Source of the DNA: Bordetella pseudohinzii
GTDB lineage: Bacteria; Pseudomonadota; Gammaproteobacteria; Burkholderiales; Burkholderiaceae_B
Assembly (NCBI RefSeq): GCF_000657795.2
Contig: NZ_JHEP02000011.1
Location: 1 to 64,000, forward strand
Length of the DNA stretch: 64,000 nucleotides
Direction: 5' to 3'
The translations under genes and the position numbers were made by a program. Under the pieces are notes generated by a model that ran no database searches, was not told where the DNA came from, and saw only the letters and a list, made by a program, of their open reading frames with translations. Positions 1-64,000 of the stretch are shown piece by piece (within the stretch, counting starts at the first letter, position 1; each line of letters starts with the position of its first letter).

Positions 1-9
1 CCGCCGGTC

Positions 10-957
10 TCAGTACCCCCGGGCGGGATCGACGCGGTTTTCGGGCGCAAGGCCCTGGCTGACGCGCAGGATATTGCTGGCGATCTGGGTGGCGGCCGAG
101 GCCGGGATGGCCACCGAGGCCAGGTGCGGCGTGATGAGCACGTTGTCCATGCTCCAGAGCGGGTCGCCGGCGGGTAGCGGCTCGCGCTCGAAGACATCGA
201 GCGTGGCGCCGCCCAGATGGCCAGAGGCCAACAGCTCGGTCATGGCCGCCTGATCGATGAGCGCGCCCCGGGCAACGTTGATGAGGGCCGCGCCGCGCGG
301 CAGACGCATGAGGCGCTGCCTGTCGAGCAGGCCCCGGGTCTGCGGCGTGAGCGGCAGCATCACCACCAGGATATCGGCCTGCGACAGCACCGTGTCCAGG
401 CTGTCCATGCCGGCGTGGCAGTCTATGCCCTCGATCTGGCGCGGGCTGCGCGACCAGCCGAGCACCGAAAAACCCTGGCGGCGCAGCTCTTGCGCGGCGC
501 GGGCGCCCAGTTCGCCCAGACCCAGCACGGCGACCTTCCATTCCTCGGGCGCGCGGGGATGGCGGTAGGCCCATTCGCCGCGGCGGTGGGCCTGTTCGAA
601 ATAGGGGATGTCGCGCGCATGGCGCAAGGCGGCAAACAGCACATAGCCCGCCATCATGCGGGCCATGTTGGGATCGGTGATGCGCGTGATCGGAATGCCG
701 GCCGGCAGATCGTCGCGGCCCACCAGCGAGTCCACGCCGGCGCCGAGATTGATGATCAGGCGCAGATTGGGCATCCCGGAAAAAAAGCCCGCGGGCGCTT
801 TCCAGGCCAGGGCGTAGTGCACGGCCGCCGGATCATCGATCTCATCGGCGCGGACGATGCGCAGATCCGGTATCTGCGCATGCAAGGCATCGCGCCAGGT
901 GCCGAAATCGTCGAACTCGCTATAGAAAACCAGCGAACCGGAAGGAGAAGGGCGCAT
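10..957 (-). CDS. ghrA: D-2-hydroxyacid dehydrogenase, glyoxylate/hydroxypyruvate reductase A type
   Basis: A 315-residue cytosolic NAD(P)H-dependent reductase of 2-oxoacids such as glyoxylate and hydroxypyruvate. The Rossmann fold shows VLGLGELGARAA at about residue 144, followed by the family signatures LPLTPQTRGLLD and NVARGALIDQ, the catalytic Arg and Glu regions (ARGALI, FEREPLP), and the terminal catalytic His in ITPHLAS. Length and motif order fit GhrA rather than the longer SerA family. It is the last visible gene of a minus-strand operon and starts 9 bp after the AroQ-like gene ends. The exact substrate is not readable from sequence. Confidence 0.88.
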   Translation of the reverse strand: MRPSPSGSLVFYSEFDDFGTWRDALHAQIPDLRIVRADEIDDPAAVHYALAWKAPAGFFSGMPNLRLIINLGAGVDSLVGRDDLPAGIPITRITDPNMARMMAGYVLFAALRHARDIPYFEQAHRRGEWAYRHPRAPEEWKVAVLGLGELGARAAQELRRQGFSVLGWSRSPRQIEGIDCHAGMDSLDTVLSQADILVVMLPLTPQTRGLLDRQRLMRLPRGAALINVARGALIDQAAMTELLASGHLGGATLDVFEREPLPAGDPLWSMDNVLITPHLASVAIPASAATQIASNILRVSQGLAPENRVDPARGY

Positions 958-966
958 GCCAGGGCC

Positions 967-1428
967 TCAGCTTGGTCGTTGTATCAGGCGCGACATGGCT
1001 TCGATCGCCAGTTCATAGCCTTCGCCGCCCAGCCCCGCGATCACGCCGTCGGCGGCCTTGGAGATATAGGAGTGGTGTCGGAAAGGCTCGCGCCGCCAGA
1101 TATTGCTCATGTGGACTTCGATAATCCTGCCCGGGAAGGATAGCAGGGCATCGAGAATGGGCACGGAAGAATAGGTCAGCCCGGCCGCGTTGATGACCAC
1201 GCCCTGGGCCTGGCCGCGGGCTTCCTGTATCCAGTCCACCAGCTGGCCTTCATAATTGGACTGCACGAAGCGCAGCGTCATGTTCAGCGAGGCGGCTTTC
1301 TTTTCGCAGCGCGACTGCAGCACCGGAAAGCTTTCAGAGCCATAGGTCTTGTTGGCGTCCAGTCCGTAGAGATTGGCATTGGGGCCGTTCAGGAACCAGA
1401 CGGTGGATGCGGGGGGGAGGGGAGTCAT
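967..1428 (-). CDS. AroQ-like (type II 3-dehydroquinate dehydratase family) protein with altered active site
   Basis: A 153-residue protein with the full AroQ fold signature: NGPNANLYG near the N-terminus, QSNYEGQLVDW, INAAGLTYSSV, EVHMSN and REPFRHHSY. By alignment in memory with the Mycobacterium tuberculosis enzyme, catalytic Tyr24 (TYG) and His101 (EVH) are kept. The lid Arg19 position is Asp (GLDANKTYG instead of GxRxPxxYG) and substrate-binding His81 is Tyr (TYSSV instead of THTSV). The start ATG lies 8 bp past the stop of the GST gene; a longer reading frame upstream is not needed. In an operon with a GST, an oxidoreductase and GhrA, it may act on a catabolic substrate rather than in the shikimate pathway. 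That role is inference. Confidence 0.8.
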   Translation of the reverse strand: MTPLPPASTVWFLNGPNANLYGLDANKTYGSESFPVLQSRCEKKAASLNMTLRFVQSNYEGQLVDWIQEARGQAQGVVINAAGLTYSSVPILDALLSFPGRIIEVHMSNIWRREPFRHHSYISKAADGVIAGLGGEGYELAIEAMSRLIQRPS

Positions 1429-1435
1429 GGTCGCT

Positions 1436-2053
1436 TCAAGCCTCATGAGGAATGGTCGCCTGCATCGCGGGCAGGGCATGGAAGGCGCCGAACCACTCGG
1501 CGGCCCGGGGATGGCGGTCGCGCCACGTCAGCTCCGGGAACCGGAAGTCCAGATAGCCCAGGGCGCAGCCGATGCTGACCTCGCCGATGGTGGGGCGCGC
1601 GCCGGCCAGCTGCGGAGCCAGCGCTTCGATGGCGTCAAGGCTGGCGCCTACCTTCAAGAGCTGGGCCTCGCGCCAGTCATCCCATTGCTTGTCGGCGGGG
1701 CGGGCCGTGCGTTCATAGCGCGCCAGCAAGGCTGCATCGAGCAGACCGTCGCCCAGGGCCTGCCGGGTCAGCGCCCGCCAGCGCGCCGGGCCCGCCGCCG
1801 GAAACAGATGGTCGTCGCCGGCGGCGCTGGCCAGGTATTCGCAGATCACCCGGCTGTCGTACAGCGACTGGCCGTCGTCCAGGATCAGCGTGGGCACCTT
1901 GGCCAGCGGATTATGCGCGGCGATACGGCCATCGCGCCGTATCGGATGGGCGGCGCTGTCCAGCCATTGGATCTGCCCGGCCTGGCCGGTCAGGTGCGCG
2001 CACACCATCACCTTGCGCACATAGGGGGAGGTTGGGGCGTATAGCAGCTTCAT
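1436..2053 (-). CDS. glutathione S-transferase family protein
   Basis: A 205-residue soluble GST. The N-terminal thioredoxin fold begins MKLLYAPTSPYVRKV, with the Ser/Pro-Tyr-Val region typical of bacterial GSTs, then the cis-Pro motif KVPTLIL and the glutathione-binding DSRVICEYL at about residue 65. The helical C-terminal domain ends with WRDRHPRAAEWF. Such enzymes conjugate or reduce electrophiles with glutathione. It lies between the quinone oxidoreductase and the AroQ-like gene in the same minus-strand operon, which fits processing of an aromatic or other electrophilic substrate imported by the ABC system. The substrate is unknown. Confidence 0.88.
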   Translation of the reverse strand: MKLLYAPTSPYVRKVMVCAHLTGQAGQIQWLDSAAHPIRRDGRIAAHNPLAKVPTLILDDGQSLYDSRVICEYLASAAGDDHLFPAAGPARWRALTRQALGDGLLDAALLARYERTARPADKQWDDWREAQLLKVGASLDAIEALAPQLAGARPTIGEVSIGCALGYLDFRFPELTWRDRHPRAAEWFGAFHALPAMQATIPHEA

Positions 2054-2080
2054 GGCGGTCTCCGGTTGTTGTCGATGCCT

Positions 2081-3079
2081 TCAGGGATGCAGCACCAGCT
2101 TGCCGAAGACCTTGCCGCTCTCCAGCAATTGATGCGCGCGCGCGGCCTCGGCCAGCGGCAGGGACTGGAACATCTTGGGGCGGATGCGGCCATCGGCCAC
2201 CAACGGCAGCACATGGCGCCGCAGGGCGGCCGCCATGCGCGCCTTCTCGGCGTCGGTCTGCGGCCGCATGGTCGACGAGTGCAGGCTCAGCTGCTTCTGC
2301 ATCAGGGTCAGCAGCTCGATGCTGACGGCCGAACCCTGCAGAAAGGAGAGGCTGACATGGCGACCGCCAAAGGCCAGGGCTTGCAGATTGCGGCGCACAT
2401 AGTCGCCGCCGACGATGTCCAGCACGACGTCCACGCCCTTGCCCTGCGTGAAGCTATCGCAGGCGGCCACGAAGTCAGTGTCGTGAAAGCAGATGGCCTC
2501 GGAGGCGCCCAGTTCGCGCAGGGCGCCCAGGCGCTCGCGCTCGCCATCGGTCACGATGACGCGCGCGCCGGCGGCATGCGCCATCTGTATCGCCAGCGTG
2601 CCGATGCCGCCACCGCCGCCATGGATGAGCACGCTTTCTCCCATGCGCAGGCGGCCCAGCTCAAAGAGGTTGTGCCAGACCGTGAACAGGCCTTCGGGCA
2701 GGGCGCTGGCCGCCTCATCGCCCAGCTCCTCCGGCACGGGCAGGGAGTGCTCCAGACGGGCCACGCACCAGGGGGCATAGCCCCCGCCGGCCAGCAGGCT
2801 CATGAGGCGCTTGCCCATCAGGTCCTGGGGCACGCCGGGCCCGCAGGCGACGACCTCGCCGCAGGCCTCCAGACCGAGGACATCGGTCACGCCGGGGGCC
2901 GGCTTGCTCAAGCCCTGGCGTTGCATGATGTCGGGCCGGTTGATGCCGGCCGAGCGCACGCGCAGCAGCACTTCGCCGGCGCCGGGCGTAGGCACGGGCC
3001 GGCGGGCCAGCGTCAGGACGGAGGCATCTCCCGGTTCGCGGGCGATGATGGCTTGCATGTCGTTAGGGTATTGGCTCAT
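2081..3079 (-). CDS. NAD(P)H-dependent quinone oxidoreductase, zinc-free MDR family
   Basis: A 332-residue medium-chain reductase. The N-terminal GroES-like domain contains GEVLLRVRSAGINRPD, followed by LGLEACGEV and the quinone-reductase signature around VLIHGGGGGIG with the cofactor-binding glycines. The C-terminal end ARAHQLLESGKVFGKLVL is typical of PIG3/QOR-like proteins. No structural zinc cysteines are seen. An ATG at 3079 was chosen; the reading frame is open 60 codons further upstream but overlaps the ABC ATPase gene and looks non-coding there. A second ATG seven codons in is possible. It is co-directional with the GST, AroQ-like and ghrA genes. Confidence 0.85.
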   Translation of the reverse strand: MSQYPNDMQAIIAREPGDASVLTLARRPVPTPGAGEVLLRVRSAGINRPDIMQRQGLSKPAPGVTDVLGLEACGEVVACGPGVPQDLMGKRLMSLLAGGGYAPWCVARLEHSLPVPEELGDEAASALPEGLFTVWHNLFELGRLRMGESVLIHGGGGGIGTLAIQMAHAAGARVIVTDGERERLGALRELGASEAICFHDTDFVAACDSFTQGKGVDVVLDIVGGDYVRRNLQALAFGGRHVSLSFLQGSAVSIELLTLMQKQLSLHSSTMRPQTDAEKARMAAALRRHVLPLVADGRIRPKMFQSLPLAEAARAHQLLESGKVFGKLVLHP

Positions 3080-3110
3080 GGGCGTTGGGGATGCAGACGA
3101 GTGGAAATCG

Positions 3111-3158
3111 GCGGCCCATGCGGGCCGCCGGGATCGGGACCCGCCTTGTCGCGGGTCC
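3111..3158. repeat. two adjacent intergenic hairpins
   Basis: Between the ABC ATPase gene and the oxidoreductase gene there are two GC-rich dyads: GCGGCCC/GGGCCGC around a 4-base loop at 3111-3128, and GGACCCGC/GCGGGTCC around CTTGTC at 3137-3158. There is no following T-run on either strand, so they are more likely an mRNA processing or stabilising element, or a weak attenuator, than a full terminator. Confidence 0.5.
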
Positions 3159-3182
3159 GGCCGCAGAGCGCCAGGCCCGCGT

Positions 3183-4319
3183 TCAGGACGGCGCGTTGAA
3201 GACGCTGACACCGTGGCTGGGCAGGGCCAGGCCGGCCACTGCTCCGACGGGCCATTCATGAATGCAATTCAGGTCGGCGCTGCGCACCATGACGTGCTGG
3301 CGTCCCTCGACGGGGACGTGGACATCCAGGTAGAGATCCACGTGGTCGCCTTGGAACACATGGTTGACCACCGTGCCGCTCAGGACGGAACCGCTATGCA
3401 GGCTTTCCAGCTTGATGTGTTCCGGACGCACATAGACATCCAGGCGATGGCCTTCGTAGGAGCCGCCGACCAAACGATCGCGCGGGATGGTCGTCAGGCC
3501 CGCGCCCAGGCGCAGCTGGATGGTCTCGGCATTGGCGCCGTGGTAGTGCGCGGGCAGGATATTGACGTCGCCCAGGAAGGACGCGACGAAGGGATCCCGC
3601 GGGTTGCGATAGAGCTCATTGGGCGTCGCGATCTGCTTGATGACGCCCTGGTTCATTACGGCGATGCGGTCCGACATGCTCAGGGCCTCGCCCTGGTCAT
3701 GGGTGACAAAAATCGTGGTCACGCCCAGCTTGCGCTGGATATCGCGCACCTCGACCTGCATGGCCCCGCGCAGGCTCTTGTCCAGCGCGGAAAACGGTTC
3801 GTCCAGCAGCAGCACCTTGGGACGTATCACCAGGGCGCGGGCCAGCGCCACGCGCTGCTGCTGGCCGCCCGATAGTTCGCGCGGCTTGCGTTGACCCAGA
3901 CCGTCGAGCTTGACCAGGGCCATGACCTCGCGCACCCGCTCGGCGATCTCCGCGGCCGGCTTGCGGCGCATCCGCAGGCCGTAGCCGATGTTGCGCTCCA
4001 CCGTCATGTGCGGAAAGAGCGCGTAGTTCTGGAACACGATGCCGATCTGCCGCTGGTAGGGCGGCAGGGTCGTGACGGGCTTGCCGTCGATGAAGATTTC
4101 GCCCTCGTCGGCGTCGGCGAATCCCGCGATGAGGTTCAACAGCGTGGTCTTGCCGCAGCCCGAAGGCCCGAGCAGGGTCAGGAATTCGCCCTGCTCTATC
4201 TTCAGGCAGACGCTCTGCAGGACGGTATGGTCGCGGTACTTCTTTACCACTCCTTCCAGGCTGACCGCGCTGGAAATATCGGAGGCGTGGTTGCGATTCT
4301 GCATGGCTGCGGGACTCAC
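3183..4319 (-). CDS. ABC transporter ATP-binding protein, spermidine/putrescine (PotA) type
   Basis: A 378-residue ATPase of the Pot/Fbp family. It has Walker [13 protein letters not shown]-loop [13 protein letters not shown], signature [15 protein letters not shown], Walker B VLLLDEPFSALD and the H-loop FVTHDQGEAL, followed by a C-terminal TOBE-type regulatory domain (VYVRPEHIKLE). It energises import of a polyamine-like or other small organic solute at the inner membrane. The frame opens with GTG at 4319; an in-frame ATG at 4304 is an alternative. It is the first gene of the minus-strand operon; the matching permeases and binding protein are not in this window and may lie beyond its left edge. 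Confidence 0.87.
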   Translation of the reverse strand: MSPAAMQNRNHASDISSAVSLEGVVKKYRDHTVLQSVCLKIEQGEFLTLLGPSGCGKTTLLNLIAGFADADEGEIFIDGKPVTTLPPYQRQIGIVFQNYALFPHMTVERNIGYGLRMRRKPAAEIAERVREVMALVKLDGLGQRKPRELSGGQQQRVALARALVIRPKVLLLDEPFSALDKSLRGAMQVEVRDIQRKLGVTTIFVTHDQGEALSMSDRIAVMNQGVIKQIATPNELYRNPRDPFVASFLGDVNILPAHYHGANAETIQLRLGAGLTTIPRDRLVGGSYEGHRLDVYVRPEHIKLESLHSGSVLSGTVVNHVFQGDHVDLYLDVHVPVEGRQHVMVRSADLNCIHEWPVGAVAGLALPSHGVSVFNAPS

Positions 4320-4691
4320 GTTTTTTTCCGGGGGTGTGTGCTCGGCTCCAGAACCACGGGCATGCCATCGCGGGCCGAGCCGCTCTTGATGGGTTCAAGA
4401 ATACGGCAAAGGGGGTGCCCCAGTGCTTTGTCGATGCTGATGGGGGGCATCGGAAAAACGAAATACCGCCCGGACGACGCGCCCCGCTGGCGCGCGTCCC
4501 TGGCCGCGGGGCCATTTGCTTTTTCCTAAGTCAGCCGTCCGAAAAACGAAGTTATCAAGCCAGATGTTCTGCCGCACACTGCGTGGCAATCGTCAGGCGG
4601 GCACGCTTTTGGTGCTTGCCGGCCAGTTCTTCCTTGATCTTCGTGCCGGACTCGAGACGGACCAGGTCTCGACACTCTTTAGGATCTTGAC
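4320..4691. other. divergent intergenic region
   Basis: A 372-bp gap between the divergent ABC ATPase operon and the flavin monooxygenase. It is less GC-rich near 4530-4560 and just before the monooxygenase start, and must hold both promoters. An AGGATC ribosome-binding site lies about 8 bp before the ATG at 4692. No convincing gene, RNA or long dyad was found. Confidence 0.5.
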
Positions 4692-5942
4692 ATGCCAATT
4701 GAAAAAACAAACACGCTGGTGGTCGGCGCGGGACAGGCCGGTATCGCAATGAGCGAGCATCTCAGCGCGATGGGCATCCCGCATATCGTGCTGGAGCGCA
4801 AGCGCATCGCCGAACGCTGGCGCTCGGAGCGCTGGGACTCCCTGGTTGCCAACGGCCCCGCCTGGCATGATCGCTTTCCCGGCTTGACCTTTGACGATGT
4901 CGGGCCCGATGTGTTTCCGCCCAAGGAAAGAATGGCGAAGTATTTCGAAGACTACGCCAGGATGATCAAGGCGCCCGTGCGCACCGGCGTCGAGGTCAAG
5001 CATGTCAGGCGCAACGAGAAACGTCCGGGCTTTACCATCACGACCTCCGATGGCGTGATCGAAGCCCAGCATGTCGTGGCCGCCACCGGACCGTTCCAGA
5101 TTCCCAGCTACCCGAGGATCGTGCCGGACAGCGCCGGCATCCAGCAACTGCATTCCTCGGCGTACAAGAATCCCGCCCAACTGGCCGAAGGCGCCGTGCT
5201 GGTGGTGGGCGCGGGCGCGTCCGGCTCGCAGATCGCCGAAGAGCTGCGCAAGGCCGGCCGCACGGTCTACCTGTCGGTGGGCGAGCATTACCGTCCGCCG
5301 CGCTCCTACCGCCAGCGCGACTATTGCTGGTGGCTGGGCGCCCTGGGCATGTGGGATGAAGTCAAGAAAAAGCCCAAGCGCGAGCACGTGGCCTTTGCCG
5401 TCAGCGGCTACGAGAACGGCAAGACCGTGGATTTCCGGCGCCTGGCGCACGAAGGCATCCAGCTGGTGGGCATCACCAAATCCTATGACAACGGCGTGCT
5501 GCACTTCGAAGACAATCTGGCGCGCGATATTGCGCAGGGCGATGAGGATTATTTCGAAGTGCTGCGCGAAGCCGATGCCTATATCGAACAGAACGGCCTG
5601 GACCTGCCGCCCGAGCCCGAGGCCTGGAAGCTGCTCAGCGATCCCGAATGCCTGACCCATCCCATCCTCAGCCTCGACCTGGCCGGCGCCGGCATCCGCA
5701 CCATTTTGTGGGCAACGGGTTTCAAGGTCGATTTCAGCTGGATCGAGCTCGATATCTTCGATGAGAAAGGCTATCCCATCCACAAGCGCGGCATCTCGGC
5801 GGAAAAAGGAATTTACTTCCTGGGCCTGCCCAACCTGACCAACCGGTCTTCGTCATTCATCTGGGGGGTGTGGCACGACGCGCGCTATATCGCCGATCAC
5901 ATCGGCATCCACCTTGATTATCTTTCCTACAAGAAAGAATAA
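4692..5942 (+). CDS. FAD-dependent, NAD(P)-binding monooxygenase (CzcO/YUCCA-like)
   Basis: A 416-residue group-B type flavoprotein. It has two Rossmann glycine motifs: VVGAGQAGIAMSEHL at the N-terminus for FAD and VVGAGASGSQIAEEL at about residue 173 for NAD(P)H. Between and after them are ATGPFQIP and, at about residue 337, the ATG motif (LWATGFKVD). Such enzymes hydroxylate or do Baeyer-Villiger oxidation of organic substrates in the cytosol. It is divergent from the operon with an ABC ATPase, quinone reductase, GST and AroQ-like protein, so a shared catabolic pathway is plausible. The AGGATC Shine-Dalgarno and lack of upstream in-frame starts support this start. Confidence 0.88.
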   Translation: MPIEKTNTLVVGAGQAGIAMSEHLSAMGIPHIVLERKRIAERWRSERWDSLVANGPAWHDRFPGLTFDDVGPDVFPPKERMAKYFEDYARMIKAPVRTGVEVKHVRRNEKRPGFTITTSDGVIEAQHVVAATGPFQIPSYPRIVPDSAGIQQLHSSAYKNPAQLAEGAVLVVGAGASGSQIAEELRKAGRTVYLSVGEHYRPPRSYRQRDYCWWLGALGMWDEVKKKPKREHVAFAVSGYENGKTVDFRRLAHEGIQLVGITKSYDNGVLHFEDNLARDIAQGDEDYFEVLREADAYIEQNGLDLPPEPEAWKLLSDPECLTHPILSLDLAGAGIRTILWATGFKVDFSWIELDIFDEKGYPIHKRGISAEKGIYFLGLPNLTNRSSSFIWGVWHDARYIADHIGIHLDYLSYKKE

Positions 5943-5965
5943 GCCAGGCGCCGGCCGAGGAGGGC

Positions 5966-6550
5966 TCAGTCCTGCAGGGACAGGCCCTGGGCCAGCAGCT
6001 TGAGACGCAAAGCCTGGCGCGCGCGCGACAGGCGGCTGCGGATCGTGCCCACCGGCAAGCTCAGCTGGTGGGCCGCTTCTTCATACGAGATATCGTCCAG
6101 GCTCATCAGCAGGAGGATGTCGCGCATCGGCGGCGGCAAATCCTCCAGCGCCCGCACCACTATCCTCAGCATCTGCCGGTGTTCGGTGATGGTGCGCGGA
6201 CAGGGCGTTTCGCAGGCGAGATGTTCCAAGGAACTCACGGCCACGAACTCGAAGCGCCGCTCGGGCGCGCGCGACAGATGGTTGCGCACCAGATTGAGCG
6301 CGATGCCGTACAGCCAGGTCGACAGCTGGGAATCCCCCCGGAACGTGCCCAAGGACCGCGCGGCCTCCATGAAGGCCTGCTGGGTCAGATCCTCGGCTTC
6401 GCCATCATCGCCGATATATTTGACGATGAAACGCCGCAGGCGGCCGGTGTGTGTTGCCACAATCTCCCGGAAAAGGCCTTCGTCCGCGCTCGCAGGCGGG
6501 AGCGCGGCATAGGCTGGCATCGCGGGAAGGCATTCCATGGTGACGATCAA
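5966..6550 (-). CDS. ECF-type RNA polymerase sigma factor
   Basis: A 194-residue group IV sigma factor. Region 2 reads RRFIVKYIGDDGEAEDLTQQAFMEAARSL-like over residues 40-70 and continues with the region 2.3/2.4 signature STWLYGIALNLVRNHL. Region 4 has LPPPMRDILLL and the helix-turn-helix YEEAAHQLSLPVGTIRSRL. Three ATGs lie within the first 13 codons, so the start is uncertain by up to about 12 residues. No anti-sigma gene follows: the next gene downstream is the convergent monooxygenase. An AT-rich 105-bp leader separates it from the cardiolipin synthase gene and likely contains its promoter. Target genes are unknown. Confidence 0.87.
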   Translation of the reverse strand: MIVTMECLPAMPAYAALPPASADEGLFREIVATHTGRLRRFIVKYIGDDGEAEDLTQQAFMEAARSLGTFRGDSQLSTWLYGIALNLVRNHLSRAPERRFEFVAVSSLEHLACETPCPRTITEHRQMLRIVVRALEDLPPPMRDILLLMSLDDISYEEAAHQLSLPVGTIRSRLSRARQALRLKLLAQGLSLQD

Positions 6551-6655
6551 TACCGGGGTGATGGCGCGACATTTTTCATCAAAATACTATATTTGATACA
6601 TAACCAGCAACTATCTGAAATAAACATTATCGAAAATACGCCCTCAGGCATTGCG

Positions 6656-8122
6656 CTACAGATAGGGTGTGGCCAGCCAGATGATTTTGTTGCGCAGGCG
6701 GTAGGCAAAGGGACGGCCGAGCAGGGACTCCTGCGTCACCTGGCGGGCCTGGGCGATCCGGGCATCGATCCGGGCGGCGATCCACTGCGCCAGCCGCGCA
6801 TCGTAGATCTCCGTATCGAGTTCGAAATTCAGCCGCAGGCTGCGCGGGTCCAGATTGGACGACCCGACATATGACCAGACGCCATCCACCGTCATCAGCT
6901 TGGAATGATCAAAAGCGCCGCCAGCGCGCCACACCCGGCATCCGGTGCGCACGATCTGGTCAAGCTGGGCCTGCATGGCGTAATCCACCAGGCGCAGATT
7001 GTTTTTGTCCGGAATGACCACGTCCACCGTCACCCCGCGGCGGGCGGCCGTGGCCAGCGCCCCGATCAATGTCTGGTCCGGCAGAAAATACGGCGACTGA
7101 ATCCGCACGTGCTGCTGGGCGACCGCCAAGGCGCCCAGCAGCATATTCTGGTTATTGCCCAGGGCGCGGTCAGGCCCCGAAGCCACACAGCGCACCGGCA
7201 CCGTCCCGGCCGGTTCCGCCAGCCTGGCTGGAAACCACGGCTCGCCGACCAGCGTTTCGTGGGTCGTGAAACTCCAGTCATGCGCAAAGACCGACATCAA
7301 CTGCCCCACGACCGGCCCGTGCAACTCGAAATGCGTGTCGCGATTGGTCCGCGCGCCCGACAGGGCCGAGACAAAGGCCGCGCGCACATTCATGCCGCCG
7401 GTCAGCCCATGGCGGCCGTCGGCCACCAGGACCTTGCGGTGGCTGCGCAGATTGGCGTAGGGCATGCGCAAGACTCCCAGGGGATTGGTCATGAAGCGGG
7501 CCGTGGGCACACCCCCCTTGGCCAGCATGCGCACAATCGGCGGATGCGAATAGCGGCTGCCCACCGCATCGATCAGCACGCGGACCTGCACCCCGCGAGC
7601 CTGGGCCTCGATCAAGGCCTCGGCGATCTCCCGCCCGATGGGATCGTTGTCGAAGATATAGCTCTGCATGGCGATGCAGTGCTTGGCCTGGCGGATGGCC
7701 GCCAGCATGGCGGGATAGGCCTCGTCGCCGCCGTCGAGCGGCCGCACCCGGTTGCCGCCCAGCAGCTGGAAGAAACTCAGCCTGTCGCCCAGCTTGCGCA
7801 AGGAGGCGAACTGCGGGGCGCTATAGGGCACCACATCGCCCAGCGTGGCCGAACTGAGCACATCCAGATTGGCCACCACCGCCTCGTCGCGCTGTTGCGA
7901 CACCAGGCTGCGGCGGATCCGGTTGATGCCCGCCACGAAATAGAGCAGGGCGCCGAAGATCGGCGAAAACAGCGCCACGCCCACCCAGGCGATGGCGGCC
8001 CGGACATCCTGCTTGGTCATGGCCGCGTGCACCGCCGCGCCCGTCCCCGCGATCACACTGATGGCAAATACCAGATGCGGCCAGTATTGATTCAGAAGTT
8101 CGTCGATACGCTCCATGGGCAT
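6656..8122 (-). CDS. cls: cardiolipin synthase (phospholipase D superfamily)
   Basis: A membrane-bound enzyme that joins two phosphatidylglycerol molecules into cardiolipin. The N-terminus has two hydrophobic segments (about HLVFAISVIAGTGAAVHAA and AIAWVGVALFSPIFGALLYF). Two PLD catalytic motifs follow: SHRKVLVADG, and DHSKLMTVDG with GSSNLDPRS after it. Length near 488 residues is normal for ClsA-type enzymes. The ATG at 8122 (MPMERIDELL) was preferred over a start 24 codons upstream because the extra residues look like untranslated leader; 8116 is equally possible. It is transcribed away from tRNA-His. Confidence 0.9.
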   Translation of the reverse strand: MPMERIDELLNQYWPHLVFAISVIAGTGAAVHAAMTKQDVRAAIAWVGVALFSPIFGALLYFVAGINRIRRSLVSQQRDEAVVANLDVLSSATLGDVVPYSAPQFASLRKLGDRLSFFQLLGGNRVRPLDGGDEAYPAMLAAIRQAKHCIAMQSYIFDNDPIGREIAEALIEAQARGVQVRVLIDAVGSRYSHPPIVRMLAKGGVPTARFMTNPLGVLRMPYANLRSHRKVLVADGRHGLTGGMNVRAAFVSALSGARTNRDTHFELHGPVVGQLMSVFAHDWSFTTHETLVGEPWFPARLAEPAGTVPVRCVASGPDRALGNNQNMLLGALAVAQQHVRIQSPYFLPDQTLIGALATAARRGVTVDVVIPDKNNLRLVDYAMQAQLDQIVRTGCRVWRAGGAFDHSKLMTVDGVWSYVGSSNLDPRSLRLNFELDTEIYDARLAQWIAARIDARIAQARQVTQESLLGRPFAYRLRNKIIWLATPYL

Positions 8123-8248
8123 CCCACAGGACTGGCGCCGCCCCGCGCGGCTTCTGTTTCCGCGCAAGGATAGCAAGCCTGGCGCCCTGGTCAATCAGCC
8201 CTTGGCACACTCCCTAATTTTCATGCTAGAATTCCTCTTCTTTGCAGC

Positions 8249-8325
8249 GGTGGCTGTAGCTCAGTTGGTAGAGTCCCGGATTGTGATTCCGGTTGTCGTG
8301 GGTTCGAGTCCCATCAGCCACCCCA
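8249..8325 (+). tRNA. tRNA-His (anticodon GTG), CCA encoded
   Basis: A complete cloverleaf: acceptor GTGGCTG pairs with CAGCCAC, with the extra G at position -1 opposite C73 that is diagnostic for tRNA-His. The D-arm is GCTCAGTTGGTAGAG, the anticodon loop TTGTGAT gives GTG, and the T-arm is GGGTTCGAGTCCC. The CCA end is encoded at 8323-8325. It is the attachment site of the prophage that follows; the phage supplies or preserves an intact 3' end so the tRNA stays functional. Confidence 0.97.
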
Positions 8326-8333
8326 CCGAATTC
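8299..8333. repeat. attL: left attachment repeat in tRNA-His 3' end
   Basis: The 21-bp core beginning TGGGTTCGAGTCCC is identical to 31985-32005. With the following 14 bp (ending GAATTC) the match is 32 of 35 positions. The repeat begins in the T-arm of tRNA-His and continues past the CCA end. It is the left boundary of the prophage and sits directly beside the integrase gene, as expected for tRNA-targeting tyrosine recombinases. Confidence 0.92.
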
Positions 8334-8344
8334 CTATACATTAC

Positions 8345-8370
8345 AGGCACTTAGGTGCCTGTTTTGTTTT
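8345..8370 (+). terminator. probable terminator after tRNA-His
   Basis: AGGCAC TTAG GTGCCT followed by GTTTTGTTTT on the plus strand forms a short intrinsic terminator 20 bp past the tRNA. It overlaps the last codons and stop of the convergent integrase gene. Confidence 0.6.
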
Positions 8371-9526
8371 CTCGGGGAACATTCGGGGTAATGGCGGACT
8401 CCAGCCGGGCCATTTCAAGGTCGTCGTGAGCGCCGTCCAGCCACTTGGCATACGTGCTCAGAAACACCTGAATGCTATGCCCCATCTGCTTGGCGCAGAA
8501 TGCCGGGCGCATCCCAGCCATCAGCATCATCGTCGCGTAGGTGTGGCGGATGTTGTACGGACGCCGGTATCGGATGCCCAGGATCTTCAGGGCCGGGGAC
8601 CAATAGCTGCGCCGGAAGGCGCGCTCGTCCTTCCATGCCGTTTCATACCTGGGATCCAGCCAAACCTCCTCGCCGCGCATTCGAGAATGCTTTTCCTGCC
8701 GCTGGAAAGCGGCAAAGCTGCGGCTATTGAGCTTGACCAGGCGCCCGGTATTGGTCTTCGTGCGGGACTTTCGCTCGCCGCGGACAATGGCTTCCACGAT
8801 TTGCGCGGTCTTGTCCCTCACGTCGATGTTCGGCCACCGGGTGCCAAACACTTCAGAGGTGCGAAGGCCGGTAAAGAACCAGGCCTCGATCATGTTGTAG
8901 ACGGGTTCCGGATATTTGTCCGCCGCATAGGCAATAATGGCCTCGGCCTCTTCCAGGCTGAAGGGGTCGGGCGGCTCCTTTTGGTGCTTGGCCCGGGGCA
9001 CCCCTTCAGCGGGGTTTTCAGTCAGAACCTTATCCCGCACCGCCAGTTCAAGAGCCTGCCGCAGAACGGAGACATAGTTGTTCACCGTCTTTCCAGACAG
9101 GTCCGGCCGGCTGGCTATGACGGTCAGGATGTGGCTGAGCTTCAGGCGGCGCAAGGGAATTTGCCCAAGGCGCAGACCGTGCTTGTCGGCGATCCCATTC
9201 TTCCAGAACTTTATGGCGCTGGAATACCCGTCCTTGGTTGAATTTTCGATACGCTGAGACCCTACCCATACGTCGAGCTGGCCGCCTGCAGTGCCGTCCG
9301 CTTCGGCGACAGACTCCGGGAAGTACTCGGCCATGCTGAAAGTGCCATGACGGATCTTCTCGCGGATTTCGATCGCCAGGCGCTCGGCATATCTGATGTT
9401 GGCGGGTGTCGGCGGCATGGGCGTACCGTTCACCTTAAGCGTCTCCCGCTTTTTGGCGCCCTCAAGAGTGAAGGAAATCCGGATAGATTTTTCCCGGATC
9501 TCTACGCCTGTCCCTTTTCTACCCAT
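8351..9526 (-). CDS. int: prophage tyrosine integrase
   Basis: A 391-residue tyrosine recombinase that catalyses integration into and excision from tRNA-His. An N-terminal arm-binding type domain precedes a core-binding segment (TVNNYVSVLRQALELAV, residues ~165-180). The catalytic set is visible: Arg I in FFTGLRTSEVFGTRW, the RHTYATMML box (Arg II), GHS, and the Tyr nucleophile in FLSTYAKW. It points toward the tRNA, its stop overlapping the tRNA terminator. ATG at 9526 (MGRKGTGVEIREK) was chosen because 18 upstream codons overlap the xis gene and lack similarity to known starts; its first codons overlap the end of xis, suggesting translational coupling. Confidence 0.92.
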   Translation of the reverse strand: MGRKGTGVEIREKSIRISFTLEGAKKRETLKVNGTPMPPTPANIRYAERLAIEIREKIRHGTFSMAEYFPESVAEADGTAGGQLDVWVGSQRIENSTKDGYSSAIKFWKNGIADKHGLRLGQIPLRRLKLSHILTVIASRPDLSGKTVNNYVSVLRQALELAVRDKVLTENPAEGVPRAKHQKEPPDPFSLEEAEAIIAYAADKYPEPVYNMIEAWFFTGLRTSEVFGTRWPNIDVRDKTAQIVEAIVRGERKSRTKTNTGRLVKLNSRSFAAFQRQEKHSRMRGEEVWLDPRYETAWKDERAFRRSYWSPALKILGIRYRRPYNIRHTYATMMLMAGMRPAFCAKQMGHSIQVFLSTYAKWLDGAHDDLEMARLESAITPNVPRENKTGT

Positions 9527-9807
9527 TGTCGATACCCTGCCATTGAAATAAAAATTCCGCCGTCGCAGGAGCGGATCCACTCACGGCCCTCGATCCATTT
9601 GCCGGCCTCGATCTTGCGGCGGATCGCCTTTTCCGTAAGGCCCGTGATGGTGGCGGCGAGCGCTATCGTCACGTAGGGCGCCGGCGCGACCTGCACTGCA
9701 GGCTCTACCGCACGTTGCAACATATGGTCTCCAAAACAAAGCCCGCGCCAGGCAGGCGTCCAATCTTCGCGGGTCGTTTCCAGCAGGCGCTGGAGGATGT
9801 CAGTCAT
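9502..9807 (-). CDS. excisionase-like protein
   Basis: A 101-residue small DNA-binding protein. The C-terminal half has the excisionase winged-helix pattern: TIALAATITGLTEKAIRRKI, then KWIEGREW and GGIFISMAGYRQWVEKG, as in Xis-type directionality factors of tRNA-integrating phages. It probably bends att DNA and drives excision with the integrase. Its ATG overlaps the stop of a 27-codon ORF as ATGA, favouring the start at 9807; an internal ATG at 9723 with GGAGA upstream is the alternative. It overlaps the integrase start by 25 bp. Confidence 0.75.
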   Translation of the reverse strand: MTDILQRLLETTREDWTPAWRGLCFGDHMLQRAVEPAVQVAPAPYVTIALAATITGLTEKAIRRKIEAGKWIEGREWIRSCDGGIFISMAGYRQWVEKGQA

Positions 9808-9887
9808 TTGGACTTGACGCCGAGGCCGTGCCCGGCAGGCCTGCTTGTAGGCCAGCGGGAGCAGCTGATGTCCGGGCGATCATTCAT
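9804..9887 (-). CDS. 27-residue overlapping small ORF
   Basis: A short ORF (MNDRPDISCSRWP and on) whose start lies inside the end of the preceding gene and whose stop overlaps the excisionase ATG as ATGA. Both junctions are in the form expected for translational coupling in a tightly packed phage operon. It contains one Cys and several Arg, Pro and Gly and matches nothing I recognise. It may be a small regulatory peptide or only a reinitiation bridge. Confidence 0.4.
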   Translation of the reverse strand: MNDRPDISCSRWPTSRPAGHGLGVKSK

Positions 9888-10275
9888 AGTGGTCCGTCGG
9901 TCGCGGGGCCGGGGCGGCGCGACCCTCCGTAACGATGCTGCGCGGCTCGCCGAAGTGCTGAGCCTCGTGTCCGGTGAGGACCCAAAGAACATGGTGCAGG
10001 TTCACCTGGCCGGCGCGCTGCTGGCGGTCGGCCAGAACGGCAGCTCGCACGCTGTCGCCGTCTCTCATTGGAACGCCGCTCACCGTCGCGGTGGGCGCGG
10101 CGGTGGACTTGAGGTCCGCGATGATGGCTCGGAGATCGTCAACGAGGATGGCCCCGGCCGTGGCGCGATGGATGGCCCGGCGCATAAGGTTATCGAGCGC
10201 CATATTGCGCGCACGCTCGGCGCAGGCCTGGGGCGCGGTTATTTCACGGGCGGGTGCTTCGGCTGCTTTGTTCAT
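9880..10275 (-). CDS. hypothetical phage protein
   Basis: A 131-residue protein of unknown function in the left (int) operon. An ideal AAGGAG ribosome-binding site lies 6 bp before the ATG at 10275. The N-terminus is Ala/Glu-rich and likely helical (EITAPQACAERARNMALDNL), and the middle reads TVSGVPMRDGDSVRAAVLADR. The length, the strong translation signal and ordered overlap with neighbours support it as real; frames on the opposite strand over the same DNA look like shadows. No function is proposed. Confidence 0.6.
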   Translation of the reverse strand: MNKAAEAPAREITAPQACAERARNMALDNLMRRAIHRATAGAILVDDLRAIIADLKSTAAPTATVSGVPMRDGDSVRAAVLADRQQRAGQVNLHHVLWVLTGHEAQHFGEPRSIVTEGRAAPAPRPTDHYE

Positions 10276-10278
10276 GAT

Positions 10279-10434
10279 TTACTCCTTCGCCGCATAGGCG
10301 GCCGTGCCGCGCTCATCCTGGGCGACCAGATCGCGGTACTCGATTTCTTGGCTGAAGAGCCAGAGGGCCAGCACCAGCAGGAGCTTCCAGCCGTGCCGGC
10401 GGAGGTCGGGGTCTTGGAGGAAGCGACGGATCAT
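10279..10434 (-). CDS. small single-pass membrane protein
   Basis: A 51-residue ORF with one hydrophobic segment, GWKLLLVLALWLFSQEI (about residues 15-31), after a basic N-terminus and before an acidic tail: a likely inner-membrane peptide. Its ATG overlaps the stop of the upstream ORF as TGATG, and its stop is 3 bp before the next start. Function unknown; small membrane proteins in int-side phage operons can be superinfection-exclusion or regulatory peptides, which is only a possibility here. Confidence 0.5.
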   Translation of the reverse strand: MIRRFLQDPDLRRHGWKLLLVLALWLFSQEIEYRDLVAQDERGTAAYAAKE

Positions 10435-10634
10435 CACCGGATCCCTCCCGCCGCTTCCGCCTCTCCAAAACAGTACGGGCCGCCCAATTGGGCGGGATGC
10501 ACGGTGGGCTGCTGCCCGCGGATCCGACAGCCGGTGTTCCAATCCTTGCCGCGATGCTTCGGTGTGCCGCTGGCGCCATCGGGCGCCGTGGGTATGTCGT
10601 AAAAGGCTGGGCCGCCGTCATCGAGCATCGCCAT
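10434..10634 (-). CDS. hypothetical small phage protein
   Basis: A 66-residue ORF starting MAMLDDGGPAFYDIP, a beginning often seen in small phage early proteins of unknown role. AGGAGA lies 6 bp before the ATG. It ends in a TGATG overlap with the membrane-peptide ORF. Gly, Pro and Cys are frequent; no domain recognised. The 91 bp upstream to 10725 hold a possible GTG-started frame that I do not support. Confidence 0.5.
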   Translation of the reverse strand: MAMLDDGGPAFYDIPTAPDGASGTPKHRGKDWNTGCRIRGQQPTVHPAQLGGPYCFGEAEAAGGIR

Positions 10635-10725
10635 GTATTTCTCCTGTGCAAGACCATGGCGGCGTCAGTCGGCCGGCCGCCGGGATAGGCGGCCGCGGGG
10701 CCGCGGAGGATGAACAGGGCGGTGC

Positions 10726-10881
10726 TCACGCGGCGGCATTCGTCGCGTCGGCCCCTTCATTTGTAAAGGCGTTGGATATGGCCTCCTGGTATTCATCCGC
10801 CAGGCGCTCTGTCAGGCGAGGCGCTGACTTTCTTCCCTTCGGCGGCAGTCGGACAGGAATCGCCAACGGGCCTTTGTTCAA
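10726..10881 (-). CDS. hypothetical small phage protein (TTG start)
   Basis: A 51-residue basic ORF with RLPPKGRKSAPRLTERLADE in the middle and an acidic, Ala-rich tail. The best translation signal is GGAGGA placed 4-5 bp before a TTG codon at 10881; an upstream in-frame ATG at 10926 has no ribosome-binding site. It is the first gene of the leftward operon with reasonable support. Function unknown. Confidence 0.42.
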   Translation of the reverse strand: MNKGPLAIPVRLPPKGRKSAPRLTERLADEYQEAISNAFTNEGADATNAAA

Positions 10882-11175
10882 ACGTCCTCCAGGTTCATCA
10901 AGATGCAAACCCGCTGGGATTTGCATTCAGATGAATCTGGCGAGGCAGGGCGGCCCGCCTCCCGTCGCATCGGGCTGGCATCCGATGCGCCGTCTTGTCC
11001 GTTTCCGGGCCTCCACGGCTCCCCGCTATTCGTATCCAGCCCGGGTGGCTGCATTGCGATTTACCGTCCTCGCCAACGACGTAGTCCGGCCTGGTTGGTC
11101 GCCCGGGCCAATAAAGAGCGGGTGCTGCTGGCAACGCTGCCGCGCGGTTTGTTCAGCGCATAGGCGCATTGTGCG

Positions 11176-11207
11176 GCAAGAAAAACTAGCGTACAAGAAA
11201 AACTAGC
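11176..11207. promoter_or_regulatory. operator pair upstream of the int operon
   Basis: Two 15-bp sites, GCAAGAAAAACTAGC (11176-11190) and ACAAGAAAAACTAGC (11193-11207), lie 17 bp apart. The first is the exact reverse complement of the third operator in the CI/Cro intergenic region (12595-12609). A possible leftward promoter (TTGTAC, 17 bp, CACAAT) overlaps them, so the repressor would silence the xis/int operon. Confidence 0.65.
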
Positions 11208-11252
11208 AATCAAGGTGTAATGATGCAGTGGCTGGACCGCCAGGTCCGAACG

Positions 11253-11278
11253 CAAAAAAAGCCCGCAGGGGCGGGCTC
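11253..11278 (-). terminator. intrinsic terminator downstream of the repressor gene
   Basis: On the minus strand GCCCGC CCCT GCGGGC is followed by seven T residues. It lies 237 bp past the repressor stop and just before the leftward operator pair, so it separates repressor transcription from the int operon. Confidence 0.8.
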
Positions 11279-11514
11279 GGAGAGAGGATTGCGGCGAGGA
11301 CTAAGGGGGCAACTTCGGTCCAGCCAGTTTTAGCGCCGTGTTGGCTCTTCCGGCTCGGCTTTTCTCGTTCGGGGCTTTCAGTACCGCCCTCGCCGTGATG
11401 ATCTTCATCCTGGGTTTGAATTTCCGGCAGCCCTCGGGGTGGAGCACCATCCGCCGAGGCGCACGGCCGGCATGCGGCTTGCTTGTCGAGCCAGAGAGCG
11501 CCAACGCATTCGGC

Positions 11515-12540
11515 TCACGAACGGGTCCACTGCCCCGCCTCATCATCCCGAAGCCTCGCGCCCGCCCAGACAACCTGGCCCAGCACCCGCACGGGATGCC
11601 CGTTCTCGAGTGGGACGTCGGGATAGGCAGGGTTGAACGACCGTGCCACCCAGCGTCCGGAGACCCGGTCCTTGGCCACCGTCTTGACGATCATCCTGCC
11701 GTCGTAGTTGATGGCATAGACGCCTCCGGCGGCCAGCTCCCGCAGGGTGAGGCTTTCGTTCGGAACCACGAGCAGGGCGGCGCCGTCCCGGATGATGGGC
11801 TCCATGCTGTCGCCCTTTGCATACACCACGCGGCCCCGGCCGCCATCCGCGCCGACCGACCGCAGGAAAGAGCGTCGGAAGTGGATGAAGCCGGTCTGGT
11901 CTTCGGCATGGTTTTCGATACCGCCGCCGGCCGATAGCCGCACGTCCGCCAGTTCTGGCACCTTTTCAAAGCGGTCATTCGCTGCTGGCGCGTCTCCCGC
12001 CGCAACGTTGGCGATGACCGAGTCGGAAAGGCTCAACTTGAGGGAAGCTTCCCGCTCCATTTGCTTCGTGGTCTTGCCGCCTTCCCAGGGAGCAGGGGCG
12101 CTTGGCGCCGGCATGGGGAAGTCGTCCCGCGCTTCTTCGAGTGAGTACAACGACCCCGTTGACGGCGCTCTCGAAACCTCAAGGCCTATCTCCAGCTGAC
12201 CAAGGGCGAGGGCGATCGCGCCCTCCAGCCTGTCGAGCTGGACGGGGGTCAGCTTTCTGATCCGTTCTTCGGGGATGGAAAGGAAGGGCCAAGCGGTGGC
12301 GGCGAGCTTGTCTTCGCTCCTTGCATCCCGCGGCGCGGCCGATTGGCCGACTGCCAAATACTCCGCGGTCGTGCCCAGCGCCTTGGCCACCGCTTCCAAT
12401 CTTGCCCGCTTGGGAGCCGTCTTGCCGTTTTCCCACTGTTGAACTGTCTGCCAAGACACCGAAACGCGCTCGGCGAGTTGCTCCATTGACAGCCCGAGCG
12501 CCTCGCGGAGGGATTTGATGCGTTGGTGAATGGTATTCAT
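11515..12540 (-). CDS. CI-like phage repressor, XRE helix-turn-helix plus S24 peptidase domain
   Basis: A 341-residue repressor maintaining lysogeny. The N-terminal HTH_XRE domain reads LREALGLSMEQLAERVSVSW with TVQQWENGKTAP. The C-terminal LexA/CI-like autoprotease domain has the Ser nucleophile in KGDSMEPIIRDGA and the catalytic Lys in GRMIVKTV. RecA-stimulated self-cleavage after DNA damage would relieve repression, as known for the family. The linker between domains (residues ~70-200) is longer than in lambda CI. It is divergent from a Cro-like gene across an 84-bp region holding three operator-like sites. A short ORF overlapping its 3' end (to 11301) is unconvincing. Confidence 0.9.
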   Translation of the reverse strand: MNTIHQRIKSLREALGLSMEQLAERVSVSWQTVQQWENGKTAPKRARLEAVAKALGTTAEYLAVGQSAAPRDARSEDKLAATAWPFLSIPEERIRKLTPVQLDRLEGAIALALGQLEIGLEVSRAPSTGSLYSLEEARDDFPMPAPSAPAPWEGGKTTKQMEREASLKLSLSDSVIANVAAGDAPAANDRFEKVPELADVRLSAGGGIENHAEDQTGFIHFRRSFLRSVGADGGRGRVVYAKGDSMEPIIRDGAALLVVPNESLTLRELAAGGVYAINYDGRMIVKTVAKDRVSGRWVARSFNPAYPDVPLENGHPVRVLGQVVWAGARLRDDEAGQWTRS

Positions 12541-12555
12541 GCGCGGCAGGTTAGC

Positions 12556-12609
12556 ACAAGACTATCTTGTGTCATTGCAGGAATTTCTTGCGCTGCTAGT
12601 TTTTCTTGC
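12556..12609. promoter_or_regulatory. CI/Cro operator region with three 15-bp sites
   Basis: Three spaced sites lie between the divergent regulators: ACAAGACTATCTTGT (12556-12570, arms perfect), GCAGGAATTTCTTGC (12577-12591) and GCTAGTTTTTCTTGC (12595-12609). Centres are 21 and 18 bp apart. They share the half-site TCTTGT/C. This is the arrangement of a lambdoid-type right operator and presumably overlaps both divergent promoters. Confidence 0.75.
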
Positions 12610-12624
12610 ATTAGGATGCGAGGT

Positions 12625-12879
12625 ATGGATAAGAACCCCCACATCTCGGCGGCAATCGCCAACGCTGGCGGCCCAGTGGCGACGGCGCGCAAGACGGGCG
12701 CCAACAATTATCAGACGGTCCAACAGTGGCAGAAGTCTGGGAACGTGCCTGCCGAATACGCCCCAGCGCTGGAGCGAGCGTCCGGGATCTCGAAGCGGCT
12801 TCTGTGTAAGCAGTGGGCCATGGTGTGGCCTGAGCTTGCCCCCCAGTCGGAGGTTATCCGGCAAGAGGATGTGCCGTGA
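12625..12879 (+). CDS. Cro/YdaS-like DNA-binding protein
   Basis: An 84-residue helix-turn-helix protein. The DNA-binding segment GGPVATARKTGANNYQTVQQ is followed by WQKSGNVPAEYAPALERASG, the pattern of YdaS-type Cro repressors, and the C-terminus has the WPEL motif common in this group. It is the first gene of the rightward early operon, divergent from the CI-like repressor, and probably shuts down the repressor promoter during induction. ATG at 12625 follows GGATGCGAGGT; the longer open frame upstream crosses the operators and is not coding. Confidence 0.8.
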   Translation: MDKNPHISAAIANAGGPVATARKTGANNYQTVQQWQKSGNVPAEYAPALERASGISKRLLCKQWAMVWPELAPQSEVIRQEDVP

Positions 12880-13064
12880 CTCGATGCAAAGCCGCAGAAG
12901 CCATGCCGTCAGACGGCCAAGCCTTGCGATCCCGCTTGCCGCGCAGCACGCGGAAGAGATCCATCGCCGCGGCCTCGGGCGGTTTTTCAACGGCGCGTCG
13001 GGTTGCCGATCCGGAAAAAAAGCCCGCCCGCATCCATGCTGTGACTCACGCCGCAACTCCATGA
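12876..13064 (+). CDS. hypothetical small ORF (GTG start)
   Basis: A 62-residue, Arg/Ala-rich ORF. Its GTG overlaps the Cro stop as GTGA and AGAGG lies 7 bp upstream, which supports translation. Residue composition is biased and there is no recognisable domain, so it could be a spurious frame in GC-rich DNA. Confidence 0.3.
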   Translation: MTRCKAAEAMPSDGQALRSRLPRSTRKRSIAAASGGFSTARRVADPEKKPARIHAVTHAATP

Positions 13065-13085
13065 ATTTCTCCTAGAGGACGATCA

Positions 13086-13229
13086 GTGCATCCCTGGAAA
13101 GCCCGCTGCGAGGTCCGGTACTGCCGCCAGATCGATCCACCGGTCTGGTGCATCGAACAAGTACAGGCCCAAGGACTGGAGGTTCCCGCCGGGGCATCGC
13201 GCGCCGCGGGGCGCTTGGAGCGCGCATGA
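13086..13229 (+). CDS. hypothetical small phage protein (GTG start)
   Basis: A 47-residue ORF starting with GTG at 13086 (HPWKARCEVRYCRQIDPP after the start). AGAGGA is placed just upstream, and its stop overlaps the ATG of the next gene as ATGA. Two Cys, several Arg and Trp are present; no domain recognised. Translational coupling to the replication gene suggests it is expressed with it. Confidence 0.5.
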   Translation: MHPWKARCEVRYCRQIDPPVWCIEQVQAQGLEVPAGASRAAGRLERA

Positions 13230-14038
13230 ATTACTACCCGCATCACATCGGCGATTTCCGGTCTGGAACCGTCAACATGTCGCGCCAGCAGCGCTGGATC
13301 TATCGCGACATGATGGACGTCTATTACGACACCGAGAGGCCGTTGCCGGAAGATCTGGATCTGCTGTGCCACATGATCGGCGTCGAAACCGATGAAGAGC
13401 GCCGCATCGTTGAGCGCCTTCTGCGCTTCAAGTTCGTCAAGGCCGAGGACGGATACCGCCATGAGCGCTGCGAAACCGAGATTGCCGCTTACCACCAGAA
13501 AGCAGCCCAGGCGCGAGCAAATGGCAAAGGCGGAGGGCGTCCTCGCAAGCAATCCGTAGGCCAGGAGAAACCCAGCGGGTTTCCATCCGGTTCCGCTACG
13601 GATCCCGGCAGCACGCAGGGAGAAATCGGATCGCAAGCTAACCAAAAACCAATAACCAGGAGTACTTCCGTTCCTAACGGAACGGGCGGCGCGCCGCCGG
13701 AGCCGCCTTCGGCGGCCGAGTTGATTTTCTCGCTGGGGCTACCCCTGCTGACCACCGCCGGCGTCTCCGAGAAGCAAGCTCGCGCGATGCTCGGCATGTT
13801 TCGAAAACAGCACGGCGATGAGGCCACGGTGCGCGCCATCCAGCAATGCGTGGATGAGCAGGCCCTCGAGCCCGTTGGCTACCTGCAAGGGGTGCTGAGA
13901 ACCGCGCCGAAATCGTCATATGCGCCCCGTCCGTCCAGCAGGGCGCAGGAAAACGATGATTGGATGAGCAGGCTCTGGGACGACGCGAAACCGCGAGACA
14001 GGGAGACTTTCGATGCAACAACCGGCCAGCCCGTTTGA
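13226..14038 (+). CDS. YdaU-like (DUF1376) phage replication protein
   Basis: A 270-residue early protein. The N-terminal DUF1376 domain is clear: MNYYPHHIGDFRSGT, then RWIYRDMMDVYYDTERPLP and the region ending FKFVKAEDGYRHERCETEI. A low-complexity basic linker (GKGGGRPRKQ) leads to a less conserved C-terminal part. DUF1376 proteins occupy the place of lambda O in many prophages and are thought to bind the origin, though their biochemistry is poorly known. It overlaps the next gene by 26 bp, as expected for an O/P-like pair. Confidence 0.8.
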   Translation: MNYYPHHIGDFRSGTVNMSRQQRWIYRDMMDVYYDTERPLPEDLDLLCHMIGVETDEERRIVERLLRFKFVKAEDGYRHERCETEIAAYHQKAAQARANGKGGGRPRKQSVGQEKPSGFPSGSATDPGSTQGEIGSQANQKPITRSTSVPNGTGGAPPEPPSAAELIFSLGLPLLTTAGVSEKQARAMLGMFRKQHGDEATVRAIQQCVDEQALEPVGYLQGVLRTAPKSSYAPRPSSRAQENDDWMSRLWDDAKPRDRETFDATTGQPV

Positions 14039-14723
14039 GGCCGCGCAGGCGCTTCCGATGCCTTGGGTGAAAAAGCTCTTCCAACGCTTTGCCGCGATGT
14101 ATGGCGACAAGCTGCCCAAGATGTGGAGAAGGGTGCCCGAGGAGCAAATGCATGCCATCTGGGCCGAGGATCTTTGCGGATTCTCGGGCCATGAGATTGT
14201 GGTGGGGCTGAATGCCTGCAAACAGCGGGAGTGGCCGCCCACGCTGCCGGAGTTCATGAAGATGTGCCGGCCATGGATGAATCCGGAGGTGGCGTACCAC
14301 GAAGCCGTGGCCGGCATGGCGTGCCGGCGCCACGGAGACAAGGGACAGTGGTCTCACCCGGCGATCTATTGGGCGGCCGTCAACACGGGCTCCCACAATC
14401 TATTGAACAGCACCTACACGACCATGAAAGCCCGTTGGGAGCGGGCGTTTTCCGACGAGCTGGCTAAGGACGACTGGCATCCGGTCCCTGATGTCCACGC
14501 AGCGCTTCCCGCTCCCGGGCAGACGAGGGCCACCCGAGCGCAGATTGACCCCGAGATTGCAAAGATGGTCGAAAGCGCCCTGAAACCCAAGCGCGATCCC
14601 AAGGCCTGGGCCAAGACCATCCTGGCCGAACAGGAGAAGAAGGGCGGACGCCGACATGCCCATGCCGTCTTGATCATGGCCAAGCGCGCGCTTGGCATTG
14701 AACTCGCGCCGGGGGAGGTGTGA
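14013..14723 (+). CDS. replication protein P-like (helicase loader type)
   Basis: A 236-residue protein in the position of lambda P. The N-terminal MPWVKKLFQRFAAMYGDK and the segment AGFSGHEIVVGLNAC/REWPPTLPEFMKMCRP pattern are typical of phage P-like proteins that bring the host helicase to the origin. The C-terminus is basic and helical (AEQEKKGGRRHAHAV). Preceded by GGGAGA and overlapping the DUF1376 gene. The assignment rests on context and remembered similarity. Confidence 0.68.
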   Translation: MQQPASPFEAAQALPMPWVKKLFQRFAAMYGDKLPKMWRRVPEEQMHAIWAEDLCGFSGHEIVVGLNACKQREWPPTLPEFMKMCRPWMNPEVAYHEAVAGMACRRHGDKGQWSHPAIYWAAVNTGSHNLLNSTYTTMKARWERAFSDELAKDDWHPVPDVHAALPAPGQTRATRAQIDPEIAKMVESALKPKRDPKAWAKTILAEQEKKGGRRHAHAVLIMAKRALGIELAPGEV

Positions 14724-14947
14724 TGGAGATCCCGATCCGCCCGCACCCGCCAGGCGTCAATGGCGATTGGCGGCGCCTGAGCAAAGGCCATTGGGCTGGG
14801 AGGCGCCGGATTTCCGAGCAAGGACGCGGCTGCGGTCAGGCAGTGCAGGCCTTCGTGGGGAGTCAACGGCTTCTCCCGAAGGGAATCCCAGACAGCCAGC
14901 GCATTGAGCGCCGTGGAGTTCATAAGGGCAGAGCGCCGAGGGCATAG
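14723..14947 (+). CDS. hypothetical early protein, RusA-like N-terminus
   Basis: A 74-residue ORF with a very strong GGGGGAGG site before its ATG, overlapping the end of the P-like gene. The start MEIPIRPHPPGVNGDWRRLS resembles the beginning of RusA-type Holliday junction resolvases (short beta strand then PP-x-VN-x-x-W), but the protein is about half their length and lacks the acidic catalytic residues I would expect. It could be a truncated RusA or an unrelated small protein. Confidence 0.45.
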   Translation: MEIPIRPHPPGVNGDWRRLSKGHWAGRRRISEQGRGCGQAVQAFVGSQRLLPKGIPDSQRIERRGVHKGRAPRA

Positions 14948-15014
14948 ATCAAACGCGCCTAGCCTAGCGCGCTGGGCGCCATGACAGACATCCCAAACTA
15001 CAAGGAAGCCGCTA

Positions 15015-15371
15015 ATGGAAAAATTGACAGGAGATGACCTGCTTTGGAACTGGGCCAGGTGGTGCTGGTCCGGCGCGACGGTAGGGAATATGGAGGCTTA
15101 TGTCTCCAGGGAGGATGACCGCCGGCCCATCAATGCCGATCACGCCCGGGCGGTCGAGGCCATGCACGCCAGCCTGCCGCGCCATGAGCGAATGGTGATT
15201 ATTGCCGAGTATCCCCAGAAGAATGCCAAGTTTGGCAACCTGACCGCCGCGCAGCGTAGGACGGCAGCCCGCCGCTGGATCAGGTCGACCACGGGAGTGT
15301 CGCTGGGAGAGACGGAATACAAGCTGTACCTGGGTCTGTTCCGGGATCAAGTTGAAAGGAGGCTGGCTTGA
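15015..15371 (+). CDS. hypothetical protein, antiterminator-like position
   Basis: A 118-residue protein beginning MEKLTGDDLLWNWARWCWSG. The central part is basic and helical (AAQRRTAARRWIRSTTG), compatible with nucleic-acid binding. It lies at the end of the early region, where lambda Q-type or ArpU-type late activators normally sit, but I cannot identify a family motif. GGAAG precedes the start. An 18-codon ORF (14981-15037) overlapping its start in another frame could be a leader peptide. Confidence 0.6.
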   Translation: MEKLTGDDLLWNWARWCWSGATVGNMEAYVSREDDRRPINADHARAVEAMHASLPRHERMVIIAEYPQKNAKFGNLTAAQRRTAARRWIRSTTGVSLGETEYKLYLGLFRDQVERRLA

Positions 15372-15661
15372 AATACGCGAAGGAAGTCATTGACCTGCTG
15401 GCCGCTTATCCGGGCCGCCGGTTCAAGATGAAGCAAATCATCAACTACGTGGATCCCCGGGCAGACGCCCGGCAGCGTGCTGTTCTACGCACCGGAGTCT
15501 GGCGCGTCTTGGTGGCGCTGGAAGAGAGCGGGCAGATCGGCAGCAACAGGGAGGAGGCGGCCGCCCGCGTCCATGTCGAGTATTGGTGGTCCGTCATAAC
15601 AACGGTTCCTGGTGGTTCATGTCAAGAACCATCACAATACGTCCGGGCTCTTGCGTCCTGA
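15368..15661 (+). CDS. hypothetical winged-helix-like protein (TTG start)
   Basis: A 97-residue ORF whose TTG start overlaps the previous stop as TTGA, with AAAGGAGG just upstream. Residues 1-60 look like a winged helix: KEVIDLLAAYPGRRFKMKQI, then RTGVWRVLVALEESGQIG. The last 25 residues are less protein-like and may mark the edge of a deletion. Probably a phage regulator; function unknown. Confidence 0.5.
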   Translation: MKYAKEVIDLLAAYPGRRFKMKQIINYVDPRADARQRAVLRTGVWRVLVALEESGQIGSNREEAAARVHVEYWWSVITTVPGGSCQEPSQYVRALAS

Positions 15662-15776
15662 AGAAATGTGATCTCACACAGAAATTTCGAGCCTTCAAGG
15701 TGGTTTATTCCATAGGCGAGCTCGGCGGCTTTCTTCTTCGGCGCCACGTTGCGTGGGAGTGCATGAAGACCGCTGA

Positions 15777-15887
15777 GGCGTCAGGCAAAAAAACATCAAG
15801 GGCGATATCGAAAACGCTATCAACGTCGCGGTGGACAGCTTCGTGATGCGCCCCTGCGCATTCGCGCGCAAGACCATCACCGCCTGA
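15777..15887 (+). pseudogene. C-terminal remnant of an unidentified gene, possibly a lost head gene
   Basis: After an in-frame stop there are 36 codons with clean coding character (KNIKGDIENAINVAVDSFVM and then RPCAFARKTITA) but no start codon or ribosome-binding site of their own. An intrinsic terminator follows 20 bp later, as after a highly expressed gene such as a capsid gene. I interpret it as the tail end of a gene whose front was lost when the head module was deleted. The 7-A run near its beginning might also mark a frameshift from the short ORF that starts at 15762. Confidence 0.45.
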
Positions 15888-15906
15888 TCGATGGCGCCGC
15901 ACAGAA

Positions 15907-15932
15907 GGCCGGGGAAACCCGGCCTTTTTTTT
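15907..15932 (+). terminator. intrinsic terminator
   Basis: GGCCGGG GAAA CCCGGCC followed by eight T residues: a perfect 7-bp stem with a GNRA-type loop. It ends transcription coming from the left just before the tail genes, so the tail operon needs its own promoter or antitermination. Confidence 0.9.
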
Positions 15933-15978
15933 GGAGTCGAGATGTCTCGCCTCTATGTCTACAGCGCCTGAGTCCAGG

Positions 15979-16086
15979 ATGCTGTTGCTCATATCCGGCG
16001 CCGGCTCGGATGACCCCGTGCCGGTCGCGGCCGATTGGATGCGCGCCACCCGCGGCCCTTCCATCCGCGCCGGAAGGGGTCGATAG
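15979..16086 (+). CDS. small hypothetical ORF before the tail module
   Basis: A 35-residue ORF (MLLLISGAGSDDPVPVAADW and on) that follows a 9-codon ORF starting at 15942 with GGAG upstream. DPVPVAADWMRATRGPSIR looks like real protein and might be the remains of a head-tail joining protein. Weak support; AGG lies close to the ATG. Confidence 0.3.
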   Translation: MLLLISGAGSDDPVPVAADWMRATRGPSIRAGRGR

Positions 16087-16088
16087 CC

Positions 16089-16202
16089 ATGTCGTGGAGA
16101 AAAAACGTGATCTCAAGCATCAACCCGCCAAGTCCGGTCGCCGGCGGTCTGGACACCGAAAAACGCTACCGCATCCTTTGTGTGGACGTGGGGCCTGCAT
16201 GA
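16089..16202 (+). CDS. small hypothetical tail-operon ORF
   Basis: A 37-residue ORF beginning MSWRKNVISSINPPSP. Its stop overlaps the ATG of the next gene as ATGA, which suggests coupled translation. Could be a short structural or assembly protein; it is too short to classify. Confidence 0.4.
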   Translation: MSWRKNVISSINPPSPVAGGLDTEKRYRILCVDVGPA

Positions 16203-16729
16203 TACAGAAACAGCTTGAGGCAACCGTCCGCGATGCGCTGGTGCTGTTGCTGGCAGAGCAGGGGATTACCTTGCCGGTACTAGCGGCTCCCCCCCGGCCG
16301 ACGGAGCAAGGCAGCGTGGACGACGGGATCTACTTTTTCCTGCTCAACCGCGGCAAGCGTGGTTGGCAGGCGCGCAAGTACCACGATGACGGCGAAGGAC
16401 TGACGGCGACGGAGTCCCAGATCAACGAATCGATGTATCAGTACCAGGCCTTCGTCGAGAACGACCCTGACTCGCCGACACAGCTACTGGCCTCGGATGT
16501 CCTGGCCGTCGTCCGCGGCGTGCTTCAGTCAATGAGGTTTACCCAAAGCATGACGGCGGCGGGCATCGGCGTGCAGCGCGCGACGGAAATAGCAATGTCT
16601 TCGTTCGTGAATGAGGGGAGCAACTCCGACTTCAACCCTAGTTTCACCATCATCTTCACCCACCATCGCAACATCACCCAGGCCACGGCGCACATCGAGC
16701 AGATTGTGTCGGGCATTCATCGAATTTGA
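16199..16729 (+). CDS. phage gateway/neck protein, LIC_12616-like family
   Basis: A 176-residue protein at the head-proximal end of the tail operon. The N-terminus IQKQLEATVRDALVLLLAEQ is helical, followed by mixed alpha/beta segments (YQYQAFVENDPDSP, SFTIIFTHHRN). The length and its place directly before the DUF3383-type sheath match the tail terminator or gateway proteins of myoviruses, which cap the tail tube. In a headless particle it would form the blunt top end. Family name given from memory; moderate confidence. Confidence 0.62.
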   Translation: MIQKQLEATVRDALVLLLAEQGITLPVLAAPPRPTEQGSVDDGIYFFLLNRGKRGWQARKYHDDGEGLTATESQINESMYQYQAFVENDPDSPTQLLASDVLAVVRGVLQSMRFTQSMTAAGIGVQRATEIAMSSFVNEGSNSDFNPSFTIIFTHHRNITQATAHIEQIVSGIHRI

Positions 16730-16739
16730 GGGAAATGAT

Positions 16740-18248
16740 ATGTCCATCAAAATGACTCGCTACGTCCGGATCATCAGTGCGGTGATCGGCGCTAATGCCG
16801 TCGCCCAGCAACAGCTGACCGGCCGGCGCTTTACCACCGACCCGCGCGTGCCTGTCGGCAAGATCGTCTCTGTGCGCCCGGGCGGCGCTGACGACTACTT
16901 CGGTTCGGATTCGCCCGAGGCGGCCTTTGCACGCCAGTACTTCTCCTACGTCAGCCCGGCGCCCGCCTCCCAGGCGCCGGAGTTGCAGTTCGCGGCTTAT
17001 CCCGACGCGGCGCGGCCGGGGCGCCTGTACGGCTATCGGATCTCGGCCAGCCTGGCCGACTTCCAGGCCGTCACTGCTGGCGAACTCAACATCAAAGTCG
17101 GCGAGTTCGACTACGCGCTGACCGGCATTGACCTGTCGGCCGCCACAAGCCTGGCCAGCGTGGCGCAGCTGGTCACGGCGGCGATAGGCACGGCGGCCAC
17201 TGCCCAATCTGGCGCCACCGCGACCGCGACCTATGACGCCATTGCCGGCGCTTTCTCCGTGGAGTCCGCGGTGGCGGGTCCGGGGGCCATTGTCGTGTCG
17301 CCGGCCTCCAGCAGCGACCTCGGCGCCATGATGGCGCTGCTGGGGGCCCAGGCGATCAGCTCGCCGGGGTCTCTCCCCATGACGCCCCTGGAGGCTTTCC
17401 GCGCGGCCGAGAGCGTGACCGATTCGTTTGGTTCGGCCTCCTTCGGCGTCGCGGTGGCCCTGGAGGACGCGATCCCCCTGGCGGAATACGTTTCAGGCGA
17501 AAACGTGAAATACCAGATGTACTGGTCCGTGAGCTCGGTGACGGCCGACGCCTGGAATGCCGCCATGATCGGAACGGCTTCCACCGGTTTGATCCTGAAT
17601 GGCACGGCGAACGAGTACAAGGAAGCCCTGCCGATGGCCGTGATGGCGGCGACCGATTACGACCGTACCAACGCCACCATCAACTATATGTTCCGCCAGT
17701 CTGGCGTCACGCTCACGTCCGATGTGACGGACGACCAGATGGCGGACTTCTACGATGCCCTGCGAGTGAACTACTACGGCCAGACGGCCAGCGCGGGCCA
17801 GAACATCTCGTTCTTTCAGCGCGGCTACCTCATGGGTGGCGCGACCGCCCCGCTGGACATGTCGGTGCATGCGAATGAGCAGTGGCTCAAGGCCTATATG
17901 ACCGCTCAGCTGATGAGCCTGCTTTTGACCACGAACAAGATTCCGGCCAATAACGATGGCCGCGGCATGGTCATGGCCATCATTCAGGACGGCGTCAACA
18001 AGGCACTGAACAACGGCACCATCTTGATCGGCAAGACGCTGACCGAGCTGCAGAAGGTCGCCGTGGGCCAGCTCACGAACGACGCTCTGGCGTGGCACGA
18101 CGTGCAGGACAAGGGTTACTGGTATGACGTCAGTATCGCGCAGGAGACGGGCGAATCCGGCGTGACCGAGTACACGGCCAAATACACGCTGGTCTATTCC
18201 AAGGGTGACATGATCCGCAAGGTGGAAGGCTCTCACAACCTGGTGTGA
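16740..18248 (+). CDS. contractile tail sheath protein, DUF3383 type
   Basis: A 502-residue structural protein beginning MSIKMTRYVRIISAVIGANA. The segment GRRFTTDPRVPVGKIVSV, a large Ala/Thr/Ser-rich central domain and a C-terminal beta strand segment (YTAKYTLVYSKGDMIRKVEG) agree with DUF3383 sheath proteins known from Bcep781-like myoviruses. It forms the outer contractile sleeve that drives the tube through the target envelope. GGGAAATG precedes the ATG. It is followed by an intrinsic terminator before the tube gene. Confidence 0.83.
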   Translation: MSIKMTRYVRIISAVIGANAVAQQQLTGRRFTTDPRVPVGKIVSVRPGGADDYFGSDSPEAAFARQYFSYVSPAPASQAPELQFAAYPDAARPGRLYGYRISASLADFQAVTAGELNIKVGEFDYALTGIDLSAATSLASVAQLVTAAIGTAATAQSGATATATYDAIAGAFSVESAVAGPGAIVVSPASSSDLGAMMALLGAQAISSPGSLPMTPLEAFRAAESVTDSFGSASFGVAVALEDAIPLAEYVSGENVKYQMYWSVSSVTADAWNAAMIGTASTGLILNGTANEYKEALPMAVMAATDYDRTNATINYMFRQSGVTLTSDVTDDQMADFYDALRVNYYGQTASAGQNISFFQRGYLMGGATAPLDMSVHANEQWLKAYMTAQLMSLLLTTNKIPANNDGRGMVMAIIQDGVNKALNNGTILIGKTLTELQKVAVGQLTNDALAWHDVQDKGYWYDVSIAQETGESGVTEYTAKYTLVYSKGDMIRKVEGSHNLV

Positions 18249-18267
18249 CCGGGAAGCAAACATTTTT

Positions 18268-18293
18268 GACGGCTTGCGAGCCGTCTTTTTTTT
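18268..18293 (+). terminator. intrinsic terminator between sheath and tube genes
   Basis: GACGGCT TGCG AGCCGTC followed by eight T residues, 20 bp after the sheath stop. Placed inside the tail operon, it would set a ratio between sheath and downstream products, or require antitermination for the rest of the tail genes. Confidence 0.85.
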
Positions 18294-18304
18294 GAGGATC
18301 AGAC

Positions 18305-18754
18305 ATGTTCGATACTTCCGCTATCGGGGTCGCCCTGCGCTGCGTTGCCAGCGAGTCCTTCCCCTTCGGCTTCACGATTACCGAATTCGCCGACGATGCC
18401 GACCCCTTCGATATTCCGGCCATCGACATCGCCACCGCGGTGATGAACCTCAACGGCGATCTGGTGGTGTACAACGCGCCGACACCCATCTCCATCACCC
18501 TCAGCGTGATTCCGGGCAGCGATGCGGACAACAACCTCGCGGTGGTCTTCGAGGCGAACCGTGTAGCCAAGAACAAGCGTCAGGCGCGTGATCGGATCAC
18601 GCTGGTGGCCACGTTCCCGGACGGCACCGTCCTGACGCTTAGCGAGGGCAAGATGACGAACGGCATGCCCGGCAACTCGGCGGCGTCCGCTGGCCGTCTG
18701 AAGTCGAAGTCCTATACCTTCGTTTTCCAGAACCTTTTCCGCATCCGCGCCTAA
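18305..18754 (+). CDS. tail tube protein
   Basis: A 149-residue beta-rich protein directly after the sheath gene, with TGAGGATC upstream. Segments such as FTITEFADDADPFDIPAIDI, ISITLSVIPGSDADNNLAVV and KSKSYTFVFQNLF match the tube proteins accompanying DUF3383-type sheaths. Hexamer rings of it build the rigid inner tube. Assignment from size, position and beta-strand pattern. Confidence 0.72.
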   Translation: MFDTSAIGVALRCVASESFPFGFTITEFADDADPFDIPAIDIATAVMNLNGDLVVYNAPTPISITLSVIPGSDADNNLAVVFEANRVAKNKRQARDRITLVATFPDGTVLTLSEGKMTNGMPGNSAASAGRLKSKSYTFVFQNLFRIRA

Positions 18755-18763
18755 GGGCCCGCC

Positions 18764-19219
18764 ATGGCTGACCTGCTCAAGCCTCGCGTCGTCATGGTGA
18801 AAAACCGTGATGGCGTCGAGAAGGCATTCACCATTTCCCGCCTGCCGGCCACGGTGGCGCGGGAGGTGATCGCCAAGTATCCGCTGTCCAATATTCCCAA
18901 ACTGGGCGACTACCAGACCTCGGAAGAGGTCATGAAAAAGCTCATGAGCTATGTGGCCGTGGATCTGGAGGGCCGGGAGCAACGCCTGACCACCCAGGCG
19001 CTCATCGATAACCATGTCGACGACGGTATCCAGCTGATGAGGCTGGAGGTCGAGATGATCGAGGAGAACACCGGTTTTTTCGGACTCGGCGGGCAGCGCG
19101 GTTTCCTGGACTGCCTGTTGGAAAAGTTTCTCCTATCGATTACGCCAATGCTGACCCCTTTATTGGATCAATTGTCAGCTCAGGACTCGCCCGACTCGTC
19201 GAGCTCAAGACCGAAATAG
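18764..19219 (+). CDS. tail assembly chaperone (zero-frame product)
   Basis: A 151-residue protein between tube and tape measure genes, the universal position of the lambda G/T-type chaperones. It is mostly helical (TVAREVIAKYPLSN, SEEVMKKLMSYVAVDLEG). The reading frame overlaps a second open frame (-1) that runs to 19308 without a stop and codes for a well-formed acidic helix, so a frameshifted longer product is expected. The proteins coat the tape measure during tail assembly. Confidence 0.75.
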   Translation: MADLLKPRVVMVKNRDGVEKAFTISRLPATVAREVIAKYPLSNIPKLGDYQTSEEVMKKLMSYVAVDLEGREQRLTTQALIDNHVDDGIQLMRLEVEMIEENTGFFGLGGQRGFLDCLLEKFLLSITPMLTPLLDQLSAQDSPDSSSSRPK

Positions 19220-19308
19220 ACCTGGAGGAGGCGATGGACCTCTGGGAGATCGCCACGACCAACAAGGTCAATGAAATCCGCGCGATGGAAGCGGAAAAAA
19301 GGAAGTGA
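19075..19308 (+). other. -1 frameshift extension of the tail chaperone
   Basis: A canonical slippery heptamer T TTT TTC lies at 19075-19081 in the right phase (GGT TTT TTC). The -1 frame is open from there to a TGA at 19306 and encodes DPFIGSIVSSGLARLVELKT, then EIDLEEAMDLWEIATTNKV, typical of chaperone extensions. A weaker slippery site G GAA AAG is at 19120-19126. The fused product would be 181 residues. Confidence 0.68.
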
Positions 19309-19309
19309 G

Positions 19310-20926
19310 ATGGCCTTGCTGGACGCGCTGACCTACATCATCGATGCGGACAACTCCAAGCTGAATAGGGAGATCGACAAATCGAAGAAGAAAATCGACG
19401 AACTCAGTGAATCGCTGCGGACGGCCGAGGGCCGGGCGGCGACGATGGGAGAGAAGGTCAAAGGGGCCCTCTCCCGGATCCGCTCGTCGATGGTGGACAT
19501 TCTGGCCGACTCTCAGGCGCTGCAAAGGTTCAACGACCATGTCCGTGCGGTCGAGCAGATCCGGAGTACCAGCGAGACGCTGGGGGTGGCCGTTGGCGAC
19601 GTGGACGCCTTCGGCAAGGCTGTCGAGAGGATGGGAGGCGATGCGCAGGGCGCGCAAGAATCCTTGACCAACATGGCTCAGTCGATAGGTCAGGCGCTTG
19701 AGGACGTCGACTCCGGCCAGGCCCAGACGTTCAGGGCACTTGGCATCAGCCTGAAGGATGTCGACGGCGACGCAAAAAACGCGGCGCAGGGCCTGATCGA
19801 ACTTGCCGGCGCCGTCGAGGGAATGGGGCGCGGGCAAGCGGTTTTTCGGATCAATCAACTCGGCATCACGGACAGCCCTACGGTCGAACTGCTTCTCAAG
19901 GGCCGCCAGGAAGTCGAGCGCATGCTGCGCGTCCAGAAAGAACAGGGTGTCATTAGCAGCGGGGCCGCCGAACGGGTGCGGGCCTACTCGGAGACGCTGG
20001 CCAAGCTGCGGCAGAGCGTCGGCGTGGCTACCGGGGGGATCGTCGATTTGATGCTTCCGGCCGTCACATGGTTCATCGAAAAGCTTGACTCGGTGGTCAA
20101 GTGGGTGAATAGCCATGAGACGCTCGTCGCGGGGTTCTTCATCGGCCTGTCGACCATTCTGACCGTGATGTTCCTGCCGGCCATGATTTCGACAACCGCG
20201 GCGATGTGGGCCTTGGTCGCCCCTTTTCTCGCGGTAGCGGCCCCGATCGCCGCCGTGGCGGCGCTCTTTGCGGCGCTGTATGACGATGTGATGAACTTCC
20301 AGGAAGGGAATGATTCATTCATTGGGCAGCTCTCCGAGAGGTATCCGATCGTCGGCCAGGCGGTCTCGCTGATGGCCGGGGAGGTCAAGGCGGCATTCCA
20401 GCGGAGTGTCGACGCCATCGAGGGAGCTTGGGAGAAGATCAAGGGATTCCCGGAGAAGGCGATCGGCGCGTTCTCCGCGATGGGCGCGGCCATCAGCGAT
20501 ATCTTCGACGCCATCGTGAATGTTGTTAAGAGCGCATGGACCTATGTGGGCAGCATTTTCGACAGTGTGTCTTCGGCCATCAAGAAGATTGGCAAGTGGA
20601 TGGGATTTGGCGGTGGCGATGATATCCAGGTAACGCAGGAAGCGATGTCGCAGGGCCTATCGGATGCCGAGGCAAGGGCCGCCGACAACATGAGGGCGGC
20701 GCAAGCACAGCTAGGCCAGGCGGGCGCGAACCCTATGAACCCGGTGACATCGAATGCGATTTCGAACACCAGCAACGCGCGCACCGAGAACAATATCCAG
20801 GTGGGCCCGGTCACGGTTCAAACGCAGGCGACCGACGCGCAGGGCATCAGTCGAGAGATGGGCAGCGAGTTGAAAGACCAGCTTAAGAACGTTCAGGCGG
20901 ATTCAGCCACGGGTATGGAGCGGTAA
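19310..20926 (+). CDS. tail tape measure protein (short)
   Basis: A 538-residue protein with an N-terminal coiled coil (NSKLNREIDKSKKKIDELSE), a long helical middle and a hydrophobic segment at about residues 280-340 (AGFFIGLSTILTVMFLPAMI and neighbours), then an amphipathic C-terminus. It sets tail length and occupies the tube. With about 0.15 nm per residue, the known rule of thumb, it predicts a tail near 80 nm. GTGAG precedes the ATG at 19310; a frame opening 13 codons upstream overlaps the chaperone extension. Confidence 0.88.
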   Translation: MALLDALTYIIDADNSKLNREIDKSKKKIDELSESLRTAEGRAATMGEKVKGALSRIRSSMVDILADSQALQRFNDHVRAVEQIRSTSETLGVAVGDVDAFGKAVERMGGDAQGAQESLTNMAQSIGQALEDVDSGQAQTFRALGISLKDVDGDAKNAAQGLIELAGAVEGMGRGQAVFRINQLGITDSPTVELLLKGRQEVERMLRVQKEQGVISSGAAERVRAYSETLAKLRQSVGVATGGIVDLMLPAVTWFIEKLDSVVKWVNSHETLVAGFFIGLSTILTVMFLPAMISTTAAMWALVAPFLAVAAPIAAVAALFAALYDDVMNFQEGNDSFIGQLSERYPIVGQAVSLMAGEVKAAFQRSVDAIEGAWEKIKGFPEKAIGAFSAMGAAISDIFDAIVNVVKSAWTYVGSIFDSVSSAIKKIGKWMGFGGGDDIQVTQEAMSQGLSDAEARAADNMRAAQAQLGQAGANPMNPVTSNAISNTSNARTENNIQVGPVTVQTQATDAQGISREMGSELKDQLKNVQADSATGMER

Positions 20927-21486
20927 TGCAGCTATTAGACGCCCTTTCAACGTCCACGCAGCAGCAGGTTTCGATTCTGGACTCCGAGACGTTTCAGATC
21001 ATCTTCGCGTCCGCGGAGCCCATGCGGATCAACGTCAAGGAAAAAAAGCGGGCCACGAAGTTTGCCGTGGAGGACGGAACCGACCGCTCCGATCATGTCG
21101 TCCGCGAGCTGACGAATATCGAGATCGAATTTCTGTTGGTCGACGATACGCGGAATCAGTTTGAATCTTTACGCCAGGCATTTGAGCAGAACAAGCTCGT
21201 CACGGTTCAGACCAAGGTTCGATCCTACGAGAACATGCTCATCGTGGATGTTCCGCATAATGAAACGCCCGAGCTGGGGACCGCGATAAGCATCCCCATC
21301 CAATTGCAGGAATGGGTGGAGGTGAAATCCGCTTTCGGCGAGCTGCCGCCTGAAAAAGTGGCGAACAAGAGCCAATCCAGCACCGTAAAACGGGGGCAGC
21401 AGACCACCAGAGATGTCGACCCCGAAACGAAGAAAAAGGCGGGCGTCATGGATGATTGGGGTAAAACGGCGAGAGGTCAAAAATGA
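20926..21486 (+). CDS. baseplate or distal-tail protein
   Basis: A 186-residue protein starting MQLLDALSTSTQQQVSIL, its ATG overlapping the tape measure stop. Beta-rich core (IEIEFLLVDDTRNQFESLRQ, ISIPIQLQEWVEV) followed by a charged, disordered tail. Position after the tape measure suggests a tube-to-baseplate connector or LysM-like gp53 homologue. No catalytic motif seen. Confidence 0.6.
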   Translation: MQLLDALSTSTQQQVSILDSETFQIIFASAEPMRINVKEKKRATKFAVEDGTDRSDHVVRELTNIEIEFLLVDDTRNQFESLRQAFEQNKLVTVQTKVRSYENMLIVDVPHNETPELGTAISIPIQLQEWVEVKSAFGELPPEKVANKSQSSTVKRGQQTTRDVDPETKKKAGVMDDWGKTARGQK

Positions 21487-21791
21487 GGCTGTTAGATCTG
21501 CTGGCGGTGCCGAATCAGACGTTTTCGGCCACGATCAACAGCGTTTTGTGGGAGCTGACCATCAAGGTCGCGCGTGGCACGATGCTGGCTGACGTCCGTC
21601 GTGATGGCGTGGACCTGGTTTTGGGGCAGCGGATCGTCGCCGAGTTTCCCATCCTGCCGTACCGATACCTTGGCCACCAGGGCAACTTTGCCATCCTGAC
21701 TCGGGACGGCGAATTGCCATGGTGGGAGGAGTTTGGGCGCTCGCAGTCGCTGATTTACCTGGATCCTTCGGAGGTCGGCCTCGATGATTGA
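21483..21791 (+). CDS. baseplate plug protein
   Basis: A 102-residue beta-strand-rich protein (NSVLWELTIKVARGTMLADV, GQRIVAEFPILPYRYL) located between the tail-tip protein and hub genes. Small proteins of this size and pattern, often called phage baseplate plug, occur in this spot in contractile tails. ATG overlaps the previous stop. Confidence 0.6.
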   Translation: MRLLDLLAVPNQTFSATINSVLWELTIKVARGTMLADVRRDGVDLVLGQRIVAEFPILPYRYLGHQGNFAILTRDGELPWWEEFGRSQSLIYLDPSEVGLDD

Positions 21792-22608
21792 CCTACGCGC
21801 CATTCGGATCGGGATAGAGGTCTCCGGTCGGATGAACTACTACAGCGCGGCGGATGGGATGCGGATCCGGGCCAGCGGCACGAAGTACGCCAACGCCACG
21901 CAAAATGAATGCACGGTCACGATCTCCAATCTGAGGCGCGAGACCCGGGATTTCCTCCTGACCGAGACCAGCCCTTTCAATAAGAACCGTACGCCCAAGC
22001 GGCTGGTCGTCGAAGTGGGGCGGGTATCGACCGGCCTGTTCAAGGTCTACACGGGGGACATCATCAGTGCCGAGCCGAGCAGTCCGCCGGATGTCGACAT
22101 CGTCCTGAAGTCCAAGACGGGCAACTCGGCGAATGGGAAGGTGGTCTCCAAGAGCGCTCAGGCCACATCGAAGCTATCGGCCATCGCCGCGGCGGTGGCG
22201 ACGGACATTGGCGCCACGCTCGACTTTCAGGCGCAGGACAAACTGATTGCGAACTACACCTATACCGGCGGTGCGCTGGGCCAGGTCAACCGGCTGGCGG
22301 AAGCGGGCGGGGTCCGGGCATTCGTGGATGACATGAGACTGATTGTGCAGGACTTCGACAAGGCCGTGAAAGGCCGCGTCAAGATCCTGAATATGAATAG
22401 CGGCATGGTGGGGATTCCCAAGGCCACAGAGAAGGGCGTGGAGGTCACCTACCTGATCGACGGCGAGTCGGTCCTGGGTGGAACGCTACGCCTGGAGAGC
22501 AAGTTCAACCGGTCGCTCAACGGCGACTACAAGATCGACCAGCTGAAGTTCAACGTGGCCAGCCACGAAGATCCTTTTTTCTATGAAGCGACATGCAGCC
22601 GACTGTAG
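21784..22608 (+). CDS. baseplate hub protein (gp27/D-like)
   Basis: A 274-residue protein whose N-terminal beta barrel (ECTVTISNLRRETRDFLL, FKVYTGDIISAEPSSPPDVD) and following LSAIAAAVATDIGATLDF helix match hub proteins that connect tube and spike. A C-terminal strand pair around KGVEVTYLIDGESVLGG closes the hub fold. It overlaps both neighbours, as hub and spike genes usually do. Confidence 0.72.
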   Translation: MIDLRAIRIGIEVSGRMNYYSAADGMRIRASGTKYANATQNECTVTISNLRRETRDFLLTETSPFNKNRTPKRLVVEVGRVSTGLFKVYTGDIISAEPSSPPDVDIVLKSKTGNSANGKVVSKSAQATSKLSAIAAAVATDIGATLDFQAQDKLIANYTYTGGALGQVNRLAEAGGVRAFVDDMRLIVQDFDKAVKGRVKILNMNSGMVGIPKATEKGVEVTYLIDGESVLGGTLRLESKFNRSLNGDYKIDQLKFNVASHEDPFFYEATCSRL

Positions 22609-23279
22609 CCCCCGATATTGACGGCGCGGACGATGGAAGCCTGTCAGCCGTCCTGAAGTCCTGGATACGTGCCTTCGTCCGCGAGAACCTTGACGATATG
22701 CTGCCGGCCCAGGTGGTCTCCTATGACGACGCCTCCAACCGCGCCGTGATCAAGCCGCTCATCATGATCGGCACGACGGATGGGAAGAAGATTTCGCGCG
22801 GCAGCATCCCGAACATCCCGGTGTTCCGCTTCGGCGGCGGGGGCTTCTTCATGCGGTTTCCCATCAAACCCGGGGACTTCGGATGGTTGAAGGCGAACGA
22901 CCGCGACGTTTCACTGATGTTCCAGCGCGGCGGCGGGGAAGACTGGCCGAATACGGAACGGCTGCATTCATTCTCCGACGCGATGTTCTTCCCCGACACG
23001 ATCAAGGATTGGGCGATCGATGGCGAAAACGCGGACGCGCTGGTACTGCAGTCCATGGATGGCGCGACCAGCCTGGCGTTGCATGACGGGAGAATCGTCC
23101 TGAAAGGCGCTGAGTTCGTGGTGGAGACGGAAGCCATGACGGTCAAATGCCCCACGCATTTCGAGCAACCCATCCGCGCCGACCACGGCATGGATCACGA
23201 TGGTGTCCGAATCGACAAGAGCCACGGACACACGAATGTACAGAACGGACCGGCGACTTCCGGCGGGGTGGCAGGATGA
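22593..23279 (+). CDS. baseplate spike protein (gp138/V-like) with HxH apex motif
   Basis: A 228-residue membrane-piercing spike. An OB-like domain (AQVVSYDDASNRAVIKPL, FPIKPGDFGWLKANDRD) is followed by a beta helix and the apex sequence DKSHGHTNVQNGPATSGG, in which the two His of HGH would bind an iron ion at the needle tip, as in P2 gpV and phi92 gp138. Presence of an intact apex argues that the tail is still a functional injection device. Confidence 0.82.
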   Translation: MQPTVAPDIDGADDGSLSAVLKSWIRAFVRENLDDMLPAQVVSYDDASNRAVIKPLIMIGTTDGKKISRGSIPNIPVFRFGGGGFFMRFPIKPGDFGWLKANDRDVSLMFQRGGGEDWPNTERLHSFSDAMFFPDTIKDWAIDGENADALVLQSMDGATSLALHDGRIVLKGAEFVVETEAMTVKCPTHFEQPIRADHGMDHDGVRIDKSHGHTNVQNGPATSGGVAG

Positions 23280-23620
23280 TCACGTTTCAGACTGACGAGA
23301 ACAACGACTTCGTGACGCTTCCCAACGGGAACCTCGCCATGGCGATGGGCCGCGATGCGGTCGCCCAGGAGGCCAGGCACTTCGCGGCCACGGTTCGCAC
23401 GGAGATGATCCACGCCTACGACGAGGGCATTCCGTTCCTGCGCGAGACCTTTAGCAAGCAGCCGAACCTGGCGCAGTTTGAGGCGTCCTTGCGGCGTCGC
23501 TTGCTGGACACGCCCGATGTGACGGGGATACTGAGCTTGGCGACCCGGATCGAGGGCGAGACGCTGGACTACACGGTGACGCTACAAACCACATACGGCA
23601 CGGTAACGATATATGGCTGA
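23276..23620 (+). CDS. baseplate wedge protein, gp25/W-like
   Basis: A 114-residue protein. The features LPNGNLAMAMGRDAVAQEA, RTEMIHAYDEGIPF and LRRRLLDTPDVTGIL with a final beta strand are typical of gp25-like wedge components, which start sheath polymerisation. ATG overlaps the spike stop. Confidence 0.72.
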   Translation: MITFQTDENNDFVTLPNGNLAMAMGRDAVAQEARHFAATVRTEMIHAYDEGIPFLRETFSKQPNLAQFEASLRRRLLDTPDVTGILSLATRIEGETLDYTVTLQTTYGTVTIYG

Positions 23621-24803
23621 TTACAGTTTCATCGCGAATCGCGGCGTCATCGTCGCGGACACGGCCGCCACGCGCGCGCAGGTGGAAGCCGAATTCCGGG
23701 CAGTGTTCGGCGCGGATATGCCGACAGATCCGGCCACCCCCCAGGGCATGCTGATCACCCGCATCACAGAGGAGCGGGATGCGATCGCCCGTAACAACGC
23801 CGAGCTTGCCAACCAGATCAATCCCAATTTGGCGGGCGGTGTCTTCCTGGATTCCCTGGTGGCCCTGACCGGCGGCCGGCGCCGCAGTAGCGTCCGGTCC
23901 CTGATTGTTGACGCTGTTCTCGGCGGCGTGCCCGGAACGAATGTTCCAGCCGGCTCGATCGCGGAGACAGCGCTAGGCGAACAGTTCGCGCTGGTGAACA
24001 CGGTGGTGCTTGACTCCGCGGGAACCGCCTCAGGCAACCTGCGCGCCCTGCAGGAGGGCGAGATTGTCGTTCCTCCGGGCGGGCTGAACACCGTTGCGTC
24101 GAGCGTGCTCGGATGGGAGACCATCACGAATCTTTCCGCCGCGATCCCAGGCCAGCGGGAAGAAAATGACGTCTTGCTGCGGCGTCGGCGCGCGCTGACC
24201 TTGGCGCTACAGACGACCTCGATCAACGAGGCCATCGTCTCGCGGCTTTATGACATCGAGGCCGTTCGGTCCTGCTACTACTTGGAAAACTACGCGGACG
24301 TCGATCAGTCGGTCGAAGGGATTCCGATGCGCAAGCACAGCATCTGGGCGTGCGTGGAGGGCGGAACCGATATGGAGGTCGCGCAGGCGATCTTTGAAAC
24401 TAAGACTGTCGGCGGGGGCTACAACGGTGCCGTTGTGGTCCAAGTACCGGATCCTGTGAATGCCCGGCTGTACGAGGTCAAGTTTGACCGGCCGCAAGAG
24501 GTGACGCTGTTGATCCGGGTCACGGTTCGCGCCAGCACGCTTGACGTGCAGCAGCTCATCCCGGACCTGGTGATGAACTACGTCAACGGCGAGATCGAGG
24601 GCGATGTCAGTTTCGTGGTCGGAAGCGACGTTTCGCCGTTTGAGATCGCCAGCGCGATCAACCAACAGGAACCATCGATATTCGTCAAGAAGGTTGAAGT
24701 GTCGGTGGTCGGATCAGGGACCTGGTCGGCAGACACCATGGAGATCGCTGCCAACGAGATCGCACGCACACAGCGCAGTTCGATTCAGGTGGTGATCGCA
24801 TGA
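23613..24803 (+). CDS. baseplate assembly protein J-like
   Basis: A 396-residue wedge protein. The J-like signature is clear: ATPQGMLITRITEERDAIAR, LVALTGGRRRSSVRS, VPAGSIAETALGEQFALV, then GLNTVASSVLGWETI and the REENDVLLRRRRALTLA motif. It forms the wedge triangle with the W- and I-like proteins. It overlaps both neighbouring genes. Confidence 0.88.
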   Translation: MADYSFIANRGVIVADTAATRAQVEAEFRAVFGADMPTDPATPQGMLITRITEERDAIARNNAELANQINPNLAGGVFLDSLVALTGGRRRSSVRSLIVDAVLGGVPGTNVPAGSIAETALGEQFALVNTVVLDSAGTASGNLRALQEGEIVVPPGGLNTVASSVLGWETITNLSAAIPGQREENDVLLRRRRALTLALQTTSINEAIVSRLYDIEAVRSCYYLENYADVDQSVEGIPMRKHSIWACVEGGTDMEVAQAIFETKTVGGGYNGAVVVQVPDPVNARLYEVKFDRPQEVTLLIRVTVRASTLDVQQLIPDLVMNYVNGEIEGDVSFVVGSDVSPFEIASAINQQEPSIFVKKVEVSVVGSGTWSADTMEIAANEIARTQRSSIQVVIA

Positions 24804-25447
24804 ACGGGACCCAATTATTCGACTTCTCGGTCGACCTGATGCGGTCCATCCTCTGGCAGTACGAGGGTGCGCCGCGCGCCATCGCGCTGGCTCGGGATGA
24901 TCAAGCTTGGATTGACGGCCATCACTCGGAGTTTTGGCGCAATTGGCATCGGGACGTCTTTGACCTGGATACCGCCAACGAGTTTGGCCTTTCGGTCTGG
25001 GCGAGGATTCTCGGGGTGTCGCTGGAGATCGGCGCATCGCGGCGCGTGGAAGGCGTGTTCGGGTTCGGCGTTACCAACGCCAACTTTGAGAACGGCAACT
25101 TCGGGCGGGCCAGCGATGGCCAGGTGAGCCTGGATATCGAGTCCGCGCGCAAGCTGCTGAAGCTGCGCTGGTTCCAGCTGACCGTGCGGCCGACGGCGCC
25201 GAACATCAACCTCGCGCTGGAGGCTGTGTTTGGAGCGGGAAAGGTCTTTGTCTTCGATCACTACGATATGACGGCCACCTTCCTGTTCTCCAGTACTCCC
25301 GACTACAGGCTCAGACGCCTGCTTGAACAGACCGATATTTTGCCGCGGCCGTCTACGGTCGGGATCAAGTGGGCGGTGCAGGTGCGCCCCGCTTGGGGCT
25401 TCGGCCCGAATCACCTCAATTTCAGTAACGGAAACTTTGGAGCGTAA
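24800..25447 (+). CDS. DUF2612-like tail protein (gpI position)
   Basis: A 215-residue protein linking baseplate and fibres. It starts with a helical segment (LFDFSVDLMRSILWQYE) and has the DUF2612 pattern FDLDTANEFGLSVWARILGV and a tail-like C-terminus FGPNHLNFSNGNFGA that resembles its own inner motif NFENGNFGRAS. The stop is directly followed by the fibre gene ATG. Confidence 0.75.
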   Translation: MNGTQLFDFSVDLMRSILWQYEGAPRAIALARDDQAWIDGHHSEFWRNWHRDVFDLDTANEFGLSVWARILGVSLEIGASRRVEGVFGFGVTNANFENGNFGRASDGQVSLDIESARKLLKLRWFQLTVRPTAPNINLALEAVFGAGKVFVFDHYDMTATFLFSSTPDYRLRRLLEQTDILPRPSTVGIKWAVQVRPAWGFGPNHLNFSNGNFGA

Positions 25448-26437
25448 ATGGCTACCAGGATCTATAAGACGCCGTTCGCGGCGACGGGCGACAAAGAGGC
25501 GCTGGCCGCTGAGGACCAACCCGACGGCAAGGTGTCGCTGCAGGCCGGCTGGACGCCCGACTACGAGCTGCCCGACGACAACGCGAACTATCGCCCGGTC
25601 GGCCGTGCCGAGATGAACGGAATCATCGGGGAAATCACCGAAGGCCTTGGCGAAATGCAGTTGAATGGCTTTGCCAAATGGCAGACAGTCGACGGTGGTT
25701 GGCCTATGGGGGCATACGTCAATCATGGCGGAGGAATATTCCGGTCCACGGCTAGCAACAACACGAGCACCCCGGCGCCCGGGGATGGAAGTTGGGCTGT
25801 TGCCTTTCCCTTGATTTTTTCCATCACCGCACTGCCTATGCAGGATATCGGCCCCGTCATCGTCGCCGAGTGCGCCGAGGTCTGGACCTGGTCCGAAAGC
25901 CAGTACTTTACCGGCTACCGCTCGCCCCTCTGCGGGCGCCCGCTTGATGGGCACACGTTGACGCCGCTGGTGAGCGAAGTGGACGCGACCGGCGGACTGC
26001 TGTCGAAGATGAGTTACGCCCGGCTGTGGGGCTACGCGCAGGAGCAGGGCCTTGTCAAGACCGAGGCTGAGTGGCTGGCGAACCGGGGAGCTCATTGGTT
26101 CACGGACTACTCGTCGACCCAATTCCGAGTGCCGGATCTGCGCGATATGTTCCGCCGCTTTAGCGGAACTGACGCTGACACTGCAAATGCAAGAGTCCTG
26201 GGTAGTCGCCAGACGGACGCCATGCAGCGCATGACGGGCCGACTTTCATTGGTGACCGGGAGCGGTTACGGCGAGGGAGTCTTCGCCAACGACCCGACGT
26301 TGCTCACGGCGCAGATTCAAGCTGGCTATGTGCCCAATAACATCCCCGCAATCAAATTTGATAATGCGATGCAGGTTCGTACCGCGTCGGAAACTCGCTC
26401 CACCAACACTGCCTTTCACCCCCGGATTCATGCATGA
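25448..26437 (+). CDS. tail fibre with invertible C-terminal cassette (currently cassette A)
   Basis: A 329-residue receptor-binding fibre. Residues 1-244 form the constant part: attachment region, then a collar-type domain with SPLCGRPLDGHTLTPL and FRVPDLRDMFRRFSG. From the shared core at 26179 on, the last ~85 residues are exchangeable. The present end (GSRQTDAMQRMTGRLSLVTG to FHPRIHA) has two alternatives on the opposite strand just downstream. In-frame joining of either would change the receptor-binding tip. Tfa follows. Confidence 0.92.
   Translation: MATRIYKTPFAATGDKEALAAEDQPDGKVSLQAGWTPDYELPDDNANYRPVGRAEMNGIIGEITEGLGEMQLNGFAKWQTVDGGWPMGAYVNHGGGIFRSTASNNTSTPAPGDGSWAVAFPLIFSITALPMQDIGPVIVAECAEVWTWSESQYFTGYRSPLCGRPLDGHTLTPLVSEVDATGGLLSKMSYARLWGYAQEQGLVKTEAEWLANRGAHWFTDYSSTQFRVPDLRDMFRRFSGTDADTANARVLGSRQTDAMQRMTGRLSLVTGSGYGEGVFANDPTLLTAQIQAGYVPNNIPAIKFDNAMQVRTASETRSTNTAFHPRIHA
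26179..26191 (+). repeat. inversion site 1 (13-bp core) in the fibre gene
   Basis: CACTGCAAATGCA within codons for T-A-N-A of the fibre. Further 3' the conservation continues as GGTAG-x-CGCCAGA. Plus orientation; pairs with sites 2 and 3 in minus orientation. Confidence 0.9.
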
Positions 26438-26460
26438 ATTCTCGGGTGGAAGGCAGTGTT
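26405..26460. repeat. inverted repeat at the tail-to-tail junction of cassettes A and B
   Basis: The last ~30 bp of cassette A and cassette B are near-identical and face each other, giving a large dyad centred on the perfect palindrome ATTCATGCATGAAT (26426-26439). The stop codons of both reading frames lie inside it and the two ORFs overlap by 10 bp. Confidence 0.88.
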
Positions 26461-26653
26461 CTTCGGGCGGGTCTCTTTGCCTCCATTGGCTTTGATGACA
26501 CCCGTTGCCTGCAATGCGGCCGAGGAAGACTGATAAACGGTGCGACCATTACCAGACGTGACGCCATAGGCATCACGCTCCACAAGGAGCGTCAACGAAG
26601 CTTCGTTGATGGCCTCATTCTGGCGGCTACCTATCACCCTTGCATTTGCAGTG
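26428..26653 (-). other. silent fibre C-terminal cassette B
   Basis: From core site 2 to a TGA, this minus-strand frame encodes TANARVIGSRQNEAINEASL, then a different body (TVYQSSSAALQATGVIKANG) and the shared end KNTAFHPRIHA. It has no ribosome-binding site and no fibre N-terminus, so it is silent until inverted. Joined at the core to the constant part, the codons read through without a shift. Length is about 74 codons. Confidence 0.9.
26641..26653 (-). repeat. inversion site 2 (13-bp core)
   Basis: Identical 13-bp core on the minus strand at the beginning of cassette B, 9 bp past the stop of cassette C. Recombination with site 1 inverts about 0.45 kb (A plus B). Confidence 0.9.
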
Positions 26654-26662
26654 GCATGGACG

Positions 26663-26927
26663 CTAGGAATGGATGCGGGGGTGATAGGCAGCGTTTGAGC
26701 CCCTAGTTTCGGTCGACGTGCGCGCTACGCGACTGGAGTCAAATTCCAGATTGTGCAATTGCTGGGATGGGGATGTCGACGTTTCATATTGACCGAAGAC
26801 TCCCCAAGGAACGACAGAGAACGTCCCTGAAGAGCTGCCACCGCCATACTGGACCCCGTTCGTCGTGCCGGCGAGGCGCTGCATCGAATCTCTCTGGTGG
26901 CTACCCAATGCGCGTGCATTTGCAGTG
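26663..26927 (-). other. silent fibre C-terminal cassette C
   Basis: The minus-strand frame from core site 3 to a TAG encodes TANARALGSHQRDSMQRLAG, followed by a Gly/Ser-rich body (GGGSSSGTFSVVPWG) and the end SNAAYHPRIHS. It resembles cassette A in its first 20 residues, then diverges. No translation start signal is present. About 87 codons. Confidence 0.9.
26915..26927 (-). repeat. inversion site 3 (13-bp core)
   Basis: The same core in minus orientation at the beginning of cassette C, 28 bp before the Tfa start. Recombination with site 1 inverts about 0.75 kb (A, B and C). Confidence 0.9.
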
Positions 26928-26954
26928 CAAATTTCACTAGCAGGAGAAAGAAGT

Positions 26955-27311
26955 ATGCAGAAGAAAGTTTTTCAGACCGACGATGACGGCCTGTACCTTT
27001 ACGAATCCGTCGCAAACGGGCTGGCGCTGACGCCCGGCACCTTCAACATCCCTTACGGAGCATGCGACGATGCGCCGCCCGCACCTCCGGCCGGAAAATG
27101 GCCGCGGCGCCTGGGCGATGCGTGGGTCATGGTCGAGGACTACCGCACCACGCCTCTCTGGGTGGTAGGGACAGGGGCTCCGTACTCGATTGGCGGCGAG
27201 CTGGATGTTGGTGACGGCAAAGTCTGCTACCCGGGTTGGGGGCCGCTTCCGTCCTGGCTGACGCGGGTCGAACCGGAGCCCACTGTGGCCGATACGGACG
27301 CGGACGCATAG
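26955..27311 (+). CDS. tail fibre assembly/cap protein (Tfa-like)
   Basis: A 118-residue protein that probably caps or folds the fibre tip. It begins MQKKVFQTDDDGLYLYESVA, has a Pro-rich middle (DDAPPAPPAGKWPRRLGD) and a C-terminal domain including PVLWV-like strands (YRTTPLWVVGTGAPYS). ATG at 26955 has AGGAGA upstream; the frame upstream of it is the reverse of cassette C and not coding. Being outside the invertible segment it serves all fibre variants. It converges with the recombinase gene. Confidence 0.72.
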   Translation: MQKKVFQTDDDGLYLYESVANGLALTPGTFNIPYGACDDAPPAPPAGKWPRRLGDAWVMVEDYRTTPLWVVGTGAPYSIGGELDVGDGKVCYPGWGPLPSWLTRVEPEPTVADTDADA

Positions 27312-27313
27312 GC

Positions 27314-28336
27314 CTATGCCGCCATCGGCAAGGCCTCCAGCTCGCTTTCCCGCTCGCGGCGCATTGCTTCAAGCTGCTTTTTGCCCAGTGGGCTGCGGGC
27401 AAGCTTCTGGGCCAGCTCGCGCCCATGGGGGTGGTAGTAGCGCAAGAGCATGCGGGTGTCGACGTTGCCGTTGACTTTCGCCAGTTCGTGGATTTGGAAC
27501 ACCGTCGCAAGCTGCGAGGTGCCTTCGTGCCGCAGATCGTGAAAGCGCAGATCCCGAAAGTATGCCGCGTTGGGCCGGCGCCCATGATGCCGGCAGATGC
27601 CCTCATAACGGAGCCGGGCGCGCCGGCGGGCGCGAATGAACGCGCGGGAGACAGAGCCAGGCTGCATCGTGAAGATGCGGCCCCGCATCGACTTGCCTGT
27701 CACCCAGCGACGCAAACATTCGCGCGCGCGCGGGGTTAATGGCACGTCGCGGGCCCGTCCGTTCTTGGTGTGTGGCAGATGGACCACGCCGTGCATCAAA
27801 TCCAGGTGTTCGCGCCGGATGCCAACCACCTCGGACCGGCGCATGCCGGTTTCCTTGGCTACGGTCAGGATGGTCGGCAGCTCCGCTGACCTGGTCGCGC
27901 GGATGATCCAGTCTAGTTCCTGGCGCGGGCATTCCTCTTCGGACACCCCGCGCAGGGTGATGCGGTCGAACAGACGCCGGTCGCGCGCGTCATCGACCGC
28001 AGGCCGGCGTACCAGCTGGACCGGGTTGGCCAGCTGGTCAAAGCCCCAATCCTTGCGGATCACCGTATAGACATGGGACAGGAAGGCCATGCGGCGCACG
28101 ACTGTGGCCGGCGCACGCTCTTTGATCCATTCATCGCGTAGCTCCAGAAGGTCCGTGCTGCGAATCCGGTCCACCGGCCGGATGGCCAGACGGGTCGCGC
28201 GCCAGATCTTGGCGATGGACTGCTCGGCGGCCTTGCCCTTTTTCGTTACCGACACCTCCGCCAGATAGCGGTTGATCGCATCGGCAAGGGTCGGGGCGGG
28301 CTTTCGGCGGGGCTGACGGCGGGACCAGGGCTTCAT
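27314..28336 (-). CDS. Rci-like shufflon tyrosine recombinase
   Basis: A 340-residue tyrosine recombinase distinct from the prophage integrase. The N-terminal segment TLADAINRYLAEVSVTKKGK and the part NPVQLVRRPAVDDARDRRL resemble Rci of plasmid R64 (KYLKTVSVHKKG, NPVELVRKPKVSSGRDRRL). Catalytic motifs: Arg I in KETGMRRSEVVGIR, Lys region LPHTKNGRARDVPL, FHDLRHEGTSQL (His-x-x-Arg), and Tyr in MLLRYYHPHG. Unusually an insertion with Cys/His (GICRHHGRRPN) precedes the HxxR box. It sits 2 bp from Tfa, tail to tail. A TTG-started frame nine codons longer is possible. It is the obvious candidate for fibre inversion. Confidence 0.9.
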   Translation of the reverse strand: MKPWSRRQPRRKPAPTLADAINRYLAEVSVTKKGKAAEQSIAKIWRATRLAIRPVDRIRSTDLLELRDEWIKERAPATVVRRMAFLSHVYTVIRKDWGFDQLANPVQLVRRPAVDDARDRRLFDRITLRGVSEEECPRQELDWIIRATRSAELPTILTVAKETGMRRSEVVGIRREHLDLMHGVVHLPHTKNGRARDVPLTPRARECLRRWVTGKSMRGRIFTMQPGSVSRAFIRARRRARLRYEGICRHHGRRPNAAYFRDLRFHDLRHEGTSQLATVFQIHELAKVNGNVDTRMLLRYYHPHGRELAQKLARSPLGKKQLEAMRRERESELEALPMAA

Positions 28337-28444
28337 AGTCGAAAAAGCCGTCAGTTTTAGCAAATTATTCCCGACAACAGGAGCAGATGCGCCTTTTTCA
28401 TTTCACGAGAGGAAATGTTGCCGCCTTGGGGCTGGGGAGTGAAG

Positions 28445-28864
28445 ATGTTTCAGTTTACAGAACGAGACCAAGCGCGGCTGGCGGGCGTTCATCCGGACCT
28501 TGCGGCTATCGTCGCGGCGGCCGCCAGGCGGTATGAAGGCAAGTTCATTGTGGTCGAAGGGCTGCGCACGCCCGAGCGCCAGCGCGAGCTGGTGGCCAAG
28601 GGCGCCAGCCAGACACGGGACAGCTACCACCTCAGACAGGCTGATGGCTATGGCCATGCCGTTGACCTGGCGCCCTTGGTCGCCGGGGCCATCCCCTGGG
28701 ACAACTGGCCGGCTTTCGCCGGCCTGGCCGCGGTGGTCAAGGCCTGTGCCGCGGAGTTGGGCGTGCCGGTGGAGTGGGGTGGGGATTGGCGGACCCTGAA
28801 GGATGGCCCGCACTTCCAGATTCCGCGGGCCTGGAAGGGCTTGGCGGCGCGCGCGGGGGAATGA
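28445..28864 (+). CDS. endolysin, M15-type peptidoglycan L-alanyl/D-alanyl endopeptidase
   Basis: A 139-residue zinc peptidase that cuts peptidoglycan cross-links. Motifs: SYHLRQADGYGHAVDLAP gives the SxHxxG-x4-D zinc ligands His and Asp, and GGDWRTLKDGPHFQI supplies the catalytic Asp/Glu region and third zinc ligand. ATG at 28445 is preceded by GGGAG. It opens the lysis cassette, divergent from the recombinase gene. Confidence 0.9.
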   Translation: MFQFTERDQARLAGVHPDLAAIVAAAARRYEGKFIVVEGLRTPERQRELVAKGASQTRDSYHLRQADGYGHAVDLAPLVAGAIPWDNWPAFAGLAAVVKACAAELGVPVEWGGDWRTLKDGPHFQIPRAWKGLAARAGE

Positions 28865-29322
28865 TGCAGGAGAACCTGGGGTTCTTGTTGGCGGTGGTCG
28901 GCACCGATGCGGCGAACGCCGCCGCGGCCGGTGAACCGCTGACTTTCTCCCAGATCGTTGGCTATCTGGTGGCGGCGCTCATCGGCGGCGGTGCGATGTG
29001 GAAGGTCTTGCCTATCCTCATGGCGAGGCTGGCCGTGTCAGCCGCTGGCGCGAAGTCTGAGAAGGACGCGATCGAGCGGCTGGAAGGACAGTTGGCCGTG
29101 GAGCGGCAAGCCTCCGAGGCCGCAAGGGCTTCGGCCAACGCAGCTTTCAAGGAACGCAACGACATTTATCTGGAGCTGGCCAAGGTCCAGGCCCAGCTCG
29201 CCGCTTTGAACGAGCGGTCCGCCTACCAGGCGCAGACGATCGAGCGGCAGAACACCCTCATCGAGGAGCTGACCGCGCAGGTACATGCGCTGCAAGGAGA
29301 GGTTCGTGGGAGTCTTGCATAA
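28861..29322 (+). CDS. holin-like membrane protein with coiled coil
   Basis: A 153-residue protein with one clear membrane segment (IVGYLVAALIGGGAMWKVLP, residues ~31-50), perhaps a weaker one at its N-terminus, and a long soluble coiled coil (IERLEGQLAVERQASEAARA). The start overlaps the endolysin stop (ATGATG). Position next to the endolysin suggests a holin or holin partner, but the long coiled coil is unusual for one. Confidence 0.55.
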   Translation: MMQENLGFLLAVVGTDAANAAAAGEPLTFSQIVGYLVAALIGGGAMWKVLPILMARLAVSAAGAKSEKDAIERLEGQLAVERQASEAARASANAAFKERNDIYLELAKVQAQLAALNERSAYQAQTIERQNTLIEELTAQVHALQGEVRGSLA

Positions 29323-29764
29323 GTGGTGGCGGCACCCGCGGCTGGCGCGCGCGTTTCGCCTGGTCTACGCCGTATCGCTGGTCCTGTGCATCTTCGGCGG
29401 GGGGGTCTCCGTCGGAAGCCTGACCGCCTGGAATAGCGCCAGCCGGTCCCTTGCCCTGCAGGTCGAGACCAATACGCAGCAGCGCGAGGATTACCGGCGG
29501 GCGCTGGCCGCGATGTCGGCCGCCGTGAGCCGGGCCGCCGGCACGGCCGAGATGGCGGCGGGCAAGTTGGACAAGGCCGCGGACGCCGCAGAGGGCGCCA
29601 TCAAGGCAGCGAAGGGCGCCGCCACCAAGGCCGGCACCGCGGCGACGAGGGCGTCCGCGGCCGCGAAGTCCGCCAATACGGCGGTCAAGAAGGTGGAAGA
29701 GGCCCTGGCGCCGCCCGCGCCAGCCGTACCCGCGCGCGTGCCGGAGTGGATGAACACGCCATGA
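29306..29764 (+). CDS. membrane protein of the lysis cassette (holin candidate)
   Basis: A 152-residue protein starting with GTG at 29306, supported by AAGGAGA six bases upstream. One N-terminal transmembrane helix (FRLVYAVSLVLCIFGGGVSV) is followed by an Ala/Lys-rich helical stalk and a Pro-rich end. It could be a holin, an antiholin or a structural spacer; the type cannot be decided. Confidence 0.5.
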   Translation: MGVLHKWWRHPRLARAFRLVYAVSLVLCIFGGGVSVGSLTAWNSASRSLALQVETNTQQREDYRRALAAMSAAVSRAAGTAEMAAGKLDKAADAAEGAIKAAKGAATKAGTAATRASAAAKSANTAVKKVEEALAPPAPAVPARVPEWMNTP

Positions 29765-30273
29765 TCGCCGCTGTCGTCAAAAGCCTGGCCGGTTGGAAAG
29801 GCAGCGCGGCGGCGCTGGCGGCCGCCGCGCTGCTGGTGGCGGGGGTGGTGCTGGAGCGGCAGCGGTACGGCGTCCGGCAGTACGAGGCGGGGGTGCGGCA
29901 TACTCGGCTGGAGGCCGATGCCCGCGCGCGCCAGATCGAGGCGCAATATCGGCGCCAGGAACAGGAATTGGCGGCTGATTACGCGGCGCGCCTGGAGCAA
30001 GCCCATGAGTCAGTGCGTCAATCGAGCGCTGAGCGCGATCGCGCAACTGGTGTTGCTGACGGCCTGCGCGGCGCCATCGCCGCCCAGCGTGCCAGAGCCG
30101 CCCAAGCCGCCGCCCGCGCCGGCCTCTCTGAACAAGCCGCTGCCCGAGCCTGGGATATTTTCAAAGCGTGCGCGGATGAATATGCAGCGCTGGCAAGAGA
30201 CGCTGACGCAGCCATCGATGGAATGAGGGAGGGCGCGGCCTGGGCCCAAGCCGCGGCCAAGATCCGTCCGTGA
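29761..30273 (+). CDS. i-spanin Rz-like protein
   Basis: A 170-residue inner-membrane spanin. N-terminal anchor AALAAAALLVAGVVLERQ, then a long periplasmic coiled coil rich in Ala, Arg and Glu. It pairs with the lipoprotein encoded inside it to fuse the membranes at the last step of lysis. ATG overlaps the previous stop. Confidence 0.82.
   Translation: MIAAVVKSLAGWKGSAAALAAAALLVAGVVLERQRYGVRQYEAGVRHTRLEADARARQIEAQYRRQEQELAADYAARLEQAHESVRQSSAERDRATGVADGLRGAIAAQRARAAQAAARAGLSEQAAARAWDIFKACADEYAALARDADAAIDGMREGAAWAQAAAKIRP
30005..30226 (+). CDS. o-spanin Rz1-like lipoprotein nested in Rz
   Basis: A 73-residue ORF in the +1 frame within the Rz gene. The signal peptide ends in the lipobox LLTAC at about residue 21, followed by a Pro-rich stretch (PSPPSVPEPPKPPPAP), the standard form of Rz1 outer-membrane spanins. 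Confidence 0.88.
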   Translation: MSQCVNRALSAIAQLVLLTACAAPSPPSVPEPPKPPPAPASLNKPLPEPGIFSKRARMNMQRWQETLTQPSME

Positions 30274-30654
30274 TCTGGCGCGCGATAACGAGGTGCCTAT
30301 TGACGGCGCGCAATTGCCGTTTTGCCGGCTCGACATTGCGCGTGAGCAGGCCGGCCGGCGTGCCGGAACCGCCCCACACCAGCGGCGGACCTGACGCCGG
30401 TCTCGACCGGATCGGAGCTATTGGGGCGCTTGCCGCAGGGGATGGGCGACCAGGCCGAGATGCGGCAAGCTTGGCCGCCCCAGTGTACAGCTTGCAAGGC
30501 GACATTCGCTGCTTCCGTGACGGCCTTAGCCTCTGGATATGAGCGTAAGCCTCAACTATTCGGAAATGACCATGGTGACCATCTTCGCTGTATCGGTGGA
30601 TTGCTTGCACGCTGCAATCGTTGCCATGCAGCTTCATCTTCATGTGGAGGGTAA
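30274..30654. other. 381-bp stretch without supported gene
   Basis: Two open frames exist here (30270-30542 with a GTG overlapping the Rz stop; 30421-30654 Cys-rich at its end) but neither has a ribosome-binding site or recognisable protein features. The last part before 30655 becomes AT-richer and ends in GGAGGG, the ribosome-binding site of the next gene. Confidence 0.5.
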
Positions 30655-31656
30655 ATGAATAAGTCTGCAGATAGTCAAATGACGAGTCCCCCATTTCCTG
30701 GGGGCTACGCGGTTACTCTAAAGGGAGTCCTTCCCGGGGGTGTGCATTTCACCAGGCTGTGCATGTACAGCTTCCAGCCCGGCGGCACCATGAGGTCAGA
30801 TTTCTGGTATTGGCAAGGGGATGCATCCGTTTGGAGCCCGGCGAATCCAGGTGACTACGGATCTATTGGCCGTCAAGTAGGTTATGCAAATCAGCCATCC
30901 TATCCTTACAACTTTGACCAGAGCGCATATGTTCAAGGTTCGAAGAAATTTAGCGTCGCGAATTCGATTCCCACGACAATTTTCGGGACTTGGTCAATGC
31001 AGGGGGCCGATTCCGTCTTTATCGATTTCAATGGCAGTACCGAGCTCTGGAGAGCCACGTGGTCAGATGCGACGCTGACAAAGATCGAGCTGCAGCATGC
31101 CAATTACATTTCTGGCTCCGTCTATCTGAAATCTGACGGTACCTACAATGCTGCTGCGCTCAATGCTGGATGGGGCTTTGGCGGGATCAATGTCGGTTTT
31201 TTGACGGCGGTGGACGTCAATGGCATGCACAAGGATTTGCCTTACGGCCAGGTCATACGACATAACTCTTGGGCCGCCCTTGATGAGCCGGTGTCTACGG
31301 ACTCAATGAGCTTGGCCACGGTGTTTCTGGCGACCACGACTCAAGCACTACGCTATGTGGGGTGGGACAACACACCTGGGGCCCGGCATCACGTCTTCTA
31401 CTACTTGGCCCAGCCTTTCGGCAATACTGGAATGACAGCCGGGCGAGTGTGCTATCAGGTGAGCCACGACTATAATAACAACGGATATATCGCCGACGAC
31501 ATTGGGCACACTTACTCTGGGCTGCAAGTGATAGACCAGGTAGGGAATTTTCGCGGGTTTGTGTTTGCTGATTCGTCTGTTAACGGGGCACCAGTGGCCA
31601 CTGGCGACAACCATACGATTTCAGCCTTGTACTACCTGGATACGCAGACTACCTAG
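30655..31656 (+). CDS. hypothetical cargo (moron) protein
   Basis: A 333-residue protein of unknown function at the right end of the prophage, with TGGAGGG before its ATG. Base composition is clearly more AT-rich than the phage and host genes around it, which suggests separate acquisition. No signal peptide or membrane segment is evident. It is rich in Gly, Ser, Tyr and Trp with a beta-strand pattern (GGYAVTLKGVLPGG, FIDFNGSTELWRATWSD), and could be a secreted-type or carbohydrate-binding fold; no catalytic motif is recognised. It is likely a lysogenic conversion or defence gene, inference only. Confidence 0.65.
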   Translation: MNKSADSQMTSPPFPGGYAVTLKGVLPGGVHFTRLCMYSFQPGGTMRSDFWYWQGDASVWSPANPGDYGSIGRQVGYANQPSYPYNFDQSAYVQGSKKFSVANSIPTTIFGTWSMQGADSVFIDFNGSTELWRATWSDATLTKIELQHANYISGSVYLKSDGTYNAAALNAGWGFGGINVGFLTAVDVNGMHKDLPYGQVIRHNSWAALDEPVSTDSMSLATVFLATTTQALRYVGWDNTPGARHHVFYYLAQPFGNTGMTAGRVCYQVSHDYNNNGYIADDIGHTYSGLQVIDQVGNFRGFVFADSSVNGAPVATGDNHTISALYYLDTQTT

Positions 31657-31668
31657 TAGGCAAACGTA

Positions 31669-31703
31669 GGCGAGCCGTGATGGAAACCGATCATTGGCTC
31701 GCC
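31669..31703. terminator. hairpin downstream of the cargo gene
   Basis: GGCGAGCC (31669-31676) pairs perfectly with GGCTCGCC (31696-31703) around a 19-base loop, 13 bp past the cargo stop. No T-run follows, so termination would be Rho-assisted or the hairpin protects the mRNA end. Confidence 0.4.
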
Positions 31704-31874
31704 AGATCATCGAATCGAAATGTCGGCGCTGTCAATGCGTCTTCGCATTACAGTGTAGGGCTTGCGTGCTCATCCATCCCATTCATCATCATTTCGTCAG
31801 CAGACGATGCCGCTGCGCGTGACGGCCTTCCCTTGTAAGGGCCAGTATGGGGCCGCTGAAGGCGCGCGGATCTC

Positions 31875-31978
31875 AGGGAATAATCCAGGGAACAATGGGG
31901 GGAATGGCGGGGAATATGCGCCCGTCTAATCGTTGAAAAACAAGGGTTTTATTCCCCGAAGCCCCCCTCGGTTCCCCA
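31875..31978. repeat. cluster of GGGGAA/TTCCCC motifs beside attR
   Basis: About six GGGAA-type motifs in 100 bp, four on one strand then two inverted, including the dyad CGGGGAATA (31908-31916) / TATTCCCCG (31950-31958). Similar CGGGGAAC and CGGGGTAA lie just inside attL (about 8373-8390). Likely integrase arm-type sites. Confidence 0.45.
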
Positions 31979-31984
31979 TACAAA

Positions 31985-32019
31985 TGGGTTCGAGTCCCAT
32001 CAGCCGCTCCACTGAATTC
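31985..32019. repeat. attR: right attachment repeat
   Basis: Partial duplicate of the tRNA-His 3' end: 21 bp identical to 8299-8319, then 11 of 14 matching through GAATTC. The three differences (relative to attL at 8320, 8322, 8327) fall in the acceptor end, so this copy could not give a normal tRNA-His acceptor stem. Confidence 0.92.
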
Positions 32020-32200
32020 AAGAGAAATCGGGTACTTGCGCGCAAGCGGGGCTTATCTTGTTTCGGGATGGCGGCCTGAGTTCAGGCGCTGCCTTTGATC
32101 TTGACCGTGCGCTAGCGGTGGTGGCTTCGACGGGGCCGTGGCCGGGCTGGCGCGCCAGGTGCCAAGCACAAGCCGGACGCTGGGCGTCCGGCGGCATGAT
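32020..32200. other. chromosomal junction region with a hairpin
   Basis: Right of attR the host sequence resumes; no gene to 32200. CCGGACGC TGG GCGTCCGG at 32173-32191 is a perfect dyad just after the stop of the minus-strand dehydrogenase gene and is probably its transcription end, although no T-run follows. Confidence 0.5.
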
Positions 32201-33073
32201 TCACCGGTCCTTCAGCAGCGACACCAGCTCAGGCACGTAGCGCTCGCCCCCGCCTTGGGTGACGGCCTGGTCGAAGGTATGCTGCACGGCCGCGCCGATT
32301 TCGCGCGCGGCGCCTGTTTCGGCAGCCATGGTGTTGTAGTAGGACAGGTCTTTTTGCGCGTTCGACATGAAGAACCGCAGCGATGACGGGTCCTGTTCCA
32401 GCAGGTAGGGTTTGATGCGCTCCAGCGCCACGCCGCCGCCGCCGCCCTTGGCAAGCACCTCGGCGAATACCGCCGGATCGATCTCGGCGCGCAGGGCGCA
32501 GGCCGCCGCTTCCGATATGAGCGCAACCACGCCCAGCGACACGTAGTTGTGCAGCAGCTTCATGCGGTGACCGGCGCCGATCGGGCCGGCATGCGTGATG
32601 TTTTCGGCAAAGCAGGCCAGTAGCGGCTTGCATTCTTCGAACAAGGCCGCGTCTCCTCCCACGAGCAGGTTGAGCCGGCCTTCGGCGGCTTCCTTGGGGG
32701 TGCGCGTCATCGGCGCATCCAGGAAACGGCCTCCCGCGTCCGACACGGCCTGTGCCACCTTCAGGGTGGACGAGGGAATCGCCGTCGAGCAATCGATGAT
32801 GACGGCGCCCGGCCGCAGGCCCGCCAGCACGCCGCCTTCGGACAGCAGTACGGCTTCGACCTGGGGGCTGCCGGTAACGCAGAGGATGATCACATCAGAT
32901 TGGCCCGCCAGCGTGGCGCCGTCGGCCACGCTGGTCGCGCCCGCGGCCTTCAGCGCGTCCAGGGCTTGGTTGCCCGGATGCTCCAGCACGGTCAGCGTGT
33001 GACCGTGCTTGACCAGATTGCTTGCAATGCCGTGCCCCATGAGGCCAATACCGACCATGCCCACCTTTGCCAT
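32201..33073 (-). CDS. NAD(P)-dependent beta-hydroxyacid dehydrogenase
   Basis: A 290-residue member of the 3-hydroxyisobutyrate / tartronate semialdehyde reductase family. N-terminal Rossmann motif VGMVGIGLMGHGIASNL, substrate-binding DAPMTRTPKEAAEG, and the catalytic Lys in GAGHRMKLLHNYVS (GxGxxxKxxxN type). It oxidises or reduces small beta-hydroxyacids in the cytosol. It is monocistronic, with its end facing the prophage and its start divergent from a GNAT gene. Substrate unknown. Confidence 0.88.
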   Translation of the reverse strand: MAKVGMVGIGLMGHGIASNLVKHGHTLTVLEHPGNQALDALKAAGATSVADGATLAGQSDVIILCVTGSPQVEAVLLSEGGVLAGLRPGAVIIDCSTAIPSSTLKVAQAVSDAGGRFLDAPMTRTPKEAAEGRLNLLVGGDAALFEECKPLLACFAENITHAGPIGAGHRMKLLHNYVSLGVVALISEAAACALRAEIDPAVFAEVLAKGGGGGVALERIKPYLLEQDPSSLRFFMSNAQKDLSYYNTMAAETGAAREIGAAVQHTFDQAVTQGGGERYVPELVSLLKDR

Positions 33074-33222
33074 CTTCCACTGCTCCTGCCACCTAGGGGT
33101 TTGTTATGGCGTAAATCTTACTCTGACTTGTGCGTCAACCGCGGCGCGATCAGGGCAGGAGGCGATTCGGCGTGGTGAGCGCGCCGGTATGATCGAGGCT
33201 CATCCCCTGGATAAGGACCGCC

Positions 33223-33753
33223 ATGTTGCCGATCAGGACGGAAGGGTTGGTATTGCGTAGTTTCCGCGACCGTGACGCCGAGGACTTCGCGCGCGCGGCG
33301 CGCGAATCCGTGGAGACGGTGGGCCGCTGGATGCCCTGGTGCACGGCGGCGTTTTCGGAGGGAGACGCGCGCAGCTGGTTTCGGCAATGCCGCGCCAGCC
33401 AGCGCGCCGGGACTGGCTATGAGCTGGGCGTGTTTTCGGCGCAGAGCGGCGAATTGCTCGGCGGGGCGGCGCTCAACGCGATCCAGCGGCACAATCTTTT
33501 CTGCAATCTCGGCTATTGGGTCAGGCAATCCGCGCAAGGCCAGGGGGTGGCCTCGCGGGCGCTGCGGGCTTTGCTGCCCTTTGCCTTCGATGTGCTGGGC
33601 CTGCAGCGCGTCGAGATCGTGGTCGCGGTGGGCAATATGCCCAGCGAGGCGGTTGCGCGCAAGGCGGGCGCGCTGTTCGAGGGAAGGGCGCGCAACCGGC
33701 TGCAGCTGCATGGACAGGCCTGGCCAGCGTCGATCTTCTCGTTGATTCCATGA
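33223..33753 (+). CDS. GNAT N-acetyltransferase, RimJ/RimL type
   Basis: A 176-residue acetyl-CoA dependent acetyltransferase. The RimL-like start LPIRTEGLVLRSFRDRDAED, the central GGAALNAIQRHNLFCNLGYW and the acetyl-CoA-binding loop VRQSAQGQGVASRALRAL (Q-x-x-G-x-G/A) are visible, then VEIVVAVGNMPSEAVARKAG. Likely target is a protein N-terminus or small amine; not determinable. Confidence 0.88.
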   Translation: MLPIRTEGLVLRSFRDRDAEDFARAARESVETVGRWMPWCTAAFSEGDARSWFRQCRASQRAGTGYELGVFSAQSGELLGGAALNAIQRHNLFCNLGYWVRQSAQGQGVASRALRALLPFAFDVLGLQRVEIVVAVGNMPSEAVARKAGALFEGRARNRLQLHGQAWPASIFSLIP

Positions 33754-33874
33754 TGAGGCTGGCAGGGGTGGCCGGGCGTCTCGTGACGCTCCAGCCGCCG
33801 ACCCTGCCGGGCTACGGTCCTGCGGAGACAGTTTTTTCATGGTCATGCCGTTCCAAACACGGCAGGCGCCATTT

Positions 33875-34675
33875 TCAGCGTTCGGTTTCGATGAACAGTT
33901 CCAGGCCGACCAGCTTGTTCAGCAGCGCGACGATGCCCAGGGTCAAGAGCACCAGGAAGGCCGAGATCGCGGCGATTACCGGTGATGCGCTTTCCTGGAT
34001 ATGCGAGAAAATCTGCGTGGGCAGCGTGGTGACTTTCGGACCCAGCAGGAATACCGTAACGGTCACTTCATCGAAGGAGATGATGAAGCTGAACAGCAGG
34101 GCGGTGACGATGCCGGGCCTGAGCATGGGCAGGGTAACCATGGAAAATACTTGCCATGGCCGTGCTCCGAGCATCATTGCGGCTTCTTCCATGGCCAGAT
34201 CCAGCTTGCGCATGGAGGTCAGTAGCGGCCGATACGCAAAAGGCATGCATAACACCGCATGGGCAAGGAAAATCGCGCCATAGGTTCCGACAGCGTCGGC
34301 AAAGGATGCCACGCCCAGCAAGGCAACGGCGATGGCCGCGTGCGGGAATAGCAGTGGTGAAAGCATCAGCAGGCCGAAGGCCGCCTGGCCCTTGATCCTG
34401 AGCCGTGTCGTTGCCAGGCCGGCCATCAGGCTGAGCAGGGTGGTAAAGAGCGCGACGATGATCGCCAGCAGCGCGCTGACGCCCAGGGCATAAAGCCATG
34501 CGCCGCTGCTCAGGAACTCGCTGTACCAGCGCAGGGAGAATCCCTGTGGCGGAAAGGTTAGATAGCCGGTGGGCGAGAACGAAGACAATACGACAATGAT
34601 GATGGGCGCGGGCAGGAAAGCGAATACCAGTCCCACCGCGAGACGGGAGATCGCGCCAGGCAGTTTGCATATCAT
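33875..34675 (-). CDS. ABC transporter permease, PotC type
   Basis: A 266-residue inner-membrane permease with about six transmembrane helices and the EAA loop EEAAMMLGARPWQVFSMVTL, followed by LPMLRPGI. Third gene of an operon with a PotB-like permease and PotA-like ATPase; its start overlaps the PotB-like stop. The complex imports a polyamine-like or related organic cation or small acid. Confidence 0.9.
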   Translation of the reverse strand: MICKLPGAISRLAVGLVFAFLPAPIIIVVLSSFSPTGYLTFPPQGFSLRWYSEFLSSGAWLYALGVSALLAIIVALFTTLLSLMAGLATTRLRIKGQAAFGLLMLSPLLFPHAAIAVALLGVASFADAVGTYGAIFLAHAVLCMPFAYRPLLTSMRKLDLAMEEAAMMLGARPWQVFSMVTLPMLRPGIVTALLFSFIISFDEVTVTVFLLGPKVTTLPTQIFSHIQESASPVIAAISAFLVLLTLGIVALLNKLVGLELFIETER

Positions 34676-35508
34676 TGCGCCGCTCCTTTCAGGTGGCGCA
34701 GCACCCGTTTTTCGGTAATCTGCAATGGCCAGATCAGAAGCGCCGCGCAGAGCGTCAGCAGTATGGCCATTGCCGCCGCCTTCGGGAAATTAAAGAGCTG
34801 AAAAACGTCCTGGTATATCTGGGTGGCAAGCATCGCGTTCCTGGGGCCTCCCAGCAGAAGCGGCGTGATGACCGCGCCCGTCGACAACAGGAAGACGATC
34901 GTGCATCCGGAGACGACACCGGGCAAGGACAGGGGGGCGATGACGCGCATAAAGGTCTGGACCGGGCCGGCTCCCAGCATCATCGACGCCTCCTCGAATG
35001 AGCGCTCGATATGCATGAAGACGGTCAGGATGGAAATGATCATGAAGGGGCAAAAGACGTGCACCAGGCCGATGATCACGCCGGATTGGTTGAACAGCAT
35101 CCGTACCGGCATGTCGGTCAGCCCCAGCCACATGAGCAGTGAGTTCAACGTGCCTCGGTTTCCTAGCAGGACTACCCAGCCATAGGTGCGAACGACCAGG
35201 CTCACCAGCCAGGGCAGGATCACCAGCAGCATTAGGGCGTTACGCCATTTTCCCGCTCGTGCGATGGTGTAGGCGGCCGGGTAGCCGATAAACAGTGTGA
35301 TGAGCGTGGTGAGCAAGGACATTTCCAGGGTCCGTTGCAGGACAGCCAGATAGTCGCGGCGATTGAAGAAGTCCACATAGTTTTGCAAGCCCATCCCTTC
35401 GGGCGTGCTCAGGGACTGCCAGACGAGATAGATCAAACCGGCCACGAAGACCGCCATCACGAGGCCCGCCGGGATAAGCAGCAATAGCGCCAGGCGATTG
35501 AACTTCAT
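34672..35508 (-). CDS. ABC transporter permease, PotB type
   Basis: A 278-residue permease with an N-terminal helix LLLLIPAGLVMAVFVAGLIY, six helices in total and the EAA motif FEEASMMLGAGPVQTFMRVI. Overlaps both the ATPase gene (stop/start) and the PotC-like gene, so the three products are made in a coupled fashion. Confidence 0.9.
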   Translation of the reverse strand: MKFNRLALLLLIPAGLVMAVFVAGLIYLVWQSLSTPEGMGLQNYVDFFNRRDYLAVLQRTLEMSLLTTLITLFIGYPAAYTIARAGKWRNALMLLVILPWLVSLVVRTYGWVVLLGNRGTLNSLLMWLGLTDMPVRMLFNQSGVIIGLVHVFCPFMIISILTVFMHIERSFEEASMMLGAGPVQTFMRVIAPLSLPGVVSGCTIVFLLSTGAVITPLLLGGPRNAMLATQIYQDVFQLFNFPKAAAMAILLTLCAALLIWPLQITEKRVLRHLKGAAQ

Positions 35509-36602
35509 TGCGAACCTCCGTGCTCGGCCTGCTGAAGAATGGCGCAGGCGGAGTCTGTCCAGTCGACTCGGACATGGCCTCCCGGTTTGTATGACGCAAG
35601 TTCTGGCGCATCGGCGGGCACCATGGCCAGCAATTCCTGCTCCCCGATACGCAGGCTCAGGCGGGTCGACGAGCCGGAATACACCAGGTTGTCGATGGTG
35701 CCGATGCCGGGGCCATGGCTCGTGGCGGCCGCGAGCAGGCGAATACTCTCTGGACGCACCGCGACGTGCACGGACTTGCGGGTCGTCATGCCGGCCAGGC
35801 CGGGCGGGCGCTTGGTCAGGCCCAGGGAGGCGAAACGCAAGGCTGGCTGCCCCTCGATCATATCCAGGTCGGCGCTCAGGACATTGTTGTCCCCCACGAA
35901 CTGGGCAACGAAGAGCGTTCGCGGCTTGCCGTATATCGCGGCGGCGCTGTCCAGTTGTTCGACCCGGCCTTCGCTCATCACGGCAATCCGGTCGCTCATG
36001 CTCAGGGCCTCTTCCTGGTCATGTGTCACGAAAATGAATGTCGTGCCGACTTGCCGTTGGAGTTGCTTGAGCTCTACCTGCATTTGCCGGCGCAGCTTCA
36101 TGTCCAGCGCGCTAAGCGGTTCGTCTAGTAACAGGACCCTGGGCTTGACGGCGAAGGCGCGCGCCAGCGCGACTCGTTGTCTTTGGCCTCCGCTGAGCTG
36201 GTGCACGGGGCGCTGGGCCAGATGAGCCAGCCCCACCAGCTCTAGGGACTTGGCGACGATCGATGCGATGGCCTGGGCATCGGTCTTGCGCACGCGCAAG
36301 CCGAAGGCGACGTTGTCGCCTACCGTCATGTGCGGAAAGAGCGCGAGGTTCTGGAAGACCATGCCCAGGTTGCGCTTGTAGGGCGGCAGTTTCGTGACAT
36401 CTTCGCCGTCGATGAGGATACGGCCCCGGGTCGGGCCCTCCAGCCCGGCAATCATCCGGAGCAGGGTCGTCTTGCCGCAGCCCGAAGGGCCTAGCAGCGT
36501 CAGGAACTCGCCTCGTTCGACCGTAAAGTCCACGCCCCTGACGGCATGGAAACCCTTGAAGTGTTTTTCGACATGGTCGATGACCAGCACTGGATCCGAC
36601 AC
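35505..36602 (-). CDS. ABC transporter ATP-binding protein, PotA type
   Basis: A 365-residue ATPase: Walker [13 protein letters not shown]-loop [11 protein letters not shown], signature [14 protein letters not shown], Walker [14 protein letters not shown]-loop [10 protein letters not shown], and a C-terminal TOBE domain ([11 protein letters not shown]). GTG at 36602 has AAGGGG upstream and was preferred to a TTG-started frame 17 codons longer. First gene of the import operon; an inverted repeat with AAATTTC/GAAATTT arms lies in its promoter. Confidence 0.88.
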
Positions 36603-36651
36603 TTGCTTTCCCCTTGTCCGCGGCGCATGCGCAAAACCCGGAGTCTGATCC

Positions 36652-36694
36652 AAATTTCATTTTTGATCAATAAATATTCACATAAATGAAATTT
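36652..36694. promoter_or_regulatory. inverted repeat in the Pot-type operon promoter
   Basis: AAATTTCATTT (36652-36662) and AAATGAAATTT (36684-36694) are perfect 11-bp arms with a 21-bp AT-rich spacer, upstream of the ATPase start. Related half-sites occur before the divergent binding-protein gene (AATTTC 37362-37367, GAAATT 37376-37381, GAAATTT 37397-37403). Probable operators of the XRE-cupin regulator. Confidence 0.6.
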
Positions 36695-36713
36695 TGCTGA
36701 AAGAAGGTGGTCG

Positions 36714-37337
36714 CTACACGGCGGATTCGCGGCAATTTACCCACATCACCTTGGTGGGCCGTTTGGTGGAGTTGAAAAAGCGGTGGGGAGTGGCGCTGCT
36801 GAAGCGGAATCCATCGCCTTCGTTGAGCACGTACTCCTGGTCCCCGATGTGCAGGTCGAGCGTGCCTTCGAGCACGACGCCGGCTTCCTCCCCATCGTGG
36901 GTGAAGGGTTCGTCGCCGGTGGTGCCGTTGGGTTCGATGATGATGGTGTACAGCACCAGGTCCATATTGCCCCGCCCGTGAGGCGTCAGCACGCTCTTGG
37001 CGATGCCCGTGCGCCAGAAGGTCACGGCTGGGCGCTGGTTTTGGCGAATGATGGGCGAGTCGGGGTCGCGGGCCGACTCGGGCGGGTCTGGGAAGAAATG
37101 CGAAATCGCTACGTTCATGGCTCCGCTGAGCGCGCCCAGTACGCGCACCGACGGGGAGGAGATGCCTCGCTCCACCTGGCTGAGCAGCCCGATGGACAAG
37201 CCGGACTTTGCCGAGACCTCCTTAAGGGACAGCCCGCGCGCGATGCGTGTGGCGCGCACGCGCTGGCCCACCTGAGCGTCCATGGCTGCCGTTGGCGTGT
37301 CGTCGGGGGGCGTCGGAGAGGTCGGTTGTGTGTTCAT
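36714..37337 (-). CDS. XRE-family regulator with C-terminal cupin domain
   Basis: A 207-residue transcription factor of the PuuR/SutR type. The HTH_XRE part is VRATRIARGLSLKEVSAKSG with LLSQVERGISSPS; the cupin part has FTHDGEEAGVVLEGTLDLHI and EGDGFRFSSATPHRFFN. Such regulators sense small molecules with the cupin barrel and control nearby amine or amino-acid uptake genes. It lies between the Pot-type operon and the divergent binding protein, and GGAG precedes the ATG at 37337. Confidence 0.88.
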   Translation of the reverse strand: MNTQPTSPTPPDDTPTAAMDAQVGQRVRATRIARGLSLKEVSAKSGLSIGLLSQVERGISSPSVRVLGALSGAMNVAISHFFPDPPESARDPDSPIIRQNQRPAVTFWRTGIAKSVLTPHGRGNMDLVLYTIIIEPNGTTGDEPFTHDGEEAGVVLEGTLDLHIGDQEYVLNEGDGFRFSSATPHRFFNSTKRPTKVMWVNCRESAV

Positions 37338-37479
37338 GGAGCTCCTGGTGCTGGCGCGTAGAATTTCGCAAGTATGAAATTGTATTGCCAAAAAGTGAAA
37401 TTTAGTTCATTCTTTTCACCGGAAATGCGGCGGCGCACGCCTGCAGGCGCTGGCCGTGTCCGTTCACAAAGGGGGAACT

Positions 37480-38541
37480 ATGTCTTCGTACCATACTTGG
37501 ATCCGTGGCGCCGCCATGACGGTCTTGGCCGCCTGTACCTGGGCAGGCGCTGGCGCGCGGGCCGAGTCCGTGTCGATGGCGACTTGGGGAGGGGGCGTCG
37601 GCGATACTTGGCGCGCCGCCTTCGCCCAGGCGTTCGAGAAGGATACTGGCACCAAGGTGAAAATCACCGAAGTTCCTAATCCGGAGGCACAGGTGCGAAC
37701 CCAGGCCAAGGCGCCTCAGTACAACGCGGTGCTGGTGAGTTATTTCGAGGCCGCCAAGTTGTACAACGATGGCCTGTTGGAGACGTTCTCGGTCGATGAG
37801 ATTCCCGAGCTGGCGAATGTGCCAGGACAGTACCAGATGAAGGGAGCGGATGGGCGGGTGATCGGCGCACCGGTCTACTTTACCTATTACGGCATTGCGT
37901 TCAACACGGACTTCGTCAAGCCGTCCGAAATGACGTCCTGGGCCGATCTCGGCAACGCCAAATGGAAGGGGATGACGGCCATCACGCAGCCCATCTACTC
38001 CTCCACCTACCACTTGACGATTCTGTCCCATGCACTGGGTGGCGATGAGAAAGACGTCTCGCGCGCGATCCCGATGTTCAAGGCGCAGGTGGCCAATGCA
38101 AGCGTTGTCTATACCTCGCTGGCCCAATTGAACCAACTGTTGACCCGCGGCGAAGTGGTCGCGGCGCCCTATTATCTCGCGCGTGTCTGGGCCATGAAGC
38201 GCGATGGCGTCAAGAATATCGACATCTCGCTGCCCAAGGAGGGCGGTCTGATGTTGCCCTATATGGTCGTGGTTCCCAAGGGGAGCGCGGATCGGCAGGC
38301 CGCCAAAGCCTGGCTGAACTACGCGGCCAGCGCGGCTCCGCAGTTGCGCACGGCGGAGTTGTTCGGGTATTTCCCTCTCAACGACAAGGCGGTGATCCCT
38401 GCTGACCAAGAGAAGGTTCTTGGCATGAGCGTTGCCGAGATGAAGTCACGTCTGTTCCAGCCCGACTGGTTCGTGGTCGCCAAAGAGCAGGCGGCGCGAG
38501 TCAAGACCGTCGAGCAGGTTATTTCCGAAACCAACAACTGA
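37480..38541 (+). CDS. ABC transporter substrate-binding protein, PotD type
   Basis: A 353-residue periplasmic protein. The signal peptide (GAAMTVLAACTWAGAGARAES) is cleaved near ARA-ES. The mature part begins VSMATWGGGVGDTWRAAF and continues with VYFTYYGIAFNTDF, as in PotD/PotF and Fbp-like proteins. ATG at 37480 with GGGGGAA upstream. It is divergent from its permease and ATPase genes and first in an operon with a tautomerase and a hydrolase. Confidence 0.9.
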   Translation: MSSYHTWIRGAAMTVLAACTWAGAGARAESVSMATWGGGVGDTWRAAFAQAFEKDTGTKVKITEVPNPEAQVRTQAKAPQYNAVLVSYFEAAKLYNDGLLETFSVDEIPELANVPGQYQMKGADGRVIGAPVYFTYYGIAFNTDFVKPSEMTSWADLGNAKWKGMTAITQPIYSSTYHLTILSHALGGDEKDVSRAIPMFKAQVANASVVYTSLAQLNQLLTRGEVVAAPYYLARVWAMKRDGVKNIDISLPKEGGLMLPYMVVVPKGSADRQAAKAWLNYAASAAPQLRTAELFGYFPLNDKAVIPADQEKVLGMSVAEMKSRLFQPDWFVVAKEQAARVKTVEQVISETNN

Positions 38542-38559
38542 CCTCCAAGGAGTCTGGTC

Positions 38560-38751
38560 ATGCCCATCATCCGTGTGGAAATGTTCCCCGGCCGTACCCC
38601 CGAACAGAAGGCCAAGTTGGCCGAGCGCTTCACGCAGGCTTTCGTTGAAGAAGCCAATGCCAAGGCCGAAAGCGTTCAGATCGTGTTTACCGATGTCCCG
38701 CCCAGCGACTGGGCGGTCGGCGGAAAGCTCTGCGCCAAGGCGCCGGCCTGA
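38560..38751 (+). CDS. 4-oxalocrotonate tautomerase family protein
   Basis: A 63-residue tautomerase. The catalytic N-terminal Pro follows Met (MPIIRVEMFPGRTPEQKAKL), and the conserved IVFTDVPPSDWAVGGK segment includes the Trp found in 4-OT proteins. Hexameric small enzymes that shift double bonds in unsaturated keto acids. Preceded by AAGGAG, 18 bp after the binding-protein gene. Confidence 0.88.
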   Translation: MPIIRVEMFPGRTPEQKAKLAERFTQAFVEEANAKAESVQIVFTDVPPSDWAVGGKLCAKAPA

Positions 38752-38797
38752 ATGGCCCGAGGGACCGTCCTGGCAATCTGAATGTGGGAGTGTATGC

Positions 38798-39583
38798 ATG
38801 GCAAGCGCTGTTGATTGTGTCTATACCATTGAAGGCCATGGCCCGGCCTTATTCATGATTCATGGCATCGGAGCTCGCCGCAGTGGCTGGGCAAAGATGG
38901 CCGAGCACCTGAAGTCTGACTTCCAGTGCATCAGTTACGACTTGCGCGGCCATGGCGAGTCGCCCATGCCCGACGGCGTGTTCGGTCTGGATGAGCTGGT
39001 GGCGGATCTGGAAGCCTTGCGGGAGCGTCTGGGTATTGAAAAGGCGCACTTTATCGGGCATTCGCTGGGCGGAATGATCGGGCCGGCCTACGCGCGCAAG
39101 TATCCGGATCGCGTTCTGTCGCTGGGGCTGCTCAGTACGGCGGCTTTTCGTACGGAAGATGATGCCGCCAAGGTGCGTGGCGTGGTGAGGGCCATGCGGG
39201 ACAAGGGCATCGGCCCGGTGCTGGATACGCTGGTCGACCGATGGTTTACCGATGATTTCGTCAAGAATCGTCCGGATGTCATTGCCTGGCGCAAGAAGCA
39301 GGTCACGGATACCGATGCCGATGTGTTCCTGAATGTTTTCGACATTTATGCGCAGACTGAAATGGCGCCCTGGTTGCACGAAGTGAAGGCGCCGTCGCTG
39401 GTGTTGACGGGAGAGCTCGATGGTGGCTGTAATCCGAGGCTGAACAAACAGATCGCCGCCGCATTGGAGCACTCTGAGCTGGTCATCCTGGAGGCACTCA
39501 AGCACGCGATTCTGATCGAGGCGACGGATCGTGTCGTCCCTCATGTGCGCGCTTTTTTGGGCAAGCACACGCAGCCCGCGTAA
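38798..39583 (+). CDS. alpha/beta hydrolase
   Basis: A 261-residue hydrolase similar to 3-oxoadipate enol-lactonases. Oxyanion region MIHGIGARRSGW, nucleophile elbow FIGHSLGGMIG, acidic residue in LTGELDGGCNP and the catalytic His in LKHAILIEAT are all present. GGGAG precedes ATG 38798. Together with the tautomerase it points to breakdown of a ring-cleavage or lactone-like compound taken up by the Pot-type transporter; that link is inference. Confidence 0.88.
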   Translation: MASAVDCVYTIEGHGPALFMIHGIGARRSGWAKMAEHLKSDFQCISYDLRGHGESPMPDGVFGLDELVADLEALRERLGIEKAHFIGHSLGGMIGPAYARKYPDRVLSLGLLSTAAFRTEDDAAKVRGVVRAMRDKGIGPVLDTLVDRWFTDDFVKNRPDVIAWRKKQVTDTDADVFLNVFDIYAQTEMAPWLHEVKAPSLVLTGELDGGCNPRLNKQIAAALEHSELVILEALKHAILIEATDRVVPHVRAFLGKHTQPA

Positions 39584-39781
39584 GCGTGGGACGGGAAACG
39601 GGCGCTACAGACCTCCTTTCCCGTTCCACGCATGATACCGAGGCCGCGAGCCCGGCGCGCCGGCCCGAGGCGGTTTCGCCGCAAACCGGGCAAACACGCT
39701 ATCAAGGATGGTCGCCAACTCGCACAATGGCAGACGACAAGCGCGCGTCGCGTTTGTGCTCGCCTTATCAAAGGAAATGCC

Positions 39782-40111
39782 ATGCTCGATTGGGACAATT
39801 ACCGCAAGGAACTGAAAACACGTATCGGTGAGCTGGGCGTGCTGTCGCCCGACACCCTGAGCGGCTATCAGGCGCTGTCGGCCGCCGGCAAGAAGACCGC
39901 TCACCTGGATGGCAAGACACGCGAGCTGATCGCGCTTGCCGTGGCCGTGACCACGCGCTGCGACGGCTGCATTGCCGTGCATGCGGCCCAGGCCGCCCGC
40001 GAAGGCGCCACCAAGGAAGAAGTGGCCGAGGCCCTGGGGGTGGCCGTGGCGCTTAACGCCGGCGCGGCCATGGTGTATTCGGCCCGCGTGCTGGACGCCT
40101 TGCCCGGCTGA
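39782..40111 (+). CDS. carboxymuconolactone decarboxylase/AhpD-like protein
   Basis: A 109-residue helical protein with the redox motif TTRCDGCIAVHA (CxxC followed by His) typical of the AhpD-like subfamily, plus GKTRELIALAVAVT. It probably acts as a thiol-dependent peroxidase or reductant rather than a decarboxylase. ATG at 39782 has AAAGGAAA upstream; the 50 upstream codons in frame are not convincing. Confidence 0.88.
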   Translation: MLDWDNYRKELKTRIGELGVLSPDTLSGYQALSAAGKKTAHLDGKTRELIALAVAVTTRCDGCIAVHAAQAAREGATKEEVAEALGVAVALNAGAAMVYSARVLDALPG

Positions 40112-40219
40112 GGCGGCGGGGATGCGGGTCGGTAAGTCGATCCGCTTCTTTTCGGTTTCCGCGCCGGCGGCGGGCGGCAATGTTGTGATGGCCCGGTCTT
40201 CATCCCTGGGTGTCTATCG

Positions 40220-40924
40220 ATGTCGTCTCCTGTTTGCCGGTGCGCCTGCCTGCCGCGGCGCGGGTTCTTGACGCAAGGCCTGGCATTGGGTTTATCCCTC
40301 GCCGTGCCCGGGCTGGCCATGGCCGGGCCGGCGGCTTCGGCCGAGGGCGCCGAGGCCCGGCGCAGCCCGCAGGCCGCGGTGCATGCGCTGCGGGCGGGGC
40401 ATGCGCGTTTCCAGGCGCGCGCCATGCGCCATTACACCTACGATATCGACGCGATCCAGCAACGCACGGCCAGCGCCCAGGCGCCTTTCGCGGCAATCCT
40501 GGCCTGTGCCGATTCCCGGGTGGCGGTCGAGTTTTTGTTTGACCAGCCCTTGGGCGAGCTGTTTGTCGCGCGCGTGGCGGGCAATATCGTGACGCCGGCG
40601 GTGCAGGCCAGCCTGGAGTACGCGGTGCAAAAGCTGGGCGTCAAGGCGGTCATGGTCCTGGGCCATAGCGGTTGCGGCGCCGTGAGTGCCGCCCTCAAGG
40701 CCGGCGACGTCCATGCCAACCCCCTGTTTCCCTATCTGCAGCCGGGCCTGGTGCCTGGCGACCCTGCCTCCAGCGTCCGCAAGAACGCCCGCGCGCAGCG
40801 CGACATCCTGCTGCAGGGCTCGTCCCTGCTGCGGCAACGGCGCCAAGCCGGCGCGCTGGCTGTCATATCGGGTGTCTATGATGTCGGTACGGGGGCGATG
40901 GCCTTCGACGCCGACACGGCCTGA
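40220..40924 (+). CDS. beta-carbonic anhydrase, Tat-exported
   Basis: A 234-residue zinc enzyme interconverting CO2 and bicarbonate. Zinc ligands are visible in ILACADSRVAVE (Cys, Asp, Arg dyad) and VLGHSGCGAVSAAL (His, Cys). The N-terminus carries PRRGFLTQGLALGLSL, a twin-arginine signal ending near LAMA-G, so the enzyme should be periplasmic. It stands alone, downstream of the AhpD-like gene. Confidence 0.9.
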   Translation: MSSPVCRCACLPRRGFLTQGLALGLSLAVPGLAMAGPAASAEGAEARRSPQAAVHALRAGHARFQARAMRHYTYDIDAIQQRTASAQAPFAAILACADSRVAVEFLFDQPLGELFVARVAGNIVTPAVQASLEYAVQKLGVKAVMVLGHSGCGAVSAALKAGDVHANPLFPYLQPGLVPGDPASSVRKNARAQRDILLQGSSLLRQRRQAGALAVISGVYDVGTGAMAFDADTA

Positions 40925-41006
40925 TCCGGCTTACCCTCCCGGGTGTTTGTATCCAGAATGCGCAGCAATTACAAAATATATCGCTACTGGGTAAAAGATA
41001 CGCGGT

Positions 41007-41300
41007 ATGCTCATGCCCAGAGAGGGTGTCCCAGTGCTAGAAAACAACTCGGTTTACAAGGGATACCGCCTGATGGCCAAGGTGGCGCGCGAGGTCAGTC
41101 CAGCCGCCAGTGGCCCATTGTTTACCGCCACGGTTGTCGTGGTACAGGCGGATTCCATTCACGATGAAGGTGATGAGTATCCGGTGCCCTGCTTCGCGGA
41201 AGGGGCCAGCGTATACAGTCCAAGAGAGGCCGTCCATGCCGCGATCACGCATGGGCGTGAAATCGTTGACGGCCTGATCAATCTGCCTCGCGCCGTGTGA
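41007..41300 (+). CDS. conserved hypothetical protein
   Basis: A 97-residue protein with a small alpha/beta pattern (YKGYRLMAKVAREVS, LFTATVVVVQADS) and a C-terminal helix AVHAAITHGREIVDGLINL. Proteins of this form are common single-domain hypotheticals in Burkholderiales. The start is uncertain: ATGs at 41007 and 41013 or a later GTG. Function unknown. It converges with the DUF1828-like gene. Confidence 0.6.
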   Translation: MLMPREGVPVLENNSVYKGYRLMAKVAREVSPAASGPLFTATVVVVQADSIHDEGDEYPVPCFAEGASVYSPREAVHAAITHGREIVDGLINLPRAV

Positions 41301-41303
41301 GCG

Positions 41304-42068
41304 TCAGCCGGTGAAGAGTTCGGCCCAGTTGCGCGTCCGGTTGAGGGTGCGCACCAAAGCCGACTGCTCAAGTATGGCGGTCGCTTTTTTGAATTCCTCG
41401 GTGGATGCGCCATCTTCCAGGATGACCATGCGCGCGTTGCGCGCATCAGCCATTTTCACGTCCGACATCTTGCCGTGGGTCTGGTAGACCTGGGTCCAGT
41501 CGACTTTCTTGCCGGCTTTCAGGGCAATCGGCTCGATATAGGTAAGCGAATTGTTCTGTTCGGCGCGCACGGCAAAGGCGAAGTCGGCCGCATGCCCGCT
41601 GCTGCCTTGCGCGCGGGCGCCCTTGACCAGGCGGTTGGCGCCCAGGGCGTCGAGCAGCGTCCTTCCCACTTGGGCGCGAAAGCGCAGGCGGCTGAATTTG
41701 GGCATCCATTTGGCGCATTGGAAGGACAGGGCCATGGCCAGTTTGACCGCATCCCACAGGGCTTCCTGCAATTGCGCCTTGGGGCCGCTGGCCACGATGG
41801 CGCCGCCATCGTCGAAGCTGGCCAGGGTCACGCCGGGGGTCTGGTTTAGGGTTTCCAGGCGTTTGGCGACCAGCTCGATGCCATAGACGGCGGCGTGCAT
41901 GGCGGTCTCGCCGGCGTCGGTGAGATAGAAGCTGTCATCGTCCGGGTAGGCGATGAAGAAGGCGGCATGCTGTCCGTCCAGGCCCAGCGTCATGGGGGCG
42001 ATGGCGCGTATGGCCCGTTCGCCGGCAGGAATGACCGTCCAGCCCGAGGCTTCGAGAAAATTGCTCAT
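41304..42068 (-). CDS. DUF1828-like domain protein
   Basis: A 254-residue protein. The first ~90 residues (FYLTDAGETAMHAAVYGIEL, VTLASFDDGGAIVASG) fit DUF1828, and the rest is alpha/beta with FAFAVRAEQNNSLTYIEPIA, a pattern reminiscent of DUF1829 partners. Function is not known. Its start overlaps the stop of the upstream gene (ATGA), forming a tight two-gene unit. Confidence 0.65.
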   Translation of the reverse strand: MSNFLEASGWTVIPAGERAIRAIAPMTLGLDGQHAAFFIAYPDDDSFYLTDAGETAMHAAVYGIELVAKRLETLNQTPGVTLASFDDGGAIVASGPKAQLQEALWDAVKLAMALSFQCAKWMPKFSRLRFRAQVGRTLLDALGANRLVKGARAQGSSGHAADFAFAVRAEQNNSLTYIEPIALKAGKKVDWTQVYQTHGKMSDVKMADARNARMVILEDGASTEEFKKATAILEQSALVRTLNRTRNWAELFTG

Positions 42069-42616
42069 AGGATCAATTCGATTTGGCGGCCCTTCAGGGG
42101 ATGGGCAAAGCCGCCGGCCAGCGTCAGGTTCGCGCGTGGCAAAAAGTAGTCGATCAGTGCGGAGATGCTGTTGAGCGCCGGCGTGAGCGGTTCGGCATAG
42201 CCTTCGCCTTCGGCCACCCAGATATGCTGGTGGCTGCGGTCGGCCAGCACGCGGCGGTAGTTGGGCAGGCCGTTGCCCACCAGGCTGCTATGGAAGCTGT
42301 CGTCGGTGTCCACGCCGAAGACCCGGTGCGGGCCGACAAAGAGGCTGGCGCCAAACGCTTCGCCCACCATGATGGCGGCCTGCCCTTGCACACGGGTGCG
42401 CGGGCTGCGATAGAAGACCCGGAAGATCACATCCTCGCGGATTTCGCCCTTGACGCGGCAGGCCGACGCGAACTCCATCCAGAGGGGGAGGGCGGCGTTG
42501 CCCGAGGCGGCAAGCGGCCGGTGAACCCAGGAAATCGGTTTGACGGTTTCCTTCGGCTCGGCCAGGATTTCCTGGACCTCATCCGGAGTGATCAGGGGTT
42601 CGACTTTGTTGGCCAT
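42065..42616 (-). CDS. hypothetical partner of the DUF1828-like protein
   Basis: A 183-residue protein of unknown function. Notable parts: WMEFASACRVKGEIREDVIF, a beta-rich middle (GQAAIMVGEAFGASLFVGPH) and HIWVAEGEGYAEPL. It is translated just ahead of the DUF1828-like gene with ATGA overlap, which suggests a stoichiometric or functional pair. No catalytic motif recognised. Confidence 0.6.
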   Translation of the reverse strand: MANKVEPLITPDEVQEILAEPKETVKPISWVHRPLAASGNAALPLWMEFASACRVKGEIREDVIFRVFYRSPRTRVQGQAAIMVGEAFGASLFVGPHRVFGVDTDDSFHSSLVGNGLPNYRRVLADRSHQHIWVAEGEGYAEPLTPALNSISALIDYFLPRANLTLAGGFAHPLKGRQIELIL

Positions 42617-42844
42617 GGGCGAAAAAAGAATGAATGCGTATGCCAGGCTGACATGCGGCGCGCCGCTTGCGCCAAGCCCCGCATAGGGCCGGCGCCAGGA
42701 GCGCGATAGGGGCTGCCAGTGCCAGGGCGGCTTATTCGGGTGCTCAGAAAGAGGGCCGCTATCTTACAAGATCGGCAAGGCCCAGCACCCGGAAAGCACA
42801 GGCAAACCGTAAAGTATGCTGGTTTTATGTACAGGCGACAAGCC

Positions 42845-43693
42845 TCAGAGCTGGCTGGCGCCAAAGGTGTCGCATTGGCGCAGGTCTCCGGAATCCAGGC
42901 CGCGCTTGAACCAGCGCACCCGCTGGGCCGAACTGCCGTGGGTGAAGGCGTCGGGCACGACATAGCCCTGGCTCTTGCGTTGCAGGGTGTCGTCGCCGAT
43001 GGCGGTGGCGGCGTTCAGGCCTTCTTCGATATCGCCGCTTTCGAGGATGTGGCGCGCCTGGTCGGCGCGCCGGGCCCACAGCCCGGCGAAACAATCGGCC
43101 TGCAATTCCGTGCGCACCGACAGGGCGTTGGCCTGCGAGGGGTTGCGCTGGCGCGCCTGGTCCACCTGGTCCGCGATGCCCAGGAGATTCTGCACATGGT
43201 GGCCGACCTCGTGCGCGATGACATAGGCCTGGGCGAAGTCGCCGGGCGCATTGAGCTTGCGCTGCATCTCGTCGAAGAAGCTCATGTCCAGGTAGACCTT
43301 GCGGTCGGCCGGGCAGTAGAAAGGCCCCATGGCGGACTGGCCGGTCCCGCAGGCCGTCGGCGTGGCGCCGCGAAACAGCACCAGCTTGGGAGCGACATAC
43401 TGGCGATTGAGATTCTGCTGGAAGATGGCGCTCCAGGTGTCCTCGGTTTCGCCCAGCACGCGCGCCACGAAGCGGCTGGACGCATCATCGGCGGGGGGCG
43501 GGGGCGCCGCCTCTTGCTGTGTGCTGTCGGGGCCTTGCGCCATCTGCAGCACGACCGAAGGGTCGACCCCGAAGTACATGGCCACCAGGGCCAGCACGAT
43601 GGTGCCCAGCCCGATGCTGCCCTTGCCCACGCGCGGGCCTTGGCTGCGGCGGTCTTCGACATTGTCACTTTCGCGCGAATCATCGATGCGCAT
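42845..43693 (-). CDS. ypfJ: YpfJ-type neutral zinc metallopeptidase
   Basis: A 282-residue membrane-anchored zinc protease. One N-terminal helix (IGLGTIVLALVAMYFGV) precedes a Pro-rich linker and the catalytic domain with the HExxH motif in YVIAHEVGHHVQNLLG and the third ligand Glu in RTELQADCFAGLWA. AAGGAGA precedes ATG at 43693; the frame open further upstream overlaps the divergent gene and is a shadow. Confidence 0.9.
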   Translation of the reverse strand: MRIDDSRESDNVEDRRSQGPRVGKGSIGLGTIVLALVAMYFGVDPSVVLQMAQGPDSTQQEAAPPPPADDASSRFVARVLGETEDTWSAIFQQNLNRQYVAPKLVLFRGATPTACGTGQSAMGPFYCPADRKVYLDMSFFDEMQRKLNAPGDFAQAYVIAHEVGHHVQNLLGIADQVDQARQRNPSQANALSVRTELQADCFAGLWARRADQARHILESGDIEEGLNAATAIGDDTLQRKSQGYVVPDAFTHGSSAQRVRWFKRGLDSGDLRQCDTFGASQL

Positions 43694-43765
43694 GGAAATC
43701 TCCTTAGGCGTTCGCAGCCGCATGGCCGCATGGCCGCATGGCAGGACTAATGTTAGGATAAATCC

Positions 43766-44392
43766 ATGGCTCTGCATCTGACTATTCATCCTGACAACCC
43801 GCAGGTCCGCCTGCTCAAGCAAGCTGCCCAGTGGATCAGCGATGGCGGCCTGGTCGCCGTTCCCACGGATTCCAGCTACGCCGTGGCCGCGCGCCTGGAT
43901 GACAAGGACGCCGCCGACCGGCTCAGGCGGCTGCGGGGCCTGGACGAGCGCCACCATCTCACCCTGCTCTGCCGCGATCTGGCCGAGATCGGCCATTTCG
44001 CCAAGGTCGACAACCGCCAATACCGCCTGCTCAAGCTGGCCACGCCGGGGCCCTGGACCTTTATCCTCGAAGCCACGCGCGAGGTGCCGCGCCGAGTCTC
44101 CCACCCCTCGCGCAAGACCATAGGCATACGTGTGCCCGACCATGGGGTGGCGCTGGCCCTGCTGGAGCAGGTCGGTTCGCCCCTATTGTCGACCACGCTC
44201 ATCCCCAAGGGCGAGGAAGACGCCCTGAACGATCCCGAGGAAATCGGCCAGCGCTATGCGCATGAGCTGGCCGCCGTGATCGACGCCGGGGCCTGCGCCC
44301 AGCATCCGACCACGGTCATCGACCTGACGGGCGCCGAGCCCGCCGTGCTGCGGCGCGGCCGCGGCGATCCGGCCTCGCTGGGCCTGGGTTGA
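43766..44392 (+). CDS. L-threonylcarbamoyladenylate synthase family protein (YciO/Sua5)
   Basis: A 208-residue YrdC-domain protein. The nucleotide-binding pattern GGLVAVPTDSSYAVAARLDD, KTIGIRVPDHGVALALLE, and STTLIPKGEED are characteristic of the YciO branch. It likely helps produce t6A-modified tRNA or has a related role; YciO function is less certain than TsaC. Divergent from ypfJ. Confidence 0.85.
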   Translation: MALHLTIHPDNPQVRLLKQAAQWISDGGLVAVPTDSSYAVAARLDDKDAADRLRRLRGLDERHHLTLLCRDLAEIGHFAKVDNRQYRLLKLATPGPWTFILEATREVPRRVSHPSRKTIGIRVPDHGVALALLEQVGSPLLSTTLIPKGEEDALNDPEEIGQRYAHELAAVIDAGACAQHPTTVIDLTGAEPAVLRRGRGDPASLGLG

Positions 44393-44486
44393 GGCGGCCC
44401 GGGGCGGATTTGTCCCTGAATTTTTTCGAGTTGCGGCGGCCCGCGCCAGGGCGCCTAGCGGCCTCTACCTCTACAATGGCGCGGCC

Positions 44487-45134
44487 ATGAACGACTTCAT
44501 CCAGACCATCGCGGTCTACGCGATCCCCGTCATCTTCGCCATTACGCTGCATGAGGCGGCGCACGGCTATGTGGCTCGCCTGTTTGGCGATCCGACGGCG
44601 CAGCAGGCGGGTCGCGTGACGCTCAACCCGATCAAGCATATTGATCCGGTGGGCACGCTGCTGGTGCCGGTGGTCATCCTGCTGACGTCCAAGCTCCTGG
44701 GCGCCGGCGGGCTGTTGTTCGGCTGGGCCAAGCCCGTGCCGGTCGACTTCGGGCGCCTGCGCCATCCCAAGCGGGACATGCTGTGGGTGGCCCTGGCCGG
44801 GCCCGCCTCCAACCTGCTGATGGCCATCCTGTGGGTGCTCTGCTTCCGCGTCTATCGCGATATCGGCCTGGATGAGAGCTTTTGGTACGAAATGGCCCAG
44901 GCCGGCATCAGCGTCAATCTGGTGCTAATGGCGCTCAATCTGCTGCCTATTCTGCCGCTCGACGGCGGACGCATCCTGTTCAGCCTGCTGCCCCACCGCC
45001 TGGCCTGGCAGTATTCGCGCATCGAGCCCTATGGCCTGATCATCGTGCTGGTGCTGTTGGTGACGGATGTCCTATGGATACTGATGGAACCCATCTTCTC
45101 GCTGGGGGCCGGTATCGTGAACTGGTTTCTCTAG
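44487..45134 (+). CDS. site-2 protease family protein (M50)
   Basis: A 215-residue membrane metalloprotease. The zinc motif HEAAHGYVARLFGD lies in the first helix and the third ligand region NLLPILPLDGGRIL near residue 150; five to six hydrophobic segments in total. Homologues are usually found near Sua5/YciO and tryptophanyl-tRNA synthetase genes in betaproteobacteria. Substrate unknown. Confidence 0.9.
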   Translation: MNDFIQTIAVYAIPVIFAITLHEAAHGYVARLFGDPTAQQAGRVTLNPIKHIDPVGTLLVPVVILLTSKLLGAGGLLFGWAKPVPVDFGRLRHPKRDMLWVALAGPASNLLMAILWVLCFRVYRDIGLDESFWYEMAQAGISVNLVLMALNLLPILPLDGGRILFSLLPHRLAWQYSRIEPYGLIIVLVLLVTDVLWILMEPIFSLGAGIVNWFL

Positions 45135-45220
45135 GATTTTGTTCAATATCCGGTAAACTCGCCGGTTTAATAGATTGACGCCTGGAGCATGGGGTTCCGG
45201 GTCAGGAGCCTCTCGAAATC

Positions 45221-46126
45221 ATGGCATCCTCTGCTTCGACCGCAGACATTACTTTCAAGGGCAGCATGGTGGCCTTGGTCACCCCGATGCAGCCCGATGG
45301 CAGCCTGGACTACACCGCTTATCGGGCGTTGATCGATTGGCATGTGCAGGAAGGCACGAACGCCCTGGTGGTGGTGGGCACGACGGGCGAGTCGCCCACC
45401 GTCTCCATGGAGGAGCACGCCGAGCTCATCCGTGTGGCGGTCGAGCACGCCGCCGGCCGCATCCCGGTGATCGCCGGCGTGGGCGCCAACTCCACCGACG
45501 AAGCCATCCATCTGGCGCGCCACGCGAAGTCCGTGGGCGCCCAGGCCGGCCTGTCCGTGGTTCCGTACTACAACAAGCCCACCCAGGAAGGCATCTACCA
45601 GCACTTCCGCGCCATCCAGGAAGCGGTGGACCTGCCTACCATTCTTTACAACGTGCCGGGCCGCACCGTGGCCGACATGTCCAATGAAACCGTGTTGCGC
45701 CTGGCTCAAGTGCCGGGCGTGATCGGCATCAAGGACGCCACGGGCGACATCGCCCGCGGCGCCTTGCTCCTGCGCGAAGCGCCGGCAACGTTCCAGGTCT
45801 TCAGCGGCGACGATCCCACCGCTGCGGCCCTGATCCTGCTGGGCGCGCGCGGCAATATTTCCGTGACCGCGAACGTGGCGCCCAAGCTGATGAGCCAGCT
45901 GTGCGCCGCCGCCCTGGCCGGCGATGTGCCGCGTGTCCGTGAACTAAACGCGCATCTCGCCCGTCTGAACAAGGCCTTGTTCGTCGAGGCCAATCCTATC
46001 CCCGTCAAATGGGCGCTGGCTCAAATGGGGCGCAGCGCGCTGGGCTACCGCCTGCCGCTGGTCCAACTGGGGGCCGCGCATCACGACACCGTGCGGCGCG
46101 CGCTCCAGGAAGTGGGTCTGCTTTAA
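45221..46126 (+). CDS. dapA: 4-hydroxy-tetrahydrodipicolinate synthase
   Basis: A 301-residue aldolase-type lyase that condenses pyruvate with aspartate semialdehyde, the first lysine and diaminopimelate step. Motifs: [52 protein letters not shown] with the catalytic Tyr, and the Schiff-base Lys in [14 protein letters not shown] 45221 was chosen. Upstream are two CCGGTWWA-like promoter elements. It is followed closely by bamC. Confidence 0.95.
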
Positions 46127-46143
46127 ATATCGTGAGGACGCGT

Positions 46144-47262
46144 ATGAATACTCGTCATGCCGGCATTTCGGCATTGATGGCCCTGATGTTGTTGTCTGGT
46201 TGCAATGACATCAACCAGCTCATGGGCAATGATGAATCCATTGACTACAAGAGCACCCGCCGCGGCGAGCCGCTGTCCATTCCGCCGGACCTGACGCAGG
46301 CCAACGCGGATCCGCGCTACAAGGCGCCGGCCTCGGGCACGGCCACGTTCTCTCAATACCAGGCGCAGGGCCAGCAGGCCGCCGTGGCGCCGCAGAACAC
46401 CAATGTGCTGCCGCAGCGCGACGACATGAAGGTCGAGCGCGACGGCAATCTGCGCTGGCTGGTGGTGCAGCGTCCGCCGGAGCAGGTCTTCCCCAAGGTG
46501 GTCGACTTCTGGACCGACACCGGTTTCACCGTGTCGACCAACGATCCGCGCTCGGGCCTGGTCGAGACCGACTGGGCTGAAAACCGCGCCAAGATCCCCG
46601 AAAGCTGGCTGCGCCAGCTGCTGGGCGCCGTGCTCGAAACGGCCTGGGATAGCGGCGAACGCGAAAAATTCCGCACCCGCGTCGAGCGCGTCAACGGCCA
46701 TACCGAGATCTACATCAGCCATACGCAGATGCTCGAGAAGCGCACGGGCCCCGACAGCGCCCAGGTGCAATGGGTCAACGGCAAGGAAGATCCCGGCCTG
46801 AACGCCGCCATGCTGGCGCGCCTGATGGTCTACCTGGGCACCGACGTCGATGCCGCCCGCAAGCTGGTCGCCCAGGCCGAGGCCGCGCCCCAGCGTCCGG
46901 CCGTGCAGCAGAGCGTGCGCGCCGAAGGCGCGATGCTGGTCGTCTCCGAGTCCTTTGACCGCGCCTGGCGCCGTGTGGGCGTGGCCCTGGATTCGGGCGG
47001 CTTCGCGGTGGACGATCGCGACCGCAGCGCCGGCGACTACTTCGTGCGCTACGTCGACAGCGACACCGGCCTCAAGAACGAGGAGCCGGGCTTCTTCAGC
47101 CGTTTGTTCGGCGGCGACAAGAAGGCCGCGGCCGCCCAGTACCGCATCCATGTGGCCGGCTCGGGCGAGCAGACCCAGGTCACGGTGCTGGACAGCAATG
47201 GCCAGCGTGACAACAGCGCCACCGCGCAGCGTCTGCTCAGCGTGCTCAAGGACAAGATGTAA
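46144..47262 (+). CDS. bamC: outer membrane assembly lipoprotein BamC
   Basis: A 372-residue lipoprotein of the BAM complex. Signal peptide with lipobox LLSGC at Cys 20, then the conserved N-terminal unstructured segment (GEPLSIPPDLTQANADPRY) that binds BamD, and two helix-grip domains. It is 18 bp after dapA, the same dapA-bamC order as in E. coli. A strong terminator follows. Confidence 0.92.
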   Translation: MNTRHAGISALMALMLLSGCNDINQLMGNDESIDYKSTRRGEPLSIPPDLTQANADPRYKAPASGTATFSQYQAQGQQAAVAPQNTNVLPQRDDMKVERDGNLRWLVVQRPPEQVFPKVVDFWTDTGFTVSTNDPRSGLVETDWAENRAKIPESWLRQLLGAVLETAWDSGEREKFRTRVERVNGHTEIYISHTQMLEKRTGPDSAQVQWVNGKEDPGLNAAMLARLMVYLGTDVDAARKLVAQAEAAPQRPAVQQSVRAEGAMLVVSESFDRAWRRVGVALDSGGFAVDDRDRSAGDYFVRYVDSDTGLKNEEPGFFSRLFGGDKKAAAAQYRIHVAGSGEQTQVTVLDSNGQRDNSATAQRLLSVLKDKM

Positions 47263-47280
47263 GTCCTGCCAGGCAAGAAA

Positions 47281-47310
47281 ATGGCCCTCCGATGGAGGGC
47301 CATTTTTTTT
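47281..47310 (+). terminator. intrinsic terminator after dapA-bamC
   Basis: ATGGCCCTCC GAT GGAGGGCCAT followed by eight T residues; preceded by an A-run, so it can also serve the convergent small lipoprotein gene. Confidence 0.93.
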
Positions 47311-47326
47311 GCCTTGCTGAGCGGGA

Positions 47327-47542
47327 TCAGGAGGCCGGCGTGGTGGCGCCGCCGCTCGGCGTGGTGGAGCCGGAGCCCGGAGTCGTGTTGGGCGCGCTGT
47401 CCGAAGGCGCCGGGCTGCTGGGCGCGGGCGCGGGGGCGGTGGGGGCCGGATTGCTGGCCGGCGCGGCGGGCTCTTCCTGCTTGTTGCAGGCAGACAAAGC
47501 CACGGCCAGCACCGAAGCAACGATCAGGGTTTTGCTCATCAT
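47327..47542 (-). CDS. small Pro/Ala/Ser-rich lipoprotein
   Basis: A 71-residue envelope lipoprotein. Signal peptide TLIVASVLAVALSAC with lipobox ALSAC, followed by a low-complexity Pro/Ala/Ser/Thr/Gly tail likely to be disordered in the periplasm. AGGAG precedes the start. Convergent with bamC. Function unknown. Confidence 0.82.
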   Translation of the reverse strand: MMSKTLIVASVLAVALSACNKQEEPAAPASNPAPTAPAPAPSSPAPSDSAPNTTPGSGSTTPSGGATTPAS

Positions 47543-47745
47543 GTCGAGACTCCTGTTTATGAGATTGCGGTAAATCCCTTGTGTATTAGGGGAAACCAGA
47601 ATCCAGGCTACAGGAATCTGTCAGATGCTTGGGTGTGGAAATTAAAGCGGTGGCATCCCAAATGCAACAGAGATTTCGATCATGTGTGTTGTCTGTCAGG
47701 ATGTATCCGCGAGGCGGCTGCCGCCGCCTCGGTCCGCCAGCGGAT

Positions 47746-48933
47746 TCAGGGCCGGTAGTGCAGCCAGCCGGCGTCCAGCCAATCGGCCAGGCAACTGCGG
47801 GCCTCGTCCGATAGTCTGGCGCAGCGCGGGTCGCCGCAGTCCAGCGCGCGGGCATCGGCCAGCTGCTTCAGGGCCGCCTCGGCGGGGGCCATGGCCGTTT
47901 CGCCGTTGATGAAGAGCTGCTTGCCGCGATAGAGCATGCGGCTGCGTCGGTCGAGGACCAGGCGGCCCTGGGCGGGCCAGCCGTCTTCCAGGTCCACGCT
48001 GGCTTCGGGGCTGTCAAAGACCGCCAGCTGGCTGGGCTCGGTCAGCCAACAGCCCAGGAAACGGGCCGCCAGCGCGTCGTCAAAGCGCAGCTTGGACAAG
48101 GTGTCCAGCGTGGCCTGCACCAGCGCGTCGGGCAGGGCGGCCGGGTGGCGGGTCGCCGCCTGGCCGGGATCGCGATAGAGACCGTCCAGCCGGGGGCCGG
48201 GCAGGGCGGGCTCGCCGTAGGGGCCGCCCAGCAGGCCGATGCGGGCCATGGCCTGGTCGGCCGCGGCCTCGAGCAGGCCGCGGGCCAGCGCCGCCTGGGT
48301 GGGGGCCCGGAAGCCGATGGAGATGGTCATGCAATCGTCTCCCAGCGCCACGCCGTCATGGGCGGCCTGAGGCGGCAGATACAGCATGTCGCCGGGCTCG
48401 AGCACGGCTTCGTGTTCGGGCTCGAAACGGCTCAGTATCTTCAGCGGCAGATCGGGCTGCAGCGACAGGTCTTTCTGGCGGCCGTAGCGCCAGCGGCGCT
48501 TGCCGGCGGCCTGCAGCAGGAAGACGTCATAGCTGTCGAAATGCGGGCCCACGCCGCCGCCATCGGAGGCGATGCTGATCATCAGGTCGTCCAGGCGGGC
48601 ATCGGGCACGAAGCGGAAGCGCTGCATGAGCTCGGCCGCGGCGTCGCTGTGCAGGTCCACGCTTTGCACCAGCAGCGTCCAGTCCGGTTCGCTGGCCTTG
48701 GGCAGGCGGGCAAAGGGGCCGTTTTCCATCTGCCACTGGCCTTGTTCGCGCCAGATCAGGCGCGACTCGACATCGTCGCGGCGGGCCAGCTTCTTGAGCG
48801 CGGCGAGGGTTTCCGGCGGTTTGAACCCGGGAATGGCCTGGCGGATCAGCAGCGGCTTGCGCTGCCAGTGGCGGCGCATGAAGTCATTGGGAGAAAGCCC
48901 GCCGAGCAGGGCGAGGGGCTGGTCGAGAGTCAT
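47746..48933 (-). CDS. roxA: ribosomal protein L16 arginine hydroxylase, JmjC cupin
   Basis: A 395-residue 2-oxoglutarate/Fe(II) dioxygenase of the YcfD/RoxA type, which hydroxylates an Arg of ribosomal protein L16. N-terminal [20 protein letters not shown], then the iron-binding HxD in [15 protein letters not shown], and the distal His in [14 protein letters not shown]. The C-terminal winged helix is typical of RoxA. Its ATG overlaps the mutS stop. Confidence 0.9.
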
Positions 48934-51557
48934 TGCAGGGCCTTGAGGCGGTAAAGGGCGTCCAGCGCTTCGCGGGGCGTGAGGCTGTCGGGGTCGATGT
49001 CGGCCAGGGTATCGCGCAGCGCGGCAAGGGCGGCATGGTCCTCGTCGCGGTCGGCCCGGGCCTGGCTGTGGGCGTCGGCATCCAGGGCCGCGGCGAACAG
49101 GCCCAGCTGGGGCGTGGGCGCGCCCTGGGCTTCGAGGCGTTCGAGTTCGCGCGCGGCGTGCCGGATCACGGCGGCCGGGATGCCGGCGCGCTGGGCCACC
49201 TGGATCCCGTAGCTGCGGCTGGCCGGGCCTTCGCGCACCTCATGCAGAAACACGATGCCGCCGGCGGATTCGGCGGCGGCCAGGTGCACATTGGCCGCCG
49301 TGGGCTGCTCCGAGGGCAGGCGGGTCAGCTCGAAATAATGGGTGGCGAACAGCGTGAGCGCGCGGTTGTGCGTCACCAGGCGCTGGGCGATGGCCCAGGC
49401 CAGCGCCAGGCCGTCGTAGGTGGAGGTGCCGCGGCCGATTTCATCCATCAGCACCAGGCTGTTGGCCGTGCTGGCCGCCAGGATGGCCGCGGCCTCGGTC
49501 ATCTCCATCATGAAGGTCGAACGGCCGCCGGCCAGATCGTCGGCCGCGCCGATGCGGGTGAAGATGCGGTCGATCCGGCCCACGCGCGCGCGGCGGGCCG
49601 GCACAAAGCTGCCCGTGCGCGCCAGCAGCGCGATCAGGGCGATCTGCCGCATATAGGTGGATTTGCCGCCCATGTTCGGGCCGGTGATCAGCAGCATGCG
49701 GCGCGTGGCATCCAGGCGGCAATGATTGGGCGTGAAGCGCTCGATGGCGCGTTCGACCACCGGATGGCGGCCCGCCTCGATGTCGATCTCGGCTGTCTCC
49801 AGCAGGTCGGGCGCGACCCAGTCGTGGCGGCGGGCGTGCTCGGCCAGGCTGCCCAGGGCATCCAGCTCGGCCAGCGCGGCGGCGGCATCGGCCAGCGGGC
49901 GGACATAGCCGGCCAGGGCGTCGAGCACCTGCTCGAACAGCCATTTCTCGCGCGCCAGCGCGCGGTCCTGGGCCGAGAGCACCTTGTCTTCCCAGCTCTT
50001 GAGTTCAGGCGTGATGTAGCGCTCGGCGTTTTTCAGGGTCTGGCGGCGGCGGTAGTCGTCGGGGACTTTGTCGGCCTGGCCCTTGGTGACTTCGATATAG
50101 AAACCATGCACGCGGTTGAATTCCACGCGCAGATTGGAGATGCCGGTGCGCTCGCGTTCGCGCGCTTCGAGCTGCAGCAGGAACTCGCCGCTGTCGGCGG
50201 CCAGCACGCGCAGCTCGTCGAGCTCGGCGTCAAAGCCGGTGGCGATGACGCCGCCGTCGCGCACGGCCAGCGCCGGCTCCTGGGCAATGGCGCGGGTGAG
50301 CAATTCGGCGATGCCGGGGTCCAGCGTCAGCAGCGCCGCCAGCTCGGCCAGGCGCGGCGAGGCGGCCAGCGGGGCGACCAGGGTGTGCAGCTCAGGCAGC
50401 GTGCCCAGCGCATCGCGCAGGCTGGCCAGCTCGCGCGGGCGCACGGAGCGCAGGGCCAGGCGGGCGGCGATGCGCTCGATATCGGGGAAGGCGCCCAGGG
50501 CCGAGCGCAAGGTCTCCAGCAGGCCCGCCGCGCCAAACGTCTGCTCCATGTCCAGGCGGGCGGCGAGCAGGGTGGAGATGGCTTGCTGGCGGGCCGCCAC
50601 CGGCGCGTTCTCGCGCAGCGGATGATGCAGCCATCGGCGCAGCAGGCGGCTGCCCATGGGCGTGCGGCAATCGTCCAGCAGCGAGAACAGCGTGGGCGCG
50701 TCTTCGCCGGACAGCGTCTGCGTCAGCTCGAGGTTGCGCCGGGTGACCGGGTCCATCAGCACATACAGCCCGGCGCGCTCGGCGCCGATGGTCTGCACAT
50801 GGGCCAGGGCCTGCGATTGCGTGCGCGCCGCATAGCGCAGCAGCGCCCCGGCCGCGCAGACGGCCACCGGCATGTCTTCGATGTCGAAACCGGCCAGTGA
50901 ATCCGTCTGGAAGTGCGCCAGCAGATGGGCGCGCGCGCCGTCGGCCTCGAAATGCCAGTCCGGCACTCGGGCGCGGGCGCCGTCATAGCTAATGTCCAGC
51001 TCGGCGCTGTCGGCATAGATCAGCTCGGCCGGCCCGATACGATGCAGTTCGGAGTCCAATTGGGCAGGCGCGCACTCGGTGACATGGAACTCGCCGCTGG
51101 CCAGGTTCAGCCAGGCGATGCCAGCACGCGGATCGCGCTTGCCCGACAGACAGACCGCCGCCAGAGCTCGATCCGCCTTGGCCGGCAGCAGGGCATCGTC
51201 GGTCAGCGTGCCCGGGGTGACGATGCGCACGATGCGGCGCTCGACCGGGCCCTTGGCGGCCGCGGGGTCGCCGATCTGTTCGCAGATCGCCACGGACTCT
51301 CCCAACGCCACCAGGCGGGCCAGATACTGCTCCATGGCGTGCACCGGCACGCCGGCCATGGGAATCGGCGCGCCATTGGAGGTGCCGCGCTTGGTCAGGG
51401 TGACGTTCAAAAGACGCGCGGCCTTTTCAGCGTCTTCGTAGAACATCTCGTAGAAATCCCCCATGCGGTAGAACAGCAGCAAGGGCCCCGCCTCGGCTTT
51501 GAGTCGCAGGTATTGCTGCATCATGGGAGTGTGTTGGGATTCTGTGGCTTGGGACAT
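48930..51557 (-). CDS. mutS: DNA mismatch repair protein MutS
   Basis: An 875-residue mismatch recognition ATPase. The mismatch-binding motif [15 protein letters not shown] at residue ~34 contains the Phe-x-Glu wedge; the ATPase has Walker [18 protein letters not shown], Walker [17 protein letters not shown] and the downstream [10 protein letters not shown]. Start at 51557 ([17 protein letters not shown]) fits the family; the frame is open 143 codons further upstream but that part is not MutS-like. Confidence 0.97.
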
Positions 51558-52115
51558 GCGGGTTTTAGACTGTCTGATATTCCAGGCATGCTGCTTGGCC
51601 TGGCGAATGAATGTAGCGCCCTTGGCCGCTGGTGTTTTCCGCTGCTGGCGATGACGGCTGGTCGGCGCCGCGCAGGCATGGCCGGCCACGGCTTGGGGCC
51701 GGGGCGCCTCGCCGCGGGGAGCCATGCGAGCGCGTTCGCACGCGCAGGGCTCATCATGTTGCCATTGCGTCGCGGATCCGCCTGGGCGTGGCGGATGCCG
51801 GCCAGATCGGCGTTGCCTGCCCATTGCGCAGCCGGTTCTCGAACAGGGATTGTATCGGCCTTCGCGAGGCGATGAGCGGATGCTTGGGGGAACTCGACGG
51901 CAATCGGCGACGCCGCGCCAGCTTCGCTGGCCGCTGGAGCCGCCACCAGCGGACCGCTTCCTCTGGCTCACCGCGCCGATCCGCATTTCTGTCCATCGCC
52001 ACCCCCATCGTTTCCATGGGCCGGAAACCCCGGCGCCTGAACCACCTGGGCAAGCCGGCGCGCATGGTCTACGCTTTCAGGACGTGCCCGATGTGTTTCG
52101 GGCCGGGAGTGCGCC
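51558..52115. other. intergenic region upstream of mutS
   Basis: A 558-bp stretch between mutS and a divergent small membrane protein. Several overlapping open frames exist on both strands (for example 51724-52128 plus), all Arg/Pro-rich as random GC-rich DNA tends to be, and none has a ribosome-binding site or domain. The mutS promoter must lie near its left end. Confidence 0.5.
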
Positions 52116-52388
52116 ATGCAGACCATAGTCGCCACGGCCGCGGGTTTTGGGGTGCTTGCCCTGTTCGGCTATGTTGGCCGCCGTAGGCCGCAACTGGCCT
52201 TCTTCGGTTTTATCGCCGCCTGGCTGGCGATATGTGTCGCCCATATGACGTATGCGGTCCGGGTGGCGGCGCTGGGCGCTTCCGAGGAGGTGGCCGGCCA
52301 TGCCGTGGTGTTCGGCCTGCCGGCCGCGCTGGCCTTCGTGCTGGGCCTGTGGGCGCGGCGGCGCGAAGGCGGGCGCTCGGAGGAGTAG
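52116..52388 (+). CDS. small integral membrane protein
   Basis: A 90-residue protein with three predicted helices: VATAAGFGVLALFGYVG, LAFFGFIAAWLAICVAHM and AVVFGLPAALAFVLGLW, ending in a charged tail. Function unknown. GGAG lies 8 bp before the ATG. Confidence 0.7.
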   Translation: MQTIVATAAGFGVLALFGYVGRRRPQLAFFGFIAAWLAICVAHMTYAVRVAALGASEEVAGHAVVFGLPAALAFVLGLWARRREGGRSEE

Positions 52389-52523
52389 GCCCAACATCCT
52401 GTCGGCACGATCTGGCCGCGCGCGGCCGCGGGGTTGCCTGTCGGCGCGTTTTGCCCGGACCTGCGTTCCGCGGCGGCCGCCCGGCATGGTTCAATGGGGT
52501 TCACTGGCCGAAAGGAGATCGTG

Positions 52524-52742
52524 ATGTCCAAGAAAGCTCATGTGTACAAGCAGATAGAACTGGTCGGCTCCTCGACCGTGTCCAGCGACGATGCCATCAA
52601 GCAGGCCATCGAACGCGCCGCGCGCACGCTGCGCCACCTGGACTGGTTCGAAGTGACCGAGGTGCGCGGCCACATCAAGGACGGCAAGGTGGCGCATTGG
52701 CAGGTCGGCCTGAAGCTGGGCATGCGCCTCGAAGACGATTGA
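52524..52742 (+). CDS. dodecin flavoprotein
   Basis: A 72-residue dodecin, a small flavin-storage protein that assembles into a 12-mer. The signature KQIELVGSSTVSSDDAI, then RHLDWFEVTEVRGHI with the flavin-stacking Trp, and the closing HWQVGLKLGMRLED are all present. AAAGGAG precedes ATG at 52524. Confidence 0.93.
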   Translation: MSKKAHVYKQIELVGSSTVSSDDAIKQAIERAARTLRHLDWFEVTEVRGHIKDGKVAHWQVGLKLGMRLEDD

Positions 52743-52749
52743 ATCCCTG

Positions 52750-53575
52750 CGCATTTTTTGATCTGGCCTTGCAAGTGCATGTCTTGCAAGGCTTTTTCAT
52801 GCTTGTCCGGTGACTATTCCAATGCTTGTCCACATTCGCCGGGGATAAGCGGACGCCGCCGGCGCTGCCCTATCTGGCGGATGTCGTGCTCAATTCTTGA
52901 TCGGTCTTCGCAAGTGTCCGGCCCGCATAGGGTTTTTGGGCTTGCCCCAAAGCTGTTCAATACCTTGTCCACATTGGGCGGGGATAATTGCGCGGCCGCG
53001 AGCGCGCGCCGCTCCTGGATCGCTGGCCTCGCCGCCGTGGGCAATTCCTGACCAGGGCTTGCAAGCCCTTGAGCCGCATGAGGTTTTCGGGCTTGTGCGC
53101 GAGCTATCAAGCGCTTTGTCCACATCGGGCGTGGATAAGCGGCCCGGCCGCGATCGCGCCGGCAGCAGGCTTTGGGCATTTTTTGATCCGCGCTTGCAAC
53201 TGCTTGATCCGGCTACAGATTTTCGGCTTGTGCCGGAGCTATCAAGTGTCTTGTCCACACCGGCCGGGGATAAGTGCGCGGGAGCCGGAGGGGGCTTGCG
53301 GGGCGCGTCCGAGGGGCTTGCGGGTTTACCCTGTACTGCTCTTTTTTCGAACGAAGGACCTCAGCTACCTGATTTGAAAGGCCTTTTTTGGAATGTCGGC
53401 GAGCTGTCCTCATGCTTATCCACAAAATGCGGGGACAACTTGAGGGCTTGGATGAGGTTTTGATCAGATCTTGATCAGGGGTTTCAAGTCATTGATATGA
53501 CATGATAAATCCCGGCTTCCCGCAGGCTGTCCTCAAGCTTTTCCACATTGGCCGGGGATAAGGCCGCCGCCCGGG
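52750..53575. repeat. six-copy degenerate repeat array with DnaA-box-like dyads
   Basis: Six imperfect repeats 123-165 bp apart share a TTTTGATC / CTTGCAAG part and end in a 24-bp dyad TT(G/A/T)TCCACA-N6-GGGGATAAG. The box starts at 52826, 52965, 53116, 53251, 53416, 53539, and the partner GGGGATAAG-like box is always 15 bp further. Boxes 5 (TTATCCACA) and 6 (TTTTCCACA) fit the DnaA consensus TTWTNCACA; the others differ by one base. No coding potential. Confidence 0.75.
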
Positions 53576-53594
53576 GCGGGCGGCGGCTGGAGCA

Positions 53595-54143
53595 TCAGGC
53601 GAGCTTGGAGACCCAGTCCACGTAGCGGTCGATCCAGCCCTGCAGGAATTTGCGGGTGTCTTCGTTGGTGATCTGGTATTGATCGTCGATCAGGCCGTCC
53701 TTCATCTGCAGGAAGATCTCCGGCGTGGTCAGGACATTGACGCCCTCGGCGGCCAGGATATTGCGCAGGTGCTGTTGCGCCATGGCCGTGCCGGCGGCGC
53801 TGGGCGAGGTGCCGACGATGCCGGCCGGCTTGCCTATCCACACGTTCTGGCCCCAGGGGCGGGTGCCCCAATCGACGGCGTTCTTCAGGGCCGCCGGAAT
53901 GGAACGGTTGTGTTCCGGCGTGACAAACAGAATGCCTTGCGCGTCCTTGATTTGCTGCTTGAGCTTGGCCGCGCCCGCGGGCATGTCGTTCTCGATGTCC
54001 TGGTTAAAGAGCGGCACGTTCAGATCGACGTAGTGGAATTTCACGTTCGCGGGAACGAGTTTTTCCAGTGCCCGGGCCAGGCGCAGATTGATCGAGGCGG
54101 CGCGCAGGCTACCGACAAAAACCGCGATATTGAGGGTGCTCAT
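53595..54143 (-). CDS. NADPH-dependent FMN reductase family protein
   Basis: A 182-residue flavodoxin-like reductase (chromate or quinone reductase group). FMN phosphate loop FVGSLRAASINLRLARAL, then VTPEHNRSIPAALKNAVDW and the isoalloxazine contact GTSPSAAGTAMAQQHL. ATG at 54143 (MSTLNIAVF) is better than one three codons earlier. Confidence 0.9.
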   Translation of the reverse strand: MSTLNIAVFVGSLRAASINLRLARALEKLVPANVKFHYVDLNVPLFNQDIENDMPAGAAKLKQQIKDAQGILFVTPEHNRSIPAALKNAVDWGTRPWGQNVWIGKPAGIVGTSPSAAGTAMAQQHLRNILAAEGVNVLTTPEIFLQMKDGLIDDQYQITNEDTRKFLQGWIDRYVDWVSKLA

Positions 54144-54212
54144 GAGGGGCATGCTCCGGGGTTGACGGGAAGCCCAGTGTAGACCCGCGGCGATGACGGC
54201 TCAATGTATTGC

Positions 54213-54584
54213 TCAGGCCATCTGACTGACGTGGGCGGCCACCACGCGCCAGCCCTGCGGCGTGCGCATCCAGGTCTGGCTCTGGCGGCCGATGCGGTCG
54301 GCCCGGCGGAATTCCAGATGCGTGGTGGCGAAGTCTTCGCCATAGGTCGTGACCTGGGTGCGCAGCACTTCGCGCGCCAGGCCGGCGGCCGGACGCTGCT
54401 TGCGGAACTCCCGGATCGCGTCGTAGCCATAGAGGTTTTCGCCGGCGCCATAGCGCAGGGTGTGCGGGCTGTCCCAGAACAGCTCGTCCAGGACCGCGAT
54501 GTCGTTGCCGACCAGGGCGCGTTCGTAGCGTTCAAAGGCATGCTGGACTTCGGCTAGGACGTGGGGAAGGTTGATGGCGGTCAT
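54213..54584 (-). CDS. HpxZ-like NTF2-fold protein (DUF3225)
   Basis: A 123-residue NTF2-like protein. [20 protein letters not shown], then [20 protein letters not shown] and a terminal [18 protein letters not shown] match oxalurate-catabolism HpxZ/AtzH proteins. In other genomes it neighbours AtzE amidase, a DUF4089 protein and an ABC transporter; here the latter two are 1.5-2 kb away and the amidase is missing. Confidence 0.8.
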
Positions 54585-54774
54585 GAGGGCTCCGATGCAC
54601 CAGGGCGGTGCTAGGGTTATCACCAATATGGTGTGTGTTGCGGTGCAATAAAAAAGGGGGATGGGGTGCCGAGGCCTCTCTCAGAGGGAGAATGCTGCGC
54701 TGCAAGGTTGGCACGGCGATTGCTAGGGTAAGTACCGAGGCGCGTTGTCGGCGCCGCTTGCCTAGGAGTCTGCG

Positions 54775-55305
54775 ATGTCCCACCCCGTCACGATGTTGGT
54801 CACCCGGCGCATCTCGCCGCAGCGCTATGGGGATTTTCTGGCCTGGATGCGCCAGGGCGAAATCCTGGCCGCCGGTTTTCCCGGCTTTCTGGGATCGGGG
54901 GTACTGCAGCCCCCCGAAGGCGGCGACCTCTACCAGATCGTGCTGCGCTTCGAGGACGAGGCCAGCATGAAGCGCTGGGAGGGTTCGCTGCCGCGCCGGA
55001 TGTGGCTGGAGCGCGGCGCGAAGCTGGTGCAGCACAGCCGGATCGAGCGCGTGGCCGGCATCGAGAGCTGGTTCGGGCCGCGCAAGCTCACGCCGCCGCG
55101 CTGGAAGCAGGCCATCAGTATCTGGCTGGCCTATTTCCCCATGCTGCTGTTGTTCAGCACGCTGCTCAATGAGCAACTGAGCGCCTTGCCCCTGTTCTGG
55201 CGCGTGCTGGTCACCACACTGAGCATGACCCCGGTGCTGTCCTTCATCTGTATTCCCGTGATCTCGCGTATCTTGCATCGCTGGTTGCACGCCGGGCGCG
55301 TCTAG
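54775..55305 (+). CDS. antibiotic biosynthesis monooxygenase domain membrane protein
   Basis: A 176-residue protein: residues 1-95 form an ABM-like ferredoxin fold (VTMLVTRRISPQRYGDFLAW, GSGVLQPPEGGDLYQIVLRF), followed by two transmembrane helices (ISIWLAYFPMLLLFSTLLN and LVTTLSMTPVLSFICIPVIS). Possibly a haem- or quinone-handling membrane enzyme; function unknown. Convergent with the GntR gene, overlapping by 4 bp. Confidence 0.8.
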   Translation: MSHPVTMLVTRRISPQRYGDFLAWMRQGEILAAGFPGFLGSGVLQPPEGGDLYQIVLRFEDEASMKRWEGSLPRRMWLERGAKLVQHSRIERVAGIESWFGPRKLTPPRWKQAISIWLAYFPMLLLFSTLLNEQLSALPLFWRVLVTTLSMTPVLSFICIPVISRILHRWLHAGRV

Positions 55306-55979
55306 GCCGCCGTCCGGCGGGAATACAGGCGGTGCAGCGTGATCTTGCGCACTTCGGCCTGGCTGTCGGCGATATGCGCCCGCAGCAGGCCCAGTGCCCG
55401 CCTTGCGTCGCCGGCCAGGATGGCAAGCAGGATGGCGCCATGTTCTTCATAGGTTTTCTCGACCCGCCCGGCCAGCGTGAAGTCCAGGCGCCGCACGATG
55501 CGTATGCGCTCGGTGGCTTCGCGGTGCACGCGGGCGATCTCGGGATTGCCGGCCGCGCGCACTAGGTCCAGGTGGAAGTGCTCGTCCAGCCGCGCCACTT
55601 GCGCGCCGTCGCGGCAGGGCTGCCGCGCCAGCCAGATATCGGCCAGCGCCTCCAGCGCGGCGCTGGCGTCCGGCAGCGCGCATAGCCGTTCGACCGCCGT
55701 TTGCTCCAGCACCAGGCGCAGGTCGTAGAAGTGATCCAGTGTCTCGAAGTCCAGCGGCCGCACCAGCCAGCCATTGCGGTGCCTGACTTCCAGATAACCT
55801 TCACGCTGCAGGCGGAACAGGGCTTCGCGCACGGGCGTGCGGCTCACCAGCAGCCGTTCGGCCACCTCGGTTTCGGTGAAGCGGTCGCCGGGCGCCAGCC
55901 GATAATCCAGGATGTCCTGCTTGACCGCGTCGTAGACGGAGTCGGCGCGCGACCGGGGTTCGGCGGCGCCTGCGCTCAT
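55302..55979 (-). CDS. GntR-family transcriptional regulator (FCD domain)
   Basis: A 225-residue regulator. The winged helix contains YRLAPGDRFTETEVAERLLV and SRTPVREALFRLQREGYLEV, and the all-helical FCD ligand domain has the metal-site pattern DEHFHLDLVRAAGNPEI. It ends the operon of the NitT-type transporter and probably controls it. Start overlaps the upstream 39-codon ORF stop. Confidence 0.9.
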   Translation of the reverse strand: MSAGAAEPRSRADSVYDAVKQDILDYRLAPGDRFTETEVAERLLVSRTPVREALFRLQREGYLEVRHRNGWLVRPLDFETLDHFYDLRLVLEQTAVERLCALPDASAALEALADIWLARQPCRDGAQVARLDEHFHLDLVRAAGNPEIARVHREATERIRIVRRLDFTLAGRVEKTYEEHGAILLAILAGDARRALGLLRAHIADSQAEVRKITLHRLYSRRTAA

Positions 55980-56095
55980 GGGACGGCCTTGCGGTAATCG
56001 GCCAGACCGGCGCGCGCCAGCGTGTCGTCCAGGCTATCGACGGCCCGGCGTTCGCCCGAGGCGGCCTGTCGTGCCAGGGTCAGGGCGTCGGTCAT
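55976..56095 (-). pseudogene. 39-residue stub resembling the N-terminus of AtzE-type amidase
   Basis: MTDALTLARQAASGERRAVD and the following 19 residues resemble the first helix region of AtzE/AtzF amidases (short helix, then SGE and an acidic helix), but the Ser-Ser-Lys amidase core is absent. Both junctions are ATGA overlaps: with the DUF4089 stop at 56092 and the GntR start at 55979. Most likely an internally deleted amidase gene; a genuine micro-ORF is the alternative. Confidence 0.5.
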
Positions 56096-56274
56096 GCGCG
56101 ATACCCCGCGGCCGCTTCGGCTTCCCGCGGCAGGGCCTCATCGGCGAAGCTGGCGGCGATCGCCGGGATGCGCTCGAATCGCCGCGTGGCTTCGCGCGTG
56201 GCGGCCTCGCCCAGGCGGTAGCCTTGCAGCATCAAGGCGCTGCGGACATAGCGGTCTATGGTGTCTTGCGTCAT
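56092..56274 (-). CDS. DUF4089 (AtzG-like) protein
   Basis: A 60-residue helical protein (TQDTIDRYVRSALMLQGYRL, then EATRRFERIPAIAASF). AtzG-like DUF4089 proteins form a complex with AtzE amidase in 1-carboxybiuret hydrolysis and are almost always encoded just upstream of it. Here only a stub follows, so its partner is missing locally. Confidence 0.82.
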   Translation of the reverse strand: MTQDTIDRYVRSALMLQGYRLGEAATREATRRFERIPAIAASFADEALPREAEAAAGYRA

Positions 56275-56293
56275 GGCGGTCTCCGGGCGGCGC

Positions 56294-57115
56294 TTACTTG
56301 CGGACCTCGCGCTGGAAGATCTCCAGGCTCAGTTTCTTGGCGCGGATGAAAGAGGGTTCGCTCAGTGTTTCCACGGTGCGCGGGCGCGGGTCGTCGTAGT
56401 GCAGGATCTCCGCGACCCGGGTCGGGCGCTTGGTCAAGAGCAGGATCTCGTCGGCCAGGTAGACGGCTTCCTCGAGGTCATGCGAGACCAGCAGCATGGT
56501 GGTGCCCGTTTGCATATGCACCTCCTGTAGTTTCTCGCGGATGAACAGCGTCATCTCGAAATCCAGCGCGGAGAAGGGCTCGTCCAGGAAGAGCACCTCG
56601 GGTCCGGGCGCCAGCGCGCGCATGATGGAGGCGGTCTGCTGCTGTCCGCCCGACAGTTCGCAGGGATAGCGGTTCAGGTCGAACTTGACGTCGAAGGAGG
56701 CGATCAGCTCTTCGACGCGGCGCTGCACCTCGGCCTTGCCGCGTCCCTCCAGCCGCAAGGGATAGGCGATGTTGTCGATGGTGCGCAGCCAGGGAAAGAG
56801 CGCTTCGCGATAGTTCTGGAAGACATAGCCTATCTTGGTCTGCGCCAGGGACTTGCCGTCAAAGAGGATCTCGCCCGAATCGATGGGAATGAGGCCGGCG
56901 ATCATATTGATCAGCGTGGATTTGCCGCAGCCATTGGGCCCGAAGACGGAGACGATCTTGCCCTTGGGGATATCCAGATTGAAGTCGGTGTACAGCGGCG
57001 CGCCGGCGAAGGTCTTGTGCAGCCCGCGTATCGTGATGTGAGTGCCGGCCGGGCCCGGAACAAAGGGTTCGGGCTGGGGGTCGGGCCAGATGGCGGGATT
57101 GATGACGGTACTCAT
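56294..57115 (-). CDS. ABC transporter ATP-binding protein, nitrate/sulfonate/taurine type
   Basis: A 273-residue ATPase: Walker A GPNGCGKSTLIN, Q-loop VFQNYREALFPWL, signature LSGGQQQTASIMRAL, Walker B VLFLDEPFSALD, and H-loop LVSHDLEEAVYL. The signature is followed by Thr-Ala-Ser rather than the usual Arg-Val-Ala, a small deviation. With the next two genes it imports an organic nitrogen or sulfur compound. Confidence 0.9.
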   Translation of the reverse strand: MSTVINPAIWPDPQPEPFVPGPAGTHITIRGLHKTFAGAPLYTDFNLDIPKGKIVSVFGPNGCGKSTLINMIAGLIPIDSGEILFDGKSLAQTKIGYVFQNYREALFPWLRTIDNIAYPLRLEGRGKAEVQRRVEELIASFDVKFDLNRYPCELSGGQQQTASIMRALAPGPEVLFLDEPFSALDFEMTLFIREKLQEVHMQTGTTMLLVSHDLEEAVYLADEILLLTKRPTRVAEILHYDDPRPRTVETLSEPSFIRAKKLSLEIFQREVRK

Positions 57116-57118
57116 GGC

Positions 57119-57895
57119 TTACCTGCCGCTCCAATGGACGATGCGTTTTTCGATCAGCAGAAAAAGGATGTTCAGCACATAGCCCAGGGCGCCCGCGGCC
57201 AGGATGGCCGCGTACATCTCGCGCACATTGAGCACTTGCTGGGCGTTGATGATGCGGTTGCCCAGGCCGTTTTCGGCGCCGATGAACATTTCGGCCACGA
57301 TGACGATCACCAACGCCATCGACACGCCGCTGCGCAGGCCCACGAACGTCGGCTGCAGGCTTTCCCAGATCAGCACATCCTTGAAAATGCGCCAGCGCGA
57401 GGCGCCCATCACCCGGGCGGCCATCACGCGCTGCTTGCGGGCATTGAGCACGCCATAGGCGCTGTTGAACAGGATGACCAGCACCGCGGCGAAGGCGGCG
57501 ATGGCGACCTTGTTCAGATCGGTGACGCCGAAAATCATCAGAAACAGCGGGATCAGCGCCGAGGAGGGCGTGGAGCGGAAGAAGTCGATCAGGAACTCGA
57601 CGCTGCGGTAGAGCTTTTCATTGCTGCCCAGCAGCACGCCCAGGGGCACGCCGATGACCGCGGCGATGATGAAGGCCTGCAGGCTGCGGCTCACCGAGGC
57701 AATGAAGTCGGTGAGCAGCGGACCGCCGGCCATGCCTTGCGCCAGGGCGCTCAGGGTCGCCGCCGGCGTGGGCAGCAGCACGGGGCTGACCAGGGCCAGC
57801 CGCACGGCCAGGTCCCAGACCAGGAACAGGGCCAGCGGGCCGACCAGGGGAAGCCAGCGCGTGAGATCAGGGGCTCGCTTGGAGGAAGTCGGCAT
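57119..57895 (-). CDS. ABC transporter permease, nitrate/sulfonate/taurine type
   Basis: A 258-residue permease with six predicted helices (LVGPLALFLVWDLAVRLAL at the start) and the EAA-like loop ASRWRIFKDVLIWESLQPTF. Lies 3 bp from both the ATPase and the binding-protein genes. Confidence 0.9.
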   Translation of the reverse strand: MPTSSKRAPDLTRWLPLVGPLALFLVWDLAVRLALVSPVLLPTPAATLSALAQGMAGGPLLTDFIASVSRSLQAFIIAAVIGVPLGVLLGSNEKLYRSVEFLIDFFRSTPSSALIPLFLMIFGVTDLNKVAIAAFAAVLVILFNSAYGVLNARKQRVMAARVMGASRWRIFKDVLIWESLQPTFVGLRSGVSMALVIVIVAEMFIGAENGLGNRIINAQQVLNVREMYAAILAAGALGYVLNILFLLIEKRIVHWSGR

Positions 57896-57898
57896 GAA

Positions 57899-58900
57899 TC
57901 AACCCTTGTAGAGCATGCTGTCCACATTGACCTTCTGCGCGAACACGCCCTTTTCGGCGAAGAGGTCGAAGAATTTCTGGAAGTACTGCACGTCGCTGGC
58001 GGTGAATTCGTTGTAGAGCGTGTAGGCGGCCAGCGGCACTTCCTGGGTCATCGGGCCCTCGATGGCGGTGTAGCCCTTCAGGTATTGACGGGCTTCTTCA
58101 GGCTGCTTGCGCACCAGTTCGATGCCCCGCGCATAGGCCTGGATAAAGCGCTTGGACTCTTCGGGATGCTTCTTCAGGAAGGCCGTCGTCAGCGAGGCCG
58201 AGCCGCCGAACCAGGGCGCCATGGGGTCGCCCAGCACATATTTGGCGATGACGCCGGACTCCAGCACCCGCGTGGTGCCGTTCAGGCGGCCTACCGTGCC
58301 GGTGGGCTCCAGGGTGTAGCAGGCGTCGAGCTGGCCGGCGGCCACGGCGGCCACGTGCTGGCTGATGGCCAGTTCGACCACGGTCGCGCCGGTGGCGCCG
58401 GCGCGCTCAAGCACCGTGCGCGCCAGGGTCGCGTTCTGGATGCCGGGGCCCGAGCCTACCTTCTTGCCCTTGAGATCGGCGATGGACCGCACCGGGCTGT
58501 CCTTGGCCACGATGAATTCGTCCAGCACATGCTGGGCGTTGCTGGGATTGGAGGCAAAGATCTTGAACAGTCCCGGCGAAGCGATCTCGCCGATGGCGAG
58601 GTTGGCCGAGCCGGTGCCGTTGGCGCTGCCATCGGAACGGCCGGCCAGCATGGCCTCCATCACCTGCTGCGCGCCGGCGAATTTCTGGGCCTCGACGTTC
58701 AGGCCGGCTTCCTTGAAATAGCCCTTTTCCATGGCGGCATAGAAGGGCAGGCCGGCGGCCACCGGCCAGAAGCCGATGCGGATGACCGGGCTGGCTTGCG
58801 CGCGGCCCAGGGACGGCAGGCCCAGGCAGGCCGCGCCCAGGGCGGCGGTTTGCACCAGACGGCGGCGGGACAGGTTGATCAAGGACGAACGTTGGCTCAT
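57899..58900 (-). CDS. ABC transporter substrate-binding protein, NitT/TauT type (Tat signal)
   Basis: A 333-residue periplasmic binding protein. A twin-arginine signal SRRRLVQTAALGAACLG is followed by the mature start PVIRIGFWPVAAGLPFYAAM, typical of SsuA/TauA-like proteins; later KKVGSGPGIQNATLA and LDACYTLEPTG. First gene of the operon. ATG at 58900; the longer open frame upstream is not a signal peptide. Confidence 0.9.
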   Translation of the reverse strand: MSQRSSLINLSRRRLVQTAALGAACLGLPSLGRAQASPVIRIGFWPVAAGLPFYAAMEKGYFKEAGLNVEAQKFAGAQQVMEAMLAGRSDGSANGTGSANLAIGEIASPGLFKIFASNPSNAQHVLDEFIVAKDSPVRSIADLKGKKVGSGPGIQNATLARTVLERAGATGATVVELAISQHVAAVAAGQLDACYTLEPTGTVGRLNGTTRVLESGVIAKYVLGDPMAPWFGGSASLTTAFLKKHPEESKRFIQAYARGIELVRKQPEEARQYLKGYTAIEGPMTQEVPLAAYTLYNEFTASDVQYFQKFFDLFAEKGVFAQKVNVDSMLYKG

Positions 58901-59198
58901 GAAGGCGCTCCGGGTTGGCGCTTGCCTTGGCGACAAGCTTGTATACCAACCCCAAGCAAAGACCGTGCCAGTTCTCTCCCCGCGGCGCGCCTGGCGTTTT
59001 GCCAAGGGCGGACGCTTCCGGATGGCCGGTCGCGCACTGCCGTGGTGCATGCGTCTGCCCCAGAACAGGCGCCGCCGCCCGGCAAGCTGACGAAAATCTG
59101 AACAGCAAACGAAAATTGTTTACACTCGCATTCGCTGAAAAATGTGATCAAACGGGTCGGCCGCGGGGCGGTCCGCACCCACACTCAGGAGAAGTTGG

Positions 59199-60497
59199 AT
59201 GCGCAAATTGCTGCAAGGCATGTTGCTGGTGGCCGCCGTCGCGGCGGGGGGCGCCCAGGCGGCGGTCGAGCCCAAGGCCGTGGTCAAGACTTACGCGGAT
59301 ATCGCCGCCGCCGGCTACAAGGACTCGCTGAGCACGGCGCAGGCCCTGCAGCAGGCGGTCGATGCGCTGATCGCCCAGCCGAGCCCGGCCACGCTGGCCG
59401 CCGCGCGCCAGGCCTGGATCGCCGCCCGCGTGCCTTATCAGCAGACCGAGGCCTTCCGCTTCGGCAACCCCATCGTCGATGACTGGGAAGGCCGCGTGAA
59501 CGCCTGGCCCCTGGATGAGGGCCTGATCGACTATGTGGACGCTTCCTATGGCACCGAGAGCGACGAAAACGCTTTCTATGCGGTCAATGTGATCGCCAAC
59601 GCCAAGATCTCGGTCGGCGGCAAGACCATCGATGCCAGCAGGATCACGCCTGAATTGCTGTCCGAGGTGCTGCACGAGGCCGACGGCAACGAGGCCAATG
59701 TGGCGACCGGCTATCACGCCATCGAATTCCTGCTCTGGGGCCAGGATCTCAACGGCAGCGGCCCGGCGCCCAAGGACCGCGCCGGCACGCCCCAGGAGCG
59801 GCACGCCGGCAACCGGCCGCACACGGATTTCGATCCCAAGCAGTGCACGGGCGGCCATTGCGAGCGCCGCGTCGAGTTCCTCAAGGCCGTGACCCAGCTG
59901 CTGGTCGATGACCTCAAGGAGATGGCGGGGCAATGGGCCGAGCAGGGCGCCGCCCGCCAGGCCGTGGAGGAAGATCCCAAGGCCGGCCTGGTGGCCATGC
60001 TCACGGGCCTGGGCAGCCTGTCGTATGGCGAGCTGGCCGGCGAGCGCATGAAGCTGGGCCTGATGCTGCACGATCCCGAAGAAGAGCACGATTGCTTCTC
60101 CGACAACACCCACAACTCGCACTATTACAACCAGATCGGCATCCGCAACGTCTATCTGGGCAGCTATACGCGCCCGGATGGCAGCCAGGTGCAGGGCGCC
60201 AGCCTGTCGAGCCTGGTCAAGGAAAAAGACGCCAAGCTGGACGCCGAGGTGCGCGCCAAGCTGGATGCGACCGTGGCCGCCATGCAGGCCATGCGTGACC
60301 GCGCCGAGAAGGTCGAGACCTACGACCAGATGATTGCCGAGGGCAACAAGGAAGGCAACGCCGTGGTGCAGGCCGCCATCGACCGCCTGATCGACCAGAC
60401 CCGCAGCCTGGAGCGCGTGATCGCCTTGCTGGAGCTGGGCGATGTCGCCATCGAAGGTTCCGACAGCCTGGACCAACCGGACGCCGTATTCAAGTGA
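59199..60497 (+). CDS. imelysin family (M75-like) iron-regulated protein
   Basis: A 432-residue secreted protein. Signal peptide LLQGMLLVAAVAAGGAQA; the imelysin motif GYHAIEFLLWGQDLNGSG (HxxE) is present, and a second duplicate half with HDPEEEHDCFSDNTHNSHYY. Imelysins take part in iron or haem uptake at the periplasmic or outer membrane surface. First gene of a four-gene operon, with ATG after CAGGAGAAG. Confidence 0.9.
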   Translation: MRKLLQGMLLVAAVAAGGAQAAVEPKAVVKTYADIAAAGYKDSLSTAQALQQAVDALIAQPSPATLAAARQAWIAARVPYQQTEAFRFGNPIVDDWEGRVNAWPLDEGLIDYVDASYGTESDENAFYAVNVIANAKISVGGKTIDASRITPELLSEVLHEADGNEANVATGYHAIEFLLWGQDLNGSGPAPKDRAGTPQERHAGNRPHTDFDPKQCTGGHCERRVEFLKAVTQLLVDDLKEMAGQWAEQGAARQAVEEDPKAGLVAMLTGLGSLSYGELAGERMKLGLMLHDPEEEHDCFSDNTHNSHYYNQIGIRNVYLGSYTRPDGSQVQGASLSSLVKEKDAKLDAEVRAKLDATVAAMQAMRDRAEKVETYDQMIAEGNKEGNAVVQAAIDRLIDQTRSLERVIALLELGDVAIEGSDSLDQPDAVFK

Positions 60498-61990
60498 AAC
60501 CGCTGGTCGTATTGCTCCTGGCGGCGCTGGCCTCGGCCGGCGCCAGCGCCCGCGGCGACCTGAGCGCCGAAGACCTGCAGCGGGTGCGCGGCATCACCGC
60601 GCCCACCCGGGATTTTTCGGCGCCCGAGGCCTTCGAGACCATGCAGGCGGGGGCGGCCACCGTCAAGAAGCTGATCAACGCCGATATCTTTTCGCACGCC
60701 TCGGCCAACCTGAGCTTCGAGGGCCGCCAGCAATTCCTGGTGGGCAATGGCCTGTTCCGCAAGGACTGGGTGTCGGCGCCGTCTTCCACCCAGGCTTCCG
60801 ACGGCCTGGGCCCCTTGTTCAATGCGCGTTCCTGCCAGGCCTGCCACGTCAAGGATGGGCGCGGCACGGTGCCGGGCTTCGACCCGCTGGCGCGCACCGA
60901 TGCGGTGGCGCTCCTGCTGCGCCTGTCGGTGCCGCCCGCGACCGAAGCCGAACGCCGCGCGCTCTCTTCCGGAGAGCTGGCCGCGCTGCCCGAGCCCGTC
61001 TATGGCGCGCAGCTGCAGAACTTCGCCGTGGCCGGCCTGCCCAGCGAGGGGCGCATAGCGGTCGAGTACACGCCCATCACGGTGCGCCTGGCCGGCGGCG
61101 AGACGGCCATCCTCATGCGGCCCGCCTATCGCATCGAGGACCTGGGCTATGGCCCCATGCGCGCGGACACGCAGATCTCGCCGCGCCTGGCGCCGCCCAT
61201 GATAGGGCTGGGCCTGCTCGAGGCCATCCACGAGGACGACATCCTGGCGCATGCCGCCGCCGACAAGGGCGACGGCATCAGCGGCAAGCCCAATTGGGTG
61301 CATGACCTGCGCACCGGCGCCAAGGTGCTGGGGCGCTTCAACTGGAAAGCCGGCCAGCCCACGGTCGAGCAGCAGAGCGCGGCGGCCTTCTCCAACGACA
61401 TGGGGCTGTCCTCGCCGCTGTTTCCCAGCCACCATGGCGATTGCACGGCCGCGCAGCAAGCCTGTTTCGACATGCCCCATGGCGCGCAGCCGCATCTGGG
61501 CGAGCACGAAGTGCCGGCCCGCCTGATGGACTTCGTGAGTTTTTATTCCAACAACCTGGCCGTGCCGCAGCGGCGCGACCCCGACGATGCGCGCGTGCTG
61601 GCGGGCAAGAAGCTGTTCTACGAGGCCAATTGCATAGGCTGCCACGTGCCCAAGTACGTCACGCGGCGCGATGCCAAGCAGCCCGAGCACCAGTTCCAGC
61701 TGATCTGGCCGTATACCGATTTGCTGCTGCACGATATGGGCGAGGGCCTGGCCGATGGCGTCAGCGAAGGCCAGGCCAACGGCCGCGAGTGGCGCACGCC
61801 GCCCCTGTGGGGCATCGGCCTGACGGCGGTGGTCAATCCCAACGCCACGTATTTGCATGACGGCCGCGCGCGGAGCTTGCTGGAGGCCATCCTCTGGCAT
61901 GGGGGCGAGGCCCAGGCCGCCCGCGACCGCGTGGTCGCCATGACACCGGCCGAACGGGCCGATCTCATCCGCTTTCTGGAGTCCCTATGA
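60494..61990 (+). CDS. di-haem oxidoreductase (DUF1111, putative thiol oxidoreductase)
   Basis: A 498-residue periplasmic c-type cytochrome. Signal peptide LVVLLLAALASAGASA; haem sites CQACH (about residue 116) and CIGCH (about residue 379), and terminal MTPAERADLIRFLESL. It overlaps both imelysin genes by 4 bp. Known to accompany imelysins in iron-responsive operons; it may oxidise or reduce iron for uptake. Confidence 0.9.
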   Translation: MKPLVVLLLAALASAGASARGDLSAEDLQRVRGITAPTRDFSAPEAFETMQAGAATVKKLINADIFSHASANLSFEGRQQFLVGNGLFRKDWVSAPSSTQASDGLGPLFNARSCQACHVKDGRGTVPGFDPLARTDAVALLLRLSVPPATEAERRALSSGELAALPEPVYGAQLQNFAVAGLPSEGRIAVEYTPITVRLAGGETAILMRPAYRIEDLGYGPMRADTQISPRLAPPMIGLGLLEAIHEDDILAHAAADKGDGISGKPNWVHDLRTGAKVLGRFNWKAGQPTVEQQSAAAFSNDMGLSSPLFPSHHGDCTAAQQACFDMPHGAQPHLGEHEVPARLMDFVSFYSNNLAVPQRRDPDDARVLAGKKLFYEANCIGCHVPKYVTRRDAKQPEHQFQLIWPYTDLLLHDMGEGLADGVSEGQANGREWRTPPLWGIGLTAVVNPNATYLHDGRARSLLEAILWHGGEAQAARDRVVAMTPAERADLIRFLESL

Positions 61991-63057
61991 AATTCCTGCT
62001 TTTGGCGGCGGCGGGCCTGTTGGCCGCCGCGCCGGCCGCGGCCGCGCCGCCGGCCGATCTGGGCCGGCGCCTGGCCGAAGGCTATGCGCGCCCGGCCATG
62101 GCGCGGCTGGACGACAGCGCCCGCGTCATGCGCCAGGACCTGCGGGCCTGGTGCGCCTCCCCGGGGCAGGAAGGCGCCGCCAAGGTGGCCGACGCTTTCG
62201 GGCGCCTGGCGCAGGCCTGGGCCGGCGTGGCTTTTCTGCGTTTCGGGCCGCTGGTCGACGGCAATCGTTTCGAGCGGCTGTCTTTCTGGCCGGATACGCG
62301 CGGCGTCATGCCCAGGCAGGTGCAGGGCGCGCTGGCCGCGGCCGACCCGGCCTTGCTCGCCGAAGGCGCGTTAAAGGGCCGCAGCGTGGCCGTGCAGGGC
62401 CTGCCCGCCCTGGAATACCTGTTGTATGGCGAGCCGGGGCTGCTGCGCCACGCCGCGCGCGATGCTGCCGGATCGGCCTATGCCTGCGCCTATGCCGTGG
62501 CCGTGGCGGGCAATATCCAGGGCCTGGCGGGCGAGTTGCGCCAGGCCTGGGGCGGGCAGGGCGTTTTCGGGCGCCAGTTCACGGCCCCTGGCCCGGACAA
62601 TGCGCTTTACCGCAGCGCCCAGGAAGTGGCGGCCGAGGCCATGAAAGCCCTGTCGACCGGCTTGCAGTTCGCGCGCGAAGTCAGTCTGCTGCCCGCGCTG
62701 GGCGCCGATGCCCAGGCGGCCCGTCCCAAGCGCGCCGCCTTCTGGCGCAGCGGCCAGTCCACCGCCGTGCTGGCGGCCAGCCTGCGCGGGCTGCTGGCCT
62801 TTTACCAGGCCGGCGGCTATGTCTTCGCGCCGGGTTCGCAGGGCCTGGCCGATACCTTCAAGCATGAACTCGGGCAAGCCGAGGGCCTGGTGGCCGCGGC
62901 GCCGGACGACGCCGAGGCGGCATTCACGCAGGGCGAGGCGCGGGCCGCGCTGACGCTGGCCGCCATGATCCTGAAGAACGCCAAGGACGTGATCGACCAG
63001 GACATCGCGCCGGCCCTGGGCGTGACCATCGGATTCAATGCGCTCGATGGCGATTGA
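61987..63057 (+). CDS. second imelysin-like protein
   Basis: A 356-residue secreted helical protein. Signal KFLLLAAAGLLAAAPAAAA; the characteristic GLPALEYLLYGEPGLL motif (ALE in place of HxIE) shows that the His of the HxxE motif is replaced by Ala here. Helices and the length resemble IrpA. Overlaps DHOR and DUF1513 genes. Confidence 0.87.
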   Translation: MKFLLLAAAGLLAAAPAAAAPPADLGRRLAEGYARPAMARLDDSARVMRQDLRAWCASPGQEGAAKVADAFGRLAQAWAGVAFLRFGPLVDGNRFERLSFWPDTRGVMPRQVQGALAAADPALLAEGALKGRSVAVQGLPALEYLLYGEPGLLRHAARDAAGSAYACAYAVAVAGNIQGLAGELRQAWGGQGVFGRQFTAPGPDNALYRSAQEVAAEAMKALSTGLQFAREVSLLPALGADAQAARPKRAAFWRSGQSTAVLAASLRGLLAFYQAGGYVFAPGSQGLADTFKHELGQAEGLVAAAPDDAEAAFTQGEARAALTLAAMILKNAKDVIDQDIAPALGVTIGFNALDGD

Positions 63058-64000
63058 CCGGCGCGGTTTTCTTGCCCTGGGCGCGCTCCTGCTGCCCGGC
63101 CGCCTGCTTGCCGCGGCTGACGCGCGCTATGTGACGGCGCGCCAGCGGGCCGCCCGACACGAGGTCGTGGTGCTCGATGAGCGGGGGCGCGACCTGCTCG
63201 TGCTGCCCATGCCCGACCGCGGGCACAGCTTTGCCATCGACGGCGAACGGGCCACGGTCTTCGGCCGCCAGCCGGGTTTTTTTGCCCTGAGTTTCGATCT
63301 GCGCGGCCGCCAGCCGCCCCAGGTGATCGAGGCCGCCCCGGGCCGGCATTTTTTCGGCCACGGGGTCTATCTTCCCGGCGGCCAGCTGATGCTGGCCACC
63401 GAAAACGACTACGAGGCCGGGCAAGGCGTGATCGGCGTCTACGACGTCAGCGGCAAGCCGCGCCGCGTGGGCGAGTTTTCCAGCGGCGGCATCGGGCCGC
63501 ACGAACTCATCCTGATGCCGGACGGCAAAACCCTGTGCGTGGCCAATGGCGGCATCCTGACCCACCCCGATTACGGCAAGCTGGAACTCAACCTGGACAC
63601 CATGCGGCCTTCGCTGGCCTATCTGGACGCGGCCAGCGGGCGATTGTTGGAGACGGTCGAACTCGATCCGCGCTGGCATCGCCTGTCCATCCGCCACCTG
63701 GCCCTGGCCGCCGACGGCGCGGTGTGGTTCGGCTGCCAGCATATGGGGCCGGCCCACGAGCGTCCGGCCCTGGTCGGCCGCCATCGGCGCGGCCGCGCGC
63801 CCGAGTGTTTCGCCGGCGATCCCGAGCGGCTGCGCGGCATGCGTAACTACGTGGGCTCCGTGGCGGCCGACGCCAGCGGCAGCATCATCGCGACCTCCAG
63901 TCCGGTCGGCGGGCAGGTGCTGTATTGGGATGCGGCCAGCGGCAGGCAGCTGGGCGCCACCGACCTGGCCGACGGCTGCGGCGTGGCGCCGGCGCCCGGC
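63047..64000 (+). CDS. DUF1513 beta-propeller protein (partial, runs off the window)
   Basis: The first 318 codons are present. A Tat-like start IDRRGFLALGALLLPGRLLA is followed by propeller-type repeats (GHSFAIDGERATVFGRQP, GVYLPGGQLMLATENDYEAG, GIGPHELILMPDGKTLCVAN). DUF1513 proteins usually complete the imelysin/DHOR operon. The start ATG lies 11 bp before the end of the imelysin gene. The C-terminus is outside the window. Confidence 0.85.
   Translation, partial: MAIDRRGFLALGALLLPGRLLAAADARYVTARQRAARHEVVVLDERGRDLLVLPMPDRGHSFAIDGERATVFGRQPGFFALSFDLRGRQPPQVIEAAPGRHFFGHGVYLPGGQLMLATENDYEAGQGVIGVYDVSGKPRRVGEFSSGGIGPHELILMPDGKTLCVANGGILTHPDYGKLELNLDTMRPSLAYLDAASGRLLETVELDPRWHRLSIRHLALAADGAVWFGCQHMGPAHERPALVGRHRRGRAPECFAGDPERLRGMRNYVGSVAADASGSIIATSSPVGGQVLYWDAASGRQLGATDLADGCGVAPAPG

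What the first reader, a model, noticed from the sequence alone, without database searches (positions are those of the whole stretch)
26179..26927. Three-ended tail-fibre shufflon: exchangeable C-terminal cassettes A, B and C
Seen in sequence: an identical 13-bp core CACTGCAAATGCA occurs three times, at 26179 (plus), 26641 and 26915 (both minus). After each core an open frame runs for 74-87 codons in the same phase and ends in HPRIHA or HPRIHS. Placing B or C behind the constant fibre part by inversion at the core keeps the frame exactly (T-A-N-A-R then V-L-G-S, V-I-G-S or A-L-G-S). B and C have no start codon context of their own. Site layout (+,-,-) gives four inversion isomers presenting A, B or C. 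Known parallels are R64 pilV shufflons and Mu/P1 fibre inversion, but here the switch is a small single-core system on a tailed element, with a tyrosine rather than serine recombinase.
Basis: partly seen in the sequence, partly recalled or inferred. Interest (0 to 1): 0.92.

Follow-up and report, generated by a model that had tools for sequence, protein, structure and literature searches.

The report
Switchable phage tail-fibre tips, Bordetella prophage
A prophage in a Bordetella-group bacterium carries three interchangeable tips for its tail fibre, each starting with the same short DNA switch site and sitting beside a recombinase; relatives show the tips really do get swapped, so such phage particles can probably change what they bind to.

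Summary
Three exact copies of CACTGCAAATGCA lie at 26179(+), 26641(-), 26915(-) (0.02 expected). Each opens a tip cassette of 74-87 codons in the same phase, so every tip fits the constant fibre part. The neighbouring tyrosine recombinase (27314-28363, -) is not the prophage integrase: a separate arm-domain integrase sits at a tRNA-His with 21-bp att repeats.

The system belongs to a family. Related recombinases, one clade (100/100) apart from plasmid Rci, mostly sit beside the same or a variant core and 1-12 tip cassettes in Achromobacter, Bordetella, Pandoraea, Herbaspirillum and others; 32 of 268 genomes of the bacterial family match.

Rearrangement is visible in relatives: identical flanks joined to different tips, crossover inside 12 bp; tips displayed in one prophage, silent and inverted in another; contigs that stop at cores. 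Activity in this strain was not tested.

The principle is published: the Rin shufflon of bifidophages also uses a tyrosine recombinase. New here: separate core and hosts, core-bounded cassettes shared between divergent prophages, and a headless host element. New variant of a known kind.

The parts
8299..32005 (.). Prophage element (about 23.7 kb) bounded by a 21-bp direct repeat: tRNA-His 3' end at 8299 and copy at 31985
   Evidence: repeat; tRNA-His 8250-8325
8351..9580 (-). The prophage's own tyrosine integrase, with arm DNA-binding domain, next to the tRNA
   Evidence: PF12167, PF00589
25448..26437 (+). Tail-fibre gene: constant part plus the currently displayed tip A
   Evidence: PHROG tail fibre families; no Pfam hit
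26179..26191 (+). Core site 1 (CACTGCAAATGCA), codes T-A-N-A at the join of constant part and tip
26192..26437 (+). Tip cassette A (displayed)
26428..26640 (-). Tip cassette B (silent, inverted); its end overlaps that of A
   Evidence: a relative of it lies silent in the genome's second shufflon, 83.7% over 264 nt
26641..26653 (-). Core site 2
26663..26914 (-). Tip cassette C (silent, inverted)
26915..26927 (-). Core site 3
26955..27311 (+). Tail-fibre assembly chaperone-like gene, outside the invertible stretch
   Evidence: PHROG 105 tail fibre assembly, weak, E 8e-8; found beside the recombinase in most relatives compared
27314..28363 (-). Dedicated tyrosine recombinase (TTG start at 28363; the ATG at 28336 matches the starts of relatives)
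   Evidence: (PF00589)
15786..15887 (+). Remnant of the 3' end of the major capsid gene; the rest of the head and packaging block is missing
16010..25447 (+). Contractile-tail module (gateway protein, sheath, tube, tape measure, baseplate) with open frames
   Evidence: same order in G045

Best explanation
This is a tail-fibre shufflon. The fibre gene is built from a constant part and one of three alternative C-terminal tips. A dedicated tyrosine recombinase (27314-28363) recombines oppositely oriented copies of a 12-bp core, CACTGCAAATGC, embedded in the codons for T-A-N-A at the join. Inverting the DNA between the displayed core and a silent core puts tip B or C behind the constant part in frame and parks A in reverse. 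The likely use is to change which surface structure the tail binds. Shown here: the anatomy, the shared phase, the single clade of recombinases linked to cores and cassettes, and swapped arrangements with crossover inside the core in relatives. Inferred: that this recombinase does the cutting, that it is active in this strain, and that the tips set binding specificity. In this genome the element has lost its head genes, so any particle made from it alone would be a headless, tailocin-like tail.
For: Core 3 exact copies against 0.02 expected; same codon phase in A, B, C. Linkage: of 72 genome loci examined (78; L117-L122, short or weak matches, dropped), exact core within 5 kb downstream in 24 of 29 with recombinase identity of 54% or more and in 2 of 43 below; two or more relaxed cores in 21 of 29 and 1 of 43; relaxed core within 5 kb upstream in 1 of 29 and 2 of 43. 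The one of 43, Oligella L073, also has fibre cassettes and falls in the same clade. DNA-level constraint: in 206 cassettes found by protein motif in 64 loci, codon 1 ends in T in 206, Ala is GCA in 193 (21% background) and Asn is AAT in 205 (35% background). Rearrangement: L145 against L147, identical recombinase and 371 identical nt after it, then another cassette, crossover within CACTGCAAATGC; the displayed tip of L168 is a silent inverted tip of L040, and that of L172 a silent one of L171; of eleven pairs with fibre constant parts 94-100% identical, ten have tips at 16-40%. Contig ends: 5 of 11 contigs that stop within 5 kb after the recombinase stop within 16 nt of a core start, P 1.2e-6 under a simple model. 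Separate integrase and att repeats.
Against: No reads of this strain were available; its assembly shows one arrangement only. The host element is headless, so selection on the fibre may be relaxed. The recombinase has Asn (N300) where 6 of 9 aligned members have His and one has Trp, though L036 with five cassettes and L041 share the Asn. Two uninterrupted loci with related recombinases (L059, L072) have no cores within 5 kb, and 17 of 76 loci held no complete cassette, many of them cut by a contig end. One close pair shows the same tip (L051/L052). In L040 the displayed tip and one silent tip are broken, and its copy of the L168 tip is 18 codons shorter. No structure could be predicted (server busy).
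Confidence: 0.9

Rival explanations
1. A frozen relic: the shufflon worked in the ancestor, but in this headless prophage it no longer inverts and A is simply the last tip left in place.
For: Head and packaging genes are deleted with only a capsid-gene remnant left; the assembly shows a single arrangement; Asn at a usually His/Trp catalytic position.
Against: Recombinase, all three cassettes, the chaperone-like gene and the tail genes scanned have open frames; the three cores are identical; the same Asn occurs in L036 with five intact cassettes.
Confidence: 0.25
2. The recombinase is an ordinary phage or island integrase, and the repeated core is incidental or an attachment-site family.
For: It belongs to the phage-integrase superfamily and matches PHROG integrase families.
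Against: A separate integrase with an arm domain lies at the tRNA-His end with 21-bp att repeats; the cores lie inside fibre reading frames in the same phase and track this recombinase clade.
Confidence: 0.03
3. Tip diversity arises by ordinary homologous recombination or gene conversion between duplicated fibre ends, not by site-specific inversion.
For: Tips share conserved ends (TANAR..GS.Q and ETR..N.A..PRIH), which could serve as homology.
Against: Exact identity at the join in the window is 13-15 nt; codon choice is fixed at the core against background; switches map to the core; the core goes with one recombinase clade.
Confidence: 0.04
4. B and C are independent small genes or dead duplicates, not fibre tips.
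For: Internal GTG and TTG starts exist in both frames.
Against: No ATG start listed; frames run unbroken through the core in the fibre phase; silent tips of one relative are displayed on the fibre of another.
Confidence: 0.02

Closest known systems
Rin shufflon of Bifidobacterium prophages (PMC6109161, passages) and of Eggerthella lenta prophages (PMC8778435, passages)
   Same: Constant receptor-binding-protein part, several exchangeable C-terminal parts, short asymmetric repeated site (11 bp there), adjacent tyrosine recombinase without arm domain, separate integrase elsewhere in the prophage.
   Different: Different core (TTCCCTAACCC there, CACTGCAAATGC here) and Gram-negative hosts; whether the two recombinases or fibres are related was not tested because no Rin sequence was held.
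R64 / IncI1 pilV shufflon with Rci
   Same: Tyrosine recombinase beside several inverted cassettes for the C-terminus of an adhesin, separated by short repeated sites (L227).
   Different: Pilus adhesin on a plasmid; site GTGCCAATCCGGT; Rci is about 33% identical and falls outside the clade found here.
Gin/Cin/Min invertases of Mu, P1, p15B (as described in PMC6109161) and gin of FRphi (PMC13418256, passages)
   Same: Tail-fibre C-termini switched by DNA inversion; FRphi also has three tips.
   Different: Serine recombinases (for FRphi inferred from the gene name); here a PF00589 tyrosine recombinase.
Integron gene cassettes (recalled, no call)
   Same: Short units bounded by recombination sites and shared between different elements.
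   Different: attC structures and IntI were not sought; the cassettes here are not whole genes and work only fused to the fibre.

Membership tests
Tail-fibre/RBP shufflon with tyrosine recombinase (Rin type) | Constant fibre part followed by exchangeable C-terminal cassettes | tested here: met
Tail-fibre/RBP shufflon with tyrosine recombinase (Rin type) | Adjacent dedicated tyrosine recombinase, distinct from the integrase | tested here: met
Tail-fibre/RBP shufflon with tyrosine recombinase (Rin type) | Short repeated asymmetric crossover site at each cassette | tested here: met
Tail-fibre/RBP shufflon with tyrosine recombinase (Rin type) | Observed alternative arrangements with crossover in the site | tested here: met
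   in relatives only; contig ends; not in this strain
Tail-fibre/RBP shufflon with tyrosine recombinase (Rin type) | Recombinase homologous to Rin itself | not testable with these tools
   no Rin sequence was held or fetched
R64/Rci shufflon | sfx-type site GTGCCAATCCGGT (pattern recalled) | tested here: not met
   seven sfx sites in the IncI1 control L227; the repeated core here is CACTGCAAATGC
R64/Rci shufflon | Recombinase groups with Rci | tested here: not met
   Rci lies with other integrases (92/77; a long branch, so its exact place is unsure), the clade here is separate (100/100)
R64/Rci shufflon | PilV pilus adhesin as target | tested here: not met
   target matches phage tail-fibre families
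Gin/Cin/Min inversion systems | Serine recombinase | tested here: not met
   PF00589 tyrosine recombinase
Diversity-generating retroelement | Reverse transcriptase with template and variable repeats | not tested
   no such gene among the window proteins scanned, but not all frames were scanned
Tailocin | Tail and lysis genes without head and packaging genes | tested here: met
   two baseplate-region proteins bear the PHROG label 'head and packaging' (phrog_349, phrog_587) but lie in the tail block
Tailocin | Produces killing particles | not testable with these tools
   needs induction and a killing assay

The most novel reading that the evidence does not exclude
The tips form a shared, integron-like cassette pool: units running from core to core move between shufflons of different prophages by intermolecular recombination at the core, catalysed by these recombinases, and in this genome the pool arms a headless, tailocin-like particle that can switch targets. 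Core-to-core units 89-95% identical between prophages whose recombinases are only about 60% identical (L055/L171, L124/L171, L128/L171), changing cassette numbers between close prophages (L139/L140, L168/L170, L171/L172/L173), and two shufflon prophages in one genome here all fit; the transfer mechanism and the particle are not shown.
Probability: 0.35. Interest if true: 0.78.

Novelty: new variant of a known kind. Interest (0 to 1): 0.6.

Why it matters
It shows that tyrosine-recombinase fibre switching, reported as a first in bifidophages in 2018 (PMC6109161, passages), also exists as a widespread family in Burkholderiales phages, among them phages of Achromobacter, a genus of opportunistic pathogens (recalled). 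It gives a defined 12-bp core, a defined recombinase clade and some 200 tip sequences with which inversion, cassette exchange and receptor specificity can be tested. It would explain why 11 of 29 contigs stop just after the recombinase, and warns that one assembled fibre tip may not be the phage's only one. If the core-bounded exchange is catalysed by the recombinase, it would link shufflons with cassette capture as in integrons.

Tried and rejected
Nucleotide search of the 9-kb fibre region against 50,697 phage records found nothing; protein search there gave 64 records, all under 60% identity and at most about 35% in the 40 listed. PDB search with the single recombinase gave nothing; the profile found three XerC/XerD-like sequences. 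The prophage-integrase reading was rejected. Membership in the Rci family was rejected on the tree (four rows with stops skipped). My first codon count was circular because it selected on the exact 9-mer; I repeated it from the protein motif. A first motif search with loose patterns gave many chance hits and was replaced by the core-anchored listing. NCBIfam was not searched (one search failed and was not repeated). What the 42-48% homologues in Dyella, Rhodanobacter and others do was not worked out; apart from L073 at 49%, no fibre cassettes were found beside those looked at. Identical tips in two places in L050 and in L054 remain unexplained. Loci that are the same locus in two collections (such as L035/L152, L051/L136, L061/L161) show the same arrangement, as copies of one assembly would, and say nothing on activity.

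Full report
What is there. The window holds three exact copies of CACTGCAAATGCA, at 26179 (plus), 26641 and 26915 (minus), against 0.02 expected by chance. A fourth exact copy lies in another prophage of the same genome; these four are all that the assembly holds. The fibre gene 25448-26437 runs through the first copy. From each copy an open frame of 85 (A), 74 (B) or 87 (C) codons runs to HPRIHA, HPRIHA or HPRIHS. The stop lies 1+3n bases from the first core base in all three, so exchange at the core keeps the frame. Between their conserved ends the tips are only 22-32% identical. Inversions between opposed cores give four arrangements, showing A, B, C and C.

The element. A 21-bp direct repeat links the 3' end of tRNA-His (8299) with 31985, marking a 23.7-kb prophage. 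Its own integrase, with an arm-binding domain, lies at 8351-9580. Repressor, primosomal and helicase-loader genes, a contractile-tail module, fibre, chaperone-like gene and endolysin follow. The nearest relative with the same tail, in genome G045, has about 11 kb between loader and tail with terminase, portal, Mu-F-like, DUF2213 and major capsid genes. The window has none of these there; only about 34 codons of the 3' end of the capsid gene remain, at 15786-15887. No terminase, portal or capsid match came up among the element's proteins scanned (not every small frame was scanned; two baseplate-region proteins carry the PHROG label 'head and packaging'). I read the element as headless.

The recombinase. 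The gene at 27314-28363 (minus) is a PF00589 protein with no arm-binding domain among its Pfam hits; an internal ATG (28336) matches the starts of relatives. A profile aligns it with XerC/XerD-like structures across the R, K, HxxR and Y motifs (the catalytic roles are recalled). Where 6 of 9 aligned members have G-H and one G-W, this protein and L036 have G-N, as has L041.

The family. Among 101 genomes (own plus 100 relatives), 33 match at E 1e-20; 10 matches in 7 of them are at least 54% identical, then 49%, then 40% or less. Of the nine besides the window's own, seven had cores and cassettes, and two contigs stop about 700 nt after the recombinase. One of the seven is a second prophage in this very genome, with a Mu-like portal and a contractile tail of another type. 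Scans of named genomes and of viral contigs kept 78 and 80 loci; both lists are capped at 80: Achromobacter, Bordetella, Pandoraea, Herbaspirillum, Paraburkholderia, Castellaniella, Corticimicrobacter and others. In the bacterial family 32 of 268 genomes match at E 1e-90 or better, with eight candidates scored per genome at most. On a 59-row tree (four further rows with stops skipped) the 34 rows of the at-least-54% group plus Oligella L073 form one clade (100/100); Rci lies elsewhere, on a long branch.

Link between recombinase and core. I examined 72 of the 78 genome loci (L117-L122, short or weak, dropped). The exact nine-base core lies within 5 kb downstream in 24 of 29 with identity of 54% or more and in 2 of 43 below; two or more relaxed cores in 21 of 29 and 1 of 43. 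One of the 24, L065, has its exact copy by chance; its cassettes use a variant core. Of the eight without two relaxed cores, five contigs end early, one has an N gap, and two (L059, L072) are uninterrupted and lack cores. Some loci use a variant core: CTGCGAATG in L065, L067, L068; AATGCAAATGC in L073; CTGCTAATG in L151. After dropping nine loci (seven copies, L169 and L065), 226 complete cassettes lie in 59 of 76 loci, up to 12 in one; 17 loci have none; some near-copies from the two collections remain in these counts.

The core is kept as DNA. Cassettes found by protein motif alone, 206 in 64 loci, have a first codon ending in T in 206 (NCT in 202), GCA for Ala in 193, and AAT for Asn in 205, against 21% GCA and 35% AAT elsewhere in the cassettes. 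The first residue may be T, A, S or P. A lone G ten bases upstream is kept in 97% of 33 distinct silent left flanks (77% of 31 recombinase-proximal, all 7 classed as displayed). In 46 of 46 displayed fibres extracted, the constant part ends GT(D/N)xDTAN before the tip.

Rearrangement. L145 and L147 have identical recombinase genes (978 nt), 760 of 760 identical bases upstream and identical sequence for 371 nt after; then L145 continues, for the rest of the 81 nt between that core and its contig end, with what is the second cassette of L147. The mixed marks place the crossover inside CACTGCAAATGC. In L168 the displayed tip is a silent inverted tip of L040 (100% and 96% around a 53-nt gap), flanks 93% identical; L040's own displayed tip is broken. 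A 489-nt core-bounded segment is inverted between L168 and L170; a tip silent in L171 is displayed in L172 at 96%. L139 and L140 are 97% identical on both sides up to the cores; between them only two short matches (93 and 49 nt at 80%) remain. Of eleven pairs with fibre constant parts 94-100% identical, ten have tips 16-40% identical and one (L051/L052) identical tips; just below, L138/L166 have tips at 85%. Eleven of 29 contigs stop within 5 kb after the recombinase, none within 5 kb before it; five of the eleven stop within 16 nt of a core start (chance about 0.02 each, P 1.2e-6), five 75-109 nt after one, and one near none. This is what a mixture of arrangements in the sequenced DNA would give; a plasmid shufflon with mixed arrangements is reported to have fragmented a short-read assembly (PMC6158609, passages).

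Cassette sharing. L055 and L171 have recombinases 60% identical, yet share a 230-nt unit from core to core at 94.8%; L124/L171 share 281 nt at 93.2% and L128/L171 280 nt at 89.3%, again bounded by cores. The set of recombinase, chaperone-like gene, last part of the fibre (96-144 residues in most) and cassettes recurs beside tails with little or no similarity to the window's, though G045 shares the whole tail. Which process moves cassettes between prophages is not shown.

Prior art. The Rin shufflon of bifidophages was reported as the first phage-encoded tyrosine-family invertase (PMC6109161, passages) and also in Eggerthella lenta (PMC8778435, passages). FRphi switches three tips with gin, one of which uses FhuA (PMC13418256, passages). 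A prophage of Pseudomonas fluorescens Pf-5 carries an integrase described as similar to Rci (PMC2647930, passages). A genome-wide survey saw tail-fibre inversions in prophages of four Proteobacteria, without detail in the passages seen (PMC5903667). Searches listed no paper that names this family in Burkholderiales in its title or the abstract start shown; the library lacks most subscription journals, so this is no proof of absence.

Verdict. It is a new variant of a known kind. Not shown: activity in this strain, the enzyme's catalysis, and the receptors of the tips.

Noticed in passing
window 15600-16010: Head and packaging genes are missing from the prophage; only a remnant of the 3' end of the major capsid gene remains, while the tail and lysis genes that were scanned are open.
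   Followed up: yes
window 27314-28363, residue N300; L036, L041: The recombinase has Asn at a catalytic position that is His in 6 and Trp in 1 of 9 aligned members; L036 and L041 share the Asn.
   Followed up: partly
L050 (405+ and 1623- after recombinase), L054 (800+ and 1897-): The displayed tip occurs a second time, 100% identical, in a silent place: true duplication or two isomers stitched by the assembler.
   Followed up: no
L039, L157, L159, L163, L167-L170: A second layout with pairs of inverted cores about 25 bp apart between divergent cassettes, up to 12 tips.
   Followed up: partly
L065, L067, L068, L073, L151: Variant cores (CTGCGAATG, AATGCAAATGC, CTGCTAATG), mostly beside more diverged recombinases, suggest co-evolution of enzyme and site.
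   Followed up: partly
L076-L084 and Paraburkholderia plasmid L228: Recombinases at 45-48% identity in Dyella, Rhodanobacter and others with no fibre cassettes seen nearby; function unknown, some lie near other inverted repeats.
   Followed up: no
G001 (L246-L248): A congeneric genome has a related contractile-tail prophage (sheath 74%) but no match to the recombinase at E 1e-20.
   Followed up: partly
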